In this document: positions 1 through 54,038 of the stretch, piece by piece | Layout of the letters: every line of letters begins with the position of its first letter | Position numbering within the stretch: the first letter of the stretch is position 1 | Source: Bacteroidetes bacterium GWC2_46_850 | GTDB lineage: Bacteria > Bacteroidota > Bacteroidia > Bacteroidales > Dysgonomonadaceae | Reading direction: 5' to 3' | Length of the DNA: 54,038 nucleotides | Assembly (NCBI GenBank): GCA_001768325.1 | Contig: MENQ01000022.1 | Span: forward strand, 1 to 54,038 | Program-made: the position numbers and the translations under genes | The notes under the pieces: generated by a model | What the model was told of the DNA's origin: nothing | Database searches by the model: none | What the model saw: only the letters and a program-made list of their open reading frames with translations

Positions 1-172
1 ACTCCAAATCGACTCCGCATGTTTTGGAGGTTTTTGAAAGTCAACTTTCATAAACAGGAAAATCATAGAATCAAATACGGACATCACCGAATGCTTACCG
101 GAAAATATACATCTTTATCGCCGCATAACAAATTTTCGCCTTAAATGCGAGCATTGTTTTTTCATCTGCATA

Positions 173-1351
173 TCAAAATAACTCCCTCGGGTTAATCTTT
201 AAAAACTCCTCATACGGGATTCCACCCGTGCCCACAAGCAGCACTTTTTCTGGATGAAACTTCTCTGCAAATATTCCCATCCCGGTATTTTCAGCCTTCA
301 TTCCGCTTTTAACTTCAAGCCCGATTACTTTGTCTCCTTTTTCCAGTATAAAATCCACTTCGTGATTTCCTTCACGCCAATAATATAAATTGTATCTTTC
401 GGAAATAGAATTATTGATCAAATGTGTTCCAACAGATGATTCAACGAGTCGTCCCCATAATTCAGGGTTTATGATCGCTTTCTCGTAGGTATCATTGGTT
501 TGAGAAGTAATTAACGCATTATTATACACTTGAAACTTTGGACTTGAACCGCGTTTACGGATAATATCTCCGGCATATTTATCCAGCCCCCCTAATAATC
601 CACAATCAGATAGTAATTTCAGGTAATTCGCTAATGTCGTCGTATTGCCTGCATCTTGAAGTTGACCTATTATTTTTGTATAAGAAAGAATTTGTCCGGA
701 ATATAGAGAACCAAGTTCAAACAATCGTTTCAGTAAAGCTGGCTTATCTACCCTTGTCAGCATTAAAATATCTTTTGAAATGCTGGTTTCAATCAGCGAA
801 TCTTTGATGTAATTTTTCCAACGTTCTTCATCATTAATCAATGTTGCCGACCCAGGATATCCTCCAAAGTACACATATTGTTCAATACTCCATCCAAACG
901 CTTCCTGCATCTCGGTATAAGTCCAGTGACCCAAATACATTGTTTCAAATCTACCGGCCAAAGATTCAGTTAACCCTTGTAACAGGCGTGATGATCCCAA
1001 TAAAATTACTTTTATATTTATCTTCTCTCTCGTATCCTTATCCCATTGTTGCTTTACAATCTCACTCCAATTATCTATTTTCTGAATTTCATCAATCACA
1101 AGCAAAAATTCTGTTGCTTCGGATGCTTTCATCCGTAATCTAGCGGATTCCCAGATTTGCATAAGCTAGGCAGAATTTGTGGCTGAGATAGCATCTGCCG
1201 ATTCATATAGATTGGAAATTGTTAATTGGTGTAAGAGTTGGGTTATCATCGTAGTTTTCCCAACTTGGCGGGGGCCTAAGATAACTTGGATAAATTTCCG
1301 TGGCTCTTCAATTCTCTTCTTAACCGTCTCTAAATATGATCTGTAAAACAT
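173..1351 (-). pseudogene. AAA ATPase with DUF4143 domain, interrupted by an in-frame amber codon
   Basis: The reading frame runs on the minus strand from ATG at 1351 to the stop at 173, about 392 codons, and is cut by a TAG at 1166-1168. No frame change occurs at the break: the frame before it ends SATNSA and resumes with L-MQIWESARLRM. Relatives usually have Trp here, so TGG to TAG is the simplest explanation. The N-terminal part has a Walker A (GPRQVGKTT). The second part has a Walker B-like LLVIDEIQKI, then a DUF4143/restriction-like C-terminus with E-x-DFILEKG and LEVKSG. Such ATPases are common orphan genes of unclear role, often linked to mobile DNA. It is either a recent pseudogene or two fragments; ATG at 1162 could restart translation but would lack the Walker A. 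Confidence 0.85.
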
Positions 1352-1468
1352 GCTTTTTTATTTTACTCAATATAAATAGCAAATTTACTCAATACTTTGC
1401 TATGTTCAAGTGTTTTTTCATAAACTCTACACGTACTATCAAAATAATCAGAGTTGGCTACATTTTGG

Positions 1469-1756
1469 TCAGATCTCTTCAGTCTCCACCACTTTTGCCA
1501 GAATATCACCATAAGGGAGGATCAGATATTTCTTCCCTTCAAATTCCACTTCGTTACCGCTGTAGGGTTTAAACAGTACACGGTCTCCAATCTTCACTTC
1601 CGGGTTATCGATGACGCTCATTCCGCTTATCACGGCCATGCGTGACTTCTCCTTTGCACTGTCGGGAATAATGATACCTGAAGCCGTCCGTTGCTCCTGC
1701 TCCCATTCACTGATCTCGAGGATTACCTGTTGGTTCACTGCCTGTAATTCTTTCAT
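1469..1756 (-). CDS. GroES-like co-chaperonin (divergent, no GroEL partner nearby)
   Basis: This 95-residue protein has the Cpn10 pattern. A mobile-loop region holds the hydrophobic IIIP tripeptide followed by DSAKEKS (about residues 28-38). A GDRVLFKPYSG strand follows, and the end resembles YLILPYGDILAKV. GroES caps GroEL in the cytoplasm. No groL lies next to it and the sequence departs from typical Bacteroidetes GroES, so it is probably a second, accessory copy rather than the housekeeping one. It lies downstream of the two redox genes on the same strand, with a 36-base gap to the thioredoxin/glutaredoxin-like gene. Confidence 0.8.
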   Translation of the reverse strand: MKELQAVNQQVILEISEWEQEQRTASGIIIPDSAKEKSRMAVISGMSVIDNPEVKIGDRVLFKPYSGNEVEFEGKKYLILPYGDILAKVVETEEI

Positions 1757-1792
1757 TTCTTTTTGTTTTATATTGTGATTGTATCGAAGAAA

Positions 1793-2368
1793 CTATATCT
1801 CCAGCAACTCTTTCAGACGTTGCTCATTGAAGCCGACCACAACCTGACCGTTGATATCGGTTTGGGGTACACCCTGCTGACCCGTACGACGCACCAAATC
1901 CTGTGCTGCATGTTCATCGCGTGAGACATCCACATCGGTAAATGGAATGTTGTTTCGCCGCAACCAACCTTTAAGCGTGTTACACCAGGAGCAGGTGGGT
2001 GTGGAATAAACGGTGACCCGCTTGATTGTCTTGCCCTCCGCTTTCGCCTTTGCCATAAAAAGAGCCTTGCCTGTGAGTGCTCTGTAATAGGATATCGACT
2101 CGCATCCCTTAATCACGGAGACCAGCCCCTCCTCTTCGAAGAGAAGCAGGGCTGGAGCACTGCTGATGCCGTAACGTACATGAATATCGCGTACCCGGCT
2201 CACATCGGCGAGAAAAAGGGGGACCCCATTTTTACCAGCCATTGCATCACCTAGGTTATGCAGGGCACATTCGCTCTGCTCGTTTCCCGATTTGTAAAGC
2301 AGTAGGAAATAACGCTCACTGCCGGAAGCACGGTTTATGAAATCTGTATGTGAATCTACTTGTATCAT
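1793..2368 (-). CDS. Tandem thioredoxin-like/glutaredoxin-like protein
   Basis: The 191-residue protein has two thioredoxin-fold halves. The N-terminal half (about 1-100) resembles thioredoxin, with a cis-Pro-like SAPALLLF, but lacks a CxxC pair; only Cys34 sits near the expected place. The C-terminal half (about 115-191) is glutaredoxin/NrdH-like, with the redox pair CSWC at 126-129 and a GVPQT loop at 166-170. A role in cytoplasmic disulfide reduction is likely; the degenerate first domain may bind a partner. Its ATG follows the TGA of the upstream thioredoxin gene after one base, so the two are probably translationally coupled. Confidence 0.75.
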   Translation of the reverse strand: MIQVDSHTDFINRASGSERYFLLLYKSGNEQSECALHNLGDAMAGKNGVPLFLADVSRVRDIHVRYGISSAPALLLFEEEGLVSVIKGCESISYYRALTGKALFMAKAKAEGKTIKRVTVYSTPTCSWCNTLKGWLRRNNIPFTDVDVSRDEHAAQDLVRRTGQQGVPQTDINGQVVVGFNEQRLKELLEI

Positions 2369-2369
2369 C

Positions 2370-2792
2370 TCAATTAGATGCTTTATGAATCTCTTTGATT
2401 AAAAAATCCTTCTGCTTAATCCCCACGAATCGATCGATTTCCTTGCCATTCTTGAACAGTACCATGGTAGGAATGCTGCGGATATTGTACTTCTGTGCGA
2501 GCACTTGGTGCTGCTCTATATCAACCTTTCCCACGTAGGCTTCACCCGAGAGCTCAGCTGAGACGCTATTGAGTACAGGGGCCATCATGCGGCAGGGACC
2601 ACACCATTCAGCCCAGAAATCGACCAGAACCACCCTGTTACGGGTTTGTTGTGCAAAATTGTGGTTGGTGAGGGTGAGGATCTTCTCATGGTCAGACACC
2701 AACGGCATCTTCTTCATCTTTCTGTGCATGAGAACGAGGTACGCAACGAAAACTACAACAGTGAATCCTACGATCAATAAAAATATCTTCAT
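2370..2792 (-). CDS. Membrane-anchored thioredoxin
   Basis: The protein is 140 residues. An N-terminal hydrophobic segment (about residues 3-22) precedes a basic stretch HRKMKKM and then a full thioredoxin domain. The active site is WCGPC at 63-67, and the cis-proline loop is RSIPT near 105-109. The membrane segment suggests an inner-membrane anchor; positive charges after it favour the domain facing the cytoplasm, though this is not certain. It is the first gene of the two-gene redox operon. Confidence 0.85.
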   Translation of the reverse strand: MKIFLLIVGFTVVVFVAYLVLMHRKMKKMPLVSDHEKILTLTNHNFAQQTRNRVVLVDFWAEWCGPCRMMAPVLNSVSAELSGEAYVGKVDIEQHQVLAQKYNIRSIPTMVLFKNGKEIDRFVGIKQKDFLIKEIHKASN

Positions 2793-3206
2793 AATTTCCT
2801 TATCTATATTGGAGGTACAAAATTAGTGTTTGCTAAACTTAAGAGCAAGCTCTTCACGTGCTAGCTTGTCAATCACCGGATTGAAATATGACAGCTATTT
2901 TGCTGAAAAAAATCATCTTTGACCAAACTCCCATGCTCTGTTAACTTGCATAACAATTTAAAGCCACCGTTTTTAATTTAAATGCGGAGCAACGTTCAAT
3001 ATATATTTTAATAAATCTGTAATATTTTGTAAGTTTTTTGTTACCAATAACTTTGCTTAATCATTATATATTTGTGACAATATCCGAAAGTACATTCCAT
3101 TGTCATTGCAATGTTCTGATTGGTGATAGTGAAGAACGATTTGTGTTTTGAATAGCCGTAATCACAGCGTTAAATTAGGTGTAATAACATTTTAAAATTA
3201 CTGTTT
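2793..3206. other. Intergenic region with a possible promoter for the downstream secreted protein
   Basis: This AT-rich stretch of 414 bases has no convincing gene. TATATTTG at 3067-3074 fits the Bacteroidetes -7 box (TAnnTTTG) on the plus strand, but no well-spaced -33 TTTG is seen. It would give a leader of about 130 bases to the ATG at 3207. The minus-strand thioredoxin gene must have its own promoter at the left edge of this gap; I could not place it. Confidence 0.3.
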
Positions 3207-4105
3207 ATGAAGAAAATTGTTCTGTTTTTCGCAATTATTGGTATTTCGGCACCCGTGCCATAGCGGTTCCCTCCTGCCTGGATCTTTCCTGTTTAGATAC
3301 CTGTCGTGATGTGCTGGGGGTTCGTCTTATGGCGGGACAATCTCATGAAGCTGGAGTCGTTTACGTGGTCAACACCAGTGAGAAATTGTACGTGGGTTAT
3401 ATGACTACCGGAGACTGGAAGATGGAAGCGGTCCATCTTTATGTGGGCGCCTGCAACAGTTTACCGGTCGACGATGCCGGTAATCTTGCTCCCGCAGATT
3501 TCCCCCATAAGGTTGAATTTGCCTCGCTGCAAAACTTTTATTATGTTGAGATTCCGCTCAGTTTACTGCCCGAAGGATGCGTGTGCATTGTCGCTCAAGC
3601 TGATGTGGTAAAAGTGGTTGGCGGCGAAATTGTACAAAGTGAAACCGCCTTTGGAGAAGGTACAACTGTGGGCAATAACTGGTTTATGAAATTTGATTAT
3701 TGCATAGCCATTTGTGAACAGGTATGTTACAATGATGAAACAGCCTGGGCTACAGGAACCCGGTACGTAACAAAAGGCAGTTGGGCAACCTATACTCCTT
3801 ATGTTGCCAATACCACAGTGAATATTTATGCCGGTCAGAACTACCTGGTGGGAACTGCCACTTTTTCTGAAGTGGTCGATGGTAAAGTAACCATTACGCT
3901 CGCTGCGCTCAATGGTGCAGAGTTGCAGGATATTGCCGAATCGGTAAAAATTCAGGGGTACGTAGCACCGCCTCCTGCCGAAAACCCGGCTCCCGGTCTG
4001 TTTACTACCTATAAGGGAAACGCAACAACCGTAACAGTCGATGCATATGCTTATTACGGAATCCATTTAGACGTACAGCGTGTGGTGGATTGTCCGGAGT
4101 TATAG
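3207..4105 (+). pseudogene. Secreted/surface protein, frameshifted just after the signal peptide
   Basis: ATG at 3207 opens a signal-peptide-like start (MKKIVLFFAIIGIS) that stops at TAG 3261-3263. The long downstream frame (open from before 3240 to 4105) has no good start and reads through GTRAIAVPSCLDLSC before the body. Joining the two with a one-base shift near 3240-3260 gives a normal exported protein of about 298 residues. The body contains a repeat-like domain (KLYVGYMTTGDWKMEAVHLY) resembling domains common in Bacteroidetes secreted proteins of unknown role. GTG at 3311 could be an internal start but would remove export. Either a disabled gene or a phase-variable or sequencing indel. 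Confidence 0.6.
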
Positions 4106-4115
4106 CATACATGGT

Positions 4116-4142
4116 AATAAGGCGGTGCGGCTCCGCCTTATT
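4116..4142 (+). terminator. Stem-loop after the secreted-protein gene
   Basis: A perfect 10-bp inverted repeat, AATAAGGCGG (4116-4125) and CCGCCTTATT (4133-4142), with a 7-base loop, starts 11 bases after the stop codon at 4105. No strong T run follows, so it may act as a weak terminator or as a 3' stabilising hairpin. Confidence 0.6.
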
Positions 4143-4164
4143 CCTCAGTCAACCGTTCAGCACC

Positions 4165-4323
4165 TCTCCCGGAAGTATACGACCGATATTCGATATCTTT
4201 TATTGTTTCCACATAAATCTGATAGCCTACGCGTCTCAAACTCAAATAAAGCGCATTTTCCAACAAATAACCCAATCCGTAACCGTATCCCGCGTAAAGG
4301 TAGTTTGTGAAAAATTTCACCAA
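4165..4323 (-). pseudogene. Scrap of a DUF4143-type ATPase C-terminus
   Basis: The minus-strand frame contains GYLLENALYLSLRRVGYQIYV followed by a DIE, which resembles the conserved region of DUF4143 ATPases (a YLLEN-VYLELxRRGY block followed by an EVDF nuclease-like motif). Nothing else of the gene is present: no Walker motifs upstream and no nuclease end. It is unrelated in frame to the broken ATPase at 173-1351, so it is a remnant of a second family member. The boundaries are approximate. Confidence 0.5.
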
Positions 4324-4330
4324 AAATGTT

Positions 4331-4470
4331 TTTTTTATAAAATAATGTCCTATTTTTGTTGCTCAATGTGTGTTATTTTGCTCTTTTTCATTCTGTTTAG
4401 GATAGTAAAAATCAGAAAGTCTCATTTCCGTACTGGTTAGAGATCTATTATTTATTTTTGTTTCGAAGTT
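4331..4470 (+). promoter_or_regulatory. Conserved promoter and ~100-base leader of module copy 1
   Basis: The 28 bases at 4331-4358 match 15774-15801 upstream of the second module copy at about 25 positions. The match ends in the -7 box TATTTTTG (4351-4358), preceded by a T-rich block at the -33 position. A second shared block, ACTGGTTAGAGATCTAT at 4432-4448, lies exactly 81 bases after the start of the -7 box, as in copy 2. A T-rich stretch then runs to the ATG at 4471. The fixed spacing points to a conserved transcribed leader. Confidence 0.7.
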
Positions 4471-4662
4471 ATGATAGCTACTTTAAAATTCCACTTAGCT
4501 TGCGATAATCGGCAAACCTATCGGGTTATCGCGCGTGAATTCGGCACATCGGCGTTGCATGTCTATAGGTTGGCACATGGGCGACGCGGCAGGAACGACA
4601 GGGATTATTACATCATCAAACGACTCAAGGAAAAGGGTGTGCTTATCTCCACTTTTTTTTAA
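4471..4662 (+). CDS. Small helix-turn-helix-like protein, module copy 1 (first paralogue)
   Basis: The 63-residue protein has a likely helix-turn-helix (YRVIAREFGTSALHVYRLAHG, about residues 18-38) followed by basic residues and a conserved end, DRDYYIIKRLKEKGV. Two paralogues lie at 4821-5015 and 15909-16103, with the same length and the same central motif. I do not recognise a named family. DNA binding is inferred from the HTH-like pattern and small basic nature. It follows the conserved promoter/leader at 4331-4470. Its C-terminus (ISTFF) differs from the others (TVYW, TICW), where the coding sequence runs through a T tract, so the last residues may have drifted. Confidence 0.65.
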   Translation: MIATLKFHLACDNRQTYRVIAREFGTSALHVYRLAHGRRGRNDRDYYIIKRLKEKGVLISTFF

Positions 4663-4685
4663 GGCTGAAAAAGTTACCAAAACGT

Positions 4686-4713
4686 AACCCGATGCAGTAA
4701 ACAATTTCGGGTT
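4686..4713 (+). other. Hairpin between the two tandem small HTH-like genes
   Basis: AACCCGA (4686-4692) and TCGGGTT (4707-4713) form a perfect 7-bp stem with a 14-base loop. A smaller stem, GTTAC/GTAAC, lies just before it. No T run follows. It may be part of a regulated leader for the second small gene. Confidence 0.4.
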
Positions 4714-4820
4714 CCGTTGGTTGTATAGTGAAGTCGATGCGTGGTAATGTTTGTCATTGGATAACGATCCGGTGATGTAAAAACTTGATTGGTTGGAAAA
4801 TATTTTTTAAAGGTCTTGCT

Positions 4821-5015
4821 ATGTTTAATGTGTTCAGATACTACTTTACTTCGCGTAACAAGAAGATTTACCGGACCATTGCACGGGAATTTGGTACGTC
4901 GGTGCACCATGTTTATTGTCTGGCACACGGACGTCGTACCAAAAACAATATGGACTACTATATTGTTAAACGTCTAAAGGATGAAGGGATTGTCTCTTCC
5001 ACTGTTTATTGGTAA
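4821..5015 (+). CDS. Small helix-turn-helix-like protein, module copy 1 (second paralogue)
   Basis: This 64-residue paralogue of the preceding gene contains YRTIAREFGTSVHHVY and ends DYYIVKRLKDEGIVSSTVYW. I chose ATG at 4821 because MFNVFRYYFTSRNKK aligns with the starts of the other two copies; an upstream start would add 12 unmatched residues. It is directly followed by the dehydrogenase-domain gene at 5058, the same order as 15909-16790. A regulatory DNA-binding role is inferred. Confidence 0.7.
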   Translation: MFNVFRYYFTSRNKKIYRTIAREFGTSVHHVYCLAHGRRTKNNMDYYIVKRLKDEGIVSSTVYW

Positions 5016-5057
5016 TTGGATTTATCGGAACGAGAACTTTTATTTATTACTACATCA

Positions 5058-5723
5058 ATGCGACCCATATCAACAATTTCAGAAGATGATTACTCATATT
5101 TTGATCCCCGTGTCTGCGTAATCGGACTTGGCCACACGGGGTTAGTCCATGCTCTCGCCTTCAGTGAGAGCTACAGGACCATCGGATACGATTCAGATCA
5201 GACACGTGTAGAAGAGCTCAGGCGAGGGCACGACAGCCTGTCAAGGGTCTCGGGAGAACTTGTGCAGCAAGCTTTGCGCAAAGGCTTCACCTGCACGTCG
5301 GACCTGGAAGATATCCGCAAGTGTAATTTTTTCGTCATCACCCTTCCCCCGGAAGCTATTTTAAGCGACGATCCCGATCGACATCCCCTGCGGAGTGCCT
5401 GCGAGGTTGTGGGACGGGTGATCTCCGGAGGCGACATTGTGGTGTTCGACTCCTGCGGTTGTCCATCCATGTCGGAGAAAGAATGCATACCCATGGTTGA
5501 AAAGTTAAGCGGCTTCATCTGCAACTGTGATTTCTTTGCCGGATACAGTCCCGGCCCCCTCCAGTTTCCCCAGAAAGGGTTTACCTTCTGGAACGACGGG
5601 AAAATCACGTCCGGCAGTACGCCCGAGATTGCCAAGATTGTAGATGAAGTCTACATCAACGCCTTCGGTGCCGACTCGCTCGTCACGCCGCTGCGGGAAA
5701 CCATCCTGGGCCGTGTGATCTGA
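5058..5723 (+). CDS. Standalone NAD-binding domain of the UDP-glucose/GDP-mannose dehydrogenase family, copy 1
   Basis: The 221-residue protein matches only the N-terminal Rossmann domain of nucleotide-sugar dehydrogenases: VIGLGHTG at about 21-28, a GYDSD strand end, and later FFAGYSPGP and SGSTPEIAKIVDEVY. Full enzymes are about 420-450 residues; here the dimerisation helix, catalytic cysteine and UDP-binding domain are absent. The protein ends cleanly and the copy at 16116 ends at the same place, so this looks like a stable single-domain design rather than decay. Sugar oxidation is unlikely; sensing a nucleotide sugar or NAD(H), or acting with the small HTH protein, is possible. ATG 5058 is preferred over the TTG at 5016 by alignment with copy 2. 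Confidence 0.75.
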   Translation: MRPISTISEDDYSYFDPRVCVIGLGHTGLVHALAFSESYRTIGYDSDQTRVEELRRGHDSLSRVSGELVQQALRKGFTCTSDLEDIRKCNFFVITLPPEAILSDDPDRHPLRSACEVVGRVISGGDIVVFDSCGCPSMSEKECIPMVEKLSGFICNCDFFAGYSPGPLQFPQKGFTFWNDGKITSGSTPEIAKIVDEVYINAFGADSLVTPLRETILGRVI

Positions 5724-5746
5724 AACCGGGAACGTTCATGAATTTG

Positions 5747-5772
5747 ACCAGAAGTTTACTTCTGGTTTTTTT
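5747..5772 (+). terminator. Rho-independent terminator after module copy 1
   Basis: ACCAGAAG (5747-5754), loop TTTA, CTTCTGGT (5759-5766), then a run of T to 5772. It is a textbook intrinsic terminator ending the small-HTH/dehydrogenase-domain transcript 24 bases after its stop. Confidence 0.9.
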
Positions 5773-5861
5773 ATTTCTAAATCTTATTAAGGCTGCAAAA
5801 ATAATTTACACTGTTGTGGAGATGCACAGCCCCTGGCTAGAGCCTCTATGTTGATTGTTTG

Positions 5862-6320
5862 TCAAATTAAGTCAGGTTTGTTTAGTTTCTCTTTTTTTTT
5901 CGCTTTTGATTCAAATAATGCATTCATATCAATGGAGTGAAAGCTAAATGATCCTAATGGATAATAAGAGGTTGCATTGCAAATAAAATTTCTCAGATTA
6001 GTTATTGAAATATTAACTGCTGACCCAATAAGTATTTTTTTTTCCTTATCATCCGTTCCTTCCATAAAAGTGAATAATGTTGCTCCGGATGCAAATATAC
6101 TGTATCCAAAATCAGCATCGTCTTGGTTGTTTATCTGAACTTTTGAAAAAACAAATAGATTACCTTCTTTGTTGGTCTTGATGTCAAAATCGATATCAAC
6201 TGGGAGTTCATTCATCCTGCTCATGATTTCATTTTGGGAAAGCTTGCAAGGATTAAAAGATATCCTACAGTTAAAAATATTTGATGATAGTAATCTTAAT
6301 TTAGATTCTGCTGCAATCAT
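5862..6320 (-). CDS. SecB-like chaperone of a toxin-antitoxin-chaperone (TAC) operon
   Basis: The 152-residue protein is about the length of SecB (E. coli, ~155). Its final third carries a SecB-like pattern: ISITNLRNFICNATSYYPLG followed by a short hydrophobic/asparagine-containing tail (MNALF). SecB-like proteins fold as small beta-sheet chaperones that hold unfolded proteins. In TAC systems a dedicated SecB stabilises the antitoxin. It is the third gene of the operon, five bases after the antitoxin stop, matching the order toxin, antitoxin, chaperone known from M. tuberculosis HigB1-HigA1-SecB-TA. The assignment rests on the weak C-terminal pattern plus context. Confidence 0.65.
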   Translation of the reverse strand: MIAAESKLRLLSSNIFNCRISFNPCKLSQNEIMSRMNELPVDIDFDIKTNKEGNLFVFSKVQINNQDDADFGYSIFASGATLFTFMEGTDDKEKKILIGSAVNISITNLRNFICNATSYYPLGSFSFHSIDMNALFESKAKKKEKLNKPDLI

Positions 6321-6325
6321 ACTTA

Positions 6326-6763
6326 CTATGCGATATAATTATATTGATACTCAGTAGTGGGATAATCCTCCAGTTCGTTTAATTCGGTTTGCTTTTTTAA
6401 AGAATATTCCTTTTTATAGGACATGTATCCTTTCTCATGAATCTTTTGGAGAGAATCCATTAATTCCTGTTCGTCCTTGTTGCTACATTTCTCATCTTTA
6501 TTTATGTATTCTTCCAGGTTCTTAAAACTAATATCAGGAACTAAGCCAATAGCTAAGGAAAGTTCAACCATTTTAGAAATTCTGTGGTCGGATTCCCCAT
6601 TTAGTATTTGACTTATATATCCTTTGGTTACACCAAGTTTTGTAGCTAACTCAGACCTCTTCATATTGTTATTTTCAAGATAGTTTGAAACCTGATTGAA
6701 TAAATCAATTTGGATTTTTGATAGCCAATATTCCTTACTACTTAGTAATTGTTTCCTATCCAT
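6326..6763 (-). CDS. XRE-family antitoxin with a long C-terminal tail (TAC antitoxin)
   Basis: The protein is 145 residues. A helix-turn-helix lies at about 35-60 (SELATKLGVTKGYISQILNG), typical of HigA-like antitoxins that bind both their toxin and the operon promoter. Beyond about residue 85 it has a roughly 60-residue charged, Tyr-rich extension. In chaperone-controlled antitoxins such an extension is the chaperone-addiction sequence that makes the protein unstable until SecB binds; that equivalence is inference here. It lies 6 bases after the toxin gene and 5 before the SecB-like gene. Confidence 0.75.
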   Translation of the reverse strand: MDRKQLLSSKEYWLSKIQIDLFNQVSNYLENNNMKRSELATKLGVTKGYISQILNGESDHRISKMVELSLAIGLVPDISFKNLEEYINKDEKCSNKDEQELMDSLQKIHEKGYMSYKKEYSLKKQTELNELEDYPTTEYQYNYIA

Positions 6764-6769
6764 AATTAT

Positions 6770-7159
6770 TTATATGTTTAAATACCTTTTTATGAGACTT
6801 GTAAGACTATTTATATCTGATTTCTGTTTATTTTTATACCCACATAACGCCACAATTCTATCAGGATTACTCTTTGAATGAAAAAAATAGATTCTTAAAT
6901 GTTTACTTTTAAATTCGAAAACAAAGACGTTTTTTATGTTTAAATGTATCGTGCCTAATTTACCTGGTGGTATAATAGATCCATCCGAAAATAACTGTGC
7001 ATAAGAAATCAGTGTTGTAAATTCTGAATAATATTGTTTGTTAGTACGAATTTCTTTTTCAAAGACATCAAGAGCGCATGTGCCATTAATTTCCAGTTTA
7101 TAGAAATCATATTTACCACCCTTTATGGCTTCTATCTCTTTTAAAACAAAATCAGACAT
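6770..7159 (-). CDS. HigB/RelE-like toxin (TAC toxin)
   Basis: The 129-residue protein has a RelE/HigB-like core: a mid-protein stretch FVFEFKSKHLRIYFFHSK, then DRIVALCGYKNKQKSDI and a final helix. This resembles the LRI-YFF / IVLL-GF-KK-QK-P pattern of HigB-type ribosome-dependent RNases. It is the first gene of the operon, whose order matches known TAC systems. The toxin fold is inferred from these motifs; catalytic residues were not assigned with confidence. Confidence 0.65.
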   Translation of the reverse strand: MSDFVLKEIEAIKGGKYDFYKLEINGTCALDVFEKEIRTNKQYYSEFTTLISYAQLFSDGSIIPPGKLGTIHLNIKNVFVFEFKSKHLRIYFFHSKSNPDRIVALCGYKNKQKSDINSLTSLIKRYLNI

Positions 7160-7177
7160 AAAAAGTTTAGTAATTAC

Positions 7178-7191
7178 TATACAAAAGTATA
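7178..7191 (-). promoter_or_regulatory. Promoter and likely operator of the TAC operon
   Basis: On the minus strand TACTTTTG (complement of 7182-7189) fits the Bacteroidetes -7 box. It lies inside the inverted repeat TATAC-TTTT-GTATA (7178-7191), about 20 bases before the toxin ATG at 7159. An inverted repeat over the promoter is where a HigA-type antitoxin would bind to repress its own operon. Confidence 0.55.
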
Positions 7192-7364
7192 AATGTTTTC
7201 ATTAATATAAAAAGTAAATTCAGACTTTAACATTAGTCTATTTTAAATTGAGAGAATAAATATATCAAAAACAGCAAACCAACCAAATCCACTGATTATT
7301 ACCTTGCAATATTATAACTAAATTTTTAATAAAAAAAGAAATTCAATGGAAAATAGTAAACAAG

Positions 7365-7697
7365 TTATTTCCCTCGAAGTAAACGCCATGCGGCAAGCAG
7401 GATGCCCAAAACAATTCCAACCATTAGTAATTTCAGGTTGAAAGGGTAGGAGGGAGCCGATTTCTCCTTCAGCTCCCTGTTTTCCCGCGTCAGTTTGTCC
7501 ACCGAGAGCTGCAGGCTGCTGTTCTCCCGGGTGAGGCTCTCCCGTTCCAGCGACCACTCCTTTTGTTGATGCTCCACGTCGGCCACCGACTTTTCGTACC
7601 GGCTGAGATTCTTGGTGATGCGCTCACTCATGACCGGCTGTTTACCCGTTGTCGTGTCGATCGGAGCCGCCGTGTCGTATTTAATCTCATAACTCAT
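7365..7697 (-). CDS. Coiled-coil membrane protein of a phage-like gene patch
   Basis: From ATG at 7697 the protein is about 110 residues. It has a charged coiled-coil-like middle (heptad-like Glu/Arg/Leu, about residues 35-80), then one hydrophobic segment (LLMVGIVLGILLAAW) and a short basic end. A longer start at 7793 exists, but its extra residues overlap the frame of the lysozyme-like remnant and look non-coding. It could be a spanin- or tail-associated component; no named family is recognised. Confidence 0.5.
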   Translation of the reverse strand: MSYEIKYDTAAPIDTTTGKQPVMSERITKNLSRYEKSVADVEHQQKEWSLERESLTRENSSLQLSVDKLTRENRELKEKSAPSYPFNLKLLMVGIVLGILLAAWRLLRGK

Positions 7698-7714
7698 CCC
7701 CTCGGTCCGCAGCG

Positions 7715-7921
7715 TCACGTTCCCCTCTCTTCCACCGGCATCATCGTTGCGGCCGTCTCGTGGTAGGAGGTAGCCAGCATGTAGGCGCGCCATCTGTCAT
7801 CCACGATGCCATGCCGGTCGAATGCCGACAGCTTGTGTTCGATGCCCCTGCGCTGTGCCGGTGAAAGCCGCCCGTTAAAGAGCGACCCGCTGATCGATTC
7901 AAAAAACATACTCTTATCCAT
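7715..7921 (-). pseudogene. Truncated lysozyme-like (endolysin) protein
   Basis: The 68 residues match the start of a phage-type glycan hydrolase family: RLSPAQRRGIEHKLSAF, then RWRAYMLATSYHETAATM with the His-Glu pair where such enzymes place the catalytic Glu. It stops at about one third of the expected length, immediately before the coiled-coil gene. The rest of the catalytic domain is missing, probably through deletion. Confidence 0.6.
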
Positions 7922-8414
7922 GACCCAATCTTTTAAAAGTACCCATTGTCGGTTTGCGCATTTCGCAATCCTTCACTACGCAATAGTGGTAATCGCCATC
8001 CTGGCGCCACGTCAGCTCCCGTTCAACCGTCTTCTCCAGGCCGGTGATGCGGCGGTGATCCTCCGTCCGCTGCAGCTGCAACAGCTCCAGGTCCCTTTTC
8101 AGCTTGTCGTTCAGCTTATCCCGATCGCGCACCATGTTGAGCAGACTCTCGGCATTCGATTCGTTGTATGTGTTCATCCGCTCCATGTGAGCGACCGTGC
8201 GTTCCAGCAGTCCCATCATCTCCGTCGCCGCCGAGGCATCCTCCCTTCGTGCCAGCGCCTCCTTCTGCACCGCCTCGCTCTTTTTGATGCGCTTGTTCTC
8301 CTTGCGGTTGATCACGTTCGAGATGAATCCTCCCAGTGCGCCCCCGCCCATGAATGAGCTCAGCAGGGCCAGCAGCTCGTTGTTCAGTTGAAGTATTTCC
8401 ATCATCATGTACAA
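7914..8414 (-). CDS. Coiled-coil protein with N-terminal hydrophobic segment (phage-like)
   Basis: The 166-residue protein starts with a hydrophobic, Gly-rich segment (LLSSFMGGGALGGFISNVI, about residues 17-35). A long charged coiled-coil follows (about 40-135), with a His/Cys-containing end (HYCVVKDCEM). It overlaps the start of the lysozyme remnant by 8 bases. Proteins with this layout accompany endolysins in phage-derived clusters. A membrane-associated structural or lysis role is possible but not shown. Confidence 0.5.
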   Translation of the reverse strand: MYMMMEILQLNNELLALLSSFMGGGALGGFISNVINRKENKRIKKSEAVQKEALARREDASAATEMMGLLERTVAHMERMNTYNESNAESLLNMVRDRDKLNDKLKRDLELLQLQRTEDHRRITGLEKTVERELTWRQDGDYHYCVVKDCEMRKPTMGTFKRLGHG

Positions 8415-8475
8415 AGTTTATCCGATAAGCGGAAGAGAACCGCCCCTTTCAGAGCGGCTCTGCAACCTGTTACCC

Positions 8476-9120
8476 TCATACGGTGATGATCTCAACCTGA
8501 CCCGTGTAGACCGTGTCAGACACCTGTGCGCCATCTTCCGATGCAAATGCCACGAAAGTCTCCACCGTAGCGCCGTCCCATGTGGGCGGTATCTCCAGCA
8601 AACCATTTCCTGCAGCCCTTGTCGCCACATTCAAGTCGTACACTGCCTCCTCTGTGGTGGGGTTGTAGGCGACAGTCATGACCCGGTCCTCCGTCGACGT
8701 GTTGTTCCGCAATGCCGCATCCCAGGTGAACTTCAACTTCCCCGCCTCGCAGGCTGCCGTCACGTTGGCCGCCGGATACAATCCACCTATGGCGATGGCC
8801 ACCTGTTGAAAGTCGATTTCAAAATCGGGGTACTCTCCCTTCACCCCGTTCCGGATGTTGTATGACATGGCCGCACTGAAGGCGCTGTTAGAGGTGCCGG
8901 CGACATGTTTGAACCCCACCCGGATTACCGGGATGATGCACTTCAGAAACTTTCCGATCAGCGAAAATCTGTTGCGCTGCGTCACTTGCTTCTCGGTGCG
9001 CGGGTTGCGCATGCTCGACGGCAAACTTCGCATGTAGGCGATGTTCCTCCAGGAGGCGCCCACTACGTTTCCCACTTTGCCGGAGAAACTTCCCAGAATT
9101 CCCTTTTTAATTGTTCCCAT
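8476..9120 (-). CDS. DUF6266 family protein, copy 1
   Basis: The 214-residue protein opens MGTIKKGILGSFSGKVGNVVGASW, the signature start of DUF6266 proteins, followed by RNIAYMRSLPS and NPRTEKQVTQRNRF. Two beta-rich parts follow. The family is common in Bacteroidetes and of unknown function, often in phage-like or accessory clusters. A second member lies at 11276-11911 on the other strand with the same start pattern. Confidence 0.8.
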   Translation of the reverse strand: MGTIKKGILGSFSGKVGNVVGASWRNIAYMRSLPSSMRNPRTEKQVTQRNRFSLIGKFLKCIIPVIRVGFKHVAGTSNSAFSAAMSYNIRNGVKGEYPDFEIDFQQVAIAIGGLYPAANVTAACEAGKLKFTWDAALRNNTSTEDRVMTVAYNPTTEEAVYDLNVATRAAGNGLLEIPPTWDGATVETFVAFASEDGAQVSDTVYTGQVEIITV

Positions 9121-9220
9121 AATTTAAACTTTAAAAATTAAACAATACGGACTTGGCCTTATCCACAGGCAAAGTTTGGGAAATCCTTGTTACGCCGGTA
9201 CTTTTAGGATCATTTGTCTC

Positions 9221-9283
9221 TCAAATGGTATTGGTAGTACATTAAATGGTATGAATAGTCCCCCAAATGGTATGGGGTGTGCA
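9221..9283 (+). repeat. Three 21-bp iterons
   Basis: Three direct repeats start at 9221, 9242 and 9263, exactly 21 bases apart. They share AAATGGTAT followed by a looser G-rich half. The period equals two helical turns, so all copies face the same side of DNA. They lie upstream of the DUF6266 gene and just downstream of a small HTH gene, so they could be binding sites for a regulator or replication-type protein. Confidence 0.7.
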
Positions 9284-9300
9284 TAAAATCTTTTGCCTCA

Positions 9301-9350
9301 GGTGGTATGCAGTGGTAGCTGAGATGTTAATGCGACCACTACATACCACC
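9301..9350 (+). repeat. Long inverted repeat with a distant direct copy
   Basis: GGTGGTATGCAGTGGT (9301-9316) and ACCACTACATACCACC (9335-9350) are inverted copies with one mismatch, forming a 16-bp stem with an 18-base loop. The left arm plus 8 further bases recurs at 10274-10297 with one difference. It contains the TGGTAT core of the nearby iterons and sits just after the stop of the HTH gene on the minus strand, so it may end its transcript or serve as a recombination or protein-binding site. Confidence 0.6.
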
Positions 9351-9365
9351 AATTAACTTTTAGTG

Positions 9366-9572
9366 TTAATCAGGCTGCTTTCCATTAAAGTTGTTCCTCA
9401 ACAAATTAAGGATATCCGACTTCCGGTAATACAACCTCTTCTTCAGCCGCGAAAACGGCAGGAACCCGCTGATGCGCCAACGTTGCAGTGTGCGCGGCAT
9501 GATGTGCAACTTCTCCATCACATCCTGCCCATCAATCCAGTCGGACCATTCCGACAAATGTTTTTTTTTCAT
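9366..9572 (-). CDS. Small HTH (excisionase/MerR-like) DNA-binding protein
   Basis: The 68-residue protein has a winged-helix pattern: WIDGQDVMEKLHIMPRTLQRWR, followed by GFLPFSRLKKRLYYRKSDI. This is the common HTH_17-type layout (helix, turn, recognition helix with RTLQRWR, then a wing with LYYR). Such proteins control mobile-element excision or local promoters. The iterons and inverted repeats around it (9221-9283, 9654-9680) are candidate binding sites. Confidence 0.75.
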   Translation of the reverse strand: MKKKHLSEWSDWIDGQDVMEKLHIMPRTLQRWRISGFLPFSRLKKRLYYRKSDILNLLRNNFNGKQPD

Positions 9573-9653
9573 CGTCGCATTCTTTTATTTAAGTTATAAA
9601 ATTCACCCACCATCGGGGCGCTCCGGCGAAGATAGGCATCCGCACAGCGGCGG

Positions 9654-9680
9654 AGTGACTCCATATATCCCGGAGTCACT
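9654..9680 (-). promoter_or_regulatory. Inverted repeat upstream of the HTH gene
   Basis: AGTGACTCC (9654-9662) and GGAGTCACT (9672-9680) form a perfect 9-bp inverted repeat with a 9-base spacer, about 80 bases upstream of the HTH gene start. It is a candidate operator, or a terminator for transcription coming from the antitoxin gene. Confidence 0.45.
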
Positions 9681-9797
9681 TCTGTATATACTATTTTTAA
9701 CAATATTTACAATCGTTTAATCATCGAAAGCGTATTTCTTGCTGTAGATCAGTATTTTATGTGTTATTCTTAGGCAGAGAAAGGTAGTTTGCCTACA

Positions 9798-9840
9798 ATT
9801 AACGAAACTTGTTAAAACATTGGATGGTATCTCTTTCTAA
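9798..9840 (-). repeat. Duplicated 3' end of the ImmA/IrrE gene
   Basis: Bases 9798-9833 match 12445-12480 at about 32 of 36 positions. The matching part covers the last codons of the ImmA/IrrE protein (here reading R-Y-H-P-M-F-stop, there E-Y-Q-P-M-F-stop) plus bases after its stop. Only this scrap is present here, joined to the ParE-like remnant. It is the footprint of a recombination or deletion between related copies. Confidence 0.75.
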
Positions 9841-9843
9841 CTC

Positions 9844-9900
9844 TCATTTTTTAAGCTCAGATTCAGCTCTATTTGACCATATTATTGTTTTTTTTGCCAT
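9844..9900 (-). pseudogene. ParE/RelE-type toxin, truncated after 17-18 codons
   Basis: ATG at 9900, overlapping the antitoxin's last codons, starts MAKKTIIWSNRAESELKK and then meets TGA at 9844-9846. The sequence is the typical first strand and helix of ParE toxins (IIWS-RAE-EL). The rest of the toxin is missing and is replaced by the scrap of ImmA/IrrE 3' end. The toxin is certainly inactive. Confidence 0.75.
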
Positions 9901-10118
9901 GCGGTTAGATCCTCCATAACAACAGAATGCGGTTTGTATTTTCCATTTTCAATATCTTTTCTGCCGGCATCAATCGATTCTGATTGTTCAGCGTTCAGCT
10001 TGTACAATTCTTGCTCAGAACTGTCAAATATGGTCTGCAGCGCGTTTAGGAATTTCTCATCATTTGAGTTTTCTATTCGGGATATCAAATTTTTCTTTAG
10101 AATTGATGTTGTATTCAT
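9882..10118 (-). CDS. Antitoxin-like protein of a broken ParDE-type module
   Basis: The 78-residue protein, with MNTTSILKKNLISRIENSNDE, a helical middle, then DAGRKDIENGKYK, matches the small Bacteroidetes antitoxins that precede ParE/RelE toxins. Its 3' end overlaps the truncated toxin start by 19 bases, the usual arrangement. With the toxin lost, it is an orphan that may still be expressed and could neutralise related toxins elsewhere. Confidence 0.7.
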   Translation of the reverse strand: MNTTSILKKNLISRIENSNDEKFLNALQTIFDSSEQELYKLNAEQSESIDAGRKDIENGKYKPHSVVMEDLTAWQKKQ

Positions 10119-10273
10119 CTTGACTTATTTAATTGATGTCACTTTTAGTACTCCGAAAGTAATACTTTCTATATTACTAAACAAATGAAATACAGAATAG
10201 ATTTTATCTGTTCAAAAAATGTTGATTTTGTGTTCGTCAAGAAACGAGTTGTGCTGGTGAGATTCCCCTCTCC

Positions 10274-10297
10274 GGTGGTATGCAGTGGGAGCTGAGA
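10274..10297 (+). repeat. Second copy of the 24-bp repeat
   Basis: It is identical to 9301-9324 except for one base (GGTGGTATGCAGTGG then G instead of T). It lies in the gap after the frameshifted gene 10358-11283, just as the first copy lies after the HTH gene. No inverted partner is present here. Confidence 0.65.
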
Positions 10298-10357
10298 CCT
10301 TTAGATGTTTGGCGGGGCACCCATCGCGTGCAGGGAGCGTAAAAAGAGAAATTGTTA

Positions 10358-11283
10358 TTAATCATCGAAAGAATCTACCTTGCTGTCATTCAGTGTTTTT
10401 TGCGCGATTTCAGGGAAGATCTCCAGGAATAAATAGAACACCTTGCGCAGGTCCTTTTGCGTTTGCGGACTCTCGAAGGAGAAGTTCAGATGCGTTTTGA
10501 TGTTTTGATAATGCCTTCCGGTTAACGTCTTGATAAATCGGATCCAGGACTCCTTTGTGGTGTTATTGAAATTCACACCCAGCTCGTTGAAGAGATAGTA
10601 AAAGACAAGGATCTCATGTTCTTCAGTCTCTCCTCGTCCAGTTGATAATTAGAATGCTCCATCATGCAGAGCACGATCTCCATCACGGTAATTTTCAACA
10701 GGTTATTGTCGGGCAGGAGTTGTTTCACCACGCTCCTTGCCTCCCACACGTCATTCAGTTTGGCCCGCATTTCATCGAACAGGGCATAAGACCGGTTGAA
10801 GGCATCGAGCCACCAGTCGTTGTCCCTCTCCAGCTCCCTTTTCCTGTTGTGGTAGAAAGCAGCATTCTCCTCATCGAGCAGGTATTCATCCAGGCTCTCT
10901 TTCGGATAATCCTCCTTCGACCGTCTGATCATCTCCTGAATCTGTTGGGGCGTATTGTCGCTCACCGACTTCGGTTCACCCGTCTTCAGCGATTCCATGC
11001 TGGTGAATCCGTTTCTGTTTTCTGCAATGATGTTGTGTGCATAAATAAAAGAGTCATCCTCCTTCAGGATGTTGAGGATCTCTGTTCTGACAGCAAAGAT
11101 TTTATAAATCTTCGGAGGGACGTTCTTGTTGTCGTCCTGGTGCGTGGCAAGGTACTGCGCGTCCGCGAAAAGATGGGAGTTTGTATATTCCTCCGTTTTT
11201 CGGTGATTCATGCGCAAGGGAGAAAGATCGTCGATCGTTTTCTTCACCCGATCGTAGAATTTTAGTACCCTTATCATGGGCAT
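10358..11283 (-). pseudogene. Hypothetical protein with a frameshift near its C-terminus
   Basis: ATG at 11283 opens 236 codons that end at 10573 in a poor tail. In another frame the sequence reads HEILVFYYLFNELGVNFNNTTKESW and continues naturally to the stop at 10358. A one-base shift near 10615-10625 therefore restores a protein of about 305 residues. The body is charged and helical, without a recognised domain. Its start overlaps, head to head, the start of the DUF6266 gene on the other strand by 8 bases. It is either a pseudogene, a sequencing indel or, less likely, a programmed shift. Confidence 0.6.
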
Positions 11284-11911
11284 ATTAAATAAAAAGAAGG
11301 AAGACCGATTGTCGGGCAGGTTGGGCGACGTGGTCTATTACTGGAGAAATGGCAGGCAACTGTTCCGCTCGTATGTGGCACCCGTCAATCCGAAAACACC
11401 CGCGCAGAAAGCGCAGCGTACCAAATTAAGTGTGGCCAGCACCCTCGTGTCGCAACTTTATGGCGCCATCAAGCACGGCCATAGGAACACCTTCATCACT
11501 TTTGGAACCATTTGTGGCAGGGTGATGCGGGAGGCCATCACCGGTGAGTCACCCCCTTTCACCATCGACTATAGCAAGATCCGTATTGCCGAGGGCCCAC
11601 TACAAAAGCCACTACATATCCTCGCTTCCTATGATCCCGCAACCCGTCAAATGCGGTTTACCTGGGACAGCGCATTGGTCAACTACCCTTCGCAGGGAAG
11701 ATTATCCGACAGGATTCTCATCGTCAGCTTTCTCGAAAAGCCGCAGCCCCAAGTGAAGACTCACGTTGTGGGTTCCCGTGGCGACAAGGAAGCCACCTTC
11801 ACGCTCCCCGAGGGCTGGGATTCCCACAATACCCACTTCTGGCTATATGTTTCTTCACTCGATGGGGAGGAGCATTCCGGGAGTGAGTATGTGGAGGTGA
11901 AGAGATGTTGA
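11276..11911 (+). CDS. DUF6266 family protein, copy 2
   Basis: The 211-residue protein has the family start pattern (MGILNKKKEDRLSGRLGDVVYYWRNG) and NPKTPAQKAQRTK, and the central FTWDSAL that the copy at 8476 shows as FTWDAAL. Function unknown. It is opposite in orientation to the rest of the island and its 5' end overlaps the start of the frameshifted gene, so the two genes share a tight divergent junction. Confidence 0.8.
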   Translation: MGILNKKKEDRLSGRLGDVVYYWRNGRQLFRSYVAPVNPKTPAQKAQRTKLSVASTLVSQLYGAIKHGHRNTFITFGTICGRVMREAITGESPPFTIDYSKIRIAEGPLQKPLHILASYDPATRQMRFTWDSALVNYPSQGRLSDRILIVSFLEKPQPQVKTHVVGSRGDKEATFTLPEGWDSHNTHFWLYVSSLDGEEHSGSEYVEVKRC

Positions 11912-11912
11912 T

Positions 11913-12431
11913 TTAACCCCAAGCTTTTAATCGCGTATCTATCTCACTCATTAAATGTTTATTATTTTGGAAAAAATAATTCAATGAGACGAGTTGGCTC
12001 AATTTTTCTGAGGCCTCTTTTCTTGCTAAAATTCCTAATCGAACCAGTTCATCAAAAATCCAAATGATGCCGTGACATTCGATGGATTTATTTTTAGCAT
12101 GATTTCTGACAGTTCGATCGCTGCTTAATACAGAGGCGTTTAGTTTGTTGGCTATGTGTAAAACCGACTTGTCAGTCTCAGATAAAGACTTGGAATATCC
12201 TTCTGAATATATTTCAAGGAAGTCATTTTCCGTAAGATTATGAATAACAAGTTTATTGACAGACTGATATGCTTTCAAAACAAGTTGTTGCTCATTATTT
12301 AATTCAAAGTAAACACCCGATGTAGTGTGAACTTCCAATTCCAGACCAAAAAAAGAAGTGATTAAATCTATATCAAATAGATCTATAAATATACAAGCAT
12401 CCGTTACGGCAATTTTGAGTATCATTTTCAT
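11913..12431 (-). CDS. PIN-domain ribonuclease-like protein, partner of the ImmA/IrrE gene
   Basis: The 172-residue protein has the acidic residues of a PIN nuclease: Asp in AVTDACIFIDLF (about residue 10), Glu in VYFELN, and Asp residues in ETDKSVLHIA and VLSSDRTVRN. PIN proteins cut RNA and are frequent toxins. It follows the XRE-peptidase gene after 27 bases on the same strand. The pair looks like a two-gene toxin-antitoxin-type or stress module in which the metalloprotease/HTH protein would control the PIN protein. Confidence 0.75.
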   Translation of the reverse strand: MKMILKIAVTDACIFIDLFDIDLITSFFGLELEVHTTSGVYFELNNEQQLVLKAYQSVNKLVIHNLTENDFLEIYSEGYSKSLSETDKSVLHIANKLNASVLSSDRTVRNHAKNKSIECHGIIWIFDELVRLGILARKEASEKLSQLVSLNYFFQNNKHLMSEIDTRLKAWG

Positions 12432-12458
12432 GTGCGGTATTAAGATTAACGAAGCTTG

Positions 12459-13523
12459 TTAAAACATTGGCTGGTATTCCTTTTTAAATTCAGCCAAAGA
12501 ACGGTTCGTTAATGACGCTGCTTTCGACATTGAAATTTGGTCTTCAATCAGTGCCCTGAACAATAGTTGCTCGAACCGGTTACTCTCCTCTACCCCTATG
12601 TAATCCACGGGCTCATCAACCCTCCAGTTCATCTGTTTCATTAACTGGAAAAATTGATTCGTATAATGATCATTTATTATACCACACTCGTTGGCGCGCA
12701 TGACGATAGCTTGCATCGAGATGCCATACTGTTTTTTGATACTGGCAAGCTCGAGGTATGAAAGTTTATTTCTGTGCTCTCCTAACTCGGTCATGATCGT
12801 CTCTTTCGGTAGCAACATCGCTCCCGAAAATTGGTGACATAGCGTTTCTTTCTGTTTTTCAGTCACATCTCCAAATTTCAATAACAGGTGAGCCAACTCG
12901 TGAAGCAAAGTAAAACGTATCCTGTCCGGCTTATTCGTTTTATTTACATTATAGGCAATTACCGGAATGTTGTCATTCACAAAAGCTTGTAAGCCATCGA
13001 AGTTCTCAGAAACATCCAGTTTTATAACCTTGATGTTCTTCTCTTCCAGCAGTTCCACGATATTAAATATGGCTCCTTTTCCGAGAGACCACTTTTGCCT
13101 GATAATCTCGGCTGCCTTATCAACATGATCGTAAAGGGTAACCTCAGGATAGTCTGCAAGTGGATGCTCAAACTCATTGTGAAGTCCGATGATCTCCTCC
13201 AGTTCTAAGTAGCGCGAAAGATATTCTCTTGCTTTTTCATTAATGATCGCTGCATCCTTTTTTGATAATTTGTCTATTTTTCTGAATTCAAAATCACCCA
13301 GTTCCACTCGGGTAGTCCTGAAGAAATAGTCAGGTGTAACACTTAGCGCTTTGCTTAGTTTATTAATTTTTTCCGAATCAGGAATAACTTCTCCTTTCTC
13401 GTACCTGTGTAATGCCTGTCTGGTCAATATATTACCCATTGCGTCAGCCAAATCCTGTAACGAATATCCGTTCATTAACCTGGCTGATTTAAATCGTTCT
13501 GCAAATATCCTTTTTATATCCAT
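12459..13523 (-). CDS. XRE regulator fused to an ImmA/IrrE-type metalloprotease
   Basis: The 354-residue protein has an N-terminal HTH (about 10-70, with LQDLADAMGNILTRQALHRYEKG) and a zinc-protease domain with HELAH at 208-212 and the following LCHQFSGAMLLP. ImmA/IrrE proteases cleave repressors, as in ICEBs1 ImmA and Deinococcus IrrE. The fusion to an HTH suggests self-contained control. A 36-base piece around its 3' end is duplicated at 9798-9833. Upstream inverted repeats (13614-13662) are likely its operator. Confidence 0.85.
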   Translation of the reverse strand: MDIKRIFAERFKSARLMNGYSLQDLADAMGNILTRQALHRYEKGEVIPDSEKINKLSKALSVTPDYFFRTTRVELGDFEFRKIDKLSKKDAAIINEKAREYLSRYLELEEIIGLHNEFEHPLADYPEVTLYDHVDKAAEIIRQKWSLGKGAIFNIVELLEEKNIKVIKLDVSENFDGLQAFVNDNIPVIAYNVNKTNKPDRIRFTLLHELAHLLLKFGDVTEKQKETLCHQFSGAMLLPKETIMTELGEHRNKLSYLELASIKKQYGISMQAIVMRANECGIINDHYTNQFFQLMKQMNWRVDEPVDYIGVEESNRFEQLLFRALIEDQISMSKAASLTNRSLAEFKKEYQPMF

Positions 13524-13613
13524 CTGTCACACTTTTATTATTACAACGCAAAAGTAGCATGTTTGGTTGACAAATACAATAAATATAACTTGTTTTTAAT
13601 ATGATAAGCCATT

Positions 13614-13662
13614 GTGTCATGACGTATGACACGCTGAATTAGAGTAAATGAGACATAATGTC
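13614..13662. promoter_or_regulatory. Inverted repeats in the divergent promoter region
   Basis: GTGTCAT (13614-13620) and ATGACAC (13626-13632) are perfect inverted arms with a 5-base spacer. A second palindrome, GACATAATGTC (13652-13662), shares the TGTC/GACA core. They lie between the XRE-protease gene on the minus strand and the Ubl cassette on the plus strand and are the likely binding sites of the XRE protein. Control of the Ubl cassette by the same protein is possible. Confidence 0.65.
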
Positions 13663-13700
13663 GCTTGATGAATAAAAAATAATTTAGTTTACATACATGG

Positions 13701-13731
13701 TTGACAGAATTGTTAAATGGTACGATATTTG
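13701..13731 (+). promoter_or_regulatory. Probable promoter of the ubiquitin-like cassette
   Basis: TTGACA at 13701-13706 is followed after about 20 bases by GATATTTG (13724-13731), one base off the TAnnTTTG -7 box. The position is about 40 bases before the ATG at 13773. Confidence 0.45.
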
Positions 13732-13772
13732 TAAACTAAATTTCGAAGTTTAATATAATTTTTTTTTGGATT

Positions 13773-14141
13773 ATGGAGAAAATTAATGGGGCGCCTGAAA
13801 CGCAAAGTGAAAAACCTTACATTATCTTTATTGATAAGGTAAAGTATGAAACTGGTAACTCACACCTAACCGGTACAGAGTTAAAGGAGATGGCAGGATT
13901 ATCGAAAGAGTTTAAAATTTTCGTGAACACGCGAGAGAAAATTTGGTTACAGCCTTCAATTTCATTCGGACAACTCATGGAGTTAGCGTTTGGTGTTTAT
14001 GAAGATATGCCCCATATCGCTTATACTTCAACGTATGACAAAGGTCCCAAAGAAAATAGGAATGGTGTTTTTGTAAAAGGTCAGCGTGTTTATGTAACAA
14101 ATAACATGATTTTCAATGCAACAAGAACTGATAAGTCGTAA
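13773..14141 (+). CDS. Ubiquitin-like (multiubiquitin-type) modifier protein
   Basis: The 122-residue protein has a single Ubl-like unit: IIFIDKVKYETGNSHLTG followed by TELKEMAGL, the strand-helix pattern of bacterial multiubiquitin domains. It ends with [20 protein letters not shown], an ending typical of this protein group. No C-terminal diglycine is present, so either it is processed or conjugation uses another tail. It overlaps the E1-like gene by 26 bases. The role as a modifier follows from family and context and is inferred. Confidence 0.7.
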   Translation: MEKINGAPETQSEKPYIIFIDKVKYETGNSHLTGTELKEMAGLSKEFKIFVNTREKIWLQPSISFGQLMELAFGVYEDMPHIAYTSTYDKGPKENRNGVFVKGQRVYVTNNMIFNATRTDKS

Positions 14142-15294
14142 TAATGACCTTAAATGTCTCAGAGACGAGGGTTACGAGGTAGAGATACGTGGTGGATATT
14201 TACTTATCCATCACGTGCCCTACCTTAATAGTGAAAAGAACATTTGTTTTGGCACTCTTGTCAGTACCTTAACATTAAGGGATAGTAATACAGTTGCGAG
14301 ACCTGATAATCATGTGATTCATTTTATAGGAGAAAATCCATGTGAAATAGATGGAAATCCTATTTCAGCGATTCAGCATGACAACAATAGTAAACAATTT
14401 GGAGAAATCGTAGTAAACAGATCTTTCTCGAATCGGCCTCCTGATGGTTATCCAAACTACTATGAAAAAGTCAAAAGGTATGCCGATATTATCTCCGCAC
14501 CCCCTAAATCTTTATATCCCGCTGTAACTGAAAAAACATTCAAGCCAGTCATCAGCAAAGATTATGAAACCGTCTTTAATTATGTTGACACCAACTCCAG
14601 CAGAGCAAGTATTGACAGTATCAATTCAAAATTTGAGCATCAAAAAATTGCAATAATTGGTTTAGGGGGTACAGGGTCATATATTCTCGATCTTGTAGCC
14701 AAAACCCCGGTCAAGGAAATCCATCTTTTTGATGGTGATGATTTTGATCAACACAATGCTTTTCGAGCTCCCGGTGCAGCCTCCCTTGGAGATCTGGAGA
14801 AACATATGAAAAAAACGGATTACCTTGCGAGTATCTACTCCAATATGCATAAAAATGTCATACCACATGGTTTTTATATGGACGATACCAATATTGATAG
14901 ACTAGGCGAAATGAACTTTGTGTTTCTGTGTATTGATAAAAACAGCGTTCGAAAAATAATAGTCGATTATCTGTTAAATGCAGAAATACCCTTTATTGAC
15001 GTTGGCTTAGGTGTAATCGAAGTGGATGGTAAGTTAAGCGGATTGGTGCGAACTACAACCGTTACAGAAGGTATCTCGAGTCAAGCTTTATCCTCGATTC
15101 CTATGGTCGACAGTGATATAGATGATGCCTATTCGTCCAACATACAGATAGCAGACCTTAATGCTCTAAATGCTTGCTTCGCTGTAATACGATGGAAACA
15201 ATTCCTTGGTTTCTATATTGATTTTGTCAAAGAATATAACAGTGTTTTTTCTATTGACACAACTATCATTAATCATAGCCGTGATGAAGCATAA
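14116..15294 (+). CDS. ThiF/E1-like activating enzyme with an N-terminal DUF6791-like domain
   Basis: The protein is 392 residues. Residues about 175-392 form a ThiF/E1 adenylation domain: GLGGTGS at 182-188, [11 protein letters not shown] at 204-214, and [11 protein letters not shown] with Asp274, then IPFIDVGLG. The N-terminal ~150 residues contain [15 protein letters not shown] with Cys76. That domain resembles the DUF6791 region seen before ThiF domains in bacteria; whether Cys76 acts as an E2-like cysteine is inference. E1 enzymes adenylate the C-terminus of a Ubl using ATP. It overlaps the Ubl gene by 26 bases and the next gene by 11. Confidence 0.8.
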
Positions 15295-15682
15295 GTTTGT
15301 AGATATTGTTCCAGAAGATATGGAAGACGGAATATTGTATATTTCTATCAAGTATGGGACAGCTATACATCTTTGTGCGTGTGGTTGCAAGAACGAGGTT
15401 GTAACGCCATTTTCGCCAACCGACTGGCAGCTTACTTTCGATGGAAAAACAGTATCACTCTCTCCCTCTATTGGTAACTGGAGTTTTAAATGCCAATCAC
15501 ACTATTTCATTAAAAACGATGAAATTATATATGCACGGAAATTGAGCAAAAATGAAATAAGGAAAGGAAGGAAAAAAGATCAAAAGCAAAAGACGAGATT
15601 TCTTAAGAAGGCAAGAATTAGTCCACTTGCATGGTTGGGCTTAAAAAAACGAATACGGTATGAGCAAGAAAGTGACCAGTAA
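15284..15682 (+). CDS. DUF6527-like small zinc-binding protein
   Basis: From ATG at 15284 the protein is 132 residues. A likely metal site is formed by Cys31, Cys33 and Cys35 (LCACGC) with Cys70 and His73 (FKCQSHYFI). The middle contains VTPFSPTDW and a Ser/Pro-rich strand. The C-terminal ~40 residues are strongly basic. DUF6527 proteins travel with DUF6791/ThiF and Ubl genes. It could act as an E3-like adaptor, a deconjugation factor or an RNA/DNA-binding effector; the sequence does not decide. The longer frame from 15206 overlaps the E1 gene and is not preferred. Confidence 0.65.
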
Positions 15683-15773
15683 AGAAGCGGCCTGAAGAGT
15701 AAACATTTTTGTCTTTCAACAGTTGTGCGCAAGATTTATAAATGAACATTATAAAAAATTCTCTAAAATATTT

Positions 15774-15908
15774 TTTTTTATAAGATATTGTCCTATATTT
15801 GCATCATATATTTCTATATAATTCATTATAAGTTGGATACAGGGTTAAGGGAAGTGTCAAAAAAGGACACTCCAACTGGTTGGAGACCCATTTTTTTGCG
15901 TAGTAAGT
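15774..15908 (+). promoter_or_regulatory. Conserved promoter and attenuator-like leader of module copy 2
   Basis: The promoter block 15774-15801 matches copy 1 (4331-4358) at about 25 of 28 bases, with -7 box TATATTTG at 15794-15801. The leader has competing stems. AGTTGG (15831-15836) can pair with CCAACT (15872-15877). AGTGTC (15853-15858) can pair with GACACT (15866-15871). CTCCAAC (15870-15876) can instead pair with GTTGGAG (15879-15885), followed after five bases by T7 (15891-15897). Mutually exclusive pairings ending near a T run look like transcription attenuation. The fit is imperfect because of the five-base gap. Confidence 0.6.
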
Positions 15909-16103
15909 ATGATTTCAACGTTTAAATTTTACTTTACCTCCCAGAACCGGGAGGTGTACAGAACTATTGCGCGCGAATTTCACACATTGCCGATACATGT
16001 CTATCGGTTGGCACATGGCAAGCGCGGCAAGGGCGATAGAGACTATTATGTCATCAAGCGGCTCAAGGAGGCGGGAGTTATCGATTCCACCATCTGTTGG
16101 TGA
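15909..16103 (+). CDS. Small helix-turn-helix-like protein, module copy 2
   Basis: The 64-residue protein is a paralogue of 4471-4662 and 4821-5015: MISTFKFYFTSQNREVYRT, then IAREFHTLPIHVYRLAHG, then DRDYYVIKRLKEAGVIDST. The AREF-xT-x-HVYRLAHG helix-turn-helix core is conserved. The dehydrogenase-domain gene starts 12 bases later, and the legionaminic-acid genes follow about 1 kb downstream. A role as a regulator of the polysaccharide locus is inferred from position. Confidence 0.7.
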   Translation: MISTFKFYFTSQNREVYRTIAREFHTLPIHVYRLAHGKRGKGDRDYYVIKRLKEAGVIDSTICW

Positions 16104-16115
16104 CAGATACCCGGA

Positions 16116-16790
16116 ATGCAACCCATGAATGAATCAACAGCAATAACGCCGGAAGATGGGGTTCCTTATTTCAATCCCCGTATTTGCGTGATCGGGCTTG
16201 GTCATACAGGCATACATCATGCGATGCTGTTCAGTGAGAAGTATAAGACCATCGGGTATGATTCCGATCGGGCACGTACGGATAAGCTCATGCGCGGCCA
16301 TGGCAGCACGTCAAGGGTGTCGGATAAGCTATTGAAACAGGCTATAAGGAATGGTCTGTCCTGTACGTCCGATGTGGAAAAGATACGCAAATGCAATTTT
16401 TATGTAATCATCGTCCCTCCGATATGTGTTGAAAGGAACGAATCCGATCTGCGTATCCTTTGGGATGCCTCTGAGATTGTTGGGAAAGTGCTTTCCGGAG
16501 GCGACATTGTCGTGTATGACTTCTGTGTCGGTACCACCATTATGGAGAATGACTGTATTTCCATTATTGAGCAGGTGAGCGGCCTCACCTGTAACTTCAA
16601 TTTCTTTGCCGGGTACAGTCCTGGGCCTGACAATTTCGAAGTGAAGGGGTTCACCAGCTGGGGTATCGGAAAATTCACTTCCGGCAGTACCCCTGAGATT
16701 ACCAGGATTGTGGATGAGGTATATACTTCCGTCTTCACTGTCGATACCCTTAATAATAAAGCAACAGAAACTGTGATTGCCAAAAAGTAA
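16116..16790 (+). CDS. Standalone NAD-binding domain of the UDP-glucose/GDP-mannose dehydrogenase family, copy 2
   Basis: The 224-residue protein is a homologue of 5058-5723. It has VIGLGHTGIHHA, YDSDRARTDKLMRG, FFAGYSPGPDNFEV and SGSTPEITRIVDEVY. It ends at the same domain boundary, with no dimerisation or catalytic-cysteine domain. The two copies have diverged clearly in DNA yet both stay open, which argues for selection on the single domain. The region just after it (16791-17157) leads into the sugar locus. An enzymatic role is unlikely; binding NAD(H) or a nucleotide sugar as a signal is possible. Confidence 0.75.
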   Translation: MQPMNESTAITPEDGVPYFNPRICVIGLGHTGIHHAMLFSEKYKTIGYDSDRARTDKLMRGHGSTSRVSDKLLKQAIRNGLSCTSDVEKIRKCNFYVIIVPPICVERNESDLRILWDASEIVGKVLSGGDIVVYDFCVGTTIMENDCISIIEQVSGLTCNFNFFAGYSPGPDNFEVKGFTSWGIGKFTSGSTPEITRIVDEVYTSVFTVDTLNNKATETVIAKK

Positions 16791-17157
16791 CAAAAACTTA
16801 ATGGCGACCTGTTGAAACATTTTGGTGTATGATGTGTTTATAGGGCAGCAAAATTGTAGAACCATGTCCCATATTTTGTATTTGACAAAATAAAAAAGAA
16901 CGGATATGGTTTTTTATTGTAATTTTGTAATACTGCGAAAATGAATCTGCCGCGCGTAATTTCTATGTGACTGGTAGTCACGAAGTGCGCTTGCACGACA
17001 GGATGTTGTGCTGGAAATCAACATTTCTCTATTAAGTCACGGTATAAACAAATGACTCCCATTTGTTGTAAGATGAAACATATACTAGCCATCTTTTGCA
17101 CCCGGTAAATCATTGGGCTGAACCACACCAAACGATCATTGTACTTAAATAATAAAA
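16791..17157 (+). other. Leader region before the polysaccharide genes
   Basis: The 367 bases hold no gene. Features seen: a promoter-like TAATTTTG at 16920-16927; a perfect hairpin GTGACT-GGT-AGTCAC at 16967-16981 followed by a small GTGC/GCAC stem; and, at about 16866-16879, a sequence loosely like the conserved module promoter (ATGTCCCATATTTTG). A long structured leader before a capsule operon would suit antitermination control, but no UpxY-type antiterminator gene is in the window. Confidence 0.4.
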
Positions 17158-18345
17158 ATGGATATTCTTAAACTGATAGGACGGGAAAAGGAATTATTTA
17201 CTGATGATATTCAGCGAAACGAGAAAGCACTATCGGAGATAGTAAGCTCATCTCGTTTTCTTGTTATTGGCGGTGCCGGATCGATAGGGCAGGCGGTAAC
17301 GAAAGAGATTTTCAAACGCAGTCCGCAGAAACTTCATGTGGTGGATATCAGTGAAAACAATATGGTAGAGCTGGTGCGTGATATCCGCAGTTCGTTTGGG
17401 TATATCAATGGCGATTTTCAAACATTCGCGCTGGATATCGGTTCTGCTGAATACGATGCTTTTTGGAACAATGATGGAGGGTATGATTACGTACTCAACC
17501 TCTCTGCATTAAAGCATGTGCGAAGTGAAAAAGATCCTTTCACCATGATGCGGATGATCGATGTGAATATCTTCAATACGGAAAAAACAATCCGTCAGTC
17601 CATCGAAAAGGGTGTCAGGAAATATTTCTGTGTTTCCACAGACAAGGCAGCCAATCCTGCCAATATGATGGGTGCTTCGAAGCGGATCATGGAGATGTTC
17701 CTGATGAAGTACAGTGAACAGATAACCATTTCCACAGCCCGTTTTGCCAACGTGGCATTTTCCGACGGCTCCCTGCTTCATGGCTTCAACCAAAGGATAC
17801 AGAAACGTCAGCCTATTGTGGCACCCAACGACGTTAAAAGATATTTCGTGATTCCCAAGGAATCGGGCGAACTTTGTCTGATGTCCACCATCTTCGGAGA
17901 AAACAGGGATATTTTCTTTCCCAAATTAAGTGAGAGTCTTCATTTGATTACCTTCTCAGATATTGCCGAAAGGTACCTCAAACATATTGGTTACGAACCC
18001 TACTTGTGTGAGAGTGAGGAAGAAGCCAGAGAACTGGCTCACACACTACCCGAGAAAGGAAAATGGCCCTGCCTCTTCACACAAAGCGACACGACCGGTG
18101 AAAAAGACTTTGAAGAATTCTTCACCGAGAATGAAGTCATTGATCTAAATAGGTTCCAGAATCTGGGTATTGTAAAAAATGAAGCGTTGTATGACAAGAA
18201 GCTGATGCAGCATTTCACGGATACAATCACATCGTTTAAACAAAATAAAAGATGGACCAAGGAACAGTTGGTCAAACTGTTTTTTGAGATGATTCCCAAT
18301 TTCGACTATATCGAAAAGGGGAAATATCTGGATGCAAAAATGTAA
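17158..18345 (+). CDS. legB: Nucleotide-sugar 4,6-dehydratase of the legionaminic-acid pathway
   Basis: The 395-residue short-chain dehydrogenase has NAD-binding GGAGSIG at 38-44, the STDKAANP signature at 160-167, and MGASK at 171-175. It belongs to the FlaA1/PglF-like 4,6-dehydratase group. In the legionaminic acid route LegB converts NDP-N-acetylglucosamine (GDP-linked in Campylobacter) to the 4-keto-6-deoxy sugar. It is the first gene of a run of seven pathway genes. The substrate nucleotide cannot be read from the sequence. Confidence 0.8.
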   Translation: MDILKLIGREKELFTDDIQRNEKALSEIVSSSRFLVIGGAGSIGQAVTKEIFKRSPQKLHVVDISENNMVELVRDIRSSFGYINGDFQTFALDIGSAEYDAFWNNDGGYDYVLNLSALKHVRSEKDPFTMMRMIDVNIFNTEKTIRQSIEKGVRKYFCVSTDKAANPANMMGASKRIMEMFLMKYSEQITISTARFANVAFSDGSLLHGFNQRIQKRQPIVAPNDVKRYFVIPKESGELCLMSTIFGENRDIFFPKLSESLHLITFSDIAERYLKHIGYEPYLCESEEEARELAHTLPEKGKWPCLFTQSDTTGEKDFEEFFTENEVIDLNRFQNLGIVKNEALYDKKLMQHFTDTITSFKQNKRWTKEQLVKLFFEMIPNFDYIEKGKYLDAKM

Positions 18346-18359
18346 TTGAGATTTTGGAA

Positions 18360-19499
18360 ATGTATCACGACGTAGTCAGTTTTGTTCATGACTTATATGG
18401 AACCGAAGGAATGGTTCCGCTTCATGTTCCCACTTTCAGGGGAAATGAGAAGAAATATCTGAACGAATGTATCGACAGCACATTCGTATCCAGCGTGGGT
18501 AAGTTCGTCGACCGCTTTGAAGAGATGATGGTGGAATATACCGGCACACAAAAAGCGGTTGTTTGTGTGAACGGGACCAATGCACTCCATATGGCCATGC
18601 TCCTGGTAGGTTTGGAAAGAGAAGACGAAGTGATCACCCAGGCTCTGACCTTTATCGCCACCTGTAATGCAATCAGTTACATTGGTGCACACCCCCTGTT
18701 TATTGATGTGGACAAAGACACCATGGGTTTGTCGCCCGACGCGATGGAAGCCTGGTTAAAGGAAAACGCAGCAATAAATGGAGAAAGCTGTTACAACAAA
18801 AGAACCGGCAGAAGAATCAAGGCCTGTGTGCCGATGCATACTTTCGGGCACCCCGTTCATCTCGATAAACTGGTAGAGGTCTGCAATCGCTATCATATAG
18901 AATTGATTGAAGATGCTGCCGAAAGTCTTGGAAGCTTTTACAAAGGTAAACATACCGGTACTATCGGAAAGATTGGAGCAATCAGTTTCAACGGGAACAA
19001 AACAATCACCACCGGTGGGGGTGGAATGTTGCTGTTCCAGGATGAAAAGCTGGGTAACTTTGCGAAGCATCTGACTACACAGGCCAAAGTGCCACACCGT
19101 TGGGAATTTGAGCATGATCATATCGGGTACAATTACAGGATGCCCAATATCAATTCAGCCTTGGGATGTGCCCAGTTGGAAGAGATCGATCATATTTTAG
19201 CCAACAAGCGTGAAACGGCAGAGAAATACAAACAGTTTTTCTCAGACAAAGAAAATATACAATTCTTTACCGAACCGGAAGGGTCAAAATCAAATTACTG
19301 GTTGAATGCGGTCCTATTGAACGATAAAGAAGCACAACTTAAATTTCTGGAGTATACCAACGATCATGCAGTCATGACCCGACCTGTTTGGGAGTTGATG
19401 AACAGGCTTCCCATGTTTAAGGATTGCGAAACAGATGGATTAGAGAACACGGTATGGTTTGCAGACAGGGTTGTGAATATACCAAGTAGCGTGCGGTAA
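18360..19499 (+). CDS. legC: PLP-dependent sugar aminotransferase (LegC-like)
   Basis: The 379-residue DegT/DnrJ/EryC1 aminotransferase has EDAAESLGS at about 184-192 and the PLP lysine in SFNGNKTITTGGGG (Lys214). It would add the 4-amino group to the LegB product. ATG at 18360 is chosen over TTG at 18354. The stop TAA is followed one base later by the start of the next gene. Confidence 0.8.
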   Translation: MYHDVVSFVHDLYGTEGMVPLHVPTFRGNEKKYLNECIDSTFVSSVGKFVDRFEEMMVEYTGTQKAVVCVNGTNALHMAMLLVGLEREDEVITQALTFIATCNAISYIGAHPLFIDVDKDTMGLSPDAMEAWLKENAAINGESCYNKRTGRRIKACVPMHTFGHPVHLDKLVEVCNRYHIELIEDAAESLGSFYKGKHTGTIGKIGAISFNGNKTITTGGGGMLLFQDEKLGNFAKHLTTQAKVPHRWEFEHDHIGYNYRMPNINSALGCAQLEEIDHILANKRETAEKYKQFFSDKENIQFFTEPEGSKSNYWLNAVLLNDKEAQLKFLEYTNDHAVMTRPVWELMNRLPMFKDCETDGLENTVWFADRVVNIPSSVR

Positions 19500-19500
19500 A

Positions 19501-20142
19501 ATGGGGCACAAAAAACTCATACTTGTTGGTGGAGGCGGTCACTGTAAATCGGTGATAGATGTTGCAGAGAGTGCAGGCTTCCATATACTGGGAATATTGG
19601 ATGTTCCTGAAAATGTAGGCAATAATGTTTTGGATTATTCGATTATTGGCACCGACAATCAGATACCGGATTATGTGAACGACGCTCTATTTATAGTGAC
19701 AGTCGGTCATATCAAGGATGCAGCACTGCGCATCAAATTGCACCAGAAAATCTTTGAGGCAGGAGGAACACTCGCCACAATTGTAGCTTCAACGGCTCAT
19801 ATTTCGAAGTATGCACAAATAGGCGAGGGTAGTGTGATTATGCACCAAGCCGTTGTGAATGCCGATGCAATCATTGGCAAGGGATGTATCATCAATACAT
19901 TTGCCAATATAGAACATGATGCAAAGATTGGCGATTATTGTCATATTTCTACCGGAGCAATGATCAATGGCAATTGCGTGGTTGGAAATGAAACCTTTAT
20001 TGGCAGTCAGTCGGTCATGGTCAACGGGATAGAGATTACAGCCGGTTGTGTAATAGGAGCCGGTTCTCTGATTCGAAAAAATGCTACGCAAAAAGGGGTT
20101 TATTCGGGCAATCCGGCGACACTTAAAATTAAATTGCAGTAA
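19501..20142 (+). CDS. legH: Sugar N-acetyltransferase (PglD-like, LegH)
   Basis: The 213-residue protein has a PglD-type N-terminal Rossmann-like part (ILVGGGGHCKSVIDV) and a left-handed beta-helix of hexapeptide repeats (about 95-195: IGEGSVIMHQAVVNADAIIG and on). PglD/LegH enzymes transfer acetyl from acetyl-CoA to the 4-amino group, with a catalytic His in the NIEHD motif (present here). It lies between the aminotransferase and the synthase. Confidence 0.75.
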   Translation: MGHKKLILVGGGGHCKSVIDVAESAGFHILGILDVPENVGNNVLDYSIIGTDNQIPDYVNDALFIVTVGHIKDAALRIKLHQKIFEAGGTLATIVASTAHISKYAQIGEGSVIMHQAVVNADAIIGKGCIINTFANIEHDAKIGDYCHISTGAMINGNCVVGNETFIGSQSVMVNGIEITAGCVIGAGSLIRKNATQKGVYSGNPATLKIKLQ

Positions 20143-20146
20143 GCAG

Positions 20147-21166
20147 ATGAAGGCAAAACATGTAATGATCATTGCCGAGGCAGGTGTAAATCATAATGGA
20201 AGCATGGAAAATGCATTCCGACTTGTTGATGCAGCTGCCGACGCAGGGGTCGATTACATTAAGTTCCAGACATTCAAAGCCGAAAAGCTTGTTTCCGGTT
20301 CTGCAAAGAAAGCCGTTTATCAAATCCAGAATACCCGGAACGCTGAAGAGACGCAGCTCCAGATGTTGCAGAAACTGGAATTGTCCCATGAGCAGCATTC
20401 ACAACTTATCGCATATTGTCAGAAAAAAAACATTCAATTCTTTTCTACAGCCTTCGATCTAGATTCGCTGGAATATCTTCATAAGGTTGGTCTCAAGATG
20501 GTGAAAATCCCATCGGGAGAGATTACAAACTTACCCTATCTTCGAAAAGCTGCCCGTCTTTTCCGGCAAGTGATTCTATCTACCGGAATGACAACCATAT
20601 CGGAAATAAAAGATGCTGTAACAGTCTTCACTGAAGCCGGTATACCTAAAGAGAATATCACCATTCTCCATTGCAACACGGAGTATCCGACACCTATGGA
20701 TGATGTCAATTTAAAGGCAATGCTTCATATACAGGAGGTTTTTGCAACAGAAGTTGGTTATTCTGATCATACATTGGGTATTGAAGTCCCCGTTGCTGCT
20801 GTTGCCCTGGGAGCATCTATTGTAGAGAAGCATTTCACGCTCGACAAGAAAATGAACGGTCCCGATCACAGTGCATCGTTAGAGCCTGATGAATTGAAGG
20901 CTATGGTTTCTGCAATACGGAATCTTGAAAAAGCTTTATCGGGAAGCGGAATGAAAGAAGTCTCGCCATCAGAACAAAAAAATATGGCCATTGCCCGTAA
21001 AAGCATTGTGGCAACAAAGGAAATACACAAAGGTGAACTTTTCACAGAGGATAATATAGGTGTGAAACGACCCGGAACAGGCATTTCTCCCATGAAGTGG
21101 GATGAAGTGATCGGGAAGGTATCCCAACAGGATTTTGCAGAAGACGAACTGATAACAATATCGTAA
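20147..21166 (+). CDS. legI: N,N'-diacetyllegionaminate synthase (NeuB family)
   Basis: The 339-residue protein is NeuB-like: IIAEAGVNHNGS at the start, KIPSGEITNLP, then YSDHTLG and VEKHFTLDK. A C-terminal SAF/antifreeze-like domain follows (about 280-339, with RPGTGISP). It condenses phosphoenolpyruvate with the 6-carbon sugar to give the nonulosonic acid. I start at ATG 20147; the frame is open further upstream but overlaps the acetyltransferase gene. Its stop overlaps the next ATG (TAATG). Confidence 0.85.
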   Translation: MKAKHVMIIAEAGVNHNGSMENAFRLVDAAADAGVDYIKFQTFKAEKLVSGSAKKAVYQIQNTRNAEETQLQMLQKLELSHEQHSQLIAYCQKKNIQFFSTAFDLDSLEYLHKVGLKMVKIPSGEITNLPYLRKAARLFRQVILSTGMTTISEIKDAVTVFTEAGIPKENITILHCNTEYPTPMDDVNLKAMLHIQEVFATEVGYSDHTLGIEVPVAAVALGASIVEKHFTLDKKMNGPDHSASLEPDELKAMVSAIRNLEKALSGSGMKEVSPSEQKNMAIARKSIVATKEIHKGELFTEDNIGVKRPGTGISPMKWDEVIGKVSQQDFAEDELITIS

Positions 21167-22320
21167 TGAAGATTTGTATCGCAACCGGCACCAGGGCTGA
21201 ATACGGATTATTGAAACCGCTGATCGAGAAGATCAATGCAGACAAAGAGTTCACTTTGCAACTACTGGTGACAGGTGCTCATTTATCACCTGAATTCGGA
21301 CTTACTTATCGACAGATAGAAGCCGACGGGTACGAGATTGATGCAAAAGTTGAAATGCTTCTTTCTTCTGATACTGCAGAGGGTATAACCAAATCTATGG
21401 GATTGGGAATGATTGGTTATGCCGATGCCTTTAAAAGATTATCTCCGGACTTATTGGTTATACTTGGAGACCGATATGAGATGTTGTCTATCGCATCCAC
21501 AGCACTTATTTTTCGTATACCCATTGCCCATATTCATGGTGGTGAACTCACAGAAGGTGCGTACGATGATGCTATTCGTCATGCCATTACCAAGATGAGT
21601 GCATTGCACTTTACCTCTACAGAGGCTTACCGACAGCGTGTGATTCAGTTAGGAGAACAACCTGAAAGAGTCTTTAATGTGGGAGCCATTGGATTGGATA
21701 ATTTTCAATCGTTTCAACTTCTTTCTAAACAAGAATTAGAAGAAGATTTGCACATCACGTTTCATCGGTACAATTATCTGGTAGGGTTTCATCCTGAAAC
21801 ATTATCAAATCAATCTGTTGAAGAACAATTTGATGCATTGCTTCAGGTTATCGATATGCAAACCGATAGCTTTTTTATTTTTACGAAGGCCAATGCTGAC
21901 ACAAACGGACGGATCATCAATCAGATGATGGAAGCATATGTAAAGAAAAATCCTGAGAAATCTGCATTGTTTGCGTCATTGGGTTCTTTGCGTTATTTGT
22001 CCGTAATGAAACAAGTAACCGCAGTCGTAGGTAATAGTTCGAGCGGTATTTTGGAAGCACCCTCAGCAAACACCGCCACCATTAATATCGGTGACCGGCA
22101 AAAAGGACGTATTCAGGCAGAAAGCATTGTGAATTGCAGCACCAAAAAGGAGGATATTCTACAAGCATTCCGGAAAGTTCAAAGTGAGGAGTTCAGAAAC
22201 AAACTCAATGGCATCACCAATCCTTACGGAAATGGGAATGCTTCTAATAAGATCATCGGTATTTTCAAAACAATATCAGTTGACAAACTCAGCCAAAAAA
22301 CATTTTACGATATTCGATAA
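21166..22320 (+). CDS. legG: Hydrolysing NDP-sugar 2-epimerase (NeuC family, LegG)
   Basis: The 384-residue protein has the NeuC/WecB fold signatures: ATGTRAEYGLLKPL, VILGDRYE, HIHGGELTEGAYDD and GNSSSGILEAPS. In this pathway it releases NDP and inverts C2 to give the 6-deoxy-mannose-type sugar used by LegI. Overlaps at both ends (TAATG with the synthase and with the next gene) indicate tight coupling. Confidence 0.85.
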   Translation: MKICIATGTRAEYGLLKPLIEKINADKEFTLQLLVTGAHLSPEFGLTYRQIEADGYEIDAKVEMLLSSDTAEGITKSMGLGMIGYADAFKRLSPDLLVILGDRYEMLSIASTALIFRIPIAHIHGGELTEGAYDDAIRHAITKMSALHFTSTEAYRQRVIQLGEQPERVFNVGAIGLDNFQSFQLLSKQELEEDLHITFHRYNYLVGFHPETLSNQSVEEQFDALLQVIDMQTDSFFIFTKANADTNGRIINQMMEAYVKKNPEKSALFASLGSLRYLSVMKQVTAVVGNSSSGILEAPSANTATINIGDRQKGRIQAESIVNCSTKKEDILQAFRKVQSEEFRNKLNGITNPYGNGNASNKIIGIFKTISVDKLSQKTFYDIR

Positions 22321-23360
22321 TGAGCGATTTTGAACGGTATATTTTGCCTGAAACGGCAACGATCAAAGATGCACTGGTTGCATTGGATAAAAACTCCGAC
22401 GATGTGCTGACTTTATTCATCGTAGACAAGGTTGGCAAAATGCTGGGAACACTTACAGACGGGGATGTACGTCGAGGGTTGATTCAAGGGATAGATTTGA
22501 AGGAAAGTGTTATATCCATTATGCATTCTACTTTTAGATATATCTCAGATGATAGAAAAGACGTAAAGCTTATAAAAGACTATAAGGAAAGAGGTATCAA
22601 ATTACTACCATTTCTTTCTAAAGATGGAAGAATTGAGAAAGTATATGCTCTGAACAAGATTTCATCTATACTCCCCATTGATGCCGTTATCATGGCGGGC
22701 GGCAAAGGTGAACGTTTGCGCCCCTTAACATTGACTACACCAAAACCATTGCTGAAAGTAGGCGATAAATGCATAATAGACTATAATGTTGATGCATTGA
22801 TCAGTTATGGAATGGAGAATATAAGTGTGACCGTGAATTATTTGGGTGAGCAATTGGTAGATCATTACAAAGAAAAAAGGAATAACATTCAGGTCAAGTG
22901 TGTACTGGAACCCAACTTCCTTGGTACGATGGGATCTGTTAAGTTTGTGGATTCATTTGTCAATGACACGGTCTTGGTGATGAATTCCGACTTATTCACA
23001 AATATTGATTACGAGGATTTTTATCTCCATTTTTTGGAAAACGATGCAGATATGTCCGTTGCTGCGGTTCCTTATTCCGTGAATGTACCCTATGGTATTT
23101 TTGAATTGACAGGTAGAGATATTCAAGGTGTAAAGGAGAAACCTACCTACAATTATTACGCCAATGCTGGGATTTATTTAATAAAAAAGAAATTACTAGA
23201 TCTTATTCCGGATAATCTTTTTTATAATGCCACTGATTTTATGGGCATGCTTATATCAAAAAAACGTAAAGTGATAAGATATCCACTTACTGGTTATTGG
23301 ATTGATATTGGTAAGCCGGAAGATTATCAGAAAGCGCAGGAGTTGGTCAAACATTTATAG
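22320..23360 (+). CDS. ptmE: CBS-domain nucleotidyltransferase (PtmE-like)
   Basis: The protein is 346 residues. Residues about 1-115 form a CBS pair (FIVDKVGKMLGTLTDGDVRRGL). Residues about 120-346 form a sugar-phosphate nucleotidyltransferase with MAGGKGERLRPLTLTTPKPLL, LVMNSDLF and a final GYWIDIGKPEDY. In Campylobacter, PtmE makes GDP-glucosamine, the first committed precursor of legionaminic acid. Its presence here favours the GDP-linked route. The glucosamine-phosphate supply enzymes (PtmF, PgmL) are not in the window. Confidence 0.8.
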   Translation: MSDFERYILPETATIKDALVALDKNSDDVLTLFIVDKVGKMLGTLTDGDVRRGLIQGIDLKESVISIMHSTFRYISDDRKDVKLIKDYKERGIKLLPFLSKDGRIEKVYALNKISSILPIDAVIMAGGKGERLRPLTLTTPKPLLKVGDKCIIDYNVDALISYGMENISVTVNYLGEQLVDHYKEKRNNIQVKCVLEPNFLGTMGSVKFVDSFVNDTVLVMNSDLFTNIDYEDFYLHFLENDADMSVAAVPYSVNVPYGIFELTGRDIQGVKEKPTYNYYANAGIYLIKKKLLDLIPDNLFYNATDFMGMLISKKRKVIRYPLTGYWIDIGKPEDYQKAQELVKHL

Positions 23361-23369
23361 GAAAGAATA

Positions 23370-24044
23370 ATGAAAATATTATATGTTATCCCTGCAAGGG
23401 GAGGAAGTAAAGGTGTTCCACATAAGAATATAAAACTATTAAACGGAAAACCATTAATATATTACTCAATAGATGTTGCCAGACAATTGACTACAGATGA
23501 TCATATTTGTGTTTCGACTGATGATGAGGAAATCATTAAAGTTGTTGAAAATTATGGACTTAAAGTTCCTTTTATCCGTCCAAGCCATTTGGCTACAGAT
23601 ACAGCAACGACGAATGATGTTCTTATACATGCAATTAACTTTTATGAAGCGAAAGGGGATTTTTATGACGTTGTAGTTTTATTACAACCAACATCGCCAC
23701 TTAGAAACTCTAGACATGTGAAAGATGCTATTAATCTATATACAAATGATATAGATCTGGTTGTTTCTGTTAAAGAATCGCATGCTGCATCAGTAATATG
23801 TGAAGAAAATGAAAACGGCTATCTCGAGTTTTGTTTTAATAAAGAAGGCTTGAGAAGACAAGACGTTCCAAATTATTATGAATATAATGGAGCCATTTAC
23901 ATAATAAATGCTAATAGATTGAAAAAAGTAAATTTGAGTGGATTTACTATAAAAAAGAAATATATAATGGACGAGGTCTCTTCTATTGATATTGACACAG
24001 AAATAGAGTGGCAACTTTCGGAGATACTGATAAGAAATATTTGA
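23370..24044 (+). CDS. legF: CMP-legionaminic acid (acylneuraminate) cytidylyltransferase
   Basis: The 224-residue protein starts ILYVIPARGGSKGVPHKN, the CTP-binding loop of CMP-sialate synthetases, with LQPTSPLR near residue 105 and a conserved end around DIDTEIEW. It activates the nonulosonic acid as CMP-sugar for a glycosyltransferase. It is the last of the seven Leg-type genes; the DNA from about 23.4 kb on becomes more AT-rich, as do the glycosyltransferases that follow. Confidence 0.85.
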   Translation: MKILYVIPARGGSKGVPHKNIKLLNGKPLIYYSIDVARQLTTDDHICVSTDDEEIIKVVENYGLKVPFIRPSHLATDTATTNDVLIHAINFYEAKGDFYDVVVLLQPTSPLRNSRHVKDAINLYTNDIDLVVSVKESHAASVICEENENGYLEFCFNKEGLRRQDVPNYYEYNGAIYIINANRLKKVNLSGFTIKKKYIMDEVSSIDIDTEIEWQLSEILIRNI

Positions 24045-24054
24045 TATACTTCTG

Positions 24055-25323
24055 ATGATTAAAATTCCAAGAATTAACCCTAAGATAAAAGATAAATACA
24101 AAGGAGAGATTTTATTTATTAGTTCTAGTTTTTTAACACCAACTGTTGCTTTTATCTCAAATATAATTGCCACTGCATATATTATACCCTCAGAGATGGG
24201 AGTATATCAATCTATAATTCTCATAGGAACCTATGTGAGTTTTCTCCATTTAGGTGTGTTTAATGGCTTAAATAGAAATATTGCATTTTATAAAGCACAA
24301 AAACGTAATGATATTGTACAAGAACAAGTAAATACAGCACATTCTGTAGCACAAATTATTTCATTATTGGGTCTACTTATTGGTACCTTCTACATAATTT
24401 ATATAGGATACTTAAGTAAGGGTCATGTGTATTTACTAGCTTCTTTACTTTTAATTTTTAACTTGGTAATATCTCCACATAAAACACAAATCGAAACTAC
24501 ATATAGAAGTGGCCAAGACTTCAAGGCGCTTGGCTTTATCATATACAAAGAAAATATATTGTACTTCCTAACATCTTTATTACCTATTTTTATGGGTTTT
24601 ATCGGGAAAATTATTTCAGATTCAACAAGGTTGATTTTCGGGTTTTGGCTAAGATGGAAAGAGCGGCCCATTAAGGCAACTGACAAAGGAACGATTAAAA
24701 GTAGTAAGGAATTAATTCAAACGGGCTTCCCTCTACTTCTTGGAGGATATTTATGGAGCATATTTGTTATAGCAGACCAAAGTTTAATTGCTCTGAAATT
24801 CAGTGTTGAAGATTTAGGTATATATACCTTATCACGTTTAATTATTATAGCACTAATGTTTATTCCTACAGCGTTAAATGCTATTTTATATCCTAAAGCT
24901 GCGAATCTTTATGGAAGAACGGGAGAAGCATTTGCTCTAAGATCCTTTTGGACTAAATCATTGTTGTTATTTATTCTTATTATGATTCCTTTGATAATAT
25001 TGGCATACTTTTTCCTTCCTATTATAGTAAATCGTTTCATGCCTGATTATATTTTAGGATTACCATCAGCGATGATAAATTTATTTACAGGATTAACATT
25101 TGTTTCAATGGGGCCTTCTGTTATTATGGCAACATTAAAGAAGAATAATCTATATATTTACACACTAATATTCGCACTATCGATATTTTGGGGAATTGGT
25201 TATTTATTTCCTGGTAGATTTTCAACTTTGGAATCGGTTGCGTGGTTTAAATTATTTTTATCATCCTTGCTTTCAATATTTATCTTGTCTTACACCTATT
25301 ATTTAACAAAAAAAAATGATTAA
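24055..25323 (+). CDS. wzx: Polysaccharide flippase (Wzx/MATE-like)
   Basis: The 422-residue integral membrane protein has about 12 hydrophobic segments and fits the Wzx/PST family that flips undecaprenyl-linked repeat units. AT-rich, with lower codon bias than the sugar genes, as usual for serotype-specific genes. Its last codons overlap the next start (ATGATTAA). Confidence 0.75.
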   Translation: MIKIPRINPKIKDKYKGEILFISSSFLTPTVAFISNIIATAYIIPSEMGVYQSIILIGTYVSFLHLGVFNGLNRNIAFYKAQKRNDIVQEQVNTAHSVAQIISLLGLLIGTFYIIYIGYLSKGHVYLLASLLLIFNLVISPHKTQIETTYRSGQDFKALGFIIYKENILYFLTSLLPIFMGFIGKIISDSTRLIFGFWLRWKERPIKATDKGTIKSSKELIQTGFPLLLGGYLWSIFVIADQSLIALKFSVEDLGIYTLSRLIIIALMFIPTALNAILYPKAANLYGRTGEAFALRSFWTKSLLLFILIMIPLIILAYFFLPIIVNRFMPDYILGLPSAMINLFTGLTFVSMGPSVIMATLKKNNLYIYTLIFALSIFWGIGYLFPGRFSTLESVAWFKLFLSSLLSIFILSYTYYLTKKND

Positions 25324-26737
25324 TCAGATTTTGATTTATACTCGGCCGTGGGAAGTTCGTTTTGGGATTATGCTTGCTACAGAATTTAGCAGGCAATATC
25401 CAGATAAACCTATTAAATTTGTGACTTTTTTCAGCTTATGTAAAAAAATGATTCAATCGGATGGACGTTTTGAGGTTATTTACATGCCTAAACTATTAAA
25501 TGAAGTAACAGGAAATGAAATCAATGAAAAAGATATAGCAGAATTAGATAATCTTTTATACTGTAAAAGTGGAGCAAATTTAAATATGATGCTTAATTCT
25601 GAAAGATTTCTCCCAAAGGATTCAATCTCTAAGGACATTTTCCGGAATAAACATTTGATTGTATTAGATAAGTTAGTAATAAAAGGAACATTATCCGTTT
25701 CTTCGATGTATGACCACTTTGTTTATTGGTTAGCAGGGGCGCTAGCTACAGCTAAAAATGGTTATCACTTCGCATTTTGTGCTAGTGGACTTCCTCCAAA
25801 TAGAACCACAATTTTTAAGACACCTTGGGAGACATGGACGGTTAGTCGTTCAATAGAAGAGACGAATCATATACTTGATGAGACAATTCAAAAATTGAAT
25901 TTACCTGTGGAACAAAGAGTCAGTTATATGAAGAAGGATGAAATGCCATCCTTTAGACGCAGATTCAATCAGAGATATAAAGAATTTAAATGTTCTGTTG
26001 AGGACTGGAATTCAAATAGTTATTTTGTAACAAAGAATCCATATTTAAGAATCTTAAGAAGATTTTTTATGCCATTACTTCTTTATAATTCAGATTACAA
26101 GCATTATACAGTAAGTGATTTAAATGATATCGATTTAAAAAATTACAAATATTTATTTGTACCACTTCATTACGAGCCTGAAGCAGTTATTAATATGTTC
26201 AGCCCTTGGTTAAGGGATCAGATTGAGATGTGTCGTTTAATATCTCAGGCTCTACCAACAAATGTGAAATTGATTGTAAAAGATCATCCACTAATGTCTG
26301 GAATTAGAAAAAAAGAGTACTACAAAAAAATACAAGAGATCCCTAATGTTTTATTGGTACCTTCAAGGATTCAAAGTAATAATTTATTGGGAATTTGTAT
26401 TGGTGTTATATGTCTTGCTGGTACTGCTGCAAATGAAGCTGCACTTTTAGGAAAGCCTTCCATTTGTTTGGGAAAACCTCCATTTAGAAAAAATGTGCAA
26501 TATGCTGATTTTGCAGAAGATTTTCAAATAAGCGATTTGTACTCGGTAATAAAAAAATGGGAGGATGAAGATGAATATAAACTTGATTTGCATAGTTGGA
26601 ATACATGGGTAAACTCCCAAATTGATATTCCTCTTGTACCCGTTATGAACGGCGTTGTCAAAGAAATCAATGTTGAGTATGATGATTTGAAAAAATTTAC
26701 ACAATTTATAAATGATTCTCTTTCAAAAAATGAATAA
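25316..26737 (+). CDS. Capsule polysaccharide glycosyltransferase-like protein
   Basis: The protein is 473 residues. The C-terminal half contains FVPLHYEPEAVINMFSPW, IVKDHPLMSG and an AGTAANEAALLGKP block, the pattern of KpsC/KpsS and polysialyltransferase-like capsule transferases (B-type nucleotide-sugar fold). It may transfer legionaminic acid, since such folds often handle CMP-nonulosonic acids; this is inference. No membrane segments are seen. Confidence 0.6.
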   Translation: MINQILIYTRPWEVRFGIMLATEFSRQYPDKPIKFVTFFSLCKKMIQSDGRFEVIYMPKLLNEVTGNEINEKDIAELDNLLYCKSGANLNMMLNSERFLPKDSISKDIFRNKHLIVLDKLVIKGTLSVSSMYDHFVYWLAGALATAKNGYHFAFCASGLPPNRTTIFKTPWETWTVSRSIEETNHILDETIQKLNLPVEQRVSYMKKDEMPSFRRRFNQRYKEFKCSVEDWNSNSYFVTKNPYLRILRRFFMPLLLYNSDYKHYTVSDLNDIDLKNYKYLFVPLHYEPEAVINMFSPWLRDQIEMCRLISQALPTNVKLIVKDHPLMSGIRKKEYYKKIQEIPNVLLVPSRIQSNNLLGICIGVICLAGTAANEAALLGKPSICLGKPPFRKNVQYADFAEDFQISDLYSVIKKWEDEDEYKLDLHSWNTWVNSQIDIPLVPVMNGVVKEINVEYDDLKKFTQFINDSLSKNE

Positions 26738-26763
26738 GAATTATAATTCTTCATGGAGGTAAT

Positions 26764-28008
26764 ATGGAAAGAATTAATGTGAAAAGTACATTTGTTTCTA
26801 AGGTCGCCTTATTGTTCCTAGGGATAAATCTAGTCGCTGGTTTTTTATGGGTATTCAATATACACACACTAAGACTATTATTGCTTGCTTTTTCTGGATT
26901 CTCTTTGTTCGTGGTTACGATCTTTCATGCAAAAAATAAACTAACTTTTCATGTAATTTTTTATTTATGTATATTGTTTTTTTTTAGTTTTTTAATTAAC
27001 TTTTCATTAACCGATTATCAGTTATTCTTAATAGACATCTCTGCAATCGGAATTATTTTGTCAGTTTTTTCACTAACAGGCTTAAGCAATAAATTAGTTA
27101 AAGATGGCATAATACTCATGATAATATTAACAATATTATATTTTGCATATACATTGCCATTCATGGATTTATCCATAATTAGAAGTGGAATATACAATAG
27201 AGCTGAAGCATTCAATTCATATGGATACGAGACATCTAGTAGTGGTATATCAAAAGGATATATAATTTATTCAACTCAACAATTAGCGGTATCTTGCTTG
27301 ATTACTTCTTTATTGTTACTTCCCGTAATTTATAAACAAGTAAATAAAAGCTTTACGATTGCATTTGTAATTATTGCTTTTATATTTATCATAACCTTCT
27401 CGGTGTTTTATCAAAAGAGACAACAATTTGTAGAATTGATTTTGTGTGTAATTCTTTCTTTCTTATTTTACAGAAAACTACTGCCGGGATTAATTCCAAA
27501 AAACAAATTATTCAATATTACTGTCTTAGTCTTATTTATTATTCTCATTTTTTCTTCAAACATTGTTAATAACATATTCATTCGTTTTTCTGAAACTTTC
27601 AGTAATTTAAAGGAGTTTGATCGTTTAGAAGAGTCTATCAAAGTCTTTTCCGATTTTAATACAGTAAATTGGATCTTTGGTAAAGGATTTGGGTATGCCG
27701 CACCGGATACTCCTGGTGGAATTATTTTGCATATTGGTTATTCAAATTTATTGATGAAGGGAGGACTGATTGTACTCTTATTTTATCTTTTCCAAACTTT
27801 TAGGAATATCCGCTATTGTAAGAAAAAGGCAAAACAATATCCTGAATTTAATATTGGAATTGCAATTTCTATTTTTTCTTTAATTCAATTGATTTATTCT
27901 CCTGGATATCACTGGTTTGTTCCCAGCTTAATTATGGGTTTAGCTATGTTCTCAAGATATCCCTTAAAAACTTTTATATATGATAAGTATAGTAACTCCA
28001 GTTCTTAA
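26764..28008 (+). CDS. wzy: O-antigen/capsule polymerase (Wzy-like)
   Basis: The 414-residue protein has about 10-11 hydrophobic segments and a larger polar loop (about 290-345) before the last ones. The topology and the very low sequence conservation are those of Wzy polymerases. It sits between the capsule transferase and a GT2 gene and ends 29 bases after the latter begins. Confidence 0.65.
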   Translation: MERINVKSTFVSKVALLFLGINLVAGFLWVFNIHTLRLLLLAFSGFSLFVVTIFHAKNKLTFHVIFYLCILFFFSFLINFSLTDYQLFLIDISAIGIILSVFSLTGLSNKLVKDGIILMIILTILYFAYTLPFMDLSIIRSGIYNRAEAFNSYGYETSSSGISKGYIIYSTQQLAVSCLITSLLLLPVIYKQVNKSFTIAFVIIAFIFIITFSVFYQKRQQFVELILCVILSFLFYRKLLPGLIPKNKLFNITVLVLFIILIFSSNIVNNIFIRFSETFSNLKEFDRLEESIKVFSDFNTVNWIFGKGFGYAAPDTPGGIILHIGYSNLLMKGGLIVLLFYLFQTFRNIRYCKKKAKQYPEFNIGIAISIFSLIQLIYSPGYHWFVPSLIMGLAMFSRYPLKTFIYDKYSNSSS

Positions 28009-28750
28009 TGGAGTAAAATTTATTGAAAAGAACATAGATTCTATTCAAAAACTTTCAATCCCCTTTGAACACATAATTGTAGATGGCGGGTCTTCAGATG
28101 GTACTTTAGAAATTATTCGAAAGTATTCTCATGTGAAAGTGTTACATCAGTTGGATAAAATGGGGATGTATAGTGCAATTCATCAAGGGTTTCTAGCTGC
28201 AAAATACGAATGTATTACGTGGATTAATTGTGATGACATGATAATGAAAGATAATTTTGAAAAAGCAGTTTTGATGTTTCAAAATAAGAACATAGATTTT
28301 CTTTATGGAGGAGTTCTTTATCATAATATAAACAATAAAAATCTAATTTATCGCCCTACTATTCACTATACAAAATGTCTTTTGAATAGTGGTATTATGG
28401 CAGTAGCACAGTCCAGTACACTTTACAAAAAAAAATTATATTTTAAATGTCAGGGATTAAATTACCAAAAGTTTAAATTATTAGGAGATTTGGATTTGTT
28501 TCAAAGATTTGCTCGACAAGAGAATGTTAAGTTTTTGTCTTTCAATAAGCCAATTTCAATTTTTTATCTATATGATGGCTCGTTATTAGCATCAAATACA
28601 GACAGGTATAATATTGAAAAAAAATTTATTGGGAAAAAACCAAATTTTTTGAAACTTGTATTATATAAACTAATGCTGACCCCATATTATTTGAACAAAA
28701 TATTGATTAATAAATATCTTTTCAAGTTCAAATCAAAGGATTTTGAATAA
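27980..28750 (+). CDS. Family 2 glycosyltransferase
   Basis: The 256-residue protein has the GT-A start ISIVTPVLNGVKFIEKNIDSI, HIIVDGGSSDGT and the metal-binding region TWINCDD. It lacks a C-terminal membrane anchor. It most likely adds one sugar of the repeat unit; donor and acceptor are unknown. It overlaps the polymerase gene by 29 bases. Confidence 0.8.
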   Translation: MISIVTPVLNGVKFIEKNIDSIQKLSIPFEHIIVDGGSSDGTLEIIRKYSHVKVLHQLDKMGMYSAIHQGFLAAKYECITWINCDDMIMKDNFEKAVLMFQNKNIDFLYGGVLYHNINNKNLIYRPTIHYTKCLLNSGIMAVAQSSTLYKKKLYFKCQGLNYQKFKLLGDLDLFQRFARQENVKFLSFNKPISIFYLYDGSLLASNTDRYNIEKKFIGKKPNFLKLVLYKLMLTPYYLNKILINKYLFKFKSKDFE

Positions 28751-28792
28751 AACTTAAATTGATATTCCTTAGATTGGTTAAAAAATCATTGC

Positions 28793-30096
28793 TGTCCCAT
28801 TAAAATCTAAAATAGTTCTTTTAAATATTTGAAATTTAGTTAGTTGAAGACGATTTCCGATTAAACGGATTTGAATTCTCATCTTTGCGATCCTAATCAG
28901 GATTTCAAATGCATAAAGACAAATTCGTATTCGCTCAGCTGGTCGCTTTCTTAGATAGGAATAAATTCAATTACATCGTTCGAAAGTATGATGGCGACAA
29001 ATATGTGAAGCATCTCACTTGTTGGAATCAGCTCCTCGCATTGATGTTTGGGCAATTGTCTAATCGAGAAAGTCTGAGAGATTTGATTATCGCTCTTGAG
29101 GCTCATAATTCCAAATGCTATCATTTAGGAATGGGCAGAAGTGTTTCAAGATCATCCCTGGCTAGAGCCAATCAAGACAGGGACTATCTCATCTTTGAAG
29201 AATATGCCTATCACCTTGTAAACGAGGCAAGGAAGAAGCGTGTTATAGACATCTTCAAACTCGATGGAAGCGTATTCGCTTTTGATTCAACAACCATTGA
29301 TTTGTGTCTGGCTGTTTTCTGGTGGGCAAAGTTCCGCAGGACTAAAGGTGGTATCAAAGTACACACCCTGTATGATCTGGAAACACAGATACCTGCATTC
29401 TTTCACATCACCGATGCCGCAGTACACGATTCAAAAGCGATGAAGGAAATTCCTTATGAGCCCGGATCTTATTACATATTTGACCGTGCCTACAACAACT
29501 TTAAGATGTTGTACAGGATTCACCAGATTGGAGCTTACTTCGTTGTTCGTGCAAAGAAGAACCTGCAGTACAAGACCATCAAATGGAAGCGAAGGTTGCC
29601 AAAGAACGTGCTTTCGGATGGAACAATTGAGTTAACGGGTTTTTATCCAAAGCAATACTACCCTGAGCCTCTTCGCCTGGTAAGATATTGGGATGAAGAG
29701 CAGAAACGTGAATTTGTATTCCTGACAAATGCAATGCACATCTCTTCACATCTAGTTGCCGAACTTTACAAAAATAGATGGCAAATAGAACTTTTCTTCA
29801 AATGGCTGAAGCAGCATCTTAAAATCAAGAAGTTCTGGGGTACAACTGAGAACGCAGTCCGAATTCAAATCTATGCTGCAATATGCGCCTACTGCCTTGT
29901 GGCAATCGTTCAACACGATATGAAACTTGACAGGAGCACGTACGAGATTCTTCAGATATTAAGCATCTCATTGACTGATAAAACTCATCTTAGAGACCTT
30001 TTTGACAAAACTAAATTTCAAAATGACAAAGAACGATTTGGACCTAATGGACCAGGTTTATTTGATTATTAATAACGTCCTAATTTTAATGGGACA
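28793..30096 (+). mobile_element. IS4-family insertion sequence, about 1.3 kb
   Basis: Terminal inverted repeats TGTCCCATTAAAAT at 28793-28806 and its exact complement at 30083-30096 enclose one transposase gene. The outer flanks (ATCATTGC on the left, CTAGTGTT on the right) do not match, so no target-site duplication is visible. The element separates the AT-rich glycosyltransferase part from the GC-richer gmd-fkp pair. Confidence 0.85.
28909..30072 (+). CDS. IS4-family transposase
   Basis: The 387-residue protein has a typical N-terminal DUF4372-like region, then DDE residues: first Asp in FDSTTID (about residue 125), second in YIFDRAYNN (about 188), and Glu in YKNRWQIELFFKWLK, the Y-R-E-K signature of IS4. 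It appears intact. Confidence 0.9.
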   Translation: MHKDKFVFAQLVAFLDRNKFNYIVRKYDGDKYVKHLTCWNQLLALMFGQLSNRESLRDLIIALEAHNSKCYHLGMGRSVSRSSLARANQDRDYLIFEEYAYHLVNEARKKRVIDIFKLDGSVFAFDSTTIDLCLAVFWWAKFRRTKGGIKVHTLYDLETQIPAFFHITDAAVHDSKAMKEIPYEPGSYYIFDRAYNNFKMLYRIHQIGAYFVVRAKKNLQYKTIKWKRRLPKNVLSDGTIELTGFYPKQYYPEPLRLVRYWDEEQKREFVFLTNAMHISSHLVAELYKNRWQIELFFKWLKQHLKIKKFWGTTENAVRIQIYAAICAYCLVAIVQHDMKLDRSTYEILQILSISLTDKTHLRDLFDKTKFQNDKERFGPNGPGLFDY

Positions 30097-30122
30097 CTAG
30101 TGTTAAAAAATATAATATAATT

Positions 30123-31208
30123 ATGATTGCATTGATATCAGGCATCACCGGACAAGATGGATCGTATCTGGCAGAATTCCTGCTGGAAAAAGGATATGAA
30201 GTACATGGACTGCTGCGGCGGTCTTCGTCATTTAATACGGGCCGCATCGAACATCTCTACCTGGATGAGTGGGTGCGCGACATGCACCAGAGGCGGCTGA
30301 TCAATCTGCATTATGCGGACATGACCGACTCAAGCTCGCTGATCAGGGTGATACAGACGGTACAGCCCGATGAGATATACAACCTGGCGGCACAGAGCCA
30401 CGTGAAGGTGAGCTTCGACGTGCCGGAGTACACGGCCGAAACGGATGCGGTGGGGACACTGCGCCTGCTGGAGGCGGTGCGGATTCTGGGCCTGGAGAAA
30501 AGTACCCGTATCTATCAAGCTTCCACGTCAGAACTGTTCGGTCTGGTGCAGGAGGTGCCGCAGAAGGAGACGACTCCTTTTTACCCGCGCAGTCCATACG
30601 GTGTGGCCAAATTATACGGTTTCTGGATTACAAAGAACTACCGTGAGTCGTACGGCATGTATGCTGTGAATGGGATCCTGTTCAATCATGAGAGTGAGCG
30701 ACGGGGGGAGACTTTCGTTACGAGAAAGATCTCCATCGCGGCTGCAAGGATTGCACAGGGGATGCAGGACAAGCTTTACCTGGGGAACCTGGATGCAATG
30801 CGTGACTGGGGTTATGCGAAAGATTACGTGGAGTGCATGTGGATGATTCTGCAGCACCCGGAACCGGAGGACTTTGTGATTGCCACGGGTGAGATGCATT
30901 CCGTACGTGAGTTTTGTACACTGGCTTTCGCCGAAGCGGGCATCACCCTGCGATGGGAAGGTGAAGGAGTGGACGAGAAAGGGATTGATGTAGCTTCCGG
31001 CAAGGTACTTGTAGAGGTGGACAAGAAGTACTTCCGCCCGGCCGAGGTGGAGCAACTACTGGGTGATCCTACCAAAGCAAGAACGTTGTTGGGATGGAAC
31101 CCGACCAAGACTTCGTTTCCGGAACTGGTACAGAAGATGGTGGCACACGACATGCGTTTCGTGCGTAAGCTGAAACTGAAAGCTGAGATTGACGAGGATT
31201 TACAATAA
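30123..31208 (+). CDS. gmd: GDP-mannose 4,6-dehydratase
   Basis: The 361-residue protein has [19 protein letters not shown] at the start (NADP site GITGQDG 7-13), the YGVAK catalytic motif, and [16 protein letters not shown]. It converts GDP-D-mannose to GDP-4-keto-6-deoxymannose, the precursor of GDP-L-fucose or GDP-rhamnose. The expected next enzyme (Fcl/WcaG or Rmd) is not in this window. It lies just after the IS4 element and 17 bases before fkp. Confidence 0.9.
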
Positions 31209-31225
31209 ATTTAGTTGAACCAGTG

Positions 31226-34081
31226 ATGCGACGACTGCTTTCTCTTCCCCCCAATGCCGTAAAGGATTATACCCAACTTCATCACCGTAGTGGGAAGGAG
31301 TGGTTTTGTACCTCGGACCCTCGGGACAAACGGTTGGGATCGGGTAGTGGTACTACCTGGTTGTTGGAAGAGTGTTACCGGGAGGAAAATCCGGGTGTGG
31401 ATTTTAAAGATTGGCTGTCGGCTGAGAAGCGTATCCTGATACATGCCGGCGGTCAGAGTCGTCGCCTCCCTGCCTATGCGGTGACGGGGAAGATAAGTCT
31501 CCCTTTGCCTGTATTTCGTTGGGTAAGGGGGCAACGGTTGTCGCAGGACTTGCTGCGTCTGCAACTTCCGCTTTACGAGAATATCATGCAACAGTCGCCC
31601 GCTTCACTCCGTACGCTGGTGGTGAGCGGTGATGTATACATCCATGCGGAGAAGCCCTTGCAGGAGATCCCCGAAGCGGATGTGGTCTGTTATGGGTTGT
31701 GGGTGGATGCTTCACTGGCAACACGCCATGGAGTGTTCGCTGCACGAAGGGAGACCCCTGAAGAACTGGATTGCATGCTTCAGAAACCTTCCTTGCGTGA
31801 CTTGGAGGATCTTTCGCATTCCCATTTCTTCCTGATGGATATCGGCCTCTGGTTGCTGAGCGACCGGGCGGTACAGCTATTGCGGGAACGCTCCTACGGG
31901 AATGGTGAGAATATGCAGTTCTATGACCTGTACAGTGAATTTGGACTGGCATTGGGAAATCGCCCTGCCATCACAGATGAAGCAATCAACAACCTTTCTG
32001 TAAAGATTCTGCCACTGAACGGAGGTGAGTTTTACCATTACGGCACCAGTCGTGAGATGATTTCATCTACCTTGGCGTTGCAGAACAAGGTGTATGACCA
32101 GCGACTGATCATGCATCGCAAGATTAAGCCCAACCCTGCCATCTTCACCCAGAACGCGGTGGTGGAAGTCTCCTTCACGGAGAGCAACCGCAACATATGG
32201 ATTGAGAATGCTTGCGTGGGTAAGGAGTGGCGACTATCGGCCGATCATGTGATTACAGGGGTGCCGGTGAACGACTGGCAGCTGAACCTGCCGGAGGGGA
32301 TCTGCATAGACATGGTGCCGGTGGACGAAAAAGGATATGTGGTACGTCCCTATGGAATCAATGATGCGTTCAAAGGAAGTGTCGGCAGCAGGGAGACGAT
32401 TTGGATGGGTCGCCCGATTGGTCAGTGGCTGGTAGTAAGAGAACTGACTTCCGACCTGCTGGGGGGTGACGGTGTTGGGCTCCAGCAATGTCCGCTTTTT
32501 CCCTGCCTGGAATCAAAAGAAGATATGGAGCAAGTGCTTCAATGGATGATAGGATCAGAACCCTTATCCGCTGAAGGGAAAGATATTTGGCTTCGCTCCA
32601 CACGCTTTTCAGCCGATGCGTTGATGGATCGGGCATCACTGTCCCGATTATATGCCCAACGGTCGGAAACCCGACGGTTGAACTATCCGATGTTGGAACA
32701 GAACTACGGAAAGAGTGTGTTTTATCAGCTCGATCTCTCTGATGTGGCGGAAGATTATGCGCGTTTGCAGTTGCCTGTGCCGAAGGCGCTTCCTGAAGAG
32801 GCGGACAGCATGCAAAAGATACACAACAGGATGCTTCGTTCCCGCCTTTTCTCGTCGCAGGGCGACAGCCTGAATGCGGAGAAGGAGGAATCGGAAGCTT
32901 TTTCGCTGCTGCGAAACGGGTTGATCAACGCTGTGACGGGAGAGAAACGTGTGCCAAAGTTGGCAGCGCTTCCCGATCAGATTGTCTGGGGCAGGAGTCC
33001 GGTGAGAATTGATCTTGCCGGAGGGTGGACTGATACGCCTCCTTTTTCGCTATACGCGGGTGGAACTGTGGTAAACATGGCCATCGAATTGAACGGGCAG
33101 CCGCCACTGCAGGTTTATGTGAAGCCTTGTGCCGACCATCATATCGTCTTGCGCTCCATTGACATGGGTGCCACGGAAGTGGTGAAGACTTTTGAGGAGT
33201 TGCGTGACTACCGCAGGCTGGGATCGCCTTTCTCTATTCCCCGGGCAGCGTTGGCGCTTTGTGGCTTTCTGCCTGAGTTCGCGGGTGAGCGGTATGATTC
33301 GCTGGAGCAACAATTGAAAGCTTTTGGTGCCGGGATAGAGGTTACACTGCTTTCAGCCATCCCTGCCGGGTCGGGTTTAGGTACCAGTTCAATTCTGTCA
33401 GCAACGGTGTTGGGTGCACTGAACGACTTCTGCGGTCTGCAGTGGAACAAACATGAGATTGCGACGAACACCCTGGTGCTGGAACAGTTGCTCACCAGTG
33501 GTGGAGGCTGGCAGGATCAATATGGCGGCATCTTGCATGGCGTGAAGCTGCTCGAGTCGGAACAGGGCTTCTTGCAGAAACCTCAGGTGAGTTGGCTGCC
33601 GGAATCCATCTTCAGGGATTCATTGCAGGCTCCCTCTCATCTGTTGTACTATACGGGCATCACCCGTGTGGCAAAGAATATCCTGGCTGAAATTGTGCGG
33701 TCCATGTTCCTGAACGAGGGTCAGCATCTCGCCATCCTGCATGAGATGAAAGCACATGCCGTTGATATGGCGGAGTGCATTCAGCGGGGTGATTTTGACC
33801 GGTACGGAAAACTGGTGCTGAAGAGCTGGCAGCAGAACAATGCGCTGGACAGAGGGACCAATCCGCCGGGAGTGGCACAGATCATTGATCTGATCAAAGA
33901 TTATACCCTTGGGTACAAGCTTCCCGGTGCCGGTGGTGGGGGCTATCTCTACATGGTTGCCAAAGATCCGGACGCTGCACTGCGGATCCGGAAGATCTTA
34001 GAGGAGAACCGTCCAAACGACAAAGCCCGTTTCGTGGAGATGCAACTTTCCAACAAAGGGTTCCAGGTTTCGAGGTCGTAA
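31226..34081 (+). CDS. fkp: Bifunctional L-fucokinase / fucose-1-phosphate guanylyltransferase
   Basis: The protein is about 951 residues, matching Bacteroides fragilis Fkp. The N-terminal half carries the pyrophosphorylase loop (IHAGGQSRRLPAYAVTGK). The C-terminal third is a GHMP kinase with PVRIDLAGGWTDTPP and the ATP loop PAGSGLGTSS. It salvages free L-fucose to GDP-fucose in the cytoplasm for surface glycans. ATG 31226 is chosen over the GTG at 31223. Confidence 0.95.
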   Translation: MRRLLSLPPNAVKDYTQLHHRSGKEWFCTSDPRDKRLGSGSGTTWLLEECYREENPGVDFKDWLSAEKRILIHAGGQSRRLPAYAVTGKISLPLPVFRWVRGQRLSQDLLRLQLPLYENIMQQSPASLRTLVVSGDVYIHAEKPLQEIPEADVVCYGLWVDASLATRHGVFAARRETPEELDCMLQKPSLRDLEDLSHSHFFLMDIGLWLLSDRAVQLLRERSYGNGENMQFYDLYSEFGLALGNRPAITDEAINNLSVKILPLNGGEFYHYGTSREMISSTLALQNKVYDQRLIMHRKIKPNPAIFTQNAVVEVSFTESNRNIWIENACVGKEWRLSADHVITGVPVNDWQLNLPEGICIDMVPVDEKGYVVRPYGINDAFKGSVGSRETIWMGRPIGQWLVVRELTSDLLGGDGVGLQQCPLFPCLESKEDMEQVLQWMIGSEPLSAEGKDIWLRSTRFSADALMDRASLSRLYAQRSETRRLNYPMLEQNYGKSVFYQLDLSDVAEDYARLQLPVPKALPEEADSMQKIHNRMLRSRLFSSQGDSLNAEKEESEAFSLLRNGLINAVTGEKRVPKLAALPDQIVWGRSPVRIDLAGGWTDTPPFSLYAGGTVVNMAIELNGQPPLQVYVKPCADHHIVLRSIDMGATEVVKTFEELRDYRRLGSPFSIPRAALALCGFLPEFAGERYDSLEQQLKAFGAGIEVTLLSAIPAGSGLGTSSILSATVLGALNDFCGLQWNKHEIATNTLVLEQLLTSGGGWQDQYGGILHGVKLLESEQGFLQKPQVSWLPESIFRDSLQAPSHLLYYTGITRVAKNILAEIVRSMFLNEGQHLAILHEMKAHAVDMAECIQRGDFDRYGKLVLKSWQQNNALDRGTNPPGVAQIIDLIKDYTLGYKLPGAGGGGYLYMVAKDPDAALRIRKILEENRPNDKARFVEMQLSNKGFQVSRS

Positions 34082-34135
34082 TTTTAATAGCAAAAATTAA
34101 CTATGTATTGATTACCTCATCTGATAGACATTATT

Positions 34136-34270
34136 ATGAATTATAAATTATTACAGATAAACTCTGTTGTTAACTTTGGTTCTACAGGTCGGATTGCTGA
34201 AGAAATAAGTCAATCAGTATTGGCTGCCGACTGTAAAAGTTATATATTGATAACGGCTCGCGTTCCTTAA
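34136..34270 (+). pseudogene. N-terminal scrap of a family 4 glycosyltransferase
   Basis: ATG at 34136 opens 44 codons reading LLQINSVVNFGSTGRIAEEI, a typical GT4 start (NTP-sugar transferase N-domain glycine loop), then stops after RVP. No continuation is found before or after the nearby IS1182-like element. The gene was probably lost in a deletion linked to IS activity. Confidence 0.7.
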
Positions 34271-34531
34271 ACACTGCCAATTCAACCTCTGCCTCATAGA
34301 AGGCTGAATTATTTCTTTTTATCTTGTTCATATCACAAATATTGGCATTTAAATTTTGCTTTATTCGTGGCACAAATTTCGGGGGGAATTATATACAGAC
34401 TATTAATGATATGATTGGAAAGTATATTGTAGAGCAGGAATTCTCATTTTGCTTCAGAGATGTTTATAACAATATATAAGTATTTAATGTAGAATACCCC
34501 TCTATCGAATTGATAATTGTTGTTGTTCAGT
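34271..34531. other. AT-rich gap before the IS1182-like element
   Basis: No reliable gene. A short minus-strand frame (34182-34373) has a few protein-like residues (NSAFYEAEVELAVFKERE), but no family is recognised and it overlaps the glycosyltransferase scrap. The stretch is likely decayed capsule-locus DNA. Confidence 0.3.
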
Positions 34532-34537
34532 TAATTA

Positions 34538-36177
34538 GGGTCTGCTGAATAATAGATATTTATTCTGAAAATCAGTAAATTAAACGATATAAAATTTGCA
34601 TAACTGCAAGAAATTGAGTATTTTTACTTCATAAACCTTGCATTTTATGATACGATACAAGAGCTCCAGACAGCTTTCAATATCCGAGTTCAAGATGCCT
34701 TTTGATGCAAAACTGGATGAGAATAACCGGTGGGTTGTTCTTTCAAAAATAGTTCCCTGGGAAGAGTTCGCCCGGCTTTACTACAAGAACTTCAAGAGCA
34801 ACCGTGGTGCCCCCACCAAGGATGCCCGGCTTGTGCTGGGAGTGATCATCATCAAGCACATCATGAAGACGGACGATCGCGGTGTGATAGAGATGATCCA
34901 GGAGAATCCCTACATGCAGTATTTTCTTGGACTCGAAGCTTTCACTTATGAACAGGTAATGACGCCCTCGCTGCTGGTTTCCATCAGGAAACGCATTGAT
35001 CTGGATGTCTTTGAATCATTGACAGACGATTTAATAAGAAAAGGGTTGAAGCTGAAAGCCGGGACAAAACAAGAAAAGTCTGACACGGTTACGAAGGATG
35101 AAGAAGAGGATAATGATGACGACCCTGATCCACATCCCGGGAACAAGGGGAAGCTTCAATTGGATGCAACGGTCTGTGATGCGGATATCAAGTATCCCAC
35201 CGATCTGGATCTGCTGAACGAGAGTCGTCAAAAAGCAGAGGAACTGATTGATGAACTGTGTTTGAAGCTGGGAGTTCAGGATAAACCCCGCACCTACAGG
35301 AGGGTTGCACGCAAGGATTTTTTGAATGTGTCGAAAATGAAGAGAAAACCTGCCAACGTTTTAAGACAAGCGATACGCAAGCAAATCAACTACCTGAAGC
35401 GGGATGTACGGACTATCAATGAGATACTGGACACCATAAAGGATGAACCGGTTCCTTTTGACAGGCGGCAACTGAAATATTTTTTCGTTATCCGGCATCT
35501 GCTGGAACAACAGGAGACAATGTACAAGAAGAAGAGCCATCAAGTAGAAGATCGCATCGTGAGCATTCATCAGCCGCATGTACGTCCCATCGTCCGTGGC
35601 AAGGCCAAGGCAAAAACAGAGTTCGGGGCGAAGATCAACATCAGCCTGTTGGATGGTTATGCCAGGGTGGATCATTTCCACTGGGATGCCTTTAACGAGG
35701 GGCAGGATCTTCAGGCACAGGTTGAACGCTTCAGAAAGCTGACAGGGAAGTATCCGGAGCTGGTTCAGGTGGATAAGATTTATCTCACCCGGGAGAACAG
35801 GCGGTTTTTGAAAGAGAAAGGAATCCGCTACACCGGGGAACCACTGGGACGAAAACCGGTAAAAGAGATCAAGAGCAGATACCAAAAACGTAAAGAGCGA
35901 CGAGAGGCGGCGGAACGCAATCAGGTTGAAGGGAAGTTTGGTCAGGGGAAACGTGGATATGGTTTAAATGATATCCGTGCCAGATTGGCCACGACGTCAA
36001 ACAGTTGGATAGGGGCTATCATTTTTGTGATGAACCTGATCCGACACATGAGGGATATTCCCTTGTCTTATTTTGTCTCGTTACTATTGAAACTGATGAA
36101 AGTGAGAAATATAAACATTTATCCAGTCAAGCCACAAATGAAATTGTGTGCCTGATTGGGATTTAATAAGCAGACCC
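34538..36177 (+). mobile_element. IS1182/IS5-like insertion sequence, 1.64 kb
   Basis: Inverted ends GGGTCTGCT (34538-34546) and AGCAGACCC (36169-36177) flank the transposase. TAATTA occurs immediately outside on both sides (34532-34537 and 36178-36183), a 6-bp target duplication, though the sequence is palindromic. It lies between the glycosyltransferase scrap and an intact glycosyltransferase. Confidence 0.85.
34647..36155 (+). CDS. IS1182/IS5-like transposase
   Basis: About 502 residues from ATG 34647. The N-terminus has a DUF772-like block (KFKSNRGAPTKDARLVLGV style: YYKNFKSNRGAPTKDARLVL). The DDE core follows: Asp in LQLDATVCDADIKYP, Asp in LVQVDKIYLTREN, and Glu in RNQVEGKFGQGKRGYGL. 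It appears intact. A decayed partial copy lies at 44918-45172. Confidence 0.85.
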   Translation: MIRYKSSRQLSISEFKMPFDAKLDENNRWVVLSKIVPWEEFARLYYKNFKSNRGAPTKDARLVLGVIIIKHIMKTDDRGVIEMIQENPYMQYFLGLEAFTYEQVMTPSLLVSIRKRIDLDVFESLTDDLIRKGLKLKAGTKQEKSDTVTKDEEEDNDDDPDPHPGNKGKLQLDATVCDADIKYPTDLDLLNESRQKAEELIDELCLKLGVQDKPRTYRRVARKDFLNVSKMKRKPANVLRQAIRKQINYLKRDVRTINEILDTIKDEPVPFDRRQLKYFFVIRHLLEQQETMYKKKSHQVEDRIVSIHQPHVRPIVRGKAKAKTEFGAKINISLLDGYARVDHFHWDAFNEGQDLQAQVERFRKLTGKYPELVQVDKIYLTRENRRFLKEKGIRYTGEPLGRKPVKEIKSRYQKRKERREAAERNQVEGKFGQGKRGYGLNDIRARLATTSNSWIGAIIFVMNLIRHMRDIPLSYFVSLLLKLMKVRNINIYPVKPQMKLCA

Positions 36178-36216
36178 TAATTAGTGATAAATTATTAATT
36201 ATATACAATCAAAAAA

Positions 36217-37359
36217 ATGAATATTCTTATTAATCTGTCAACATTAAAGAAAGGTGGTGGACAAAATGTTGGTCTTAATTTTTTATCAGGTTTATTAGAA
36301 TTGAAAGACTACAATGATACATATTTCTTTTTAGTTGTAAAAAATTCTCATATACACGATTTTTTATTGGATAATAATAGAAAGAATATCTTGATAACCA
36401 GTCCGTCTCCTATTAAACGTATATATAAAGAGGTTTTTACCATGTCATCTATATTTAGAAAGTTAAAAATAGATGTTATTTACACTTACTTTGGTTATGG
36501 ATTATTTAGATCTGATATCCCACAGATTTGTGGTGTAGCGGTTTCTAATATTTTTTTTCCGGAGATAAAATTTTGGCATGGAAATTTTCGACACGTTTTA
36601 TTAAGAAAGATAATAGATCGATACTGGATTTTTGGAATTAAAAGGGCAGATGCATTAATATTTGAAAATAAAATCATGGAAAAAAGATGCCAAATAATTT
36701 ATGGTTTTCCTGAAAATAGAACTGTATATATTTCGCCTTCTTTTAATTCAGATTATAATAGTACAATTTTAGAAATTGAGGGTTTAAAAGAAAATACTGT
36801 AAAACTATTAATGCTCTGTGGTTGGCAATTGAATAAAAACATAATGAGAGTACCAGAAATTGCCTTCAATCTAAAAAAAACAAATCAATCCTATCAATTT
36901 ATAATTACAGCTCCAAAAGACAATTCAAAAGAACACAAGAAATTTATTTCTTTGTCTAAACATTTTGGTGTTGAAGACATGATTAATTTAATTGGGCCAG
37001 TTAAAAAAAAATATTTGGATAGTTTATATAAACAAATAGACTATGTTTTACTAATGAGTAAACTCGAGAGTTTCAGTAATAATATAATTGAAGCTTGGAA
37101 TTTTAAAAAACCCTTAATTGTTAGTAATGAACAATGGTCCAATTCAATATGCAAAAATGCCGCATATTATATACAAAGAGAATCCCCGGGGGAGATTGCT
37201 AATTCAATAGATGAGCTTCGACAGGATAAAGATCTTCAAAATAAATTAATAAATGAAGGTACATCTCAATTGAATGATTATCCTTCAATTCTTGAAAAAA
37301 CAAAATCCGAGATATTATTCATAAAGAAAATATATAATGACTGTAAAACAGATAATTAG
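36217..37359 (+). CDS. Family 4 glycosyltransferase
   Basis: The 380-residue GT-B protein starts [19 protein letters not shown] and has [11 protein letters not shown], then [14 protein letters not shown] in place of the usual E-x7-E donor site. It is AT-rich and begins 33 bases after the IS target site, so it belongs to a separately acquired segment. Substrates unknown. Confidence 0.75.
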
Positions 37360-37870
37360 AGATTTTGCAATTTCTTCTTTCGAATTTCTTTCAGATATTG
37401 TATTCCTATTGCCAAGACATAAGATACCATTTAATTTATTTAAAAGAATATTTTTATTATTAATGGGTGCTAAAGTCGGAAAATGGGTGACATTTTATCC
37501 GGGGATTTCAATTAAAACAGGAAGAAAATTGATCATTGGAAACTATGTAGATATATCATCTGGAGTAATGTTAGCAACTGATGGAGGTCTAGAAATTGGT
37601 GATAGAACATTAATTGGTTTTAGAGCAATTATTTTATCTGACAGTCATGAAATACCTCAGAATAATGCACCAATTTTTTATGGAAAGCAATTGAGAAAAA
37701 AAATTGTAATTAAGAATGATGTCTGGATAGGTGCAAATGCAATTATTTTACCCGGAGTAATTATTGAAGAAGGTGCTATAATAGCAGCAGGTTCCATTGT
37801 TACAAAAGACGTACCATCATACTCAATAGTTGCAGGTATACCTGCAAAGGTTATTAAAATGAGAAACTGA
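37337..37870 (+). CDS. Hexapeptide-repeat sugar O-acetyltransferase
   Basis: The 177-residue protein has a left-handed beta-helix end: [19 protein letters not shown], then [19 protein letters not shown] and [11 protein letters not shown]. This is the WcaF/maltose-acetyltransferase-like family that adds acetyl groups to sugars. It overlaps the preceding glycosyltransferase gene by 23 bases, suggesting its target is a sugar of the same repeat unit. Confidence 0.8.
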
Positions 37871-37931
37871 TAATGGATATCTTGTTATAAGGCACATAAG
37901 AATATTTTAATTCCTTTTTATATAATCTATA

Positions 37932-38954
37932 ATGAAATTATTTGCAAACAAAATTTTATTAATAACAGGTGGTACAGGTTCTTTTGGCAATGCTGTTTTG
38001 AACCGGTTTCTGGATACAGATATCAAAGAAATTCGTATCTTCAGTCGCGATGAAAAGAAACAGGATGATATGCGTCACCGAATACAGAATCAAAAAGTTA
38101 AATTCTACATTGGAGATGTACGTGATAAACGTTCTGTAGATACTGCCATGCGTGGTGTTGATTATGTGTTTCACGCAGCGGCTTTGAAGCAGGTGCCTTC
38201 ATGCGAGTTTTTCCCGATGCAGGCGGTACGAACAAACGTAATAGGAACAGAAAACGTACTGGATTCAGCTGTTGAGCATGGTGTGAAAAACGTGGTGGTG
38301 TTGAGTACTGATAAAGCTGCTTATCCGATCAATGCAATGGGTATCAGTAAGGCGATGATGGAGAAGGTGGCGATTGCCAAAGCACGTTCTTTAGAGAATG
38401 ATGCCACAACGACCATATGTTGTACCCGTTACGGGAATGTGATGGCGAGTCGAGGTTCGGTGATTCCCTTGTGGGTTGATCAGATTAAAGCCGGAAAGCC
38501 CATCACGATTACCGATCCCGGTATGACGCGCTATATGATGACACTGGATGATGCGGTGGATCTGGTGCTGTATGCTTTTGAGCATGGGAACCAGGGCGAT
38601 CTTTTTGTACAGAAAGCACCGGCTGCTACATTAACTGTTTTGGCAGAATCGTTGAAAGAGTTGTATCACGCCGATACGGTAGTGAAGGTAATCGGCACAA
38701 GGCATGGTGAAAAACTGTACGAGACTTTGGTGACACGCGAAGAGATGTTCCGCTCTGAAGATATGGGTGATTATTTCCGTATTCCGGCTGATGCTCGTGA
38801 CTTGAATTATGATAAGTTCTTCGTGGAAGGTCAGGAAGATATTTCTAAAGTGGAGGATTATCATTCACACAATACTTTCCGCTTGGATAAAGAGGGAATG
38901 AAGCAACTGCTTTTGAAGCTTCCAGAGATAAGAGAGGATTTAAAACTGTTGTAA
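37932..38954 (+). CDS. capE: UDP-N-acetylglucosamine 4,6-dehydratase/5-epimerase (CapE/WbjB-like)
   Basis: The 340-residue SDR has GGTGSFGN at 13-20, LKQVPSCEFFP, STDKAAYPINAMG, and GMTRYMMTLDDAVDL. This set marks CapE/WbjB/FnlA enzymes, the first step of UDP-N-acetyl-L-fucosamine synthesis. The stop overlaps the next ATG (TAATG). Confidence 0.85.
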   Translation: MKLFANKILLITGGTGSFGNAVLNRFLDTDIKEIRIFSRDEKKQDDMRHRIQNQKVKFYIGDVRDKRSVDTAMRGVDYVFHAAALKQVPSCEFFPMQAVRTNVIGTENVLDSAVEHGVKNVVVLSTDKAAYPINAMGISKAMMEKVAIAKARSLENDATTTICCTRYGNVMASRGSVIPLWVDQIKAGKPITITDPGMTRYMMTLDDAVDLVLYAFEHGNQGDLFVQKAPAATLTVLAESLKELYHADTVVKVIGTRHGEKLYETLVTREEMFRSEDMGDYFRIPADARDLNYDKFFVEGQEDISKVEDYHSHNTFRLDKEGMKQLLLKLPEIREDLKLL

Positions 38955-40099
38955 TGATGAAGATTCTGATCACAGGTGCAAGAGGATTTATCGGGAAAAA
39001 TCTGATTGCCGAACTAAACAATATCAAAGAAGGAAAAGCCAAGGGGTATCATTTAAACCCCGAGCTTACTCTGTTTGAATATGACATTGATACCGATCCG
39101 TCACTTCTGGATGGATATTGCAAGGATGCGGATTTTGTATTCCACCTTGCCGGTGTAAACAGACCCAAGGAGCAAAGTGAATTCATGGAGGGTAATTTCG
39201 GATTCACTTCTTTGTTACTGGACACGTTAAAGAAACATGGCAACAATTGTCCCGTGATGTTGTCTTCTTCCATTCAGGCTGAATTGGATAATCCCTACGG
39301 GATCTCCAAGAAGGCAGGTGAAGACTTACTGCTTGAATACGGTCGTGAGACAGGTTCAGATGTATTAATATACCGTTTCCCGAATGTATTTGGTAAATGG
39401 TGCCGACCAAACTATAACAGCGCTGTGGCAACTTTCTGTCACAACGTGGCTCATGATCTTCCTATTCAGGTGAATGACCGAACAGTAGAAATGACACTTG
39501 TCTATATTGATGATGTGGTGAAAGAGCTGATCGCAGCATTGGAGGGCAATCCAAACAAGTCAGGTGAGTTTTGCAAAGTACCGGTAGAGCATAAGATCAC
39601 ATTGGGAGAAATAGTGGATCTGATCTACTCTTTCAAAGAGAGCAGGAAGAATCTTCTTGTTGCTGATTTGTCCGACCTTTTCACGAAGAAACTTTATTCA
39701 ACCTATCTGAGTTATCTCCCCGAAGATCAGTTTTCCTATCCGCTGAAGATGAATGTGGATGAAAGAGGTTCTTTCACTGAGTTCCTGAAATCCAACGATA
39801 GGGGACAGGTATCAATCAATATCTCCAGGCCGGGCATCACGAAAGGGCAGCACTGGCATCATACCAAGAATGAGAAGTTCTTGGTGGTTAGTGGAAAAGG
39901 TGTAATTCGTTTCCGTAAGATAGATGAAGAGAAGGTACATGAATATTTTGTATCGGGTGAAAAATTAGAGGTGGTGGATATTCCGGTGGGCTATACGCAC
40001 AATATTGAAAATCTGGGTGAGACAGACATGGTCACGGTGATGTGGGTGAACGAAGTGTTCGATCCGGAGAGACCAGATACTTACTTTTTACCGGTTTAG
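38954..40099 (+). CDS. capF: Bifunctional epimerase/reductase with C-terminal cupin (CapF/WbjC-like)
   Basis: The protein is 381 residues. An N-terminal SDR domain (ILITGARGFIGKNLIAEL) is followed by a cupin (about 260-381, GQHWHHTKNEKFLVV and GYTHNIENLG). This fusion is the hallmark of CapF, the second enzyme of the UDP-FucNAc path. It lies directly between CapE and CapG. Confidence 0.9.
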   Translation: MMKILITGARGFIGKNLIAELNNIKEGKAKGYHLNPELTLFEYDIDTDPSLLDGYCKDADFVFHLAGVNRPKEQSEFMEGNFGFTSLLLDTLKKHGNNCPVMLSSSIQAELDNPYGISKKAGEDLLLEYGRETGSDVLIYRFPNVFGKWCRPNYNSAVATFCHNVAHDLPIQVNDRTVEMTLVYIDDVVKELIAALEGNPNKSGEFCKVPVEHKITLGEIVDLIYSFKESRKNLLVADLSDLFTKKLYSTYLSYLPEDQFSYPLKMNVDERGSFTEFLKSNDRGQVSINISRPGITKGQHWHHTKNEKFLVVSGKGVIRFRKIDEEKVHEYFVSGEKLEVVDIPVGYTHNIENLGETDMVTVMWVNEVFDPERPDTYFLPV

Positions 40100-40116
40100 A
40101 TAAGAAAGATAAAGAG

Positions 40117-41250
40117 ATGAGGAAATTAAAAGTATTGACTGTAGTGGGAACACGTCCGGAAATTATCCGTTTGGCGTGCGTGCTGCAAAAGCTGGATGCA
40201 TCGGAAGCGATTGAGCATGTCTTGGTGCATACCGGGCAGAATTATGATTATGAGTTGAACGAAGTGTTTTTTGAGGACCTTGGTTTGCGCAAACCTGATC
40301 ATTTTCTAAATGCTGCTGGGAAGAATGCCACAGAGACAGCCGGTCAGATCCTGATCAATATTGATCCTGTACTGGAAAAGGAACAACCGGATGCGTTTCT
40401 GGTATTGGGTGATACCAATTCCTGTCTCTGCGCTATTGCAGCCAAGAAACGTCATATTCCTATCTTCCATATGGAAGCAGGAAATCGTTGTTTCGATCAG
40501 CGGGTACCGGAAGAGAGCAATCGTAAGATAGTAGACCATACAGCAGACATCAATCTTACCTATAGTGATATTGCACGTGAATACCTTTTAGCAGAAGGTT
40601 TACGGCCCGACAGAATCATCAAGACCGGTAGTCCAATGTACGAGGTGTTGATGCAATATCTGCCTAAGATTGTGGCTTCGAATATTCTTGAAACGCTGAA
40701 CCTCGAGAAGGGTCAGTTTTTTGTGGTCTCTGCTCACAGAGAGGAGAACATCTCTTCGGAGAAGAACTTCTTCAACCTGGTGGAGATATTGAACGGAATC
40801 GCTGAGAAATATGATTATCCTGTGATTGTCTCTACCCATCCACGCACCCGCAACATGATTGAAAAGAAGGGAATCACTTTTCACAAGAATGTGCAGTTGA
40901 TGAAGCCGATGGCATTGAGCGACTACAATAAATTGCAGATGAATGCATTTGCGGTGTTATCAGACAGCGGTACCATTTCAGAAGAGTCATCGATTTTGAA
41001 TTTCAGGGCATTGAATATTCGTGAAGCACACGAGCGTCCGGAAGCAATGGAAGAAGCCTCCGTAATGATGGTGGGACTGAATCCTGAACGGGTGATGCAG
41101 GGACTGGTGCAGTTGCAGGTTCAATCGTTGGGAGAGGAACGCAATTTCAGACCGGTAGCTGACTATAGCATGCCCAACGTGAGTGAGAAGGTGGTACGCA
41201 TCATTATCTCCTATACAGATTACATTAAACGGGTAGTTTGGAGTGAGTAA
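40117..41250 (+). CDS. capG: UDP-sugar 2-epimerase (CapG/WbjD-like)
   Basis: The 377-residue protein has VVGTRPEIIRLACVL, VHTGQNYD, LVLGDTNS, MEAGNRCFDQRVPEESNR and SDSGTISEESS, typical of non-hydrolysing 2-epimerases. In this position it is the third enzyme of UDP-N-acetyl-L-fucosamine synthesis. The start at 40117 follows the CapF stop; the frame is open earlier but overlaps CapF. Confidence 0.88.
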   Translation: MRKLKVLTVVGTRPEIIRLACVLQKLDASEAIEHVLVHTGQNYDYELNEVFFEDLGLRKPDHFLNAAGKNATETAGQILINIDPVLEKEQPDAFLVLGDTNSCLCAIAAKKRHIPIFHMEAGNRCFDQRVPEESNRKIVDHTADINLTYSDIAREYLLAEGLRPDRIIKTGSPMYEVLMQYLPKIVASNILETLNLEKGQFFVVSAHREENISSEKNFFNLVEILNGIAEKYDYPVIVSTHPRTRNMIEKKGITFHKNVQLMKPMALSDYNKLQMNAFAVLSDSGTISEESSILNFRALNIREAHERPEAMEEASVMMVGLNPERVMQGLVQLQVQSLGEERNFRPVADYSMPNVSEKVVRIIISYTDYIKRVVWSE

Positions 41251-41251
41251 G

Positions 41252-42454
41252 ATGAATATCCTGTTTCTAACTGTTTCCAGGATTGACGATATCAACAATC
41301 GTGGTATATATACAGATCTTTTACGCCATTTTATCAAAGAGGGTCATCGCATCTTTATCGTTTCACCATCAGAAAGAAGGTTTGGTAAAAAAACGTATTT
41401 GATGGAAGATGAAAATTATTCGTTGCTAAAAGTAAAGACCCTTAATATTCAGAAAACAAACTTCATAGAGAAAGGAATAGGAACAATACTGTTGGAATAT
41501 CAGTTTGAGAAAGCAATTGACAGGTATTTCAAGCAAATAAGATTTGATCTGATACTCTACTCTACGCCGCCCATTACGCTTACACGCATCATTGAGAAGA
41601 TAAAGACCAGAGACAGAGCAAAGACCTACTTACTACTTAAAGATATCTTTCCGCAGAATGCTGTTGATATTGGGATGATGTCTCCAAAAGGGGTTTTATA
41701 CCGATTCTTCAGAAAGAAGGAGCAGAAACTGTATCTATTATCAGATTACATTGGATGTATGTCACCGGCAAATGTGCAATTTTTGTTGGAACATAATCCT
41801 GAGATTAATTCGGAACACATTGAGGTATGCCCCAATTCTGTTGAGTTGGCAACTAATCATGCGGTGGTTGATAAAGATAAAATCAGAAAGAAATTCGATA
41901 TCCCTATCGGTTCTGTTGTGTTTATCTATGGTGGAAATTTGGGAAAACCGCAGGGACTGGATTTCCTCTTGCGCATATTCGAGTCTAACCGTGATAAGAA
42001 TGATCGTTATTTTATGGTCGTTGGTTCAGGAACTGAGTATGGGAAAATATCGCAATGGTTTGATGTAAATAAACCTGTGAATGCGCAACTTTTGTCAGCA
42101 TTACCAAAAATGGATTATGATGAGCTGGTAGAATCGTGTGATGTGGGTCTTATATTCCTGGATCCTCGCTTTACGATTCCCAATTACCCTTCACGCTTAT
42201 TGTCTTACCTGGAATATAAAATGCCTGTTTTGATGGCTACCGATGTGAATACGGATATTGGCTCCATTGCTGAAGAAAATGGTTATGGCCTATGGTGTGA
42301 GAATGGCGATCTGGAGAAATTTAATCTATTGTTAGACAAACTTGCATCCGATCCATCTTTGAGAAACCAAATGGGCGAGAATGGCTATATATTTCTTGAA
42401 GAGAATTATACCGTGGAAAAGGGTTATGAGATAATAATGAGGCATATGATGTAA
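41252..42454 (+). CDS. Family 4 glycosyltransferase (WbuB-like)
   Basis: The 400-residue protein starts MNILFLTVSRIDDINNRGIYTDLL and has VFIYGGNLGKPQGLDFLL and the PSRLLSYLEYKMPVL donor-site region. It resembles transferases that follow FucNAc genes (WbuB-like), so transfer of N-acetylfucosamine is a reasonable guess. The ATG at 41252 follows the CapG stop by one base; a GTG at 41243 is the alternative. Confidence 0.75.
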   Translation: MNILFLTVSRIDDINNRGIYTDLLRHFIKEGHRIFIVSPSERRFGKKTYLMEDENYSLLKVKTLNIQKTNFIEKGIGTILLEYQFEKAIDRYFKQIRFDLILYSTPPITLTRIIEKIKTRDRAKTYLLLKDIFPQNAVDIGMMSPKGVLYRFFRKKEQKLYLLSDYIGCMSPANVQFLLEHNPEINSEHIEVCPNSVELATNHAVVDKDKIRKKFDIPIGSVVFIYGGNLGKPQGLDFLLRIFESNRDKNDRYFMVVGSGTEYGKISQWFDVNKPVNAQLLSALPKMDYDELVESCDVGLIFLDPRFTIPNYPSRLLSYLEYKMPVLMATDVNTDIGSIAEENGYGLWCENGDLEKFNLLLDKLASDPSLRNQMGENGYIFLEENYTVEKGYEIIMRHMM

Positions 42455-42528
42455 AACCGAATCATTTTTTGTCATATCATATTTTATTTGTATTTAAATT
42501 TAAGACTTAAACTATATTTTAGGTTGCC

Positions 42529-42996
42529 ATGAAAGAGATATACACGAATTTGTTTATTGGTTCTGATGATGATTATAAATTTCTATCGTATGATTTAAAG
42601 GGATGGTACATTATCCATGCTTGTAAGGATCCTTATCACAAAAATGCTTTGGGTTATGTTGGACGGTCAGCCCCGAAAGATCATCCGGAGTATTTGATTG
42701 CAGAAAGAGATTGTCATCTAATTTTGAATTTGGTAGACGCTCCGGATCCTTCTTATATACCTAAGGAAATAATTGACAAGGCACTTAATACAATCAACAA
42801 TAAAATACCCGACCAAAAAGTGTTAGTACATTGTAATCAAGGTATGTCTCGTTCTGCCGTGATAGGAATGCTCTATCTTCATTCACGTGGTTTACTATCC
42901 GACGATTTCGAAGAGGCTGAAAAGGAATATTTAGATATATATCCGTTTTATGCTCCCAATAATGGAATGAGAATGTATGCAAGAAATATATGGTAG
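42529..42996 (+). CDS. Dual-specificity/tyrosine phosphatase-like protein
   Basis: The 155-residue protein has the C-x5-R phosphatase loop HCNQGMSRSA (Cys102, Arg108) and an upstream Asp in LVDAPDPS that could be the general acid. It is unlike the low-molecular-weight Wzb phosphatases normally paired with Wzc. It opens a block of non-capsule cargo (phosphatase, TPR, FRG). It might still counter the Wzc-like kinase; this is inference. Confidence 0.75.
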   Translation: MKEIYTNLFIGSDDDYKFLSYDLKGWYIIHACKDPYHKNALGYVGRSAPKDHPEYLIAERDCHLILNLVDAPDPSYIPKEIIDKALNTINNKIPDQKVLVHCNQGMSRSAVIGMLYLHSRGLLSDDFEEAEKEYLDIYPFYAPNNGMRMYARNIW

Positions 42997-43127
42997 TGAT
43001 CTTTTGAAAAATTGGTTATGACGAAGTTATAGATAAATTTGTGTCTGTGTGCAAGGAAATTTAATAGATAACCGAAAGTGATAACCAATGAACAATCAGG
43101 GCTTAAAAGGATACAATAGTATATAGT

Positions 43128-43844
43128 ATGGATACTGATATATTAAATGAAAAATTTGGGGAAGTCCGGTTTCTGCTGGATATGGGAGATTTCGAAAAAG
43201 CAGAAGATATACTAAATGAAGTACATACTAATATTTCAAAGATCAATGATAACGATTTATTTATCCAATATTACCTGATTAAGACCGATTTGTATAGGTG
43301 TACAAGGCGACGAGAATTAAACCTTGTTTTATGGAATGAGATGGAGCGATATTGCATCACTGATATTCATAAGTGTATGCGTTTATCATATTTGGCAAAT
43401 GATTATTTGAGGTTAAAAAGATATGATGAGGCTTTTAATTTTGCTGATGCAGCATTAAATGTTGCAAGTGGATTGGATGCCAGAAATGGTTTGCTGTCGC
43501 TACAAATTAAAGGAGAGTGTTTTAAAGTAAAAAAGGATTGGAGTAATGCAATAAAAATGTATTCCACCATAGCATCAATAGCCGAAACGGATGGTAATAA
43601 GGCATTCGTTGCCAAGTATCATGCGAAAAGTGCATTGATGCTTTATGAAATGGGATATAAACAGCTAGCAATTGATCGGTTATTTGAGGCTGAAGAACAT
43701 GCAAATGAGTTGAATAATATTGATCTTATACAAAAAATTGCCATTTGGCGTGCTGATTTATACAGAGATATGGGAGATGATAAGAAGGCTCTGGATTTAC
43801 TGAAAGTGATAGCTGGTTTCAATAATGAGTACTTTTATTATTGA
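43128..43844 (+). CDS. TPR-repeat-like protein
   Basis: The 238-residue, all-helical protein has recurring TPR-type pairs (MGDFEKAEDILNEV, YDEAFNFADAALNVA, MGDDKKALDLLKVI). TPRs mediate protein contacts. Its last 20 bases overlap the start of the FRG gene, so the two are probably made together and may form a complex. Confidence 0.65.
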   Translation: MDTDILNEKFGEVRFLLDMGDFEKAEDILNEVHTNISKINDNDLFIQYYLIKTDLYRCTRRRELNLVLWNEMERYCITDIHKCMRLSYLANDYLRLKRYDEAFNFADAALNVASGLDARNGLLSLQIKGECFKVKKDWSNAIKMYSTIASIAETDGNKAFVAKYHAKSALMLYEMGYKQLAIDRLFEAEEHANELNNIDLIQKIAIWRADLYRDMGDDKKALDLLKVIAGFNNEYFYY

Positions 43845-44913
43845 ACCAACTTCATATGATTTTGCCTCTTTTTTAAAATATCGAGACAAGATTATTGTTT
43901 CAGAGTTACCTAATATCCTTCAGGTACTGGAAAATATTGCAGAGGATGAGCTAAAGGCTCGTTTAGATCCATTGCAATCATCTCATATTTCATATTTGCA
44001 AAGTGATAATACATTTGTTTTGGTTCGAAATGACGGGAATGGGCGTATTCAATTTATGCCCACTTCCCCTTCCGGAATGAAGTTTTATAGAGGTGAAAAC
44101 GACTTTCATGAAGTTTGTAAACCAAGTTTATTTAGAGGTCTTTCAGGTAATAGAATCTTAATAGAACAATTGAAGACATGTGAGTTTATATTATTATTGG
44201 AATCGCATCCTATAGTTAGAGATTTTTTAAATTCGGGTTATGACATAGATCCTGTTGGAATGGCACAGCATTATGGGTTAAAAACAAATATATTAGATTT
44301 GACCAATAACAAATGGGTTGCTGCATTTTTTGCTTGCACTAAAACAAATTCAACAGGAGCATATGAATTATTGGATGGTTCTTACGAGAATAAGATGGGA
44401 ATTCTATACTCTTTGGATATTGAACCAGAAAGCTTTGGAAAAGATGTTATTGTTGTAGGGGCACAACCATTTGAACGTCCTACAAGGCAAAATGCCTTTG
44501 CATTATCCTTATCTGAAGATGATAATTTTAATGACCGTAAAGGATTAGGAATCATTCCATTTAAACATGACAAAGAATCTGAAAGTATCCTTTTTGACAT
44601 GTTTTACAGAAGTAAGAAACTTTTCCCTGATGATATGCTTGTTGATGTGGTATCACAGATAAATGAGATAAATGAAATTTCTTGTGGTGCAGTCTCCTTT
44701 TGCAAGACTGTGTATTATTCCAATGTCTCTGATAATGATTGGGAAAAGTATTTAAAACAAACAGGACTTTCAATTGTGCCGGAAACGACTATTAGATTTG
44801 ATGAAGAGAAACTAAATATTCAGTACAAGTTTTGGTGCAATTATGGTAGAGACAGATTAATGAGAAGAACACAGTGTCATCTGGTTACGTCTTTTAAATT
44901 TGACAACTTTTAA
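43825..44913 (+). CDS. FRG-domain protein
   Basis: The 362-residue protein has an FRG domain: FYRGEND at 87-93, SLFRG at 101-105, and MAQHYGLKTNILDLT at 146-160 followed by WVAAFFA. FRG domains (named for FRG in the motif) are of uncertain function and often found in accessory or defence-type islands. A nuclease or NAD-related toxin activity has not been shown from sequence. Confidence 0.8.
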   Translation: MSTFIIEPTSYDFASFLKYRDKIIVSELPNILQVLENIAEDELKARLDPLQSSHISYLQSDNTFVLVRNDGNGRIQFMPTSPSGMKFYRGENDFHEVCKPSLFRGLSGNRILIEQLKTCEFILLLESHPIVRDFLNSGYDIDPVGMAQHYGLKTNILDLTNNKWVAAFFACTKTNSTGAYELLDGSYENKMGILYSLDIEPESFGKDVIVVGAQPFERPTRQNAFALSLSEDDNFNDRKGLGIIPFKHDKESESILFDMFYRSKKLFPDDMLVDVVSQINEINEISCGAVSFCKTVYYSNVSDNDWEKYLKQTGLSIVPETTIRFDEEKLNIQYKFWCNYGRDRLMRRTQCHLVTSFKFDNF

Positions 44914-44917
44914 TTTC

Positions 44918-45172
44918 AGAGTTCAAGATGCCCTGTGAGGCAAAACTAGATGAGAATAACCGGTGGGTTGTTCTTTCATAAATAGTTTCCTAGGAAGAAT
45001 TTGCCGGCATTATTACAAGAACTTCAAAAGCAACCATGGTGTATGTACCCACGAAGGATGCCATACTTGTGCTTGGAGTGATCATCATAAAACACATGAA
45101 GACTGTTGAAAGGGGAGTAATCGAGATGATACAGGAGAACCCCTGCATGCAGTATTTTCTTGGGCTCTGCGA
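44918..45172 (+). mobile_element. Decayed 5' fragment of the IS1182/IS5-like transposase
   Basis: This segment aligns with 34682-34931 of the intact element: MPCEAKLDENNRWVVLS, then YKNFKSNHG, then GVIIIKH and ENPCMQYFLGL in shifted frames. It contains stops and small indels and no inverted ends. It is an old, non-functional insertion remnant between the FRG gene and the RhuM-Doc pair. Confidence 0.8.
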
Positions 45173-45278
45173 TAATGAAGATAATTCAATATATACCACG
45201 AATAGTGATCTCTCAAAATAGATTTTCAAGTATTTAGTTTAGAAAGAAAAAGAATTAAAAATAAGAAAATCGATTAAT

Positions 45279-46283
45279 ATGGATAAACTGACTGATTCAA
45301 ATATTGAAAGGCAAAATATTCTCAATAACAGGTACGCGTTAGAGCGTATTCAGGAATATATTGGATTGCCCGGTATGCTTTTTGAAGGCGAGTTTCGATT
45401 TACAAAGCAAATGGTGGCAGACTTTTTTGAAGTTGATACTTCGACTATCGATCGTTATCTTGAAAAATATTCTGAAGAGCTAAGACATAACGGATATATT
45501 TTAAGTAGAGGAAAGCATCTGAAAGAGTTCAAGTTGCAATTTGCTCACCTTATTGATAAGGCGAGCAAAACTACTCAATTGGGCTTATTCAATTTCCGCT
45601 CCTTCTTAAACTTGGCAATGTTACTTGTTGAGAGCCAAAAAGCAAGACATCTACGAAGTAAAATTCTTGATATCGTTATTGATACCATTAATCAAAGAAC
45701 TGGTGGAAATACAAAATTCATTAATCGACGTGATACAGATTACCTCACATCGGCTATACAAGAACATAAATACAGAAAAATGTTCACTTCTGCATTAAGT
45801 AACTACTTGGAAATGGGTAACTACAAATATGCCGTTTACACTGATAAAATTTACGAATGTGTTTTCAAAGAGAAGGCAAAGGAATACAAGGAAATATTAA
45901 AACTCGACGAAAAAGACAATATCAGAGAAACGATGTATACAGAGGTACTCGATTTGATCGCTTCTTTTGAAGCGGGATTGGCTTATGAAATTGAGAAAGC
46001 AAGTAAAGAAGCTGATCGTAAATTATTGCCCCACGAAGTGGATTCAATTTTTAAAGTATTTGCTACTCATCCTGCTCAGCTTCCCCATATTGAAAAAGCT
46101 AGAATTAAAATGGCCTCTCGAGATCTTCATTTTAGGGATGCTTTTCATTATCGTTTGGAACAATATATTCAGTCTGTGAGTCCTGACGACTTCGAACGCT
46201 TTATCGGAGAAAGAAGTATGGATTTTGAAATGCAATTATCAAAAGCATCTGATATTTTCAAACGACTGAAAGAGAGTGATTAG
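45279..46283 (+). CDS. RhuM-family protein, presumed antitoxin/regulator of the Doc pair
   Basis: The 334-residue protein fits the RhuM family: a helix-turn-helix-like FTKQMVADFFEVDTSTIDRYL (about residues 43-63), then a helical body. RhuM genes are commonly paired with Fic/Doc toxins. It overlaps the toxin gene by 8 bases, as expected for a coupled module; an antitoxin role is inferred. Confidence 0.7.
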   Translation: MDKLTDSNIERQNILNNRYALERIQEYIGLPGMLFEGEFRFTKQMVADFFEVDTSTIDRYLEKYSEELRHNGYILSRGKHLKEFKLQFAHLIDKASKTTQLGLFNFRSFLNLAMLLVESQKARHLRSKILDIVIDTINQRTGGNTKFINRRDTDYLTSAIQEHKYRKMFTSALSNYLEMGNYKYAVYTDKIYECVFKEKAKEYKEILKLDEKDNIRETMYTEVLDLIASFEAGLAYEIEKASKEADRKLLPHEVDSIFKVFATHPAQLPHIEKARIKMASRDLHFRDAFHYRLEQYIQSVSPDDFERFIGERSMDFEMQLSKASDIFKRLKESD

Positions 46284-46725
46284 ACCAATCAAATATATTG
46301 AATCAATAGAAGAAATTGTTGAAATACATTTGAAAACAATTGAGATTAGTGGGGGTGGAACCGATGGTATTATCAATCTTCAACCATTGCAGACATGTAT
46401 GCACCATATTCAAAATGATGAATATTACCCTACTTTTGTCGATAAGTTGACACACTTGGTCTTTGTTGCCAATAAAAGCCACTCTTTCTTAGATGGAAAC
46501 AAACGCATAGCAATAGCATTGGGAATGAAATTTTTACTCAATAATGGGTATTTGTTTGTCGTACAAAAGTTTGCGGAAAAAATGGAGGCTGTTTCCTATC
46601 AACTTGCAGCAGGTAGAATTACCAAAGATTTACTACGTGAAATTATTTGTTCAATTATTTATGAGGATGACTATTCTGAAGAGCTGAAACTAAAAATATT
46701 GAAAGCTTTTGATGCAGATTTATGA
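46276..46725 (+). CDS. Doc/Fic-type toxin
   Basis: The 149-residue protein carries the Fic core HSFLDGNKR (His69 to Arg77), the H-x-F-x-D-x-N-K-R form seen in Doc proteins. Doc toxins phosphorylate EF-Tu; other Fic proteins AMPylate targets, so the modification cannot be fixed from sequence. It starts at GTG 46276 within the end of the RhuM gene. Confidence 0.8.
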   Translation: MIRPIKYIESIEEIVEIHLKTIEISGGGTDGIINLQPLQTCMHHIQNDEYYPTFVDKLTHLVFVANKSHSFLDGNKRIAIALGMKFLLNNGYLFVVQKFAEKMEAVSYQLAAGRITKDLLREIICSIIYEDDYSEELKLKILKAFDADL

Positions 46726-46755
46726 ATCCACTTTTATTCCGGAACTACAAGATAT

Positions 46756-47361
46756 ATGTACAAACATTTTTTTAAACGTTTAATTGATTTCTTCCTGTCA
46801 TTTCTCGGCTTTATCATCATTAGTCCTGTTTTCCTTTTGTTATGGATCTGGTTATCCATTGCCAACAAGGGTGCCGGTGCATTTTTTTTTCAGGAACGGC
46901 CGGGGAAGAATGAGCAGATATTCAAGGTCATCAAATTCAAAACGATGACTGATGAACGCGATGCTTCTGGTAATCTGCTTCCAGATGCTGAGCGGTTGAC
47001 TAGTGTTGGTAAGTTTGTTCGCTCTACTTCTCTGGATGAGATACCGCAGCTGCTGAACGTGATTAAGGGGGATATGTCGCTTATTGGCCCGAGGCCTTTG
47101 TTGGTGCAGTATCTTCCATTGTATAACGATATGCAGAGGCGTCGTCACGAGGTACGACCGGGCATCACCGGATGGGCGCAGGTGAACGGGCGGAATGCCA
47201 TCGGCTGGCAACAGAAATTTGAATACGATGTATGGTACGTGGACAATGTTTCATTATCTTTGGATATAAAAATCCTGCTGAAGACCATCCAGAAAGTATT
47301 TAAACGGGAGGGTATCAGCTCGGACACAAGTGCGACAATGGAAGCGTTTAAAGGTAACTGA
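46756..47361 (+). CDS. pglC: Initiating phosphoglycosyl transferase (PglC-like)
   Basis: The 201-residue protein has a hydrophobic re-entrant/anchor helix at about 9-33, then FQERPGKNEQIFKVIKFKTM and STSLDEIPQLLNVIKGD, SLIGPRPL. This is the short monotopic PglC form. It links the first sugar phosphate, probably a diacetamido sugar made by the next genes, to undecaprenyl phosphate. Confidence 0.88.
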   Translation: MYKHFFKRLIDFFLSFLGFIIISPVFLLLWIWLSIANKGAGAFFFQERPGKNEQIFKVIKFKTMTDERDASGNLLPDAERLTSVGKFVRSTSLDEIPQLLNVIKGDMSLIGPRPLLVQYLPLYNDMQRRRHEVRPGITGWAQVNGRNAIGWQQKFEYDVWYVDNVSLSLDIKILLKTIQKVFKREGISSDTSATMEAFKGN

Positions 47362-47363
47362 TT

Positions 47364-47972
47364 ATGTATTTATTCGGTGCAAGCGGTCACGCAAAGGTGA
47401 TCATAGATTCATTGAAAGCTTCGGGGAAACTGATCTCGGGGCTTTTTGACGATAATCCGGATGTGAAAAAGCTACTGGAGTACAGTGTGTATGGCTCTTT
47501 CGATCAAAACAGATTGGGTGATGAGGAGTTAATCATCTCCGTTGGATTGAATCATATCCGCAAGAAAATAGTAGAGAAATTGCCCGAGCACATTCGTTAC
47601 GGGAAAGCCGTACATCCGTCGGCAGTTATCTCAGAGTATGCTTTCCTTGGAGAGGGAACCGTCGTGATGCAGGGGGCTATAATTCAGTCGAGCGTTTCCA
47701 TAGGCAGGCATTGTATCATCAATACCGCTGCATCGGTAGATCACGATTGTATCATCGACGACTTTGTCCATATCTCTCCCAATGCGACGTTATGTGGAGC
47801 AGTATCGGTAGGAGAAGGTAGTCAGGTGGGTGCGGGAGCCGTGGTGATTCCGGGAATAAAGATAGGTAAATGGAGTCTTGTGGCTGCGGGAGCCGTGGTG
47901 ATGAGAGATGTGCCTGACAACGTACTTGTTCTGGGCAATCCTGCAAGAGTAGTAAAACGAATCAATATATGA
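47364..47972 (+). CDS. pglD: PglD-like sugar N-acetyltransferase
   Basis: The 202-residue protein has MYLFGASGHAKVIIDSL at the start and a hexapeptide-repeat helix (about 85-190) with VDHD, the expected catalytic-His region. It would acetylate the 4-amino sugar made by the next gene's product. It overlaps the aminotransferase gene by 4 bases. Confidence 0.8.
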   Translation: MYLFGASGHAKVIIDSLKASGKLISGLFDDNPDVKKLLEYSVYGSFDQNRLGDEELIISVGLNHIRKKIVEKLPEHIRYGKAVHPSAVISEYAFLGEGTVVMQGAIIQSSVSIGRHCIINTAASVDHDCIIDDFVHISPNATLCGAVSVGEGSQVGAGAVVIPGIKIGKWSLVAAGAVVMRDVPDNVLVLGNPARVVKRINI

Positions 47973-49114
47973 ACAACAAAAGAATTTGGCTCTCTCTCGC
48001 CCATATGGGGGGGCAGGAGCAACGGTTTATACAGGAGGCATTCGACACGAACTGGGTGGTGCCCCTGGGACCCAATGTGGATGGTTTTGAGAAGGATCTG
48101 GAAAGTTATCTGGGCGAAAACAAACATATCGTGGCGTTGAGTGCGGGCACGGCAGCAATTCACCTGGCACTGATTCAGCTTGGGGTGGGTCCGGGTGATG
48201 AGGTGATCTGCCAGAGCTTCACCTTTAGCGCGAGCGCGAACCCGATCAAATACCTGGGTGCAGAACCGGTGTTCGTAGATAGTGAGCCGGAAACATGGAA
48301 CATGGATCCGGAGCTGTTGCGAGAGGCGATTGAGATTCGTATAGCTAAAACAGGAAAGAAACCGAAGGCGATTATCCCTGTGCATCTTTACGGCATGCCT
48401 GCGAAGATGGATGAGATCATGTCGATTGCACGTGCGTTTGAGATTCCGGTGTTGGAGGATGCGGCCGAAGCGCTGGGGGCGGAATACAAGGGACAGAAAT
48501 GCGGCACCTTCGGGGCGTTTGCCTGCCTCTCCTTCAACGGCAACAAGATGATCACCACCTCGGGTGGGGGGGCACTGGTTTGCTCCACCAAGGAGGAGGC
48601 TGATTTCACAAAGCACCTTGCCACGCAGGCACGAGACAATGCGCCTCACTACCAGCACTCGAAAGTGGGGTACAACTACCGTCTGAGCAACATCTGCGCG
48701 GGCATCGGCCGGGGGCAGATGTTGGTGTTGCAGGAGCACGTGGAGGCCCGCAGGAACATCAACCTGAAATACCGACAGCTGTTGGAGGGCATTCCCGGCA
48801 TTGCGTTCCAAAGAAATCCTTCACCGGACTTCGATTCCAATATGTGGCTTACCTGTATCGTGGTGGATCCGGCTGAAGCAGGTTTCACCCGTGAGGAGCT
48901 GCGCCTGGGCATGGAGCAGGAGAACATTGAAACGCGTCCTCTCTGGAAGCCGATGCACCTGCAGCCCGTTTTCGCCAATGCACCATTCTACGGAGATGAA
49001 TCAAGAGTAAGCGAAAATCTTTTTGATCGTGGACTCTGCCTTCCTTCCCATCCCAATCTCACCGATGAGGATCTGCAACGTGTGGTGGATGTGATAAAAG
49101 GGTTGGTGAAATAA
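47969..49114 (+). CDS. pglE: PglE-like sugar aminotransferase
   Basis: The 381-residue DegT/DnrJ/EryC1 enzyme has VLEDAAEALGA and the PLP lysine in SFNGNKMITTSGGG (Lys193). It would make UDP-4-amino sugar for PglD. The 4,6-dehydratase that should come before it (PglF) is not adjacent; CapE or another dehydratase might supply it, or PglF lies outside the window. Confidence 0.83.
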   Translation: MNNKRIWLSLAHMGGQEQRFIQEAFDTNWVVPLGPNVDGFEKDLESYLGENKHIVALSAGTAAIHLALIQLGVGPGDEVICQSFTFSASANPIKYLGAEPVFVDSEPETWNMDPELLREAIEIRIAKTGKKPKAIIPVHLYGMPAKMDEIMSIARAFEIPVLEDAAEALGAEYKGQKCGTFGAFACLSFNGNKMITTSGGGALVCSTKEEADFTKHLATQARDNAPHYQHSKVGYNYRLSNICAGIGRGQMLVLQEHVEARRNINLKYRQLLEGIPGIAFQRNPSPDFDSNMWLTCIVVDPAEAGFTREELRLGMEQENIETRPLWKPMHLQPVFANAPFYGDESRVSENLFDRGLCLPSHPNLTDEDLQRVVDVIKGLVK

Positions 49115-49127
49115 ACACGAACTTATC

Positions 49128-49150
49128 GGCGGCAGTTACTTCTTGCCGCC
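49128..49150. terminator. Terminator hairpin shared by the convergent pglE and wzc ends
   Basis: GGCGGCA (49128-49134) and TGCCGCC (49144-49150), followed on the plus strand by a T-rich tract. The hairpin lies inside the last codons of the opposite wzc gene, so one sequence serves as coding end and as terminator. Confidence 0.7.
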
Positions 49151-51505
49151 TTTCTTCTTTTTGCCTTTTTTCTGATTATGGCCGTAACCGTAGCCATAGC
49201 CGTAACCATAGCCATAACCGTAACCCCGGTGGTACTCCGTGACGCCATTGATCACCAGCAGCATGTTGTTGAGCTTGCCTGTCTGCATCAGCTCGTTGGC
49301 GAAGCGCAGGTTGCCCTTGCTGGAGTAGTCGGCGCGACAGATGTAGACGCTGGCATCGGCGATGCGGTTGATGATGAGCGTGTCGCTCACCTGGCTGGTG
49401 GGCGCCGAGTCGATAAAGATGAAATCATATTCTTCCTGCAGGCGCGCGATGGCCTTGTCGAGGGTGTTGCGTGTAAGCAACTCGGCCGGGTTGGGTGGTA
49501 CGGGGCCGGCGGGAATCACGTCGAGGTTGGGGTGTAACCCCGAGGGTACGATCAGGTTGTCGATATCCTTTTCGAAACCGGAGAGATAGGCCGTAAGGCC
49601 TGTTTTTGTTTCCAGGTCCATATATTCCCGCAGACGGGGAATGCGCAGGTCCATGCCGATCAGCAGCACTCTCTTGTCAAGCAGGGCGGTACTCACAGCC
49701 GTGTTGAGGGCCACGAAGGTCTTTCCCTCTCCCGAGACGGTGGAGGTGAAGATCACCACCTTCTTGTCGGCTCCCAGCGTGAGCATGAGGTTGGTGCGCG
49801 CCATGCGGAACGCTTCGTCGATCTCGCGGGTTTCATTTTCCTTCACGGCCACGTTCTCATCTTCGGTATGACGGGGAATCTCACACAATACGGGGATCTT
49901 GGAGATGCGGTCCACATCGGCACGGGTGCGGATGCGGAACTGCAGGATATCCATCAGGTAGATGATGGCGGCAGGGATGAGGATACCCAGCATGAGCGCT
50001 GCCAGCAGCACGATCATGGTGCGGGGGGCAACCTTGCTCCCGAGCATCGCCTCGTCGAGTACCTTGGCGCTGTTGGCCGTGGCGGCCAGCGAGAGGGCGT
50101 TCTCCTCGCGCTTCTGGAGCAACATGAGAAAAAGGTTGGCCTTGATCTGCTGCTCGCGGGAGAGCTCCATGAATTCTCTTTCCTGCGTGGGGATGTTGCT
50201 TACACGCCCACCATAGAGCCCTGCCTGGTTGCGGGCGTCGCGGCGCTGGATATTCAGCCCCCGCTGCACGCTGTTGATGGAGGTGTTGATATTCTGTCGC
50301 AGGCCGGAGATCTGTTCGTTGAGCCGGACCATGGCGGGGTTGTCGTCGGTCATGCTCTGCGAGAGCCGTTCCCGTTCCAGCAAGAGCCGGTTGTATTCAC
50401 TGGTGGTGGCGGCCAGGGTGGGGTCGTCGATGCCCACGTTGGCAGGAATGGTCTTGTCCACGTTGGTGGGGTTGTTCACATACTCGTTGAGGGAGTTTAC
50501 CACGTTGAGTTGCGTCTCCACCTGCACCAGCTGCTGTTCATACTGGCTTCCCATCTGCATGTCGCGCTGCAGGTTGGTCTGTATGTCGGAGAGCCCCTGG
50601 CTGCGCTTGTACTCTTCCACATCGAGTTCCGCCTCGGTGAGCTCCCTGTTGATGATGAGGATGCGTTCGTTGATGAAGGCTTGCGTGTTGCTTGCCTCCA
50701 TCTTGTTATCCTGGATGGTCTCGTTGTTATAGACCTCCACCAGCATATTCAGGAAGTCTCTTCCTTTCTGCGGATAGGGTGTCTGGATAGAGAGATCGAG
50801 CACCGATGCCTGCTTGGAGGCCGGCTGGATTGTCAGCGCGGCCCGGTATCCCCGGATGGCCGATTCGGGATGCTGGATCTGCACGTAAAAGGGCCGGCTG
50901 GGTGGCGCCACACCCTTGCGGTCGGTAAAGCTGACATTCCCGAAGGGGGTGTGCAGCAGCGCCGGCAGCTGACTGAAGACCGTGTCGACGGTGATTCCAC
51001 CGACAATGCCGGTCACACCGACTCTTTTTTCATTATTCACATCGAGATGAAGGATGATATCCTGCCGGAGCCTGTCGAGATCGCTCTGCTCCATATCCAC
51101 GATAACGGGGCTTTCGGTGTAGAGGTCGGTATCCTTTACCCTTCCCTCCACGATATAGGAGGTATGCAGGTTGAGGCGGTTGATCACATCGCTGATCAGG
51201 GAACGGGACCGCATGATATACATCTCGTTCTCCACGTTGGTCACCATGCCGAACATGCTGAACTCGAGCGGGTCGGGCGAGGTGGGGCTGGCGGTGGACT
51301 TGGAATCCTTGAGGATCACACTGGAGTTTACCTCATAAATGGGGGTCGTATACCGCAGATAGACAAAGGCGAGTGCGAGTGCCATCAGGATTCCGAACAG
51401 GAACCACTTCCAGTAGCGGGCATAGCGCATGACGATCTCCATGATGGAGATTGTTTCTTCTTTGTTCTCTTCAAGTCCCTGTCCCGCCGGTTGTATTTCT
51501 GACAT
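49136..51505 (-). CDS. wzc: Wzc-like tyrosine kinase / polysaccharide co-polymerase
   Basis: The protein is 789 residues. A first membrane helix at about 34-52 and a second at about 500-520 bracket a long periplasmic part with Wzz-like and coiled-coil regions. The cytoplasmic BY-kinase has Walker A TSTVSGEGKT, a Walker A' LLIGMDLRIP, and a Walker B FIFIDSAP. The tail is (Gly-Tyr)7 followed by Lys-rich residues; the tyrosines are likely autophosphorylation sites. It controls chain length and export together with Wza. Transcribed opposite to the sugar genes. Confidence 0.92.
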   Translation of the reverse strand: MSEIQPAGQGLEENKEETISIMEIVMRYARYWKWFLFGILMALALAFVYLRYTTPIYEVNSSVILKDSKSTASPTSPDPLEFSMFGMVTNVENEMYIMRSRSLISDVINRLNLHTSYIVEGRVKDTDLYTESPVIVDMEQSDLDRLRQDIILHLDVNNEKRVGVTGIVGGITVDTVFSQLPALLHTPFGNVSFTDRKGVAPPSRPFYVQIQHPESAIRGYRAALTIQPASKQASVLDLSIQTPYPQKGRDFLNMLVEVYNNETIQDNKMEASNTQAFINERILIINRELTEAELDVEEYKRSQGLSDIQTNLQRDMQMGSQYEQQLVQVETQLNVVNSLNEYVNNPTNVDKTIPANVGIDDPTLAATTSEYNRLLLERERLSQSMTDDNPAMVRLNEQISGLRQNINTSINSVQRGLNIQRRDARNQAGLYGGRVSNIPTQEREFMELSREQQIKANLFLMLLQKREENALSLAATANSAKVLDEAMLGSKVAPRTMIVLLAALMLGILIPAAIIYLMDILQFRIRTRADVDRISKIPVLCEIPRHTEDENVAVKENETREIDEAFRMARTNLMLTLGADKKVVIFTSTVSGEGKTFVALNTAVSTALLDKRVLLIGMDLRIPRLREYMDLETKTGLTAYLSGFEKDIDNLIVPSGLHPNLDVIPAGPVPPNPAELLTRNTLDKAIARLQEEYDFIFIDSAPTSQVSDTLIINRIADASVYICRADYSSKGNLRFANELMQTGKLNNMLLVINGVTEYHRGYGYGYGYGYGYGYGHNQKKGKKKKGGKK

Positions 51506-51559
51506 AACGTGTTGGTTTGAGTAAATCTTGAATTGTTTGTGTCGTATGATGGGGTTGTC

Positions 51560-52354
51560 TTATTTCAGTACATTGATCAGCAGGGTAGCCACCGAGATCA
51601 CGATGGAGGTGGCCGAAAGCCAGATGCCCGTGGCGCTGCCGATATCGGAGTTCTTCGCCTTGGTCTTGTTGGGCTCCACGTAGACCACATCGTTCTGCTG
51701 CAGATAAAAATAGGGGGAGAAAAGCAGCTCCCTGTCGTTCAGGTTCATCACGATCACCTGCTTGTTGCCATCGGCATCCTCCCGGATGATCTTCACGTTG
51801 TCCCTCTTACCCCAGATTGTCATGTCGCCAGCCATGGCCAGCGCCTCCAGGATATTCACCTTCTCGTTGACGATGGTAAAGGTGTTGGGACGGGCCACCT
51901 CACCGATCACCGATATCTTGTAATTTACAAAGCTTACGGTCACCACCGGCTGCTCTTTCAGGTATTTTCCCAGCAGGTCGGTCACCTTCTGCTCTGCCTC
52001 GCGCTTGGTGAGTCCCTTCAGCGTGATCATGCCCAGCACGGGGAAGTTGATCTGGCCGTTGTTGTCGACAAGGTAGGGCTGCAAAGTGGGTTGTGCGGTT
52101 GTGGTGAGTCCGGTCGTCATGGCCGGCACGGTGAGGTTGAACGGCTTGACTGCCTCGGGGTCGGTCGCGCTCACCGTGATGGTCAGCAGGTCCTTGGGCA
52201 GGATGCGTGCCTCATAAAGTGGTGTGGTTTGTGCATATTCGGCCATATCGGCATTGTCGGCGCCCTGTAGGTAAGCCACATTCTTCGCGGAGTTACAGGC
52301 GGCTACCAACGCAATGATGGCCATGATCAGAAATAATCGGATTCCTTTTTGCAT
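51560..52354 (-). CDS. wza: Polysaccharide export lipoprotein (Wza-like)
   Basis: From ATG 52354 the protein is 264 residues. The lipobox ALVAAC puts the lipid anchor at Cys20. A Poly_export domain follows (ILPKDLLTITV), then SLBB-like repeats (VIGEVARPNTF). The C-terminus has one hydrophobic helix (SATSIVISVATLLI) that could cross the outer membrane, as in Wza. It lies 54 bases before wzc and likely shares its promoter. Confidence 0.88.
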   Translation of the reverse strand: MQKGIRLFLIMAIIALVAACNSAKNVAYLQGADNADMAEYAQTTPLYEARILPKDLLTITVSATDPEAVKPFNLTVPAMTTGLTTTAQPTLQPYLVDNNGQINFPVLGMITLKGLTKREAEQKVTDLLGKYLKEQPVVTVSFVNYKISVIGEVARPNTFTIVNEKVNILEALAMAGDMTIWGKRDNVKIIREDADGNKQVIVMNLNDRELLFSPYFYLQQNDVVYVEPNKTKAKNSDIGSATGIWLSATSIVISVATLLINVLK

Positions 52355-52464
52355 AAAGTGTATATTATTACATGATTTTTTAATAGTACCGGCACTAATT
52401 CCGCGCAGATTCCCGTCCACCAACCTCAATTTCCTTCAGCAGGCGCACACTGCTCTGTCGGATG

Positions 52465-52472
52465 CAAAAGTA
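52465..52472 (-). promoter_or_regulatory. -7 box of the wza-wzc promoter
   Basis: The minus-strand TACTTTTG (52465-52472) fits TAnnTTTG. It would give a leader of about 100 bases to the wza ATG at 52354. No clear -33 TTTG is seen at the usual distance. Confidence 0.45.
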
Positions 52473-52520
52473 GTACTTTTTTTGGGATAAGGCAGGGAAG
52501 TTTGGAGAAATGTGGGGAAA

Positions 52521-52707
52521 AAGCGGTCAGCGGTCAGCGGTCAGCTTTCAGCGGTCAGCGTTCAGCGATCAGCTTTTTTAGCGGTCAGCGGTCAGCTTTT
52601 TTAGCTTTCAGCGTTCAGCGTTCAGCGATCAGCTTTGGCGGAGCAATGTTGTTGCATGCAGCGGTAAGCTTTTTTAGCTGTCAGCGGTCAGCTATCAGCT
52701 ATCAGCT
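52521..52707. repeat. Array of 7-bp TCAGCNN repeats
   Basis: About 20 copies of TCAGC plus two variable bases (mostly GG, GT, GA, TT) are arranged in short runs separated by TTTTTTAGC or other spacers. No gene overlaps. It could act as a recombination or protein-binding tract, or be a low-complexity expansion. Its 7-bp period does not match codon phase. Confidence 0.75.
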
Positions 52708-52814
52708 GGGTTTCTCCTGATGGTCTGGTACAGCGCTCTGTAACCAGGGGTTGGTTCCGGATCGCAACTTAAACAACTTTGGTACAGGAATAGTTTAGAA
52801 AGCGGTCAGGATTT

Positions 52815-52857
52815 TTAGGATTCAGGATTCAGGATTCAGGATTCAGCTATCAGCTTT
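52815..52857. repeat. Second 7-bp repeat tract (GGATTCA)
   Basis: Four to five tandem GGATTCA units, followed by TCAGCTATCAGC, repeat the 7-bp period and TCAG core of the larger array. The remaining sequence between 52355 and 53065 holds no gene; the wza promoter lies at its left end. Confidence 0.7.
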
Positions 52858-53015
52858 GAAGGTGAGATGTTGTAAGAGTCAGCGGTTAGCAAGGATAGAG
52901 TTGTAAACTTTCACTGTGCTCTTCAAGATATTCTGGATAGCATGCACCTTGTATGGAAGGTGACCCAGTTAGAGAAAAAATAGTTGATTTTTACAGGGAA
53001 CCATTTGATTTTTAC

Positions 53016-53023
53016 TATCTTTG
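53016..53023 (+). promoter_or_regulatory. -7 box upstream of the AlbA_2-type gene
   Basis: TATCTTTG at 53016-53023 fits TAnnTTTG and lies 43 bases before the ATG at 53066. No clearly spaced -33 box was found. Confidence 0.4.
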
Positions 53024-53065
53024 CGAAAATGGTTCTATTTGATAACCAATAAATGAATCGCGATT

Positions 53066-53815
53066 ATGACAACCTTGGAGCCACAAGACTTTATAAAAGA
53101 CGGTGAAAGTGAGTCTTTCGAATTTAAAAGTAGTTTTAATACCGAGACAATAGAAACACTTGTTGCGTTCGCCAATACAAAAGGAGGGACCGTTTTTGTG
53201 GGGATCAACAATAAAGGTGTGATCTCAGGTGTATCTCTTAACACCGAGAGTGTTCAACAATGGGTTAATGAAATAAAATCTAAAACAAGCCCATCATTAA
53301 TTCCTGATTTTGATATTAAAGAAGTTGAAAATAAATCTATTGTATTATTATCTATTCCCGAATATCCGGTAAAACCTGTATCTGTAAGAGGCAAATATTA
53401 TAAACGAGTTGGTAATTCTAATCATTTGATGTCTACAGCCGAGGTAACTGATTTGTATATGCGTACTATGCAGTATTCGTGGGACGCTTATCCTTATCCC
53501 GGTAAGACGATTGAGGATTTAGATATGGATAAAATTGAACGTTTCGCTAACAGGATCAATGAAAAGGGACGTTTGCGTATTTCTGGTACTCCGGTTGAAA
53601 TAATTAGTAAAATGAATCTGGTTAAGGATGGAAATCCTACAAATGGTGCAATGCTTTTGTTTGCTAAAACTCCTTTGATGTATGATATTCATGCGGGAAG
53701 ATTAAAAACATCTGATGTAATTTTAGACGATAGGATTATTCGCAATACTTTGTATGAAGCTGTTGAGGAAACCATGAAATATAGTAAGCATTCGGTAAAC
53801 CCCGTCCTATTTTAA
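53066..53815 (+). pseudogene. AlbA_2/Schlafen-type ATP-binding regulator, truncated by an IS66-like element
   Basis: The 249 codons carry the AlbA_2 (COG2865) pattern: SFEFKSSFNTETIETLVAFANTKGGTVFVGI and later a KYYKRVGNSNHLMS region. Family members are usually about 450-550 residues. The last codons come from the IS66 left end, which begins GTAAACCCCG near 53795. The C-terminal half is absent here, and function is likely lost. Confidence 0.75.
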
Positions 53816-54038
53816 TTTCTGATCCTTGCTATATTTGCCCGCAAAAAATAATATGTGGACATTACAGCAGTTTGAGGAGATCTATGATCGTTACCAGGCC
53901 AGCGGGCTTCGGATAAAAGAGTTCTGCCGGAACGAGTCGATTATGGAATCCAGGTTTTATTACTGGCAGAAGAGATTGAGGGAACATAACTACAGAACAG
54001 GGAGGGAGTCCGGTTTCATCCCGATTGTCTTTACCGGT
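53795..54038 (+). mobile_element. Left end of an IS66-like element (continues beyond the window)
   Basis: The element starts near GTAAACCCCGTCC (53795) and runs off the window. It carries the first reading frame of an IS66-type element. The right end and target duplication cannot be seen. Confidence 0.6.
53853..54038 (+). CDS. IS66-type accessory protein TnpA-like (partial)
   Basis: ATG 53853 opens 62 codons to the window edge: MWTLQQFEEIYDRYQASGLR then FCRNESIMESRFYYWQKR, the helix-turn-helix pattern of the first small gene of IS66 elements. The protein is cut by the window end. Confidence 0.7.
   Translation, partial: MWTLQQFEEIYDRYQASGLRIKEFCRNESIMESRFYYWQKRLREHNYRTGRESGFIPIVFTG

Follow-up and report, generated by a model that had tools for sequence, protein, structure and literature searches.

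The locus described here raises the question of whether a very small gene accompanied by the lone NAD-binding domain of a UDP-sugar dehydrogenase is debris or a working unit and, if it works, what it does. The window, i.e., the whole stretch of 54,038 nucleotides that was analysed, is contig G000:C22 of a 3.75-Mb genome, and the genus sample used for comparison comprises 39 genomes. The module is present in two copies, at 4330-5770 (copy 1) and 15773-16790 (copy 2). In each, a promoter motif is accompanied by one or two small ORFs (63-64 aa) and by a 221-224-aa NAD-binding domain of the UDP-sugar-dehydrogenase family. A preliminary description had reported two copies with the same gene order; the two copies stand, and the identical order does not, as the small genes number two in copy 1, where they are in tandem, and one in copy 2. 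Its count of three small-gene paralogues holds for the entire genome, searches of which yielded exactly three small genes and two short dehydrogenases, every one inside the window.

In copy 1, all on the forward strand, a promoter -7 element TATTTTTG within the conserved TGTCCTATTTTTG (4351-4358) is followed by a leader (4359-4470), the small genes S1 (4471-4662, 63 aa) and S2 (4821-5015, 64 aa), and the short pseudo-dehydrogenase (5058-5723, 221 aa), whose ATG lies 42 nt past the S2 stop and whose frame is open from a TTG at 5016. The copy ends in a terminator-like hairpin with T-run (5746-5775), of which the hairpin proper, with a 9-pair stem and a 4-nt loop, occupies 5746-5767 and the tail reads TTTTTATTTC; a scan of 4250-5800 gave three terminator-like sites against a shuffle mean of 1.7. 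In copy 2, on the same strand, the -7 element TATATTTG within TTGTCCTATATTTG (15794-15801) precedes a leader (15802-15908), S3 (15909-16103, 64 aa) and, 12 nt past the S3 stop, the second short pseudo-dehydrogenase (16116-16790, 224 aa). This leader holds a hairpin, CTCCAA-CTGG-TTGGAG (15870-15885), ahead of a T-run. In both short dehydrogenases, PF03721 is the only dehydrogenase domain.

Both promoter elements belong to a motif shared among the upstream regions of small genes, TGTC[CT]TA[TC]NTTTG, which occurs in 10 of 21 such regions; 300 shuffle sets (first-order Markov) did not contain it once. The -7 element is of the Bacteroidetes promoter type. The leaders gave fewer clues. No Rfam match was obtained in the copy 1 leader, and the only known RNA family matched in 3000-18000 lies at 8707-8860, under its gathering score. 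Leader hairpins averaged -3.2 against -2.4 in shuffles (21 leaders). An attenuator was considered and set aside as unconvincing, with hairpins of -5 kcal/mol or lower in 24% of the 21 leaders and 14% of the shuffles. An invertible promoter was also considered: five inverted-repeat pairs were found in 3300-6400, the longest of which (14 nt, 4255-4268 and 4788-4801, 93%) flanks the promoter and S1; none was found in 15200-17200.

The two dehydrogenase copies share 55% identity in protein and 66% in DNA, and the leaders share 63% in DNA (copy 1 region 4330-4470), which points to either an old duplication or separate acquisition of the copies. In a simulation of 2,000 sequences based on the copy 2 gene (second-order Markov model), none kept the open frame.

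Both short proteins match PF03721, the NAD-binding domain, above its gathering score (E 1.3e-12 for copy 1, 8.2e-13 for copy 2), and the Pfam scan of the two gave neither the central domain PF00984 nor the C-terminal UDP-binding domain. They also match the TviB model (NF011729; E 6e-40 and 1.3e-36, far under its cut-off), the likeness to this TviB-type UDP-N-acetylglucosamine dehydrogenase spanning roughly the first 200 of its 425 positions, and the short copies end near one common domain boundary. The Glu of the SPER motif is catalytic in these enzymes, as is a Cys later in the chain. Each of the 16 full-length proteins compared carries SPER, its Glu position is altered in all nine short copies compared (eight open copies from the genus and one, G466, from outside it), and in window copy 1 the YSPER of the full-length enzymes reads YSPGP. 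The position of the catalytic Cys falls past the truncation point. With the SPER Glu and the central and C-terminal domains all missing, the normal dehydrogenase reaction is not expected. The preliminary description had portrayed these genes as a NAD-binding domain and no more, with a common end point, frames kept open despite DNA divergence and a dead catalytic centre; the first three points are borne out, and the residues predict the fourth.

Truncation close to a domain boundary could also be read as one half of a split enzyme that is completed by a separate C-terminal protein. We give this next to no probability. The Glu inside the retained part has been lost too, and a search of this genome for the other half led to its one PF00984 match, which sits in a full-length frame of 446 aa on another contig.

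Dehydrogenase matches were found in 21 of the 39 genus genomes, and nine loci are of the short type: two in the window genome (G000) and one each in G005, G006, G007, G011, G017, G031 and G025. The G025 copy is broken, and that of G017 is open with an internal deletion, which leaves eight open copies in seven genomes, that of the window included. A search of 101 genomes of the family added one further, diverged short copy in a different genus (G466) and a 161-aa match in G485 that is cut by the contig end. In the order sample, 265 of 393 genomes had matches, and among the matches listed, with candidates capped for each genome, the only open frames below 280 aa were the two of the window, the next shortest being 282 and 298 aa.

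In a phylogenetic tree, one branch separates eight short from 16 full-length rows (support 99/98), and in a second tree, built without G003 and G024 and with G466 and G467, nine short and 15 full-length rows lie on either side of it (98/96). The full-length G028a and G002 are the tree neighbours of the short group. The tree program warned of long branches, and the placement of G466 and G017, both on very long ones, is unsure; the broken G025 copy was excluded from the trees and from the selection analysis, and the full-length G021 is absent from the trees. Purifying selection is evident in dN/dS: among 28 pairs of short copies, dS was measurable in 22, many of them with dS above 1, and in these the ratio is 0.11-0.39, the other six pairs being saturated; for the close pair of G000a, one of the window copies, and G006 the value is 0.23.

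These data bear on an objection to the module, namely that its homologues are full-length enzymes and the window copies are pseudogenes, truncated as polysaccharide loci were shuffled. The broken frame in G025, the deletion in G017 and the long branches of several short copies are of the kind that decay would produce. A dN/dS well below 1, open frames in eight of nine genus loci, a similar end and shared derived residues all speak against decay, and no C-terminal remnant was found adjoining the short genes, so that we regard this explanation as very unlikely. Recent truncation was examined separately and rejected: no remnant is adjacent, the hits at loci L075, L076 and L092 are separate full-length dehydrogenase genes that belong to neighbouring polysaccharide genes, and the hit at L077 is the full-length G028b. 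Judged from their sequences, the short dehydrogenases are a pseudoenzyme lineage under selection and not a series of new truncations.

The small protein is more widespread than its partner. A single-sequence search found the family in 20 of the 39 genus genomes, and a profile search found it in 29 of 101 family and eight of 393 order genomes, several of these matches being fragments or containing stops. Eleven positions are invariant in an alignment of 19 members (Y17, A21, V31, Y32, L34, A35, H36, G37, D45, Y46 and L52), and dN/dS is 0.07-0.39 where measurable; both genes of the pair are thus under purifying selection. The label "HTH-like" that the protein had been given is tentative: HTH models match, all under threshold (HTH_28 in four of 19 members, best E 0.0038; HTH_23 in two; HTH_24 and HTH_7 in one each), as does the unrelated BTB_2 in three of 19, and a profile comparison with two HTH proteins of the window gave no match. 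A PDB sequence search returned nothing better than E 0.7. In NCBIfam, S1 and S3 match best, far under the cut-off, to a segment of the archaeal-type RNA polymerase subunit B'' (S1, E 1.4e-4; S3, E 0.0048; S2, same segment, E 0.1), covering 4471-4656, 15909-16100 and, in S2, 4821-5012; this recurrent match is probably due to chance.

Outside the genus, distant relatives of the small protein occur in other Bacteroidales genera (L128-L136), and most of these nine loci lie, by eye, beside genes unrelated to polysaccharides. At one of them (L132, in G203) the gene adjoins GDP-sugar and other polysaccharide genes. No Pfam model scored above cut-off in the members of the wider family that were scanned.

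A search for homologues of the small protein together with their neighbours shows that its pairing with the short dehydrogenase, proposed from the window alone, is recurrent. A small gene lies within 500 nt of the short dehydrogenase at eight of nine genus loci, one of them broken, and at none of 17 full-length loci (Fisher p 5.8e-6); leaving out the broken G025, the figure is seven of eight. This count merges two pieces on G017:C161, treats short contigs as complete, and omits three weak dehydrogenase matches (two on G032:C125, one on G023:C19), a small-gene match inside a 1095-aa frame in G033 and ten matches outside the genus. The same-strand small gene is directly upstream in six of nine cases, namely, both window copies, G006, G011, G017 and the relic in G025, with stop-to-start gaps in the other genomes of 41 (G006), 40 (G011) and 74 nt (G017), to be set beside the two of the window. 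In G005 the dehydrogenase is ahead of the small gene, and in G007 the two genes are convergent. No small gene was found for the short dehydrogenase of G031, nor for that of G466 in the other genus. Conversely, 26 of the 35 small-gene matches in the genus are without a short dehydrogenase within 500 nt, many of these being fragments or on short contigs.

The divergence of the two partners is correlated over seven pairs (r 0.76, a value reached in 35 of 5,040 permutations); where there were two small genes, in copy 1 and in G007, one was chosen (S2 for copy 1). The correlation rises to r 0.80 without G007 (7 of 720) and to r 0.93 without both G007 and G005 (1 of 120). The pair recurs and is co-inherited, and neither of the two outcomes that the preliminary description had named as refuting it, mere truncated pseudogenes of full-length enzymes or a small protein that never accompanies the domain, was seen.

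Such co-inheritance invites the idea, close to that of the preliminary description, that the Rossmann domain is a sensor which, on binding NAD(H) or a sugar nucleotide, switches its HTH partner, as Rex does in one chain. The NAD-binding loop is partly in keeping with this: GxGxxG is complete in six of nine short copies (both window copies, G005, G006, G011 and G466), and none of the nine varies in the first two Gly of the loop or in the Asp that ends strand 2. The third Gly is missing in G007, G031 and G017, the C-terminal UDP-binding domain is gone, and the Pfam hits include no Rex-type domain. Nucleotide sensing as first proposed is therefore unsupported, the HTH matches of the presumed partner being below threshold as well. 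We consider it unlikely, and give it somewhat more weight than we otherwise would, as the loop has lost no more than its third Gly in the three copies.

The position of the pair suggests where its function may lie. A polysaccharide-synthesis gene begins at 17158, 367 nt past the copy 2 short dehydrogenase, and polysaccharide genes are on the same stretch as the short gene in five of eight genus genomes (G000, G005, G007, G017 and G031). None is evident on the stretches from G006 (only 5.9 kb), G011 and G025, or on that from G466, so the earlier placement next to a polysaccharide locus fits those five genomes, that of the window included. By eye, the genes in 17158-24044, of which the first was scanned, resemble a run for legionaminic/pseudaminic-type nonulosonic acid synthesis; the right end of the locus carries a Wza-type export gene (51929-52216) and, by eye, a Wzc-like gene, and two ORFs that look transposase-like by eye lie within it (28909-30072 and 34638-36155).

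A second association concerns the antiterminator UpxY, six of 31 above-cut-off genes for which have a small gene within 500 nt. In G020, G027, G034, G009 and G038, the small gene follows UpxY on the same strand at a distance of 176-322 nt, and in G016 it is 138 nt upstream. The contigs of the five downstream cases, most of them short, hold no short dehydrogenase. The gene after the UpxY-linked small gene encodes a GH97 glycoside hydrolase in G020 and G027, and in G009 a GH97 gene is upstream of UpxY. The window contains no UpxY. The sole above-cut-off UpxY of its genome is on contig C23 (L137 11562, G000:C23:201561), near genes that by eye resemble restriction-modification genes and with no evident polysaccharide operon on the 19-kb stretch that holds it.

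Other neighbours point elsewhere. In G006 and G011, the short gene is directly convergent with a cassette encoding a coiled-coil/TM protein, a GH19-like protein and DUF6266; the cassette lies past the small gene in G005, past two ORFs in G025 and past three ORFs at window copy 1, where the GH19-like gene is truncated (GH19 scores are at or slightly under the Pfam cut-off). The convergent genes in G466, where there is no small gene, include a GH108 muramidase. Lysozyme-type insertions have been described in capsule loci of Parabacteroides distasonis (PMC9409006), where the muramidase-type genes are oriented against the capsule-locus genes, as here. The enzyme there is an amidase, and the main text does not contain the terms "dehydrogenase" or "small protein". 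The short dehydrogenase might accordingly be cargo of a lysozyme-type cassette near polysaccharide loci, serving the convergent muramidase genes. Convergent cassettes are absent from the stretches of window copy 2, G007, G031 and G017, and a search of IMG/VR gave no relatives of either the short dehydrogenase or the small protein, and we find this a rather improbable account. A phage origin of the module was dropped on the same IMG/VR result, and a role in anti-phage defence was dropped since PADLOC gave no match for S2 or either short dehydrogenase.

The GH19-like gene, 197 aa in G006, is shortened to 68 aa in the window (7715-7921 and 7365-7793). Two DUF6266 proteins are encoded in the window (8476-9120 and 11276-11911); a DUF6266 gene also immediately precedes the small gene in G017 and lies some 6 kb from it in G009, and a literature search found no paper naming this family. 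Between the module copies, accessory genes occupy 12459-15682, among them one for a 354-aa HTH/ImmA-like protein (PADLOC RmrA models, E 3e-47) and another for a ThiF/E1-like protein whose best E1-E2 match has E 1.7e-8; relatives of the two sit together in G009 (L085).

Taken as a whole, the pair is probably a working accessory or control unit and not debris, to judge from selection and recurrence in the sequences. As to its role, our preferred reading, which we advance tentatively, is an accessory or regulatory pair of polysaccharide loci that combines small basic HTH-like protein(s) with a dead dehydrogenase domain. The unit, often at the edge of capsular or exopolysaccharide loci in this genus, would consist of a promoter, a leader, one or two small proteins and a single-domain pseudoenzyme that presumably descends from a UDP-N-acetylhexosamine dehydrogenase of the kind found in polysaccharide loci. 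The small protein may bind nucleic acid and adjust transcription of polysaccharide genes, in some species perhaps together with an adjacent UpxY, and the short Rossmann domain would be a partner that assists it, most likely as a non-enzymatic modulator that binds protein and, in some species, possibly nucleotide. This role is suggested by position and by analogy with UpxY/UpxZ (PMC7315117), and we reduce its weight because a polysaccharide context is seen in only five of eight genus genomes. A bolder, doubtful version would make the dead domain, captured from a polysaccharide locus, the subunit with which a tiny HTH regulator senses a ligand or a partner, a capsule switch through which polysaccharide transcription would track the sugar-nucleotide or redox state or the presence of the full-length enzyme.

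The preliminary description knew of no comparable system, and our literature search likewise found no description of such a pair of small protein and dead dehydrogenase. Rex is a redox repressor with an HTH and a Rossmann domain within one chain; the module resembles it in having both elements and differs in that they would reside in two proteins, that the Rossmann domain is of another family and that the NAD loop is incomplete in some copies. TviB and the NDP-sugar dehydrogenases (NF011729, TIGR03026) share their N-terminal NAD-binding domain with the short copies, which lack the central and C-terminal domains, have lost the SPER Glu and form a separate group. If the accessory or regulatory reading is correct, the module would be a clean case of evolution from enzyme to regulator that started from a polysaccharide biosynthetic enzyme. 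In Bacteroides, UpxY/UpxZ and the inversion of promoters are known to control capsule loci, and the upxY and upxZ genes begin the capsule operons (PMC7315117); here, five small genes occupy the place of UpxZ after UpxY. The small protein, at 63-64 aa, gave no hit to a UpxZ model when scanned against Pfam and NCBIfam. A conserved pseudoenzyme joined to a small regulator-like protein would then represent a form of capsule control unlike either UpxY/UpxZ or promoter inversion.
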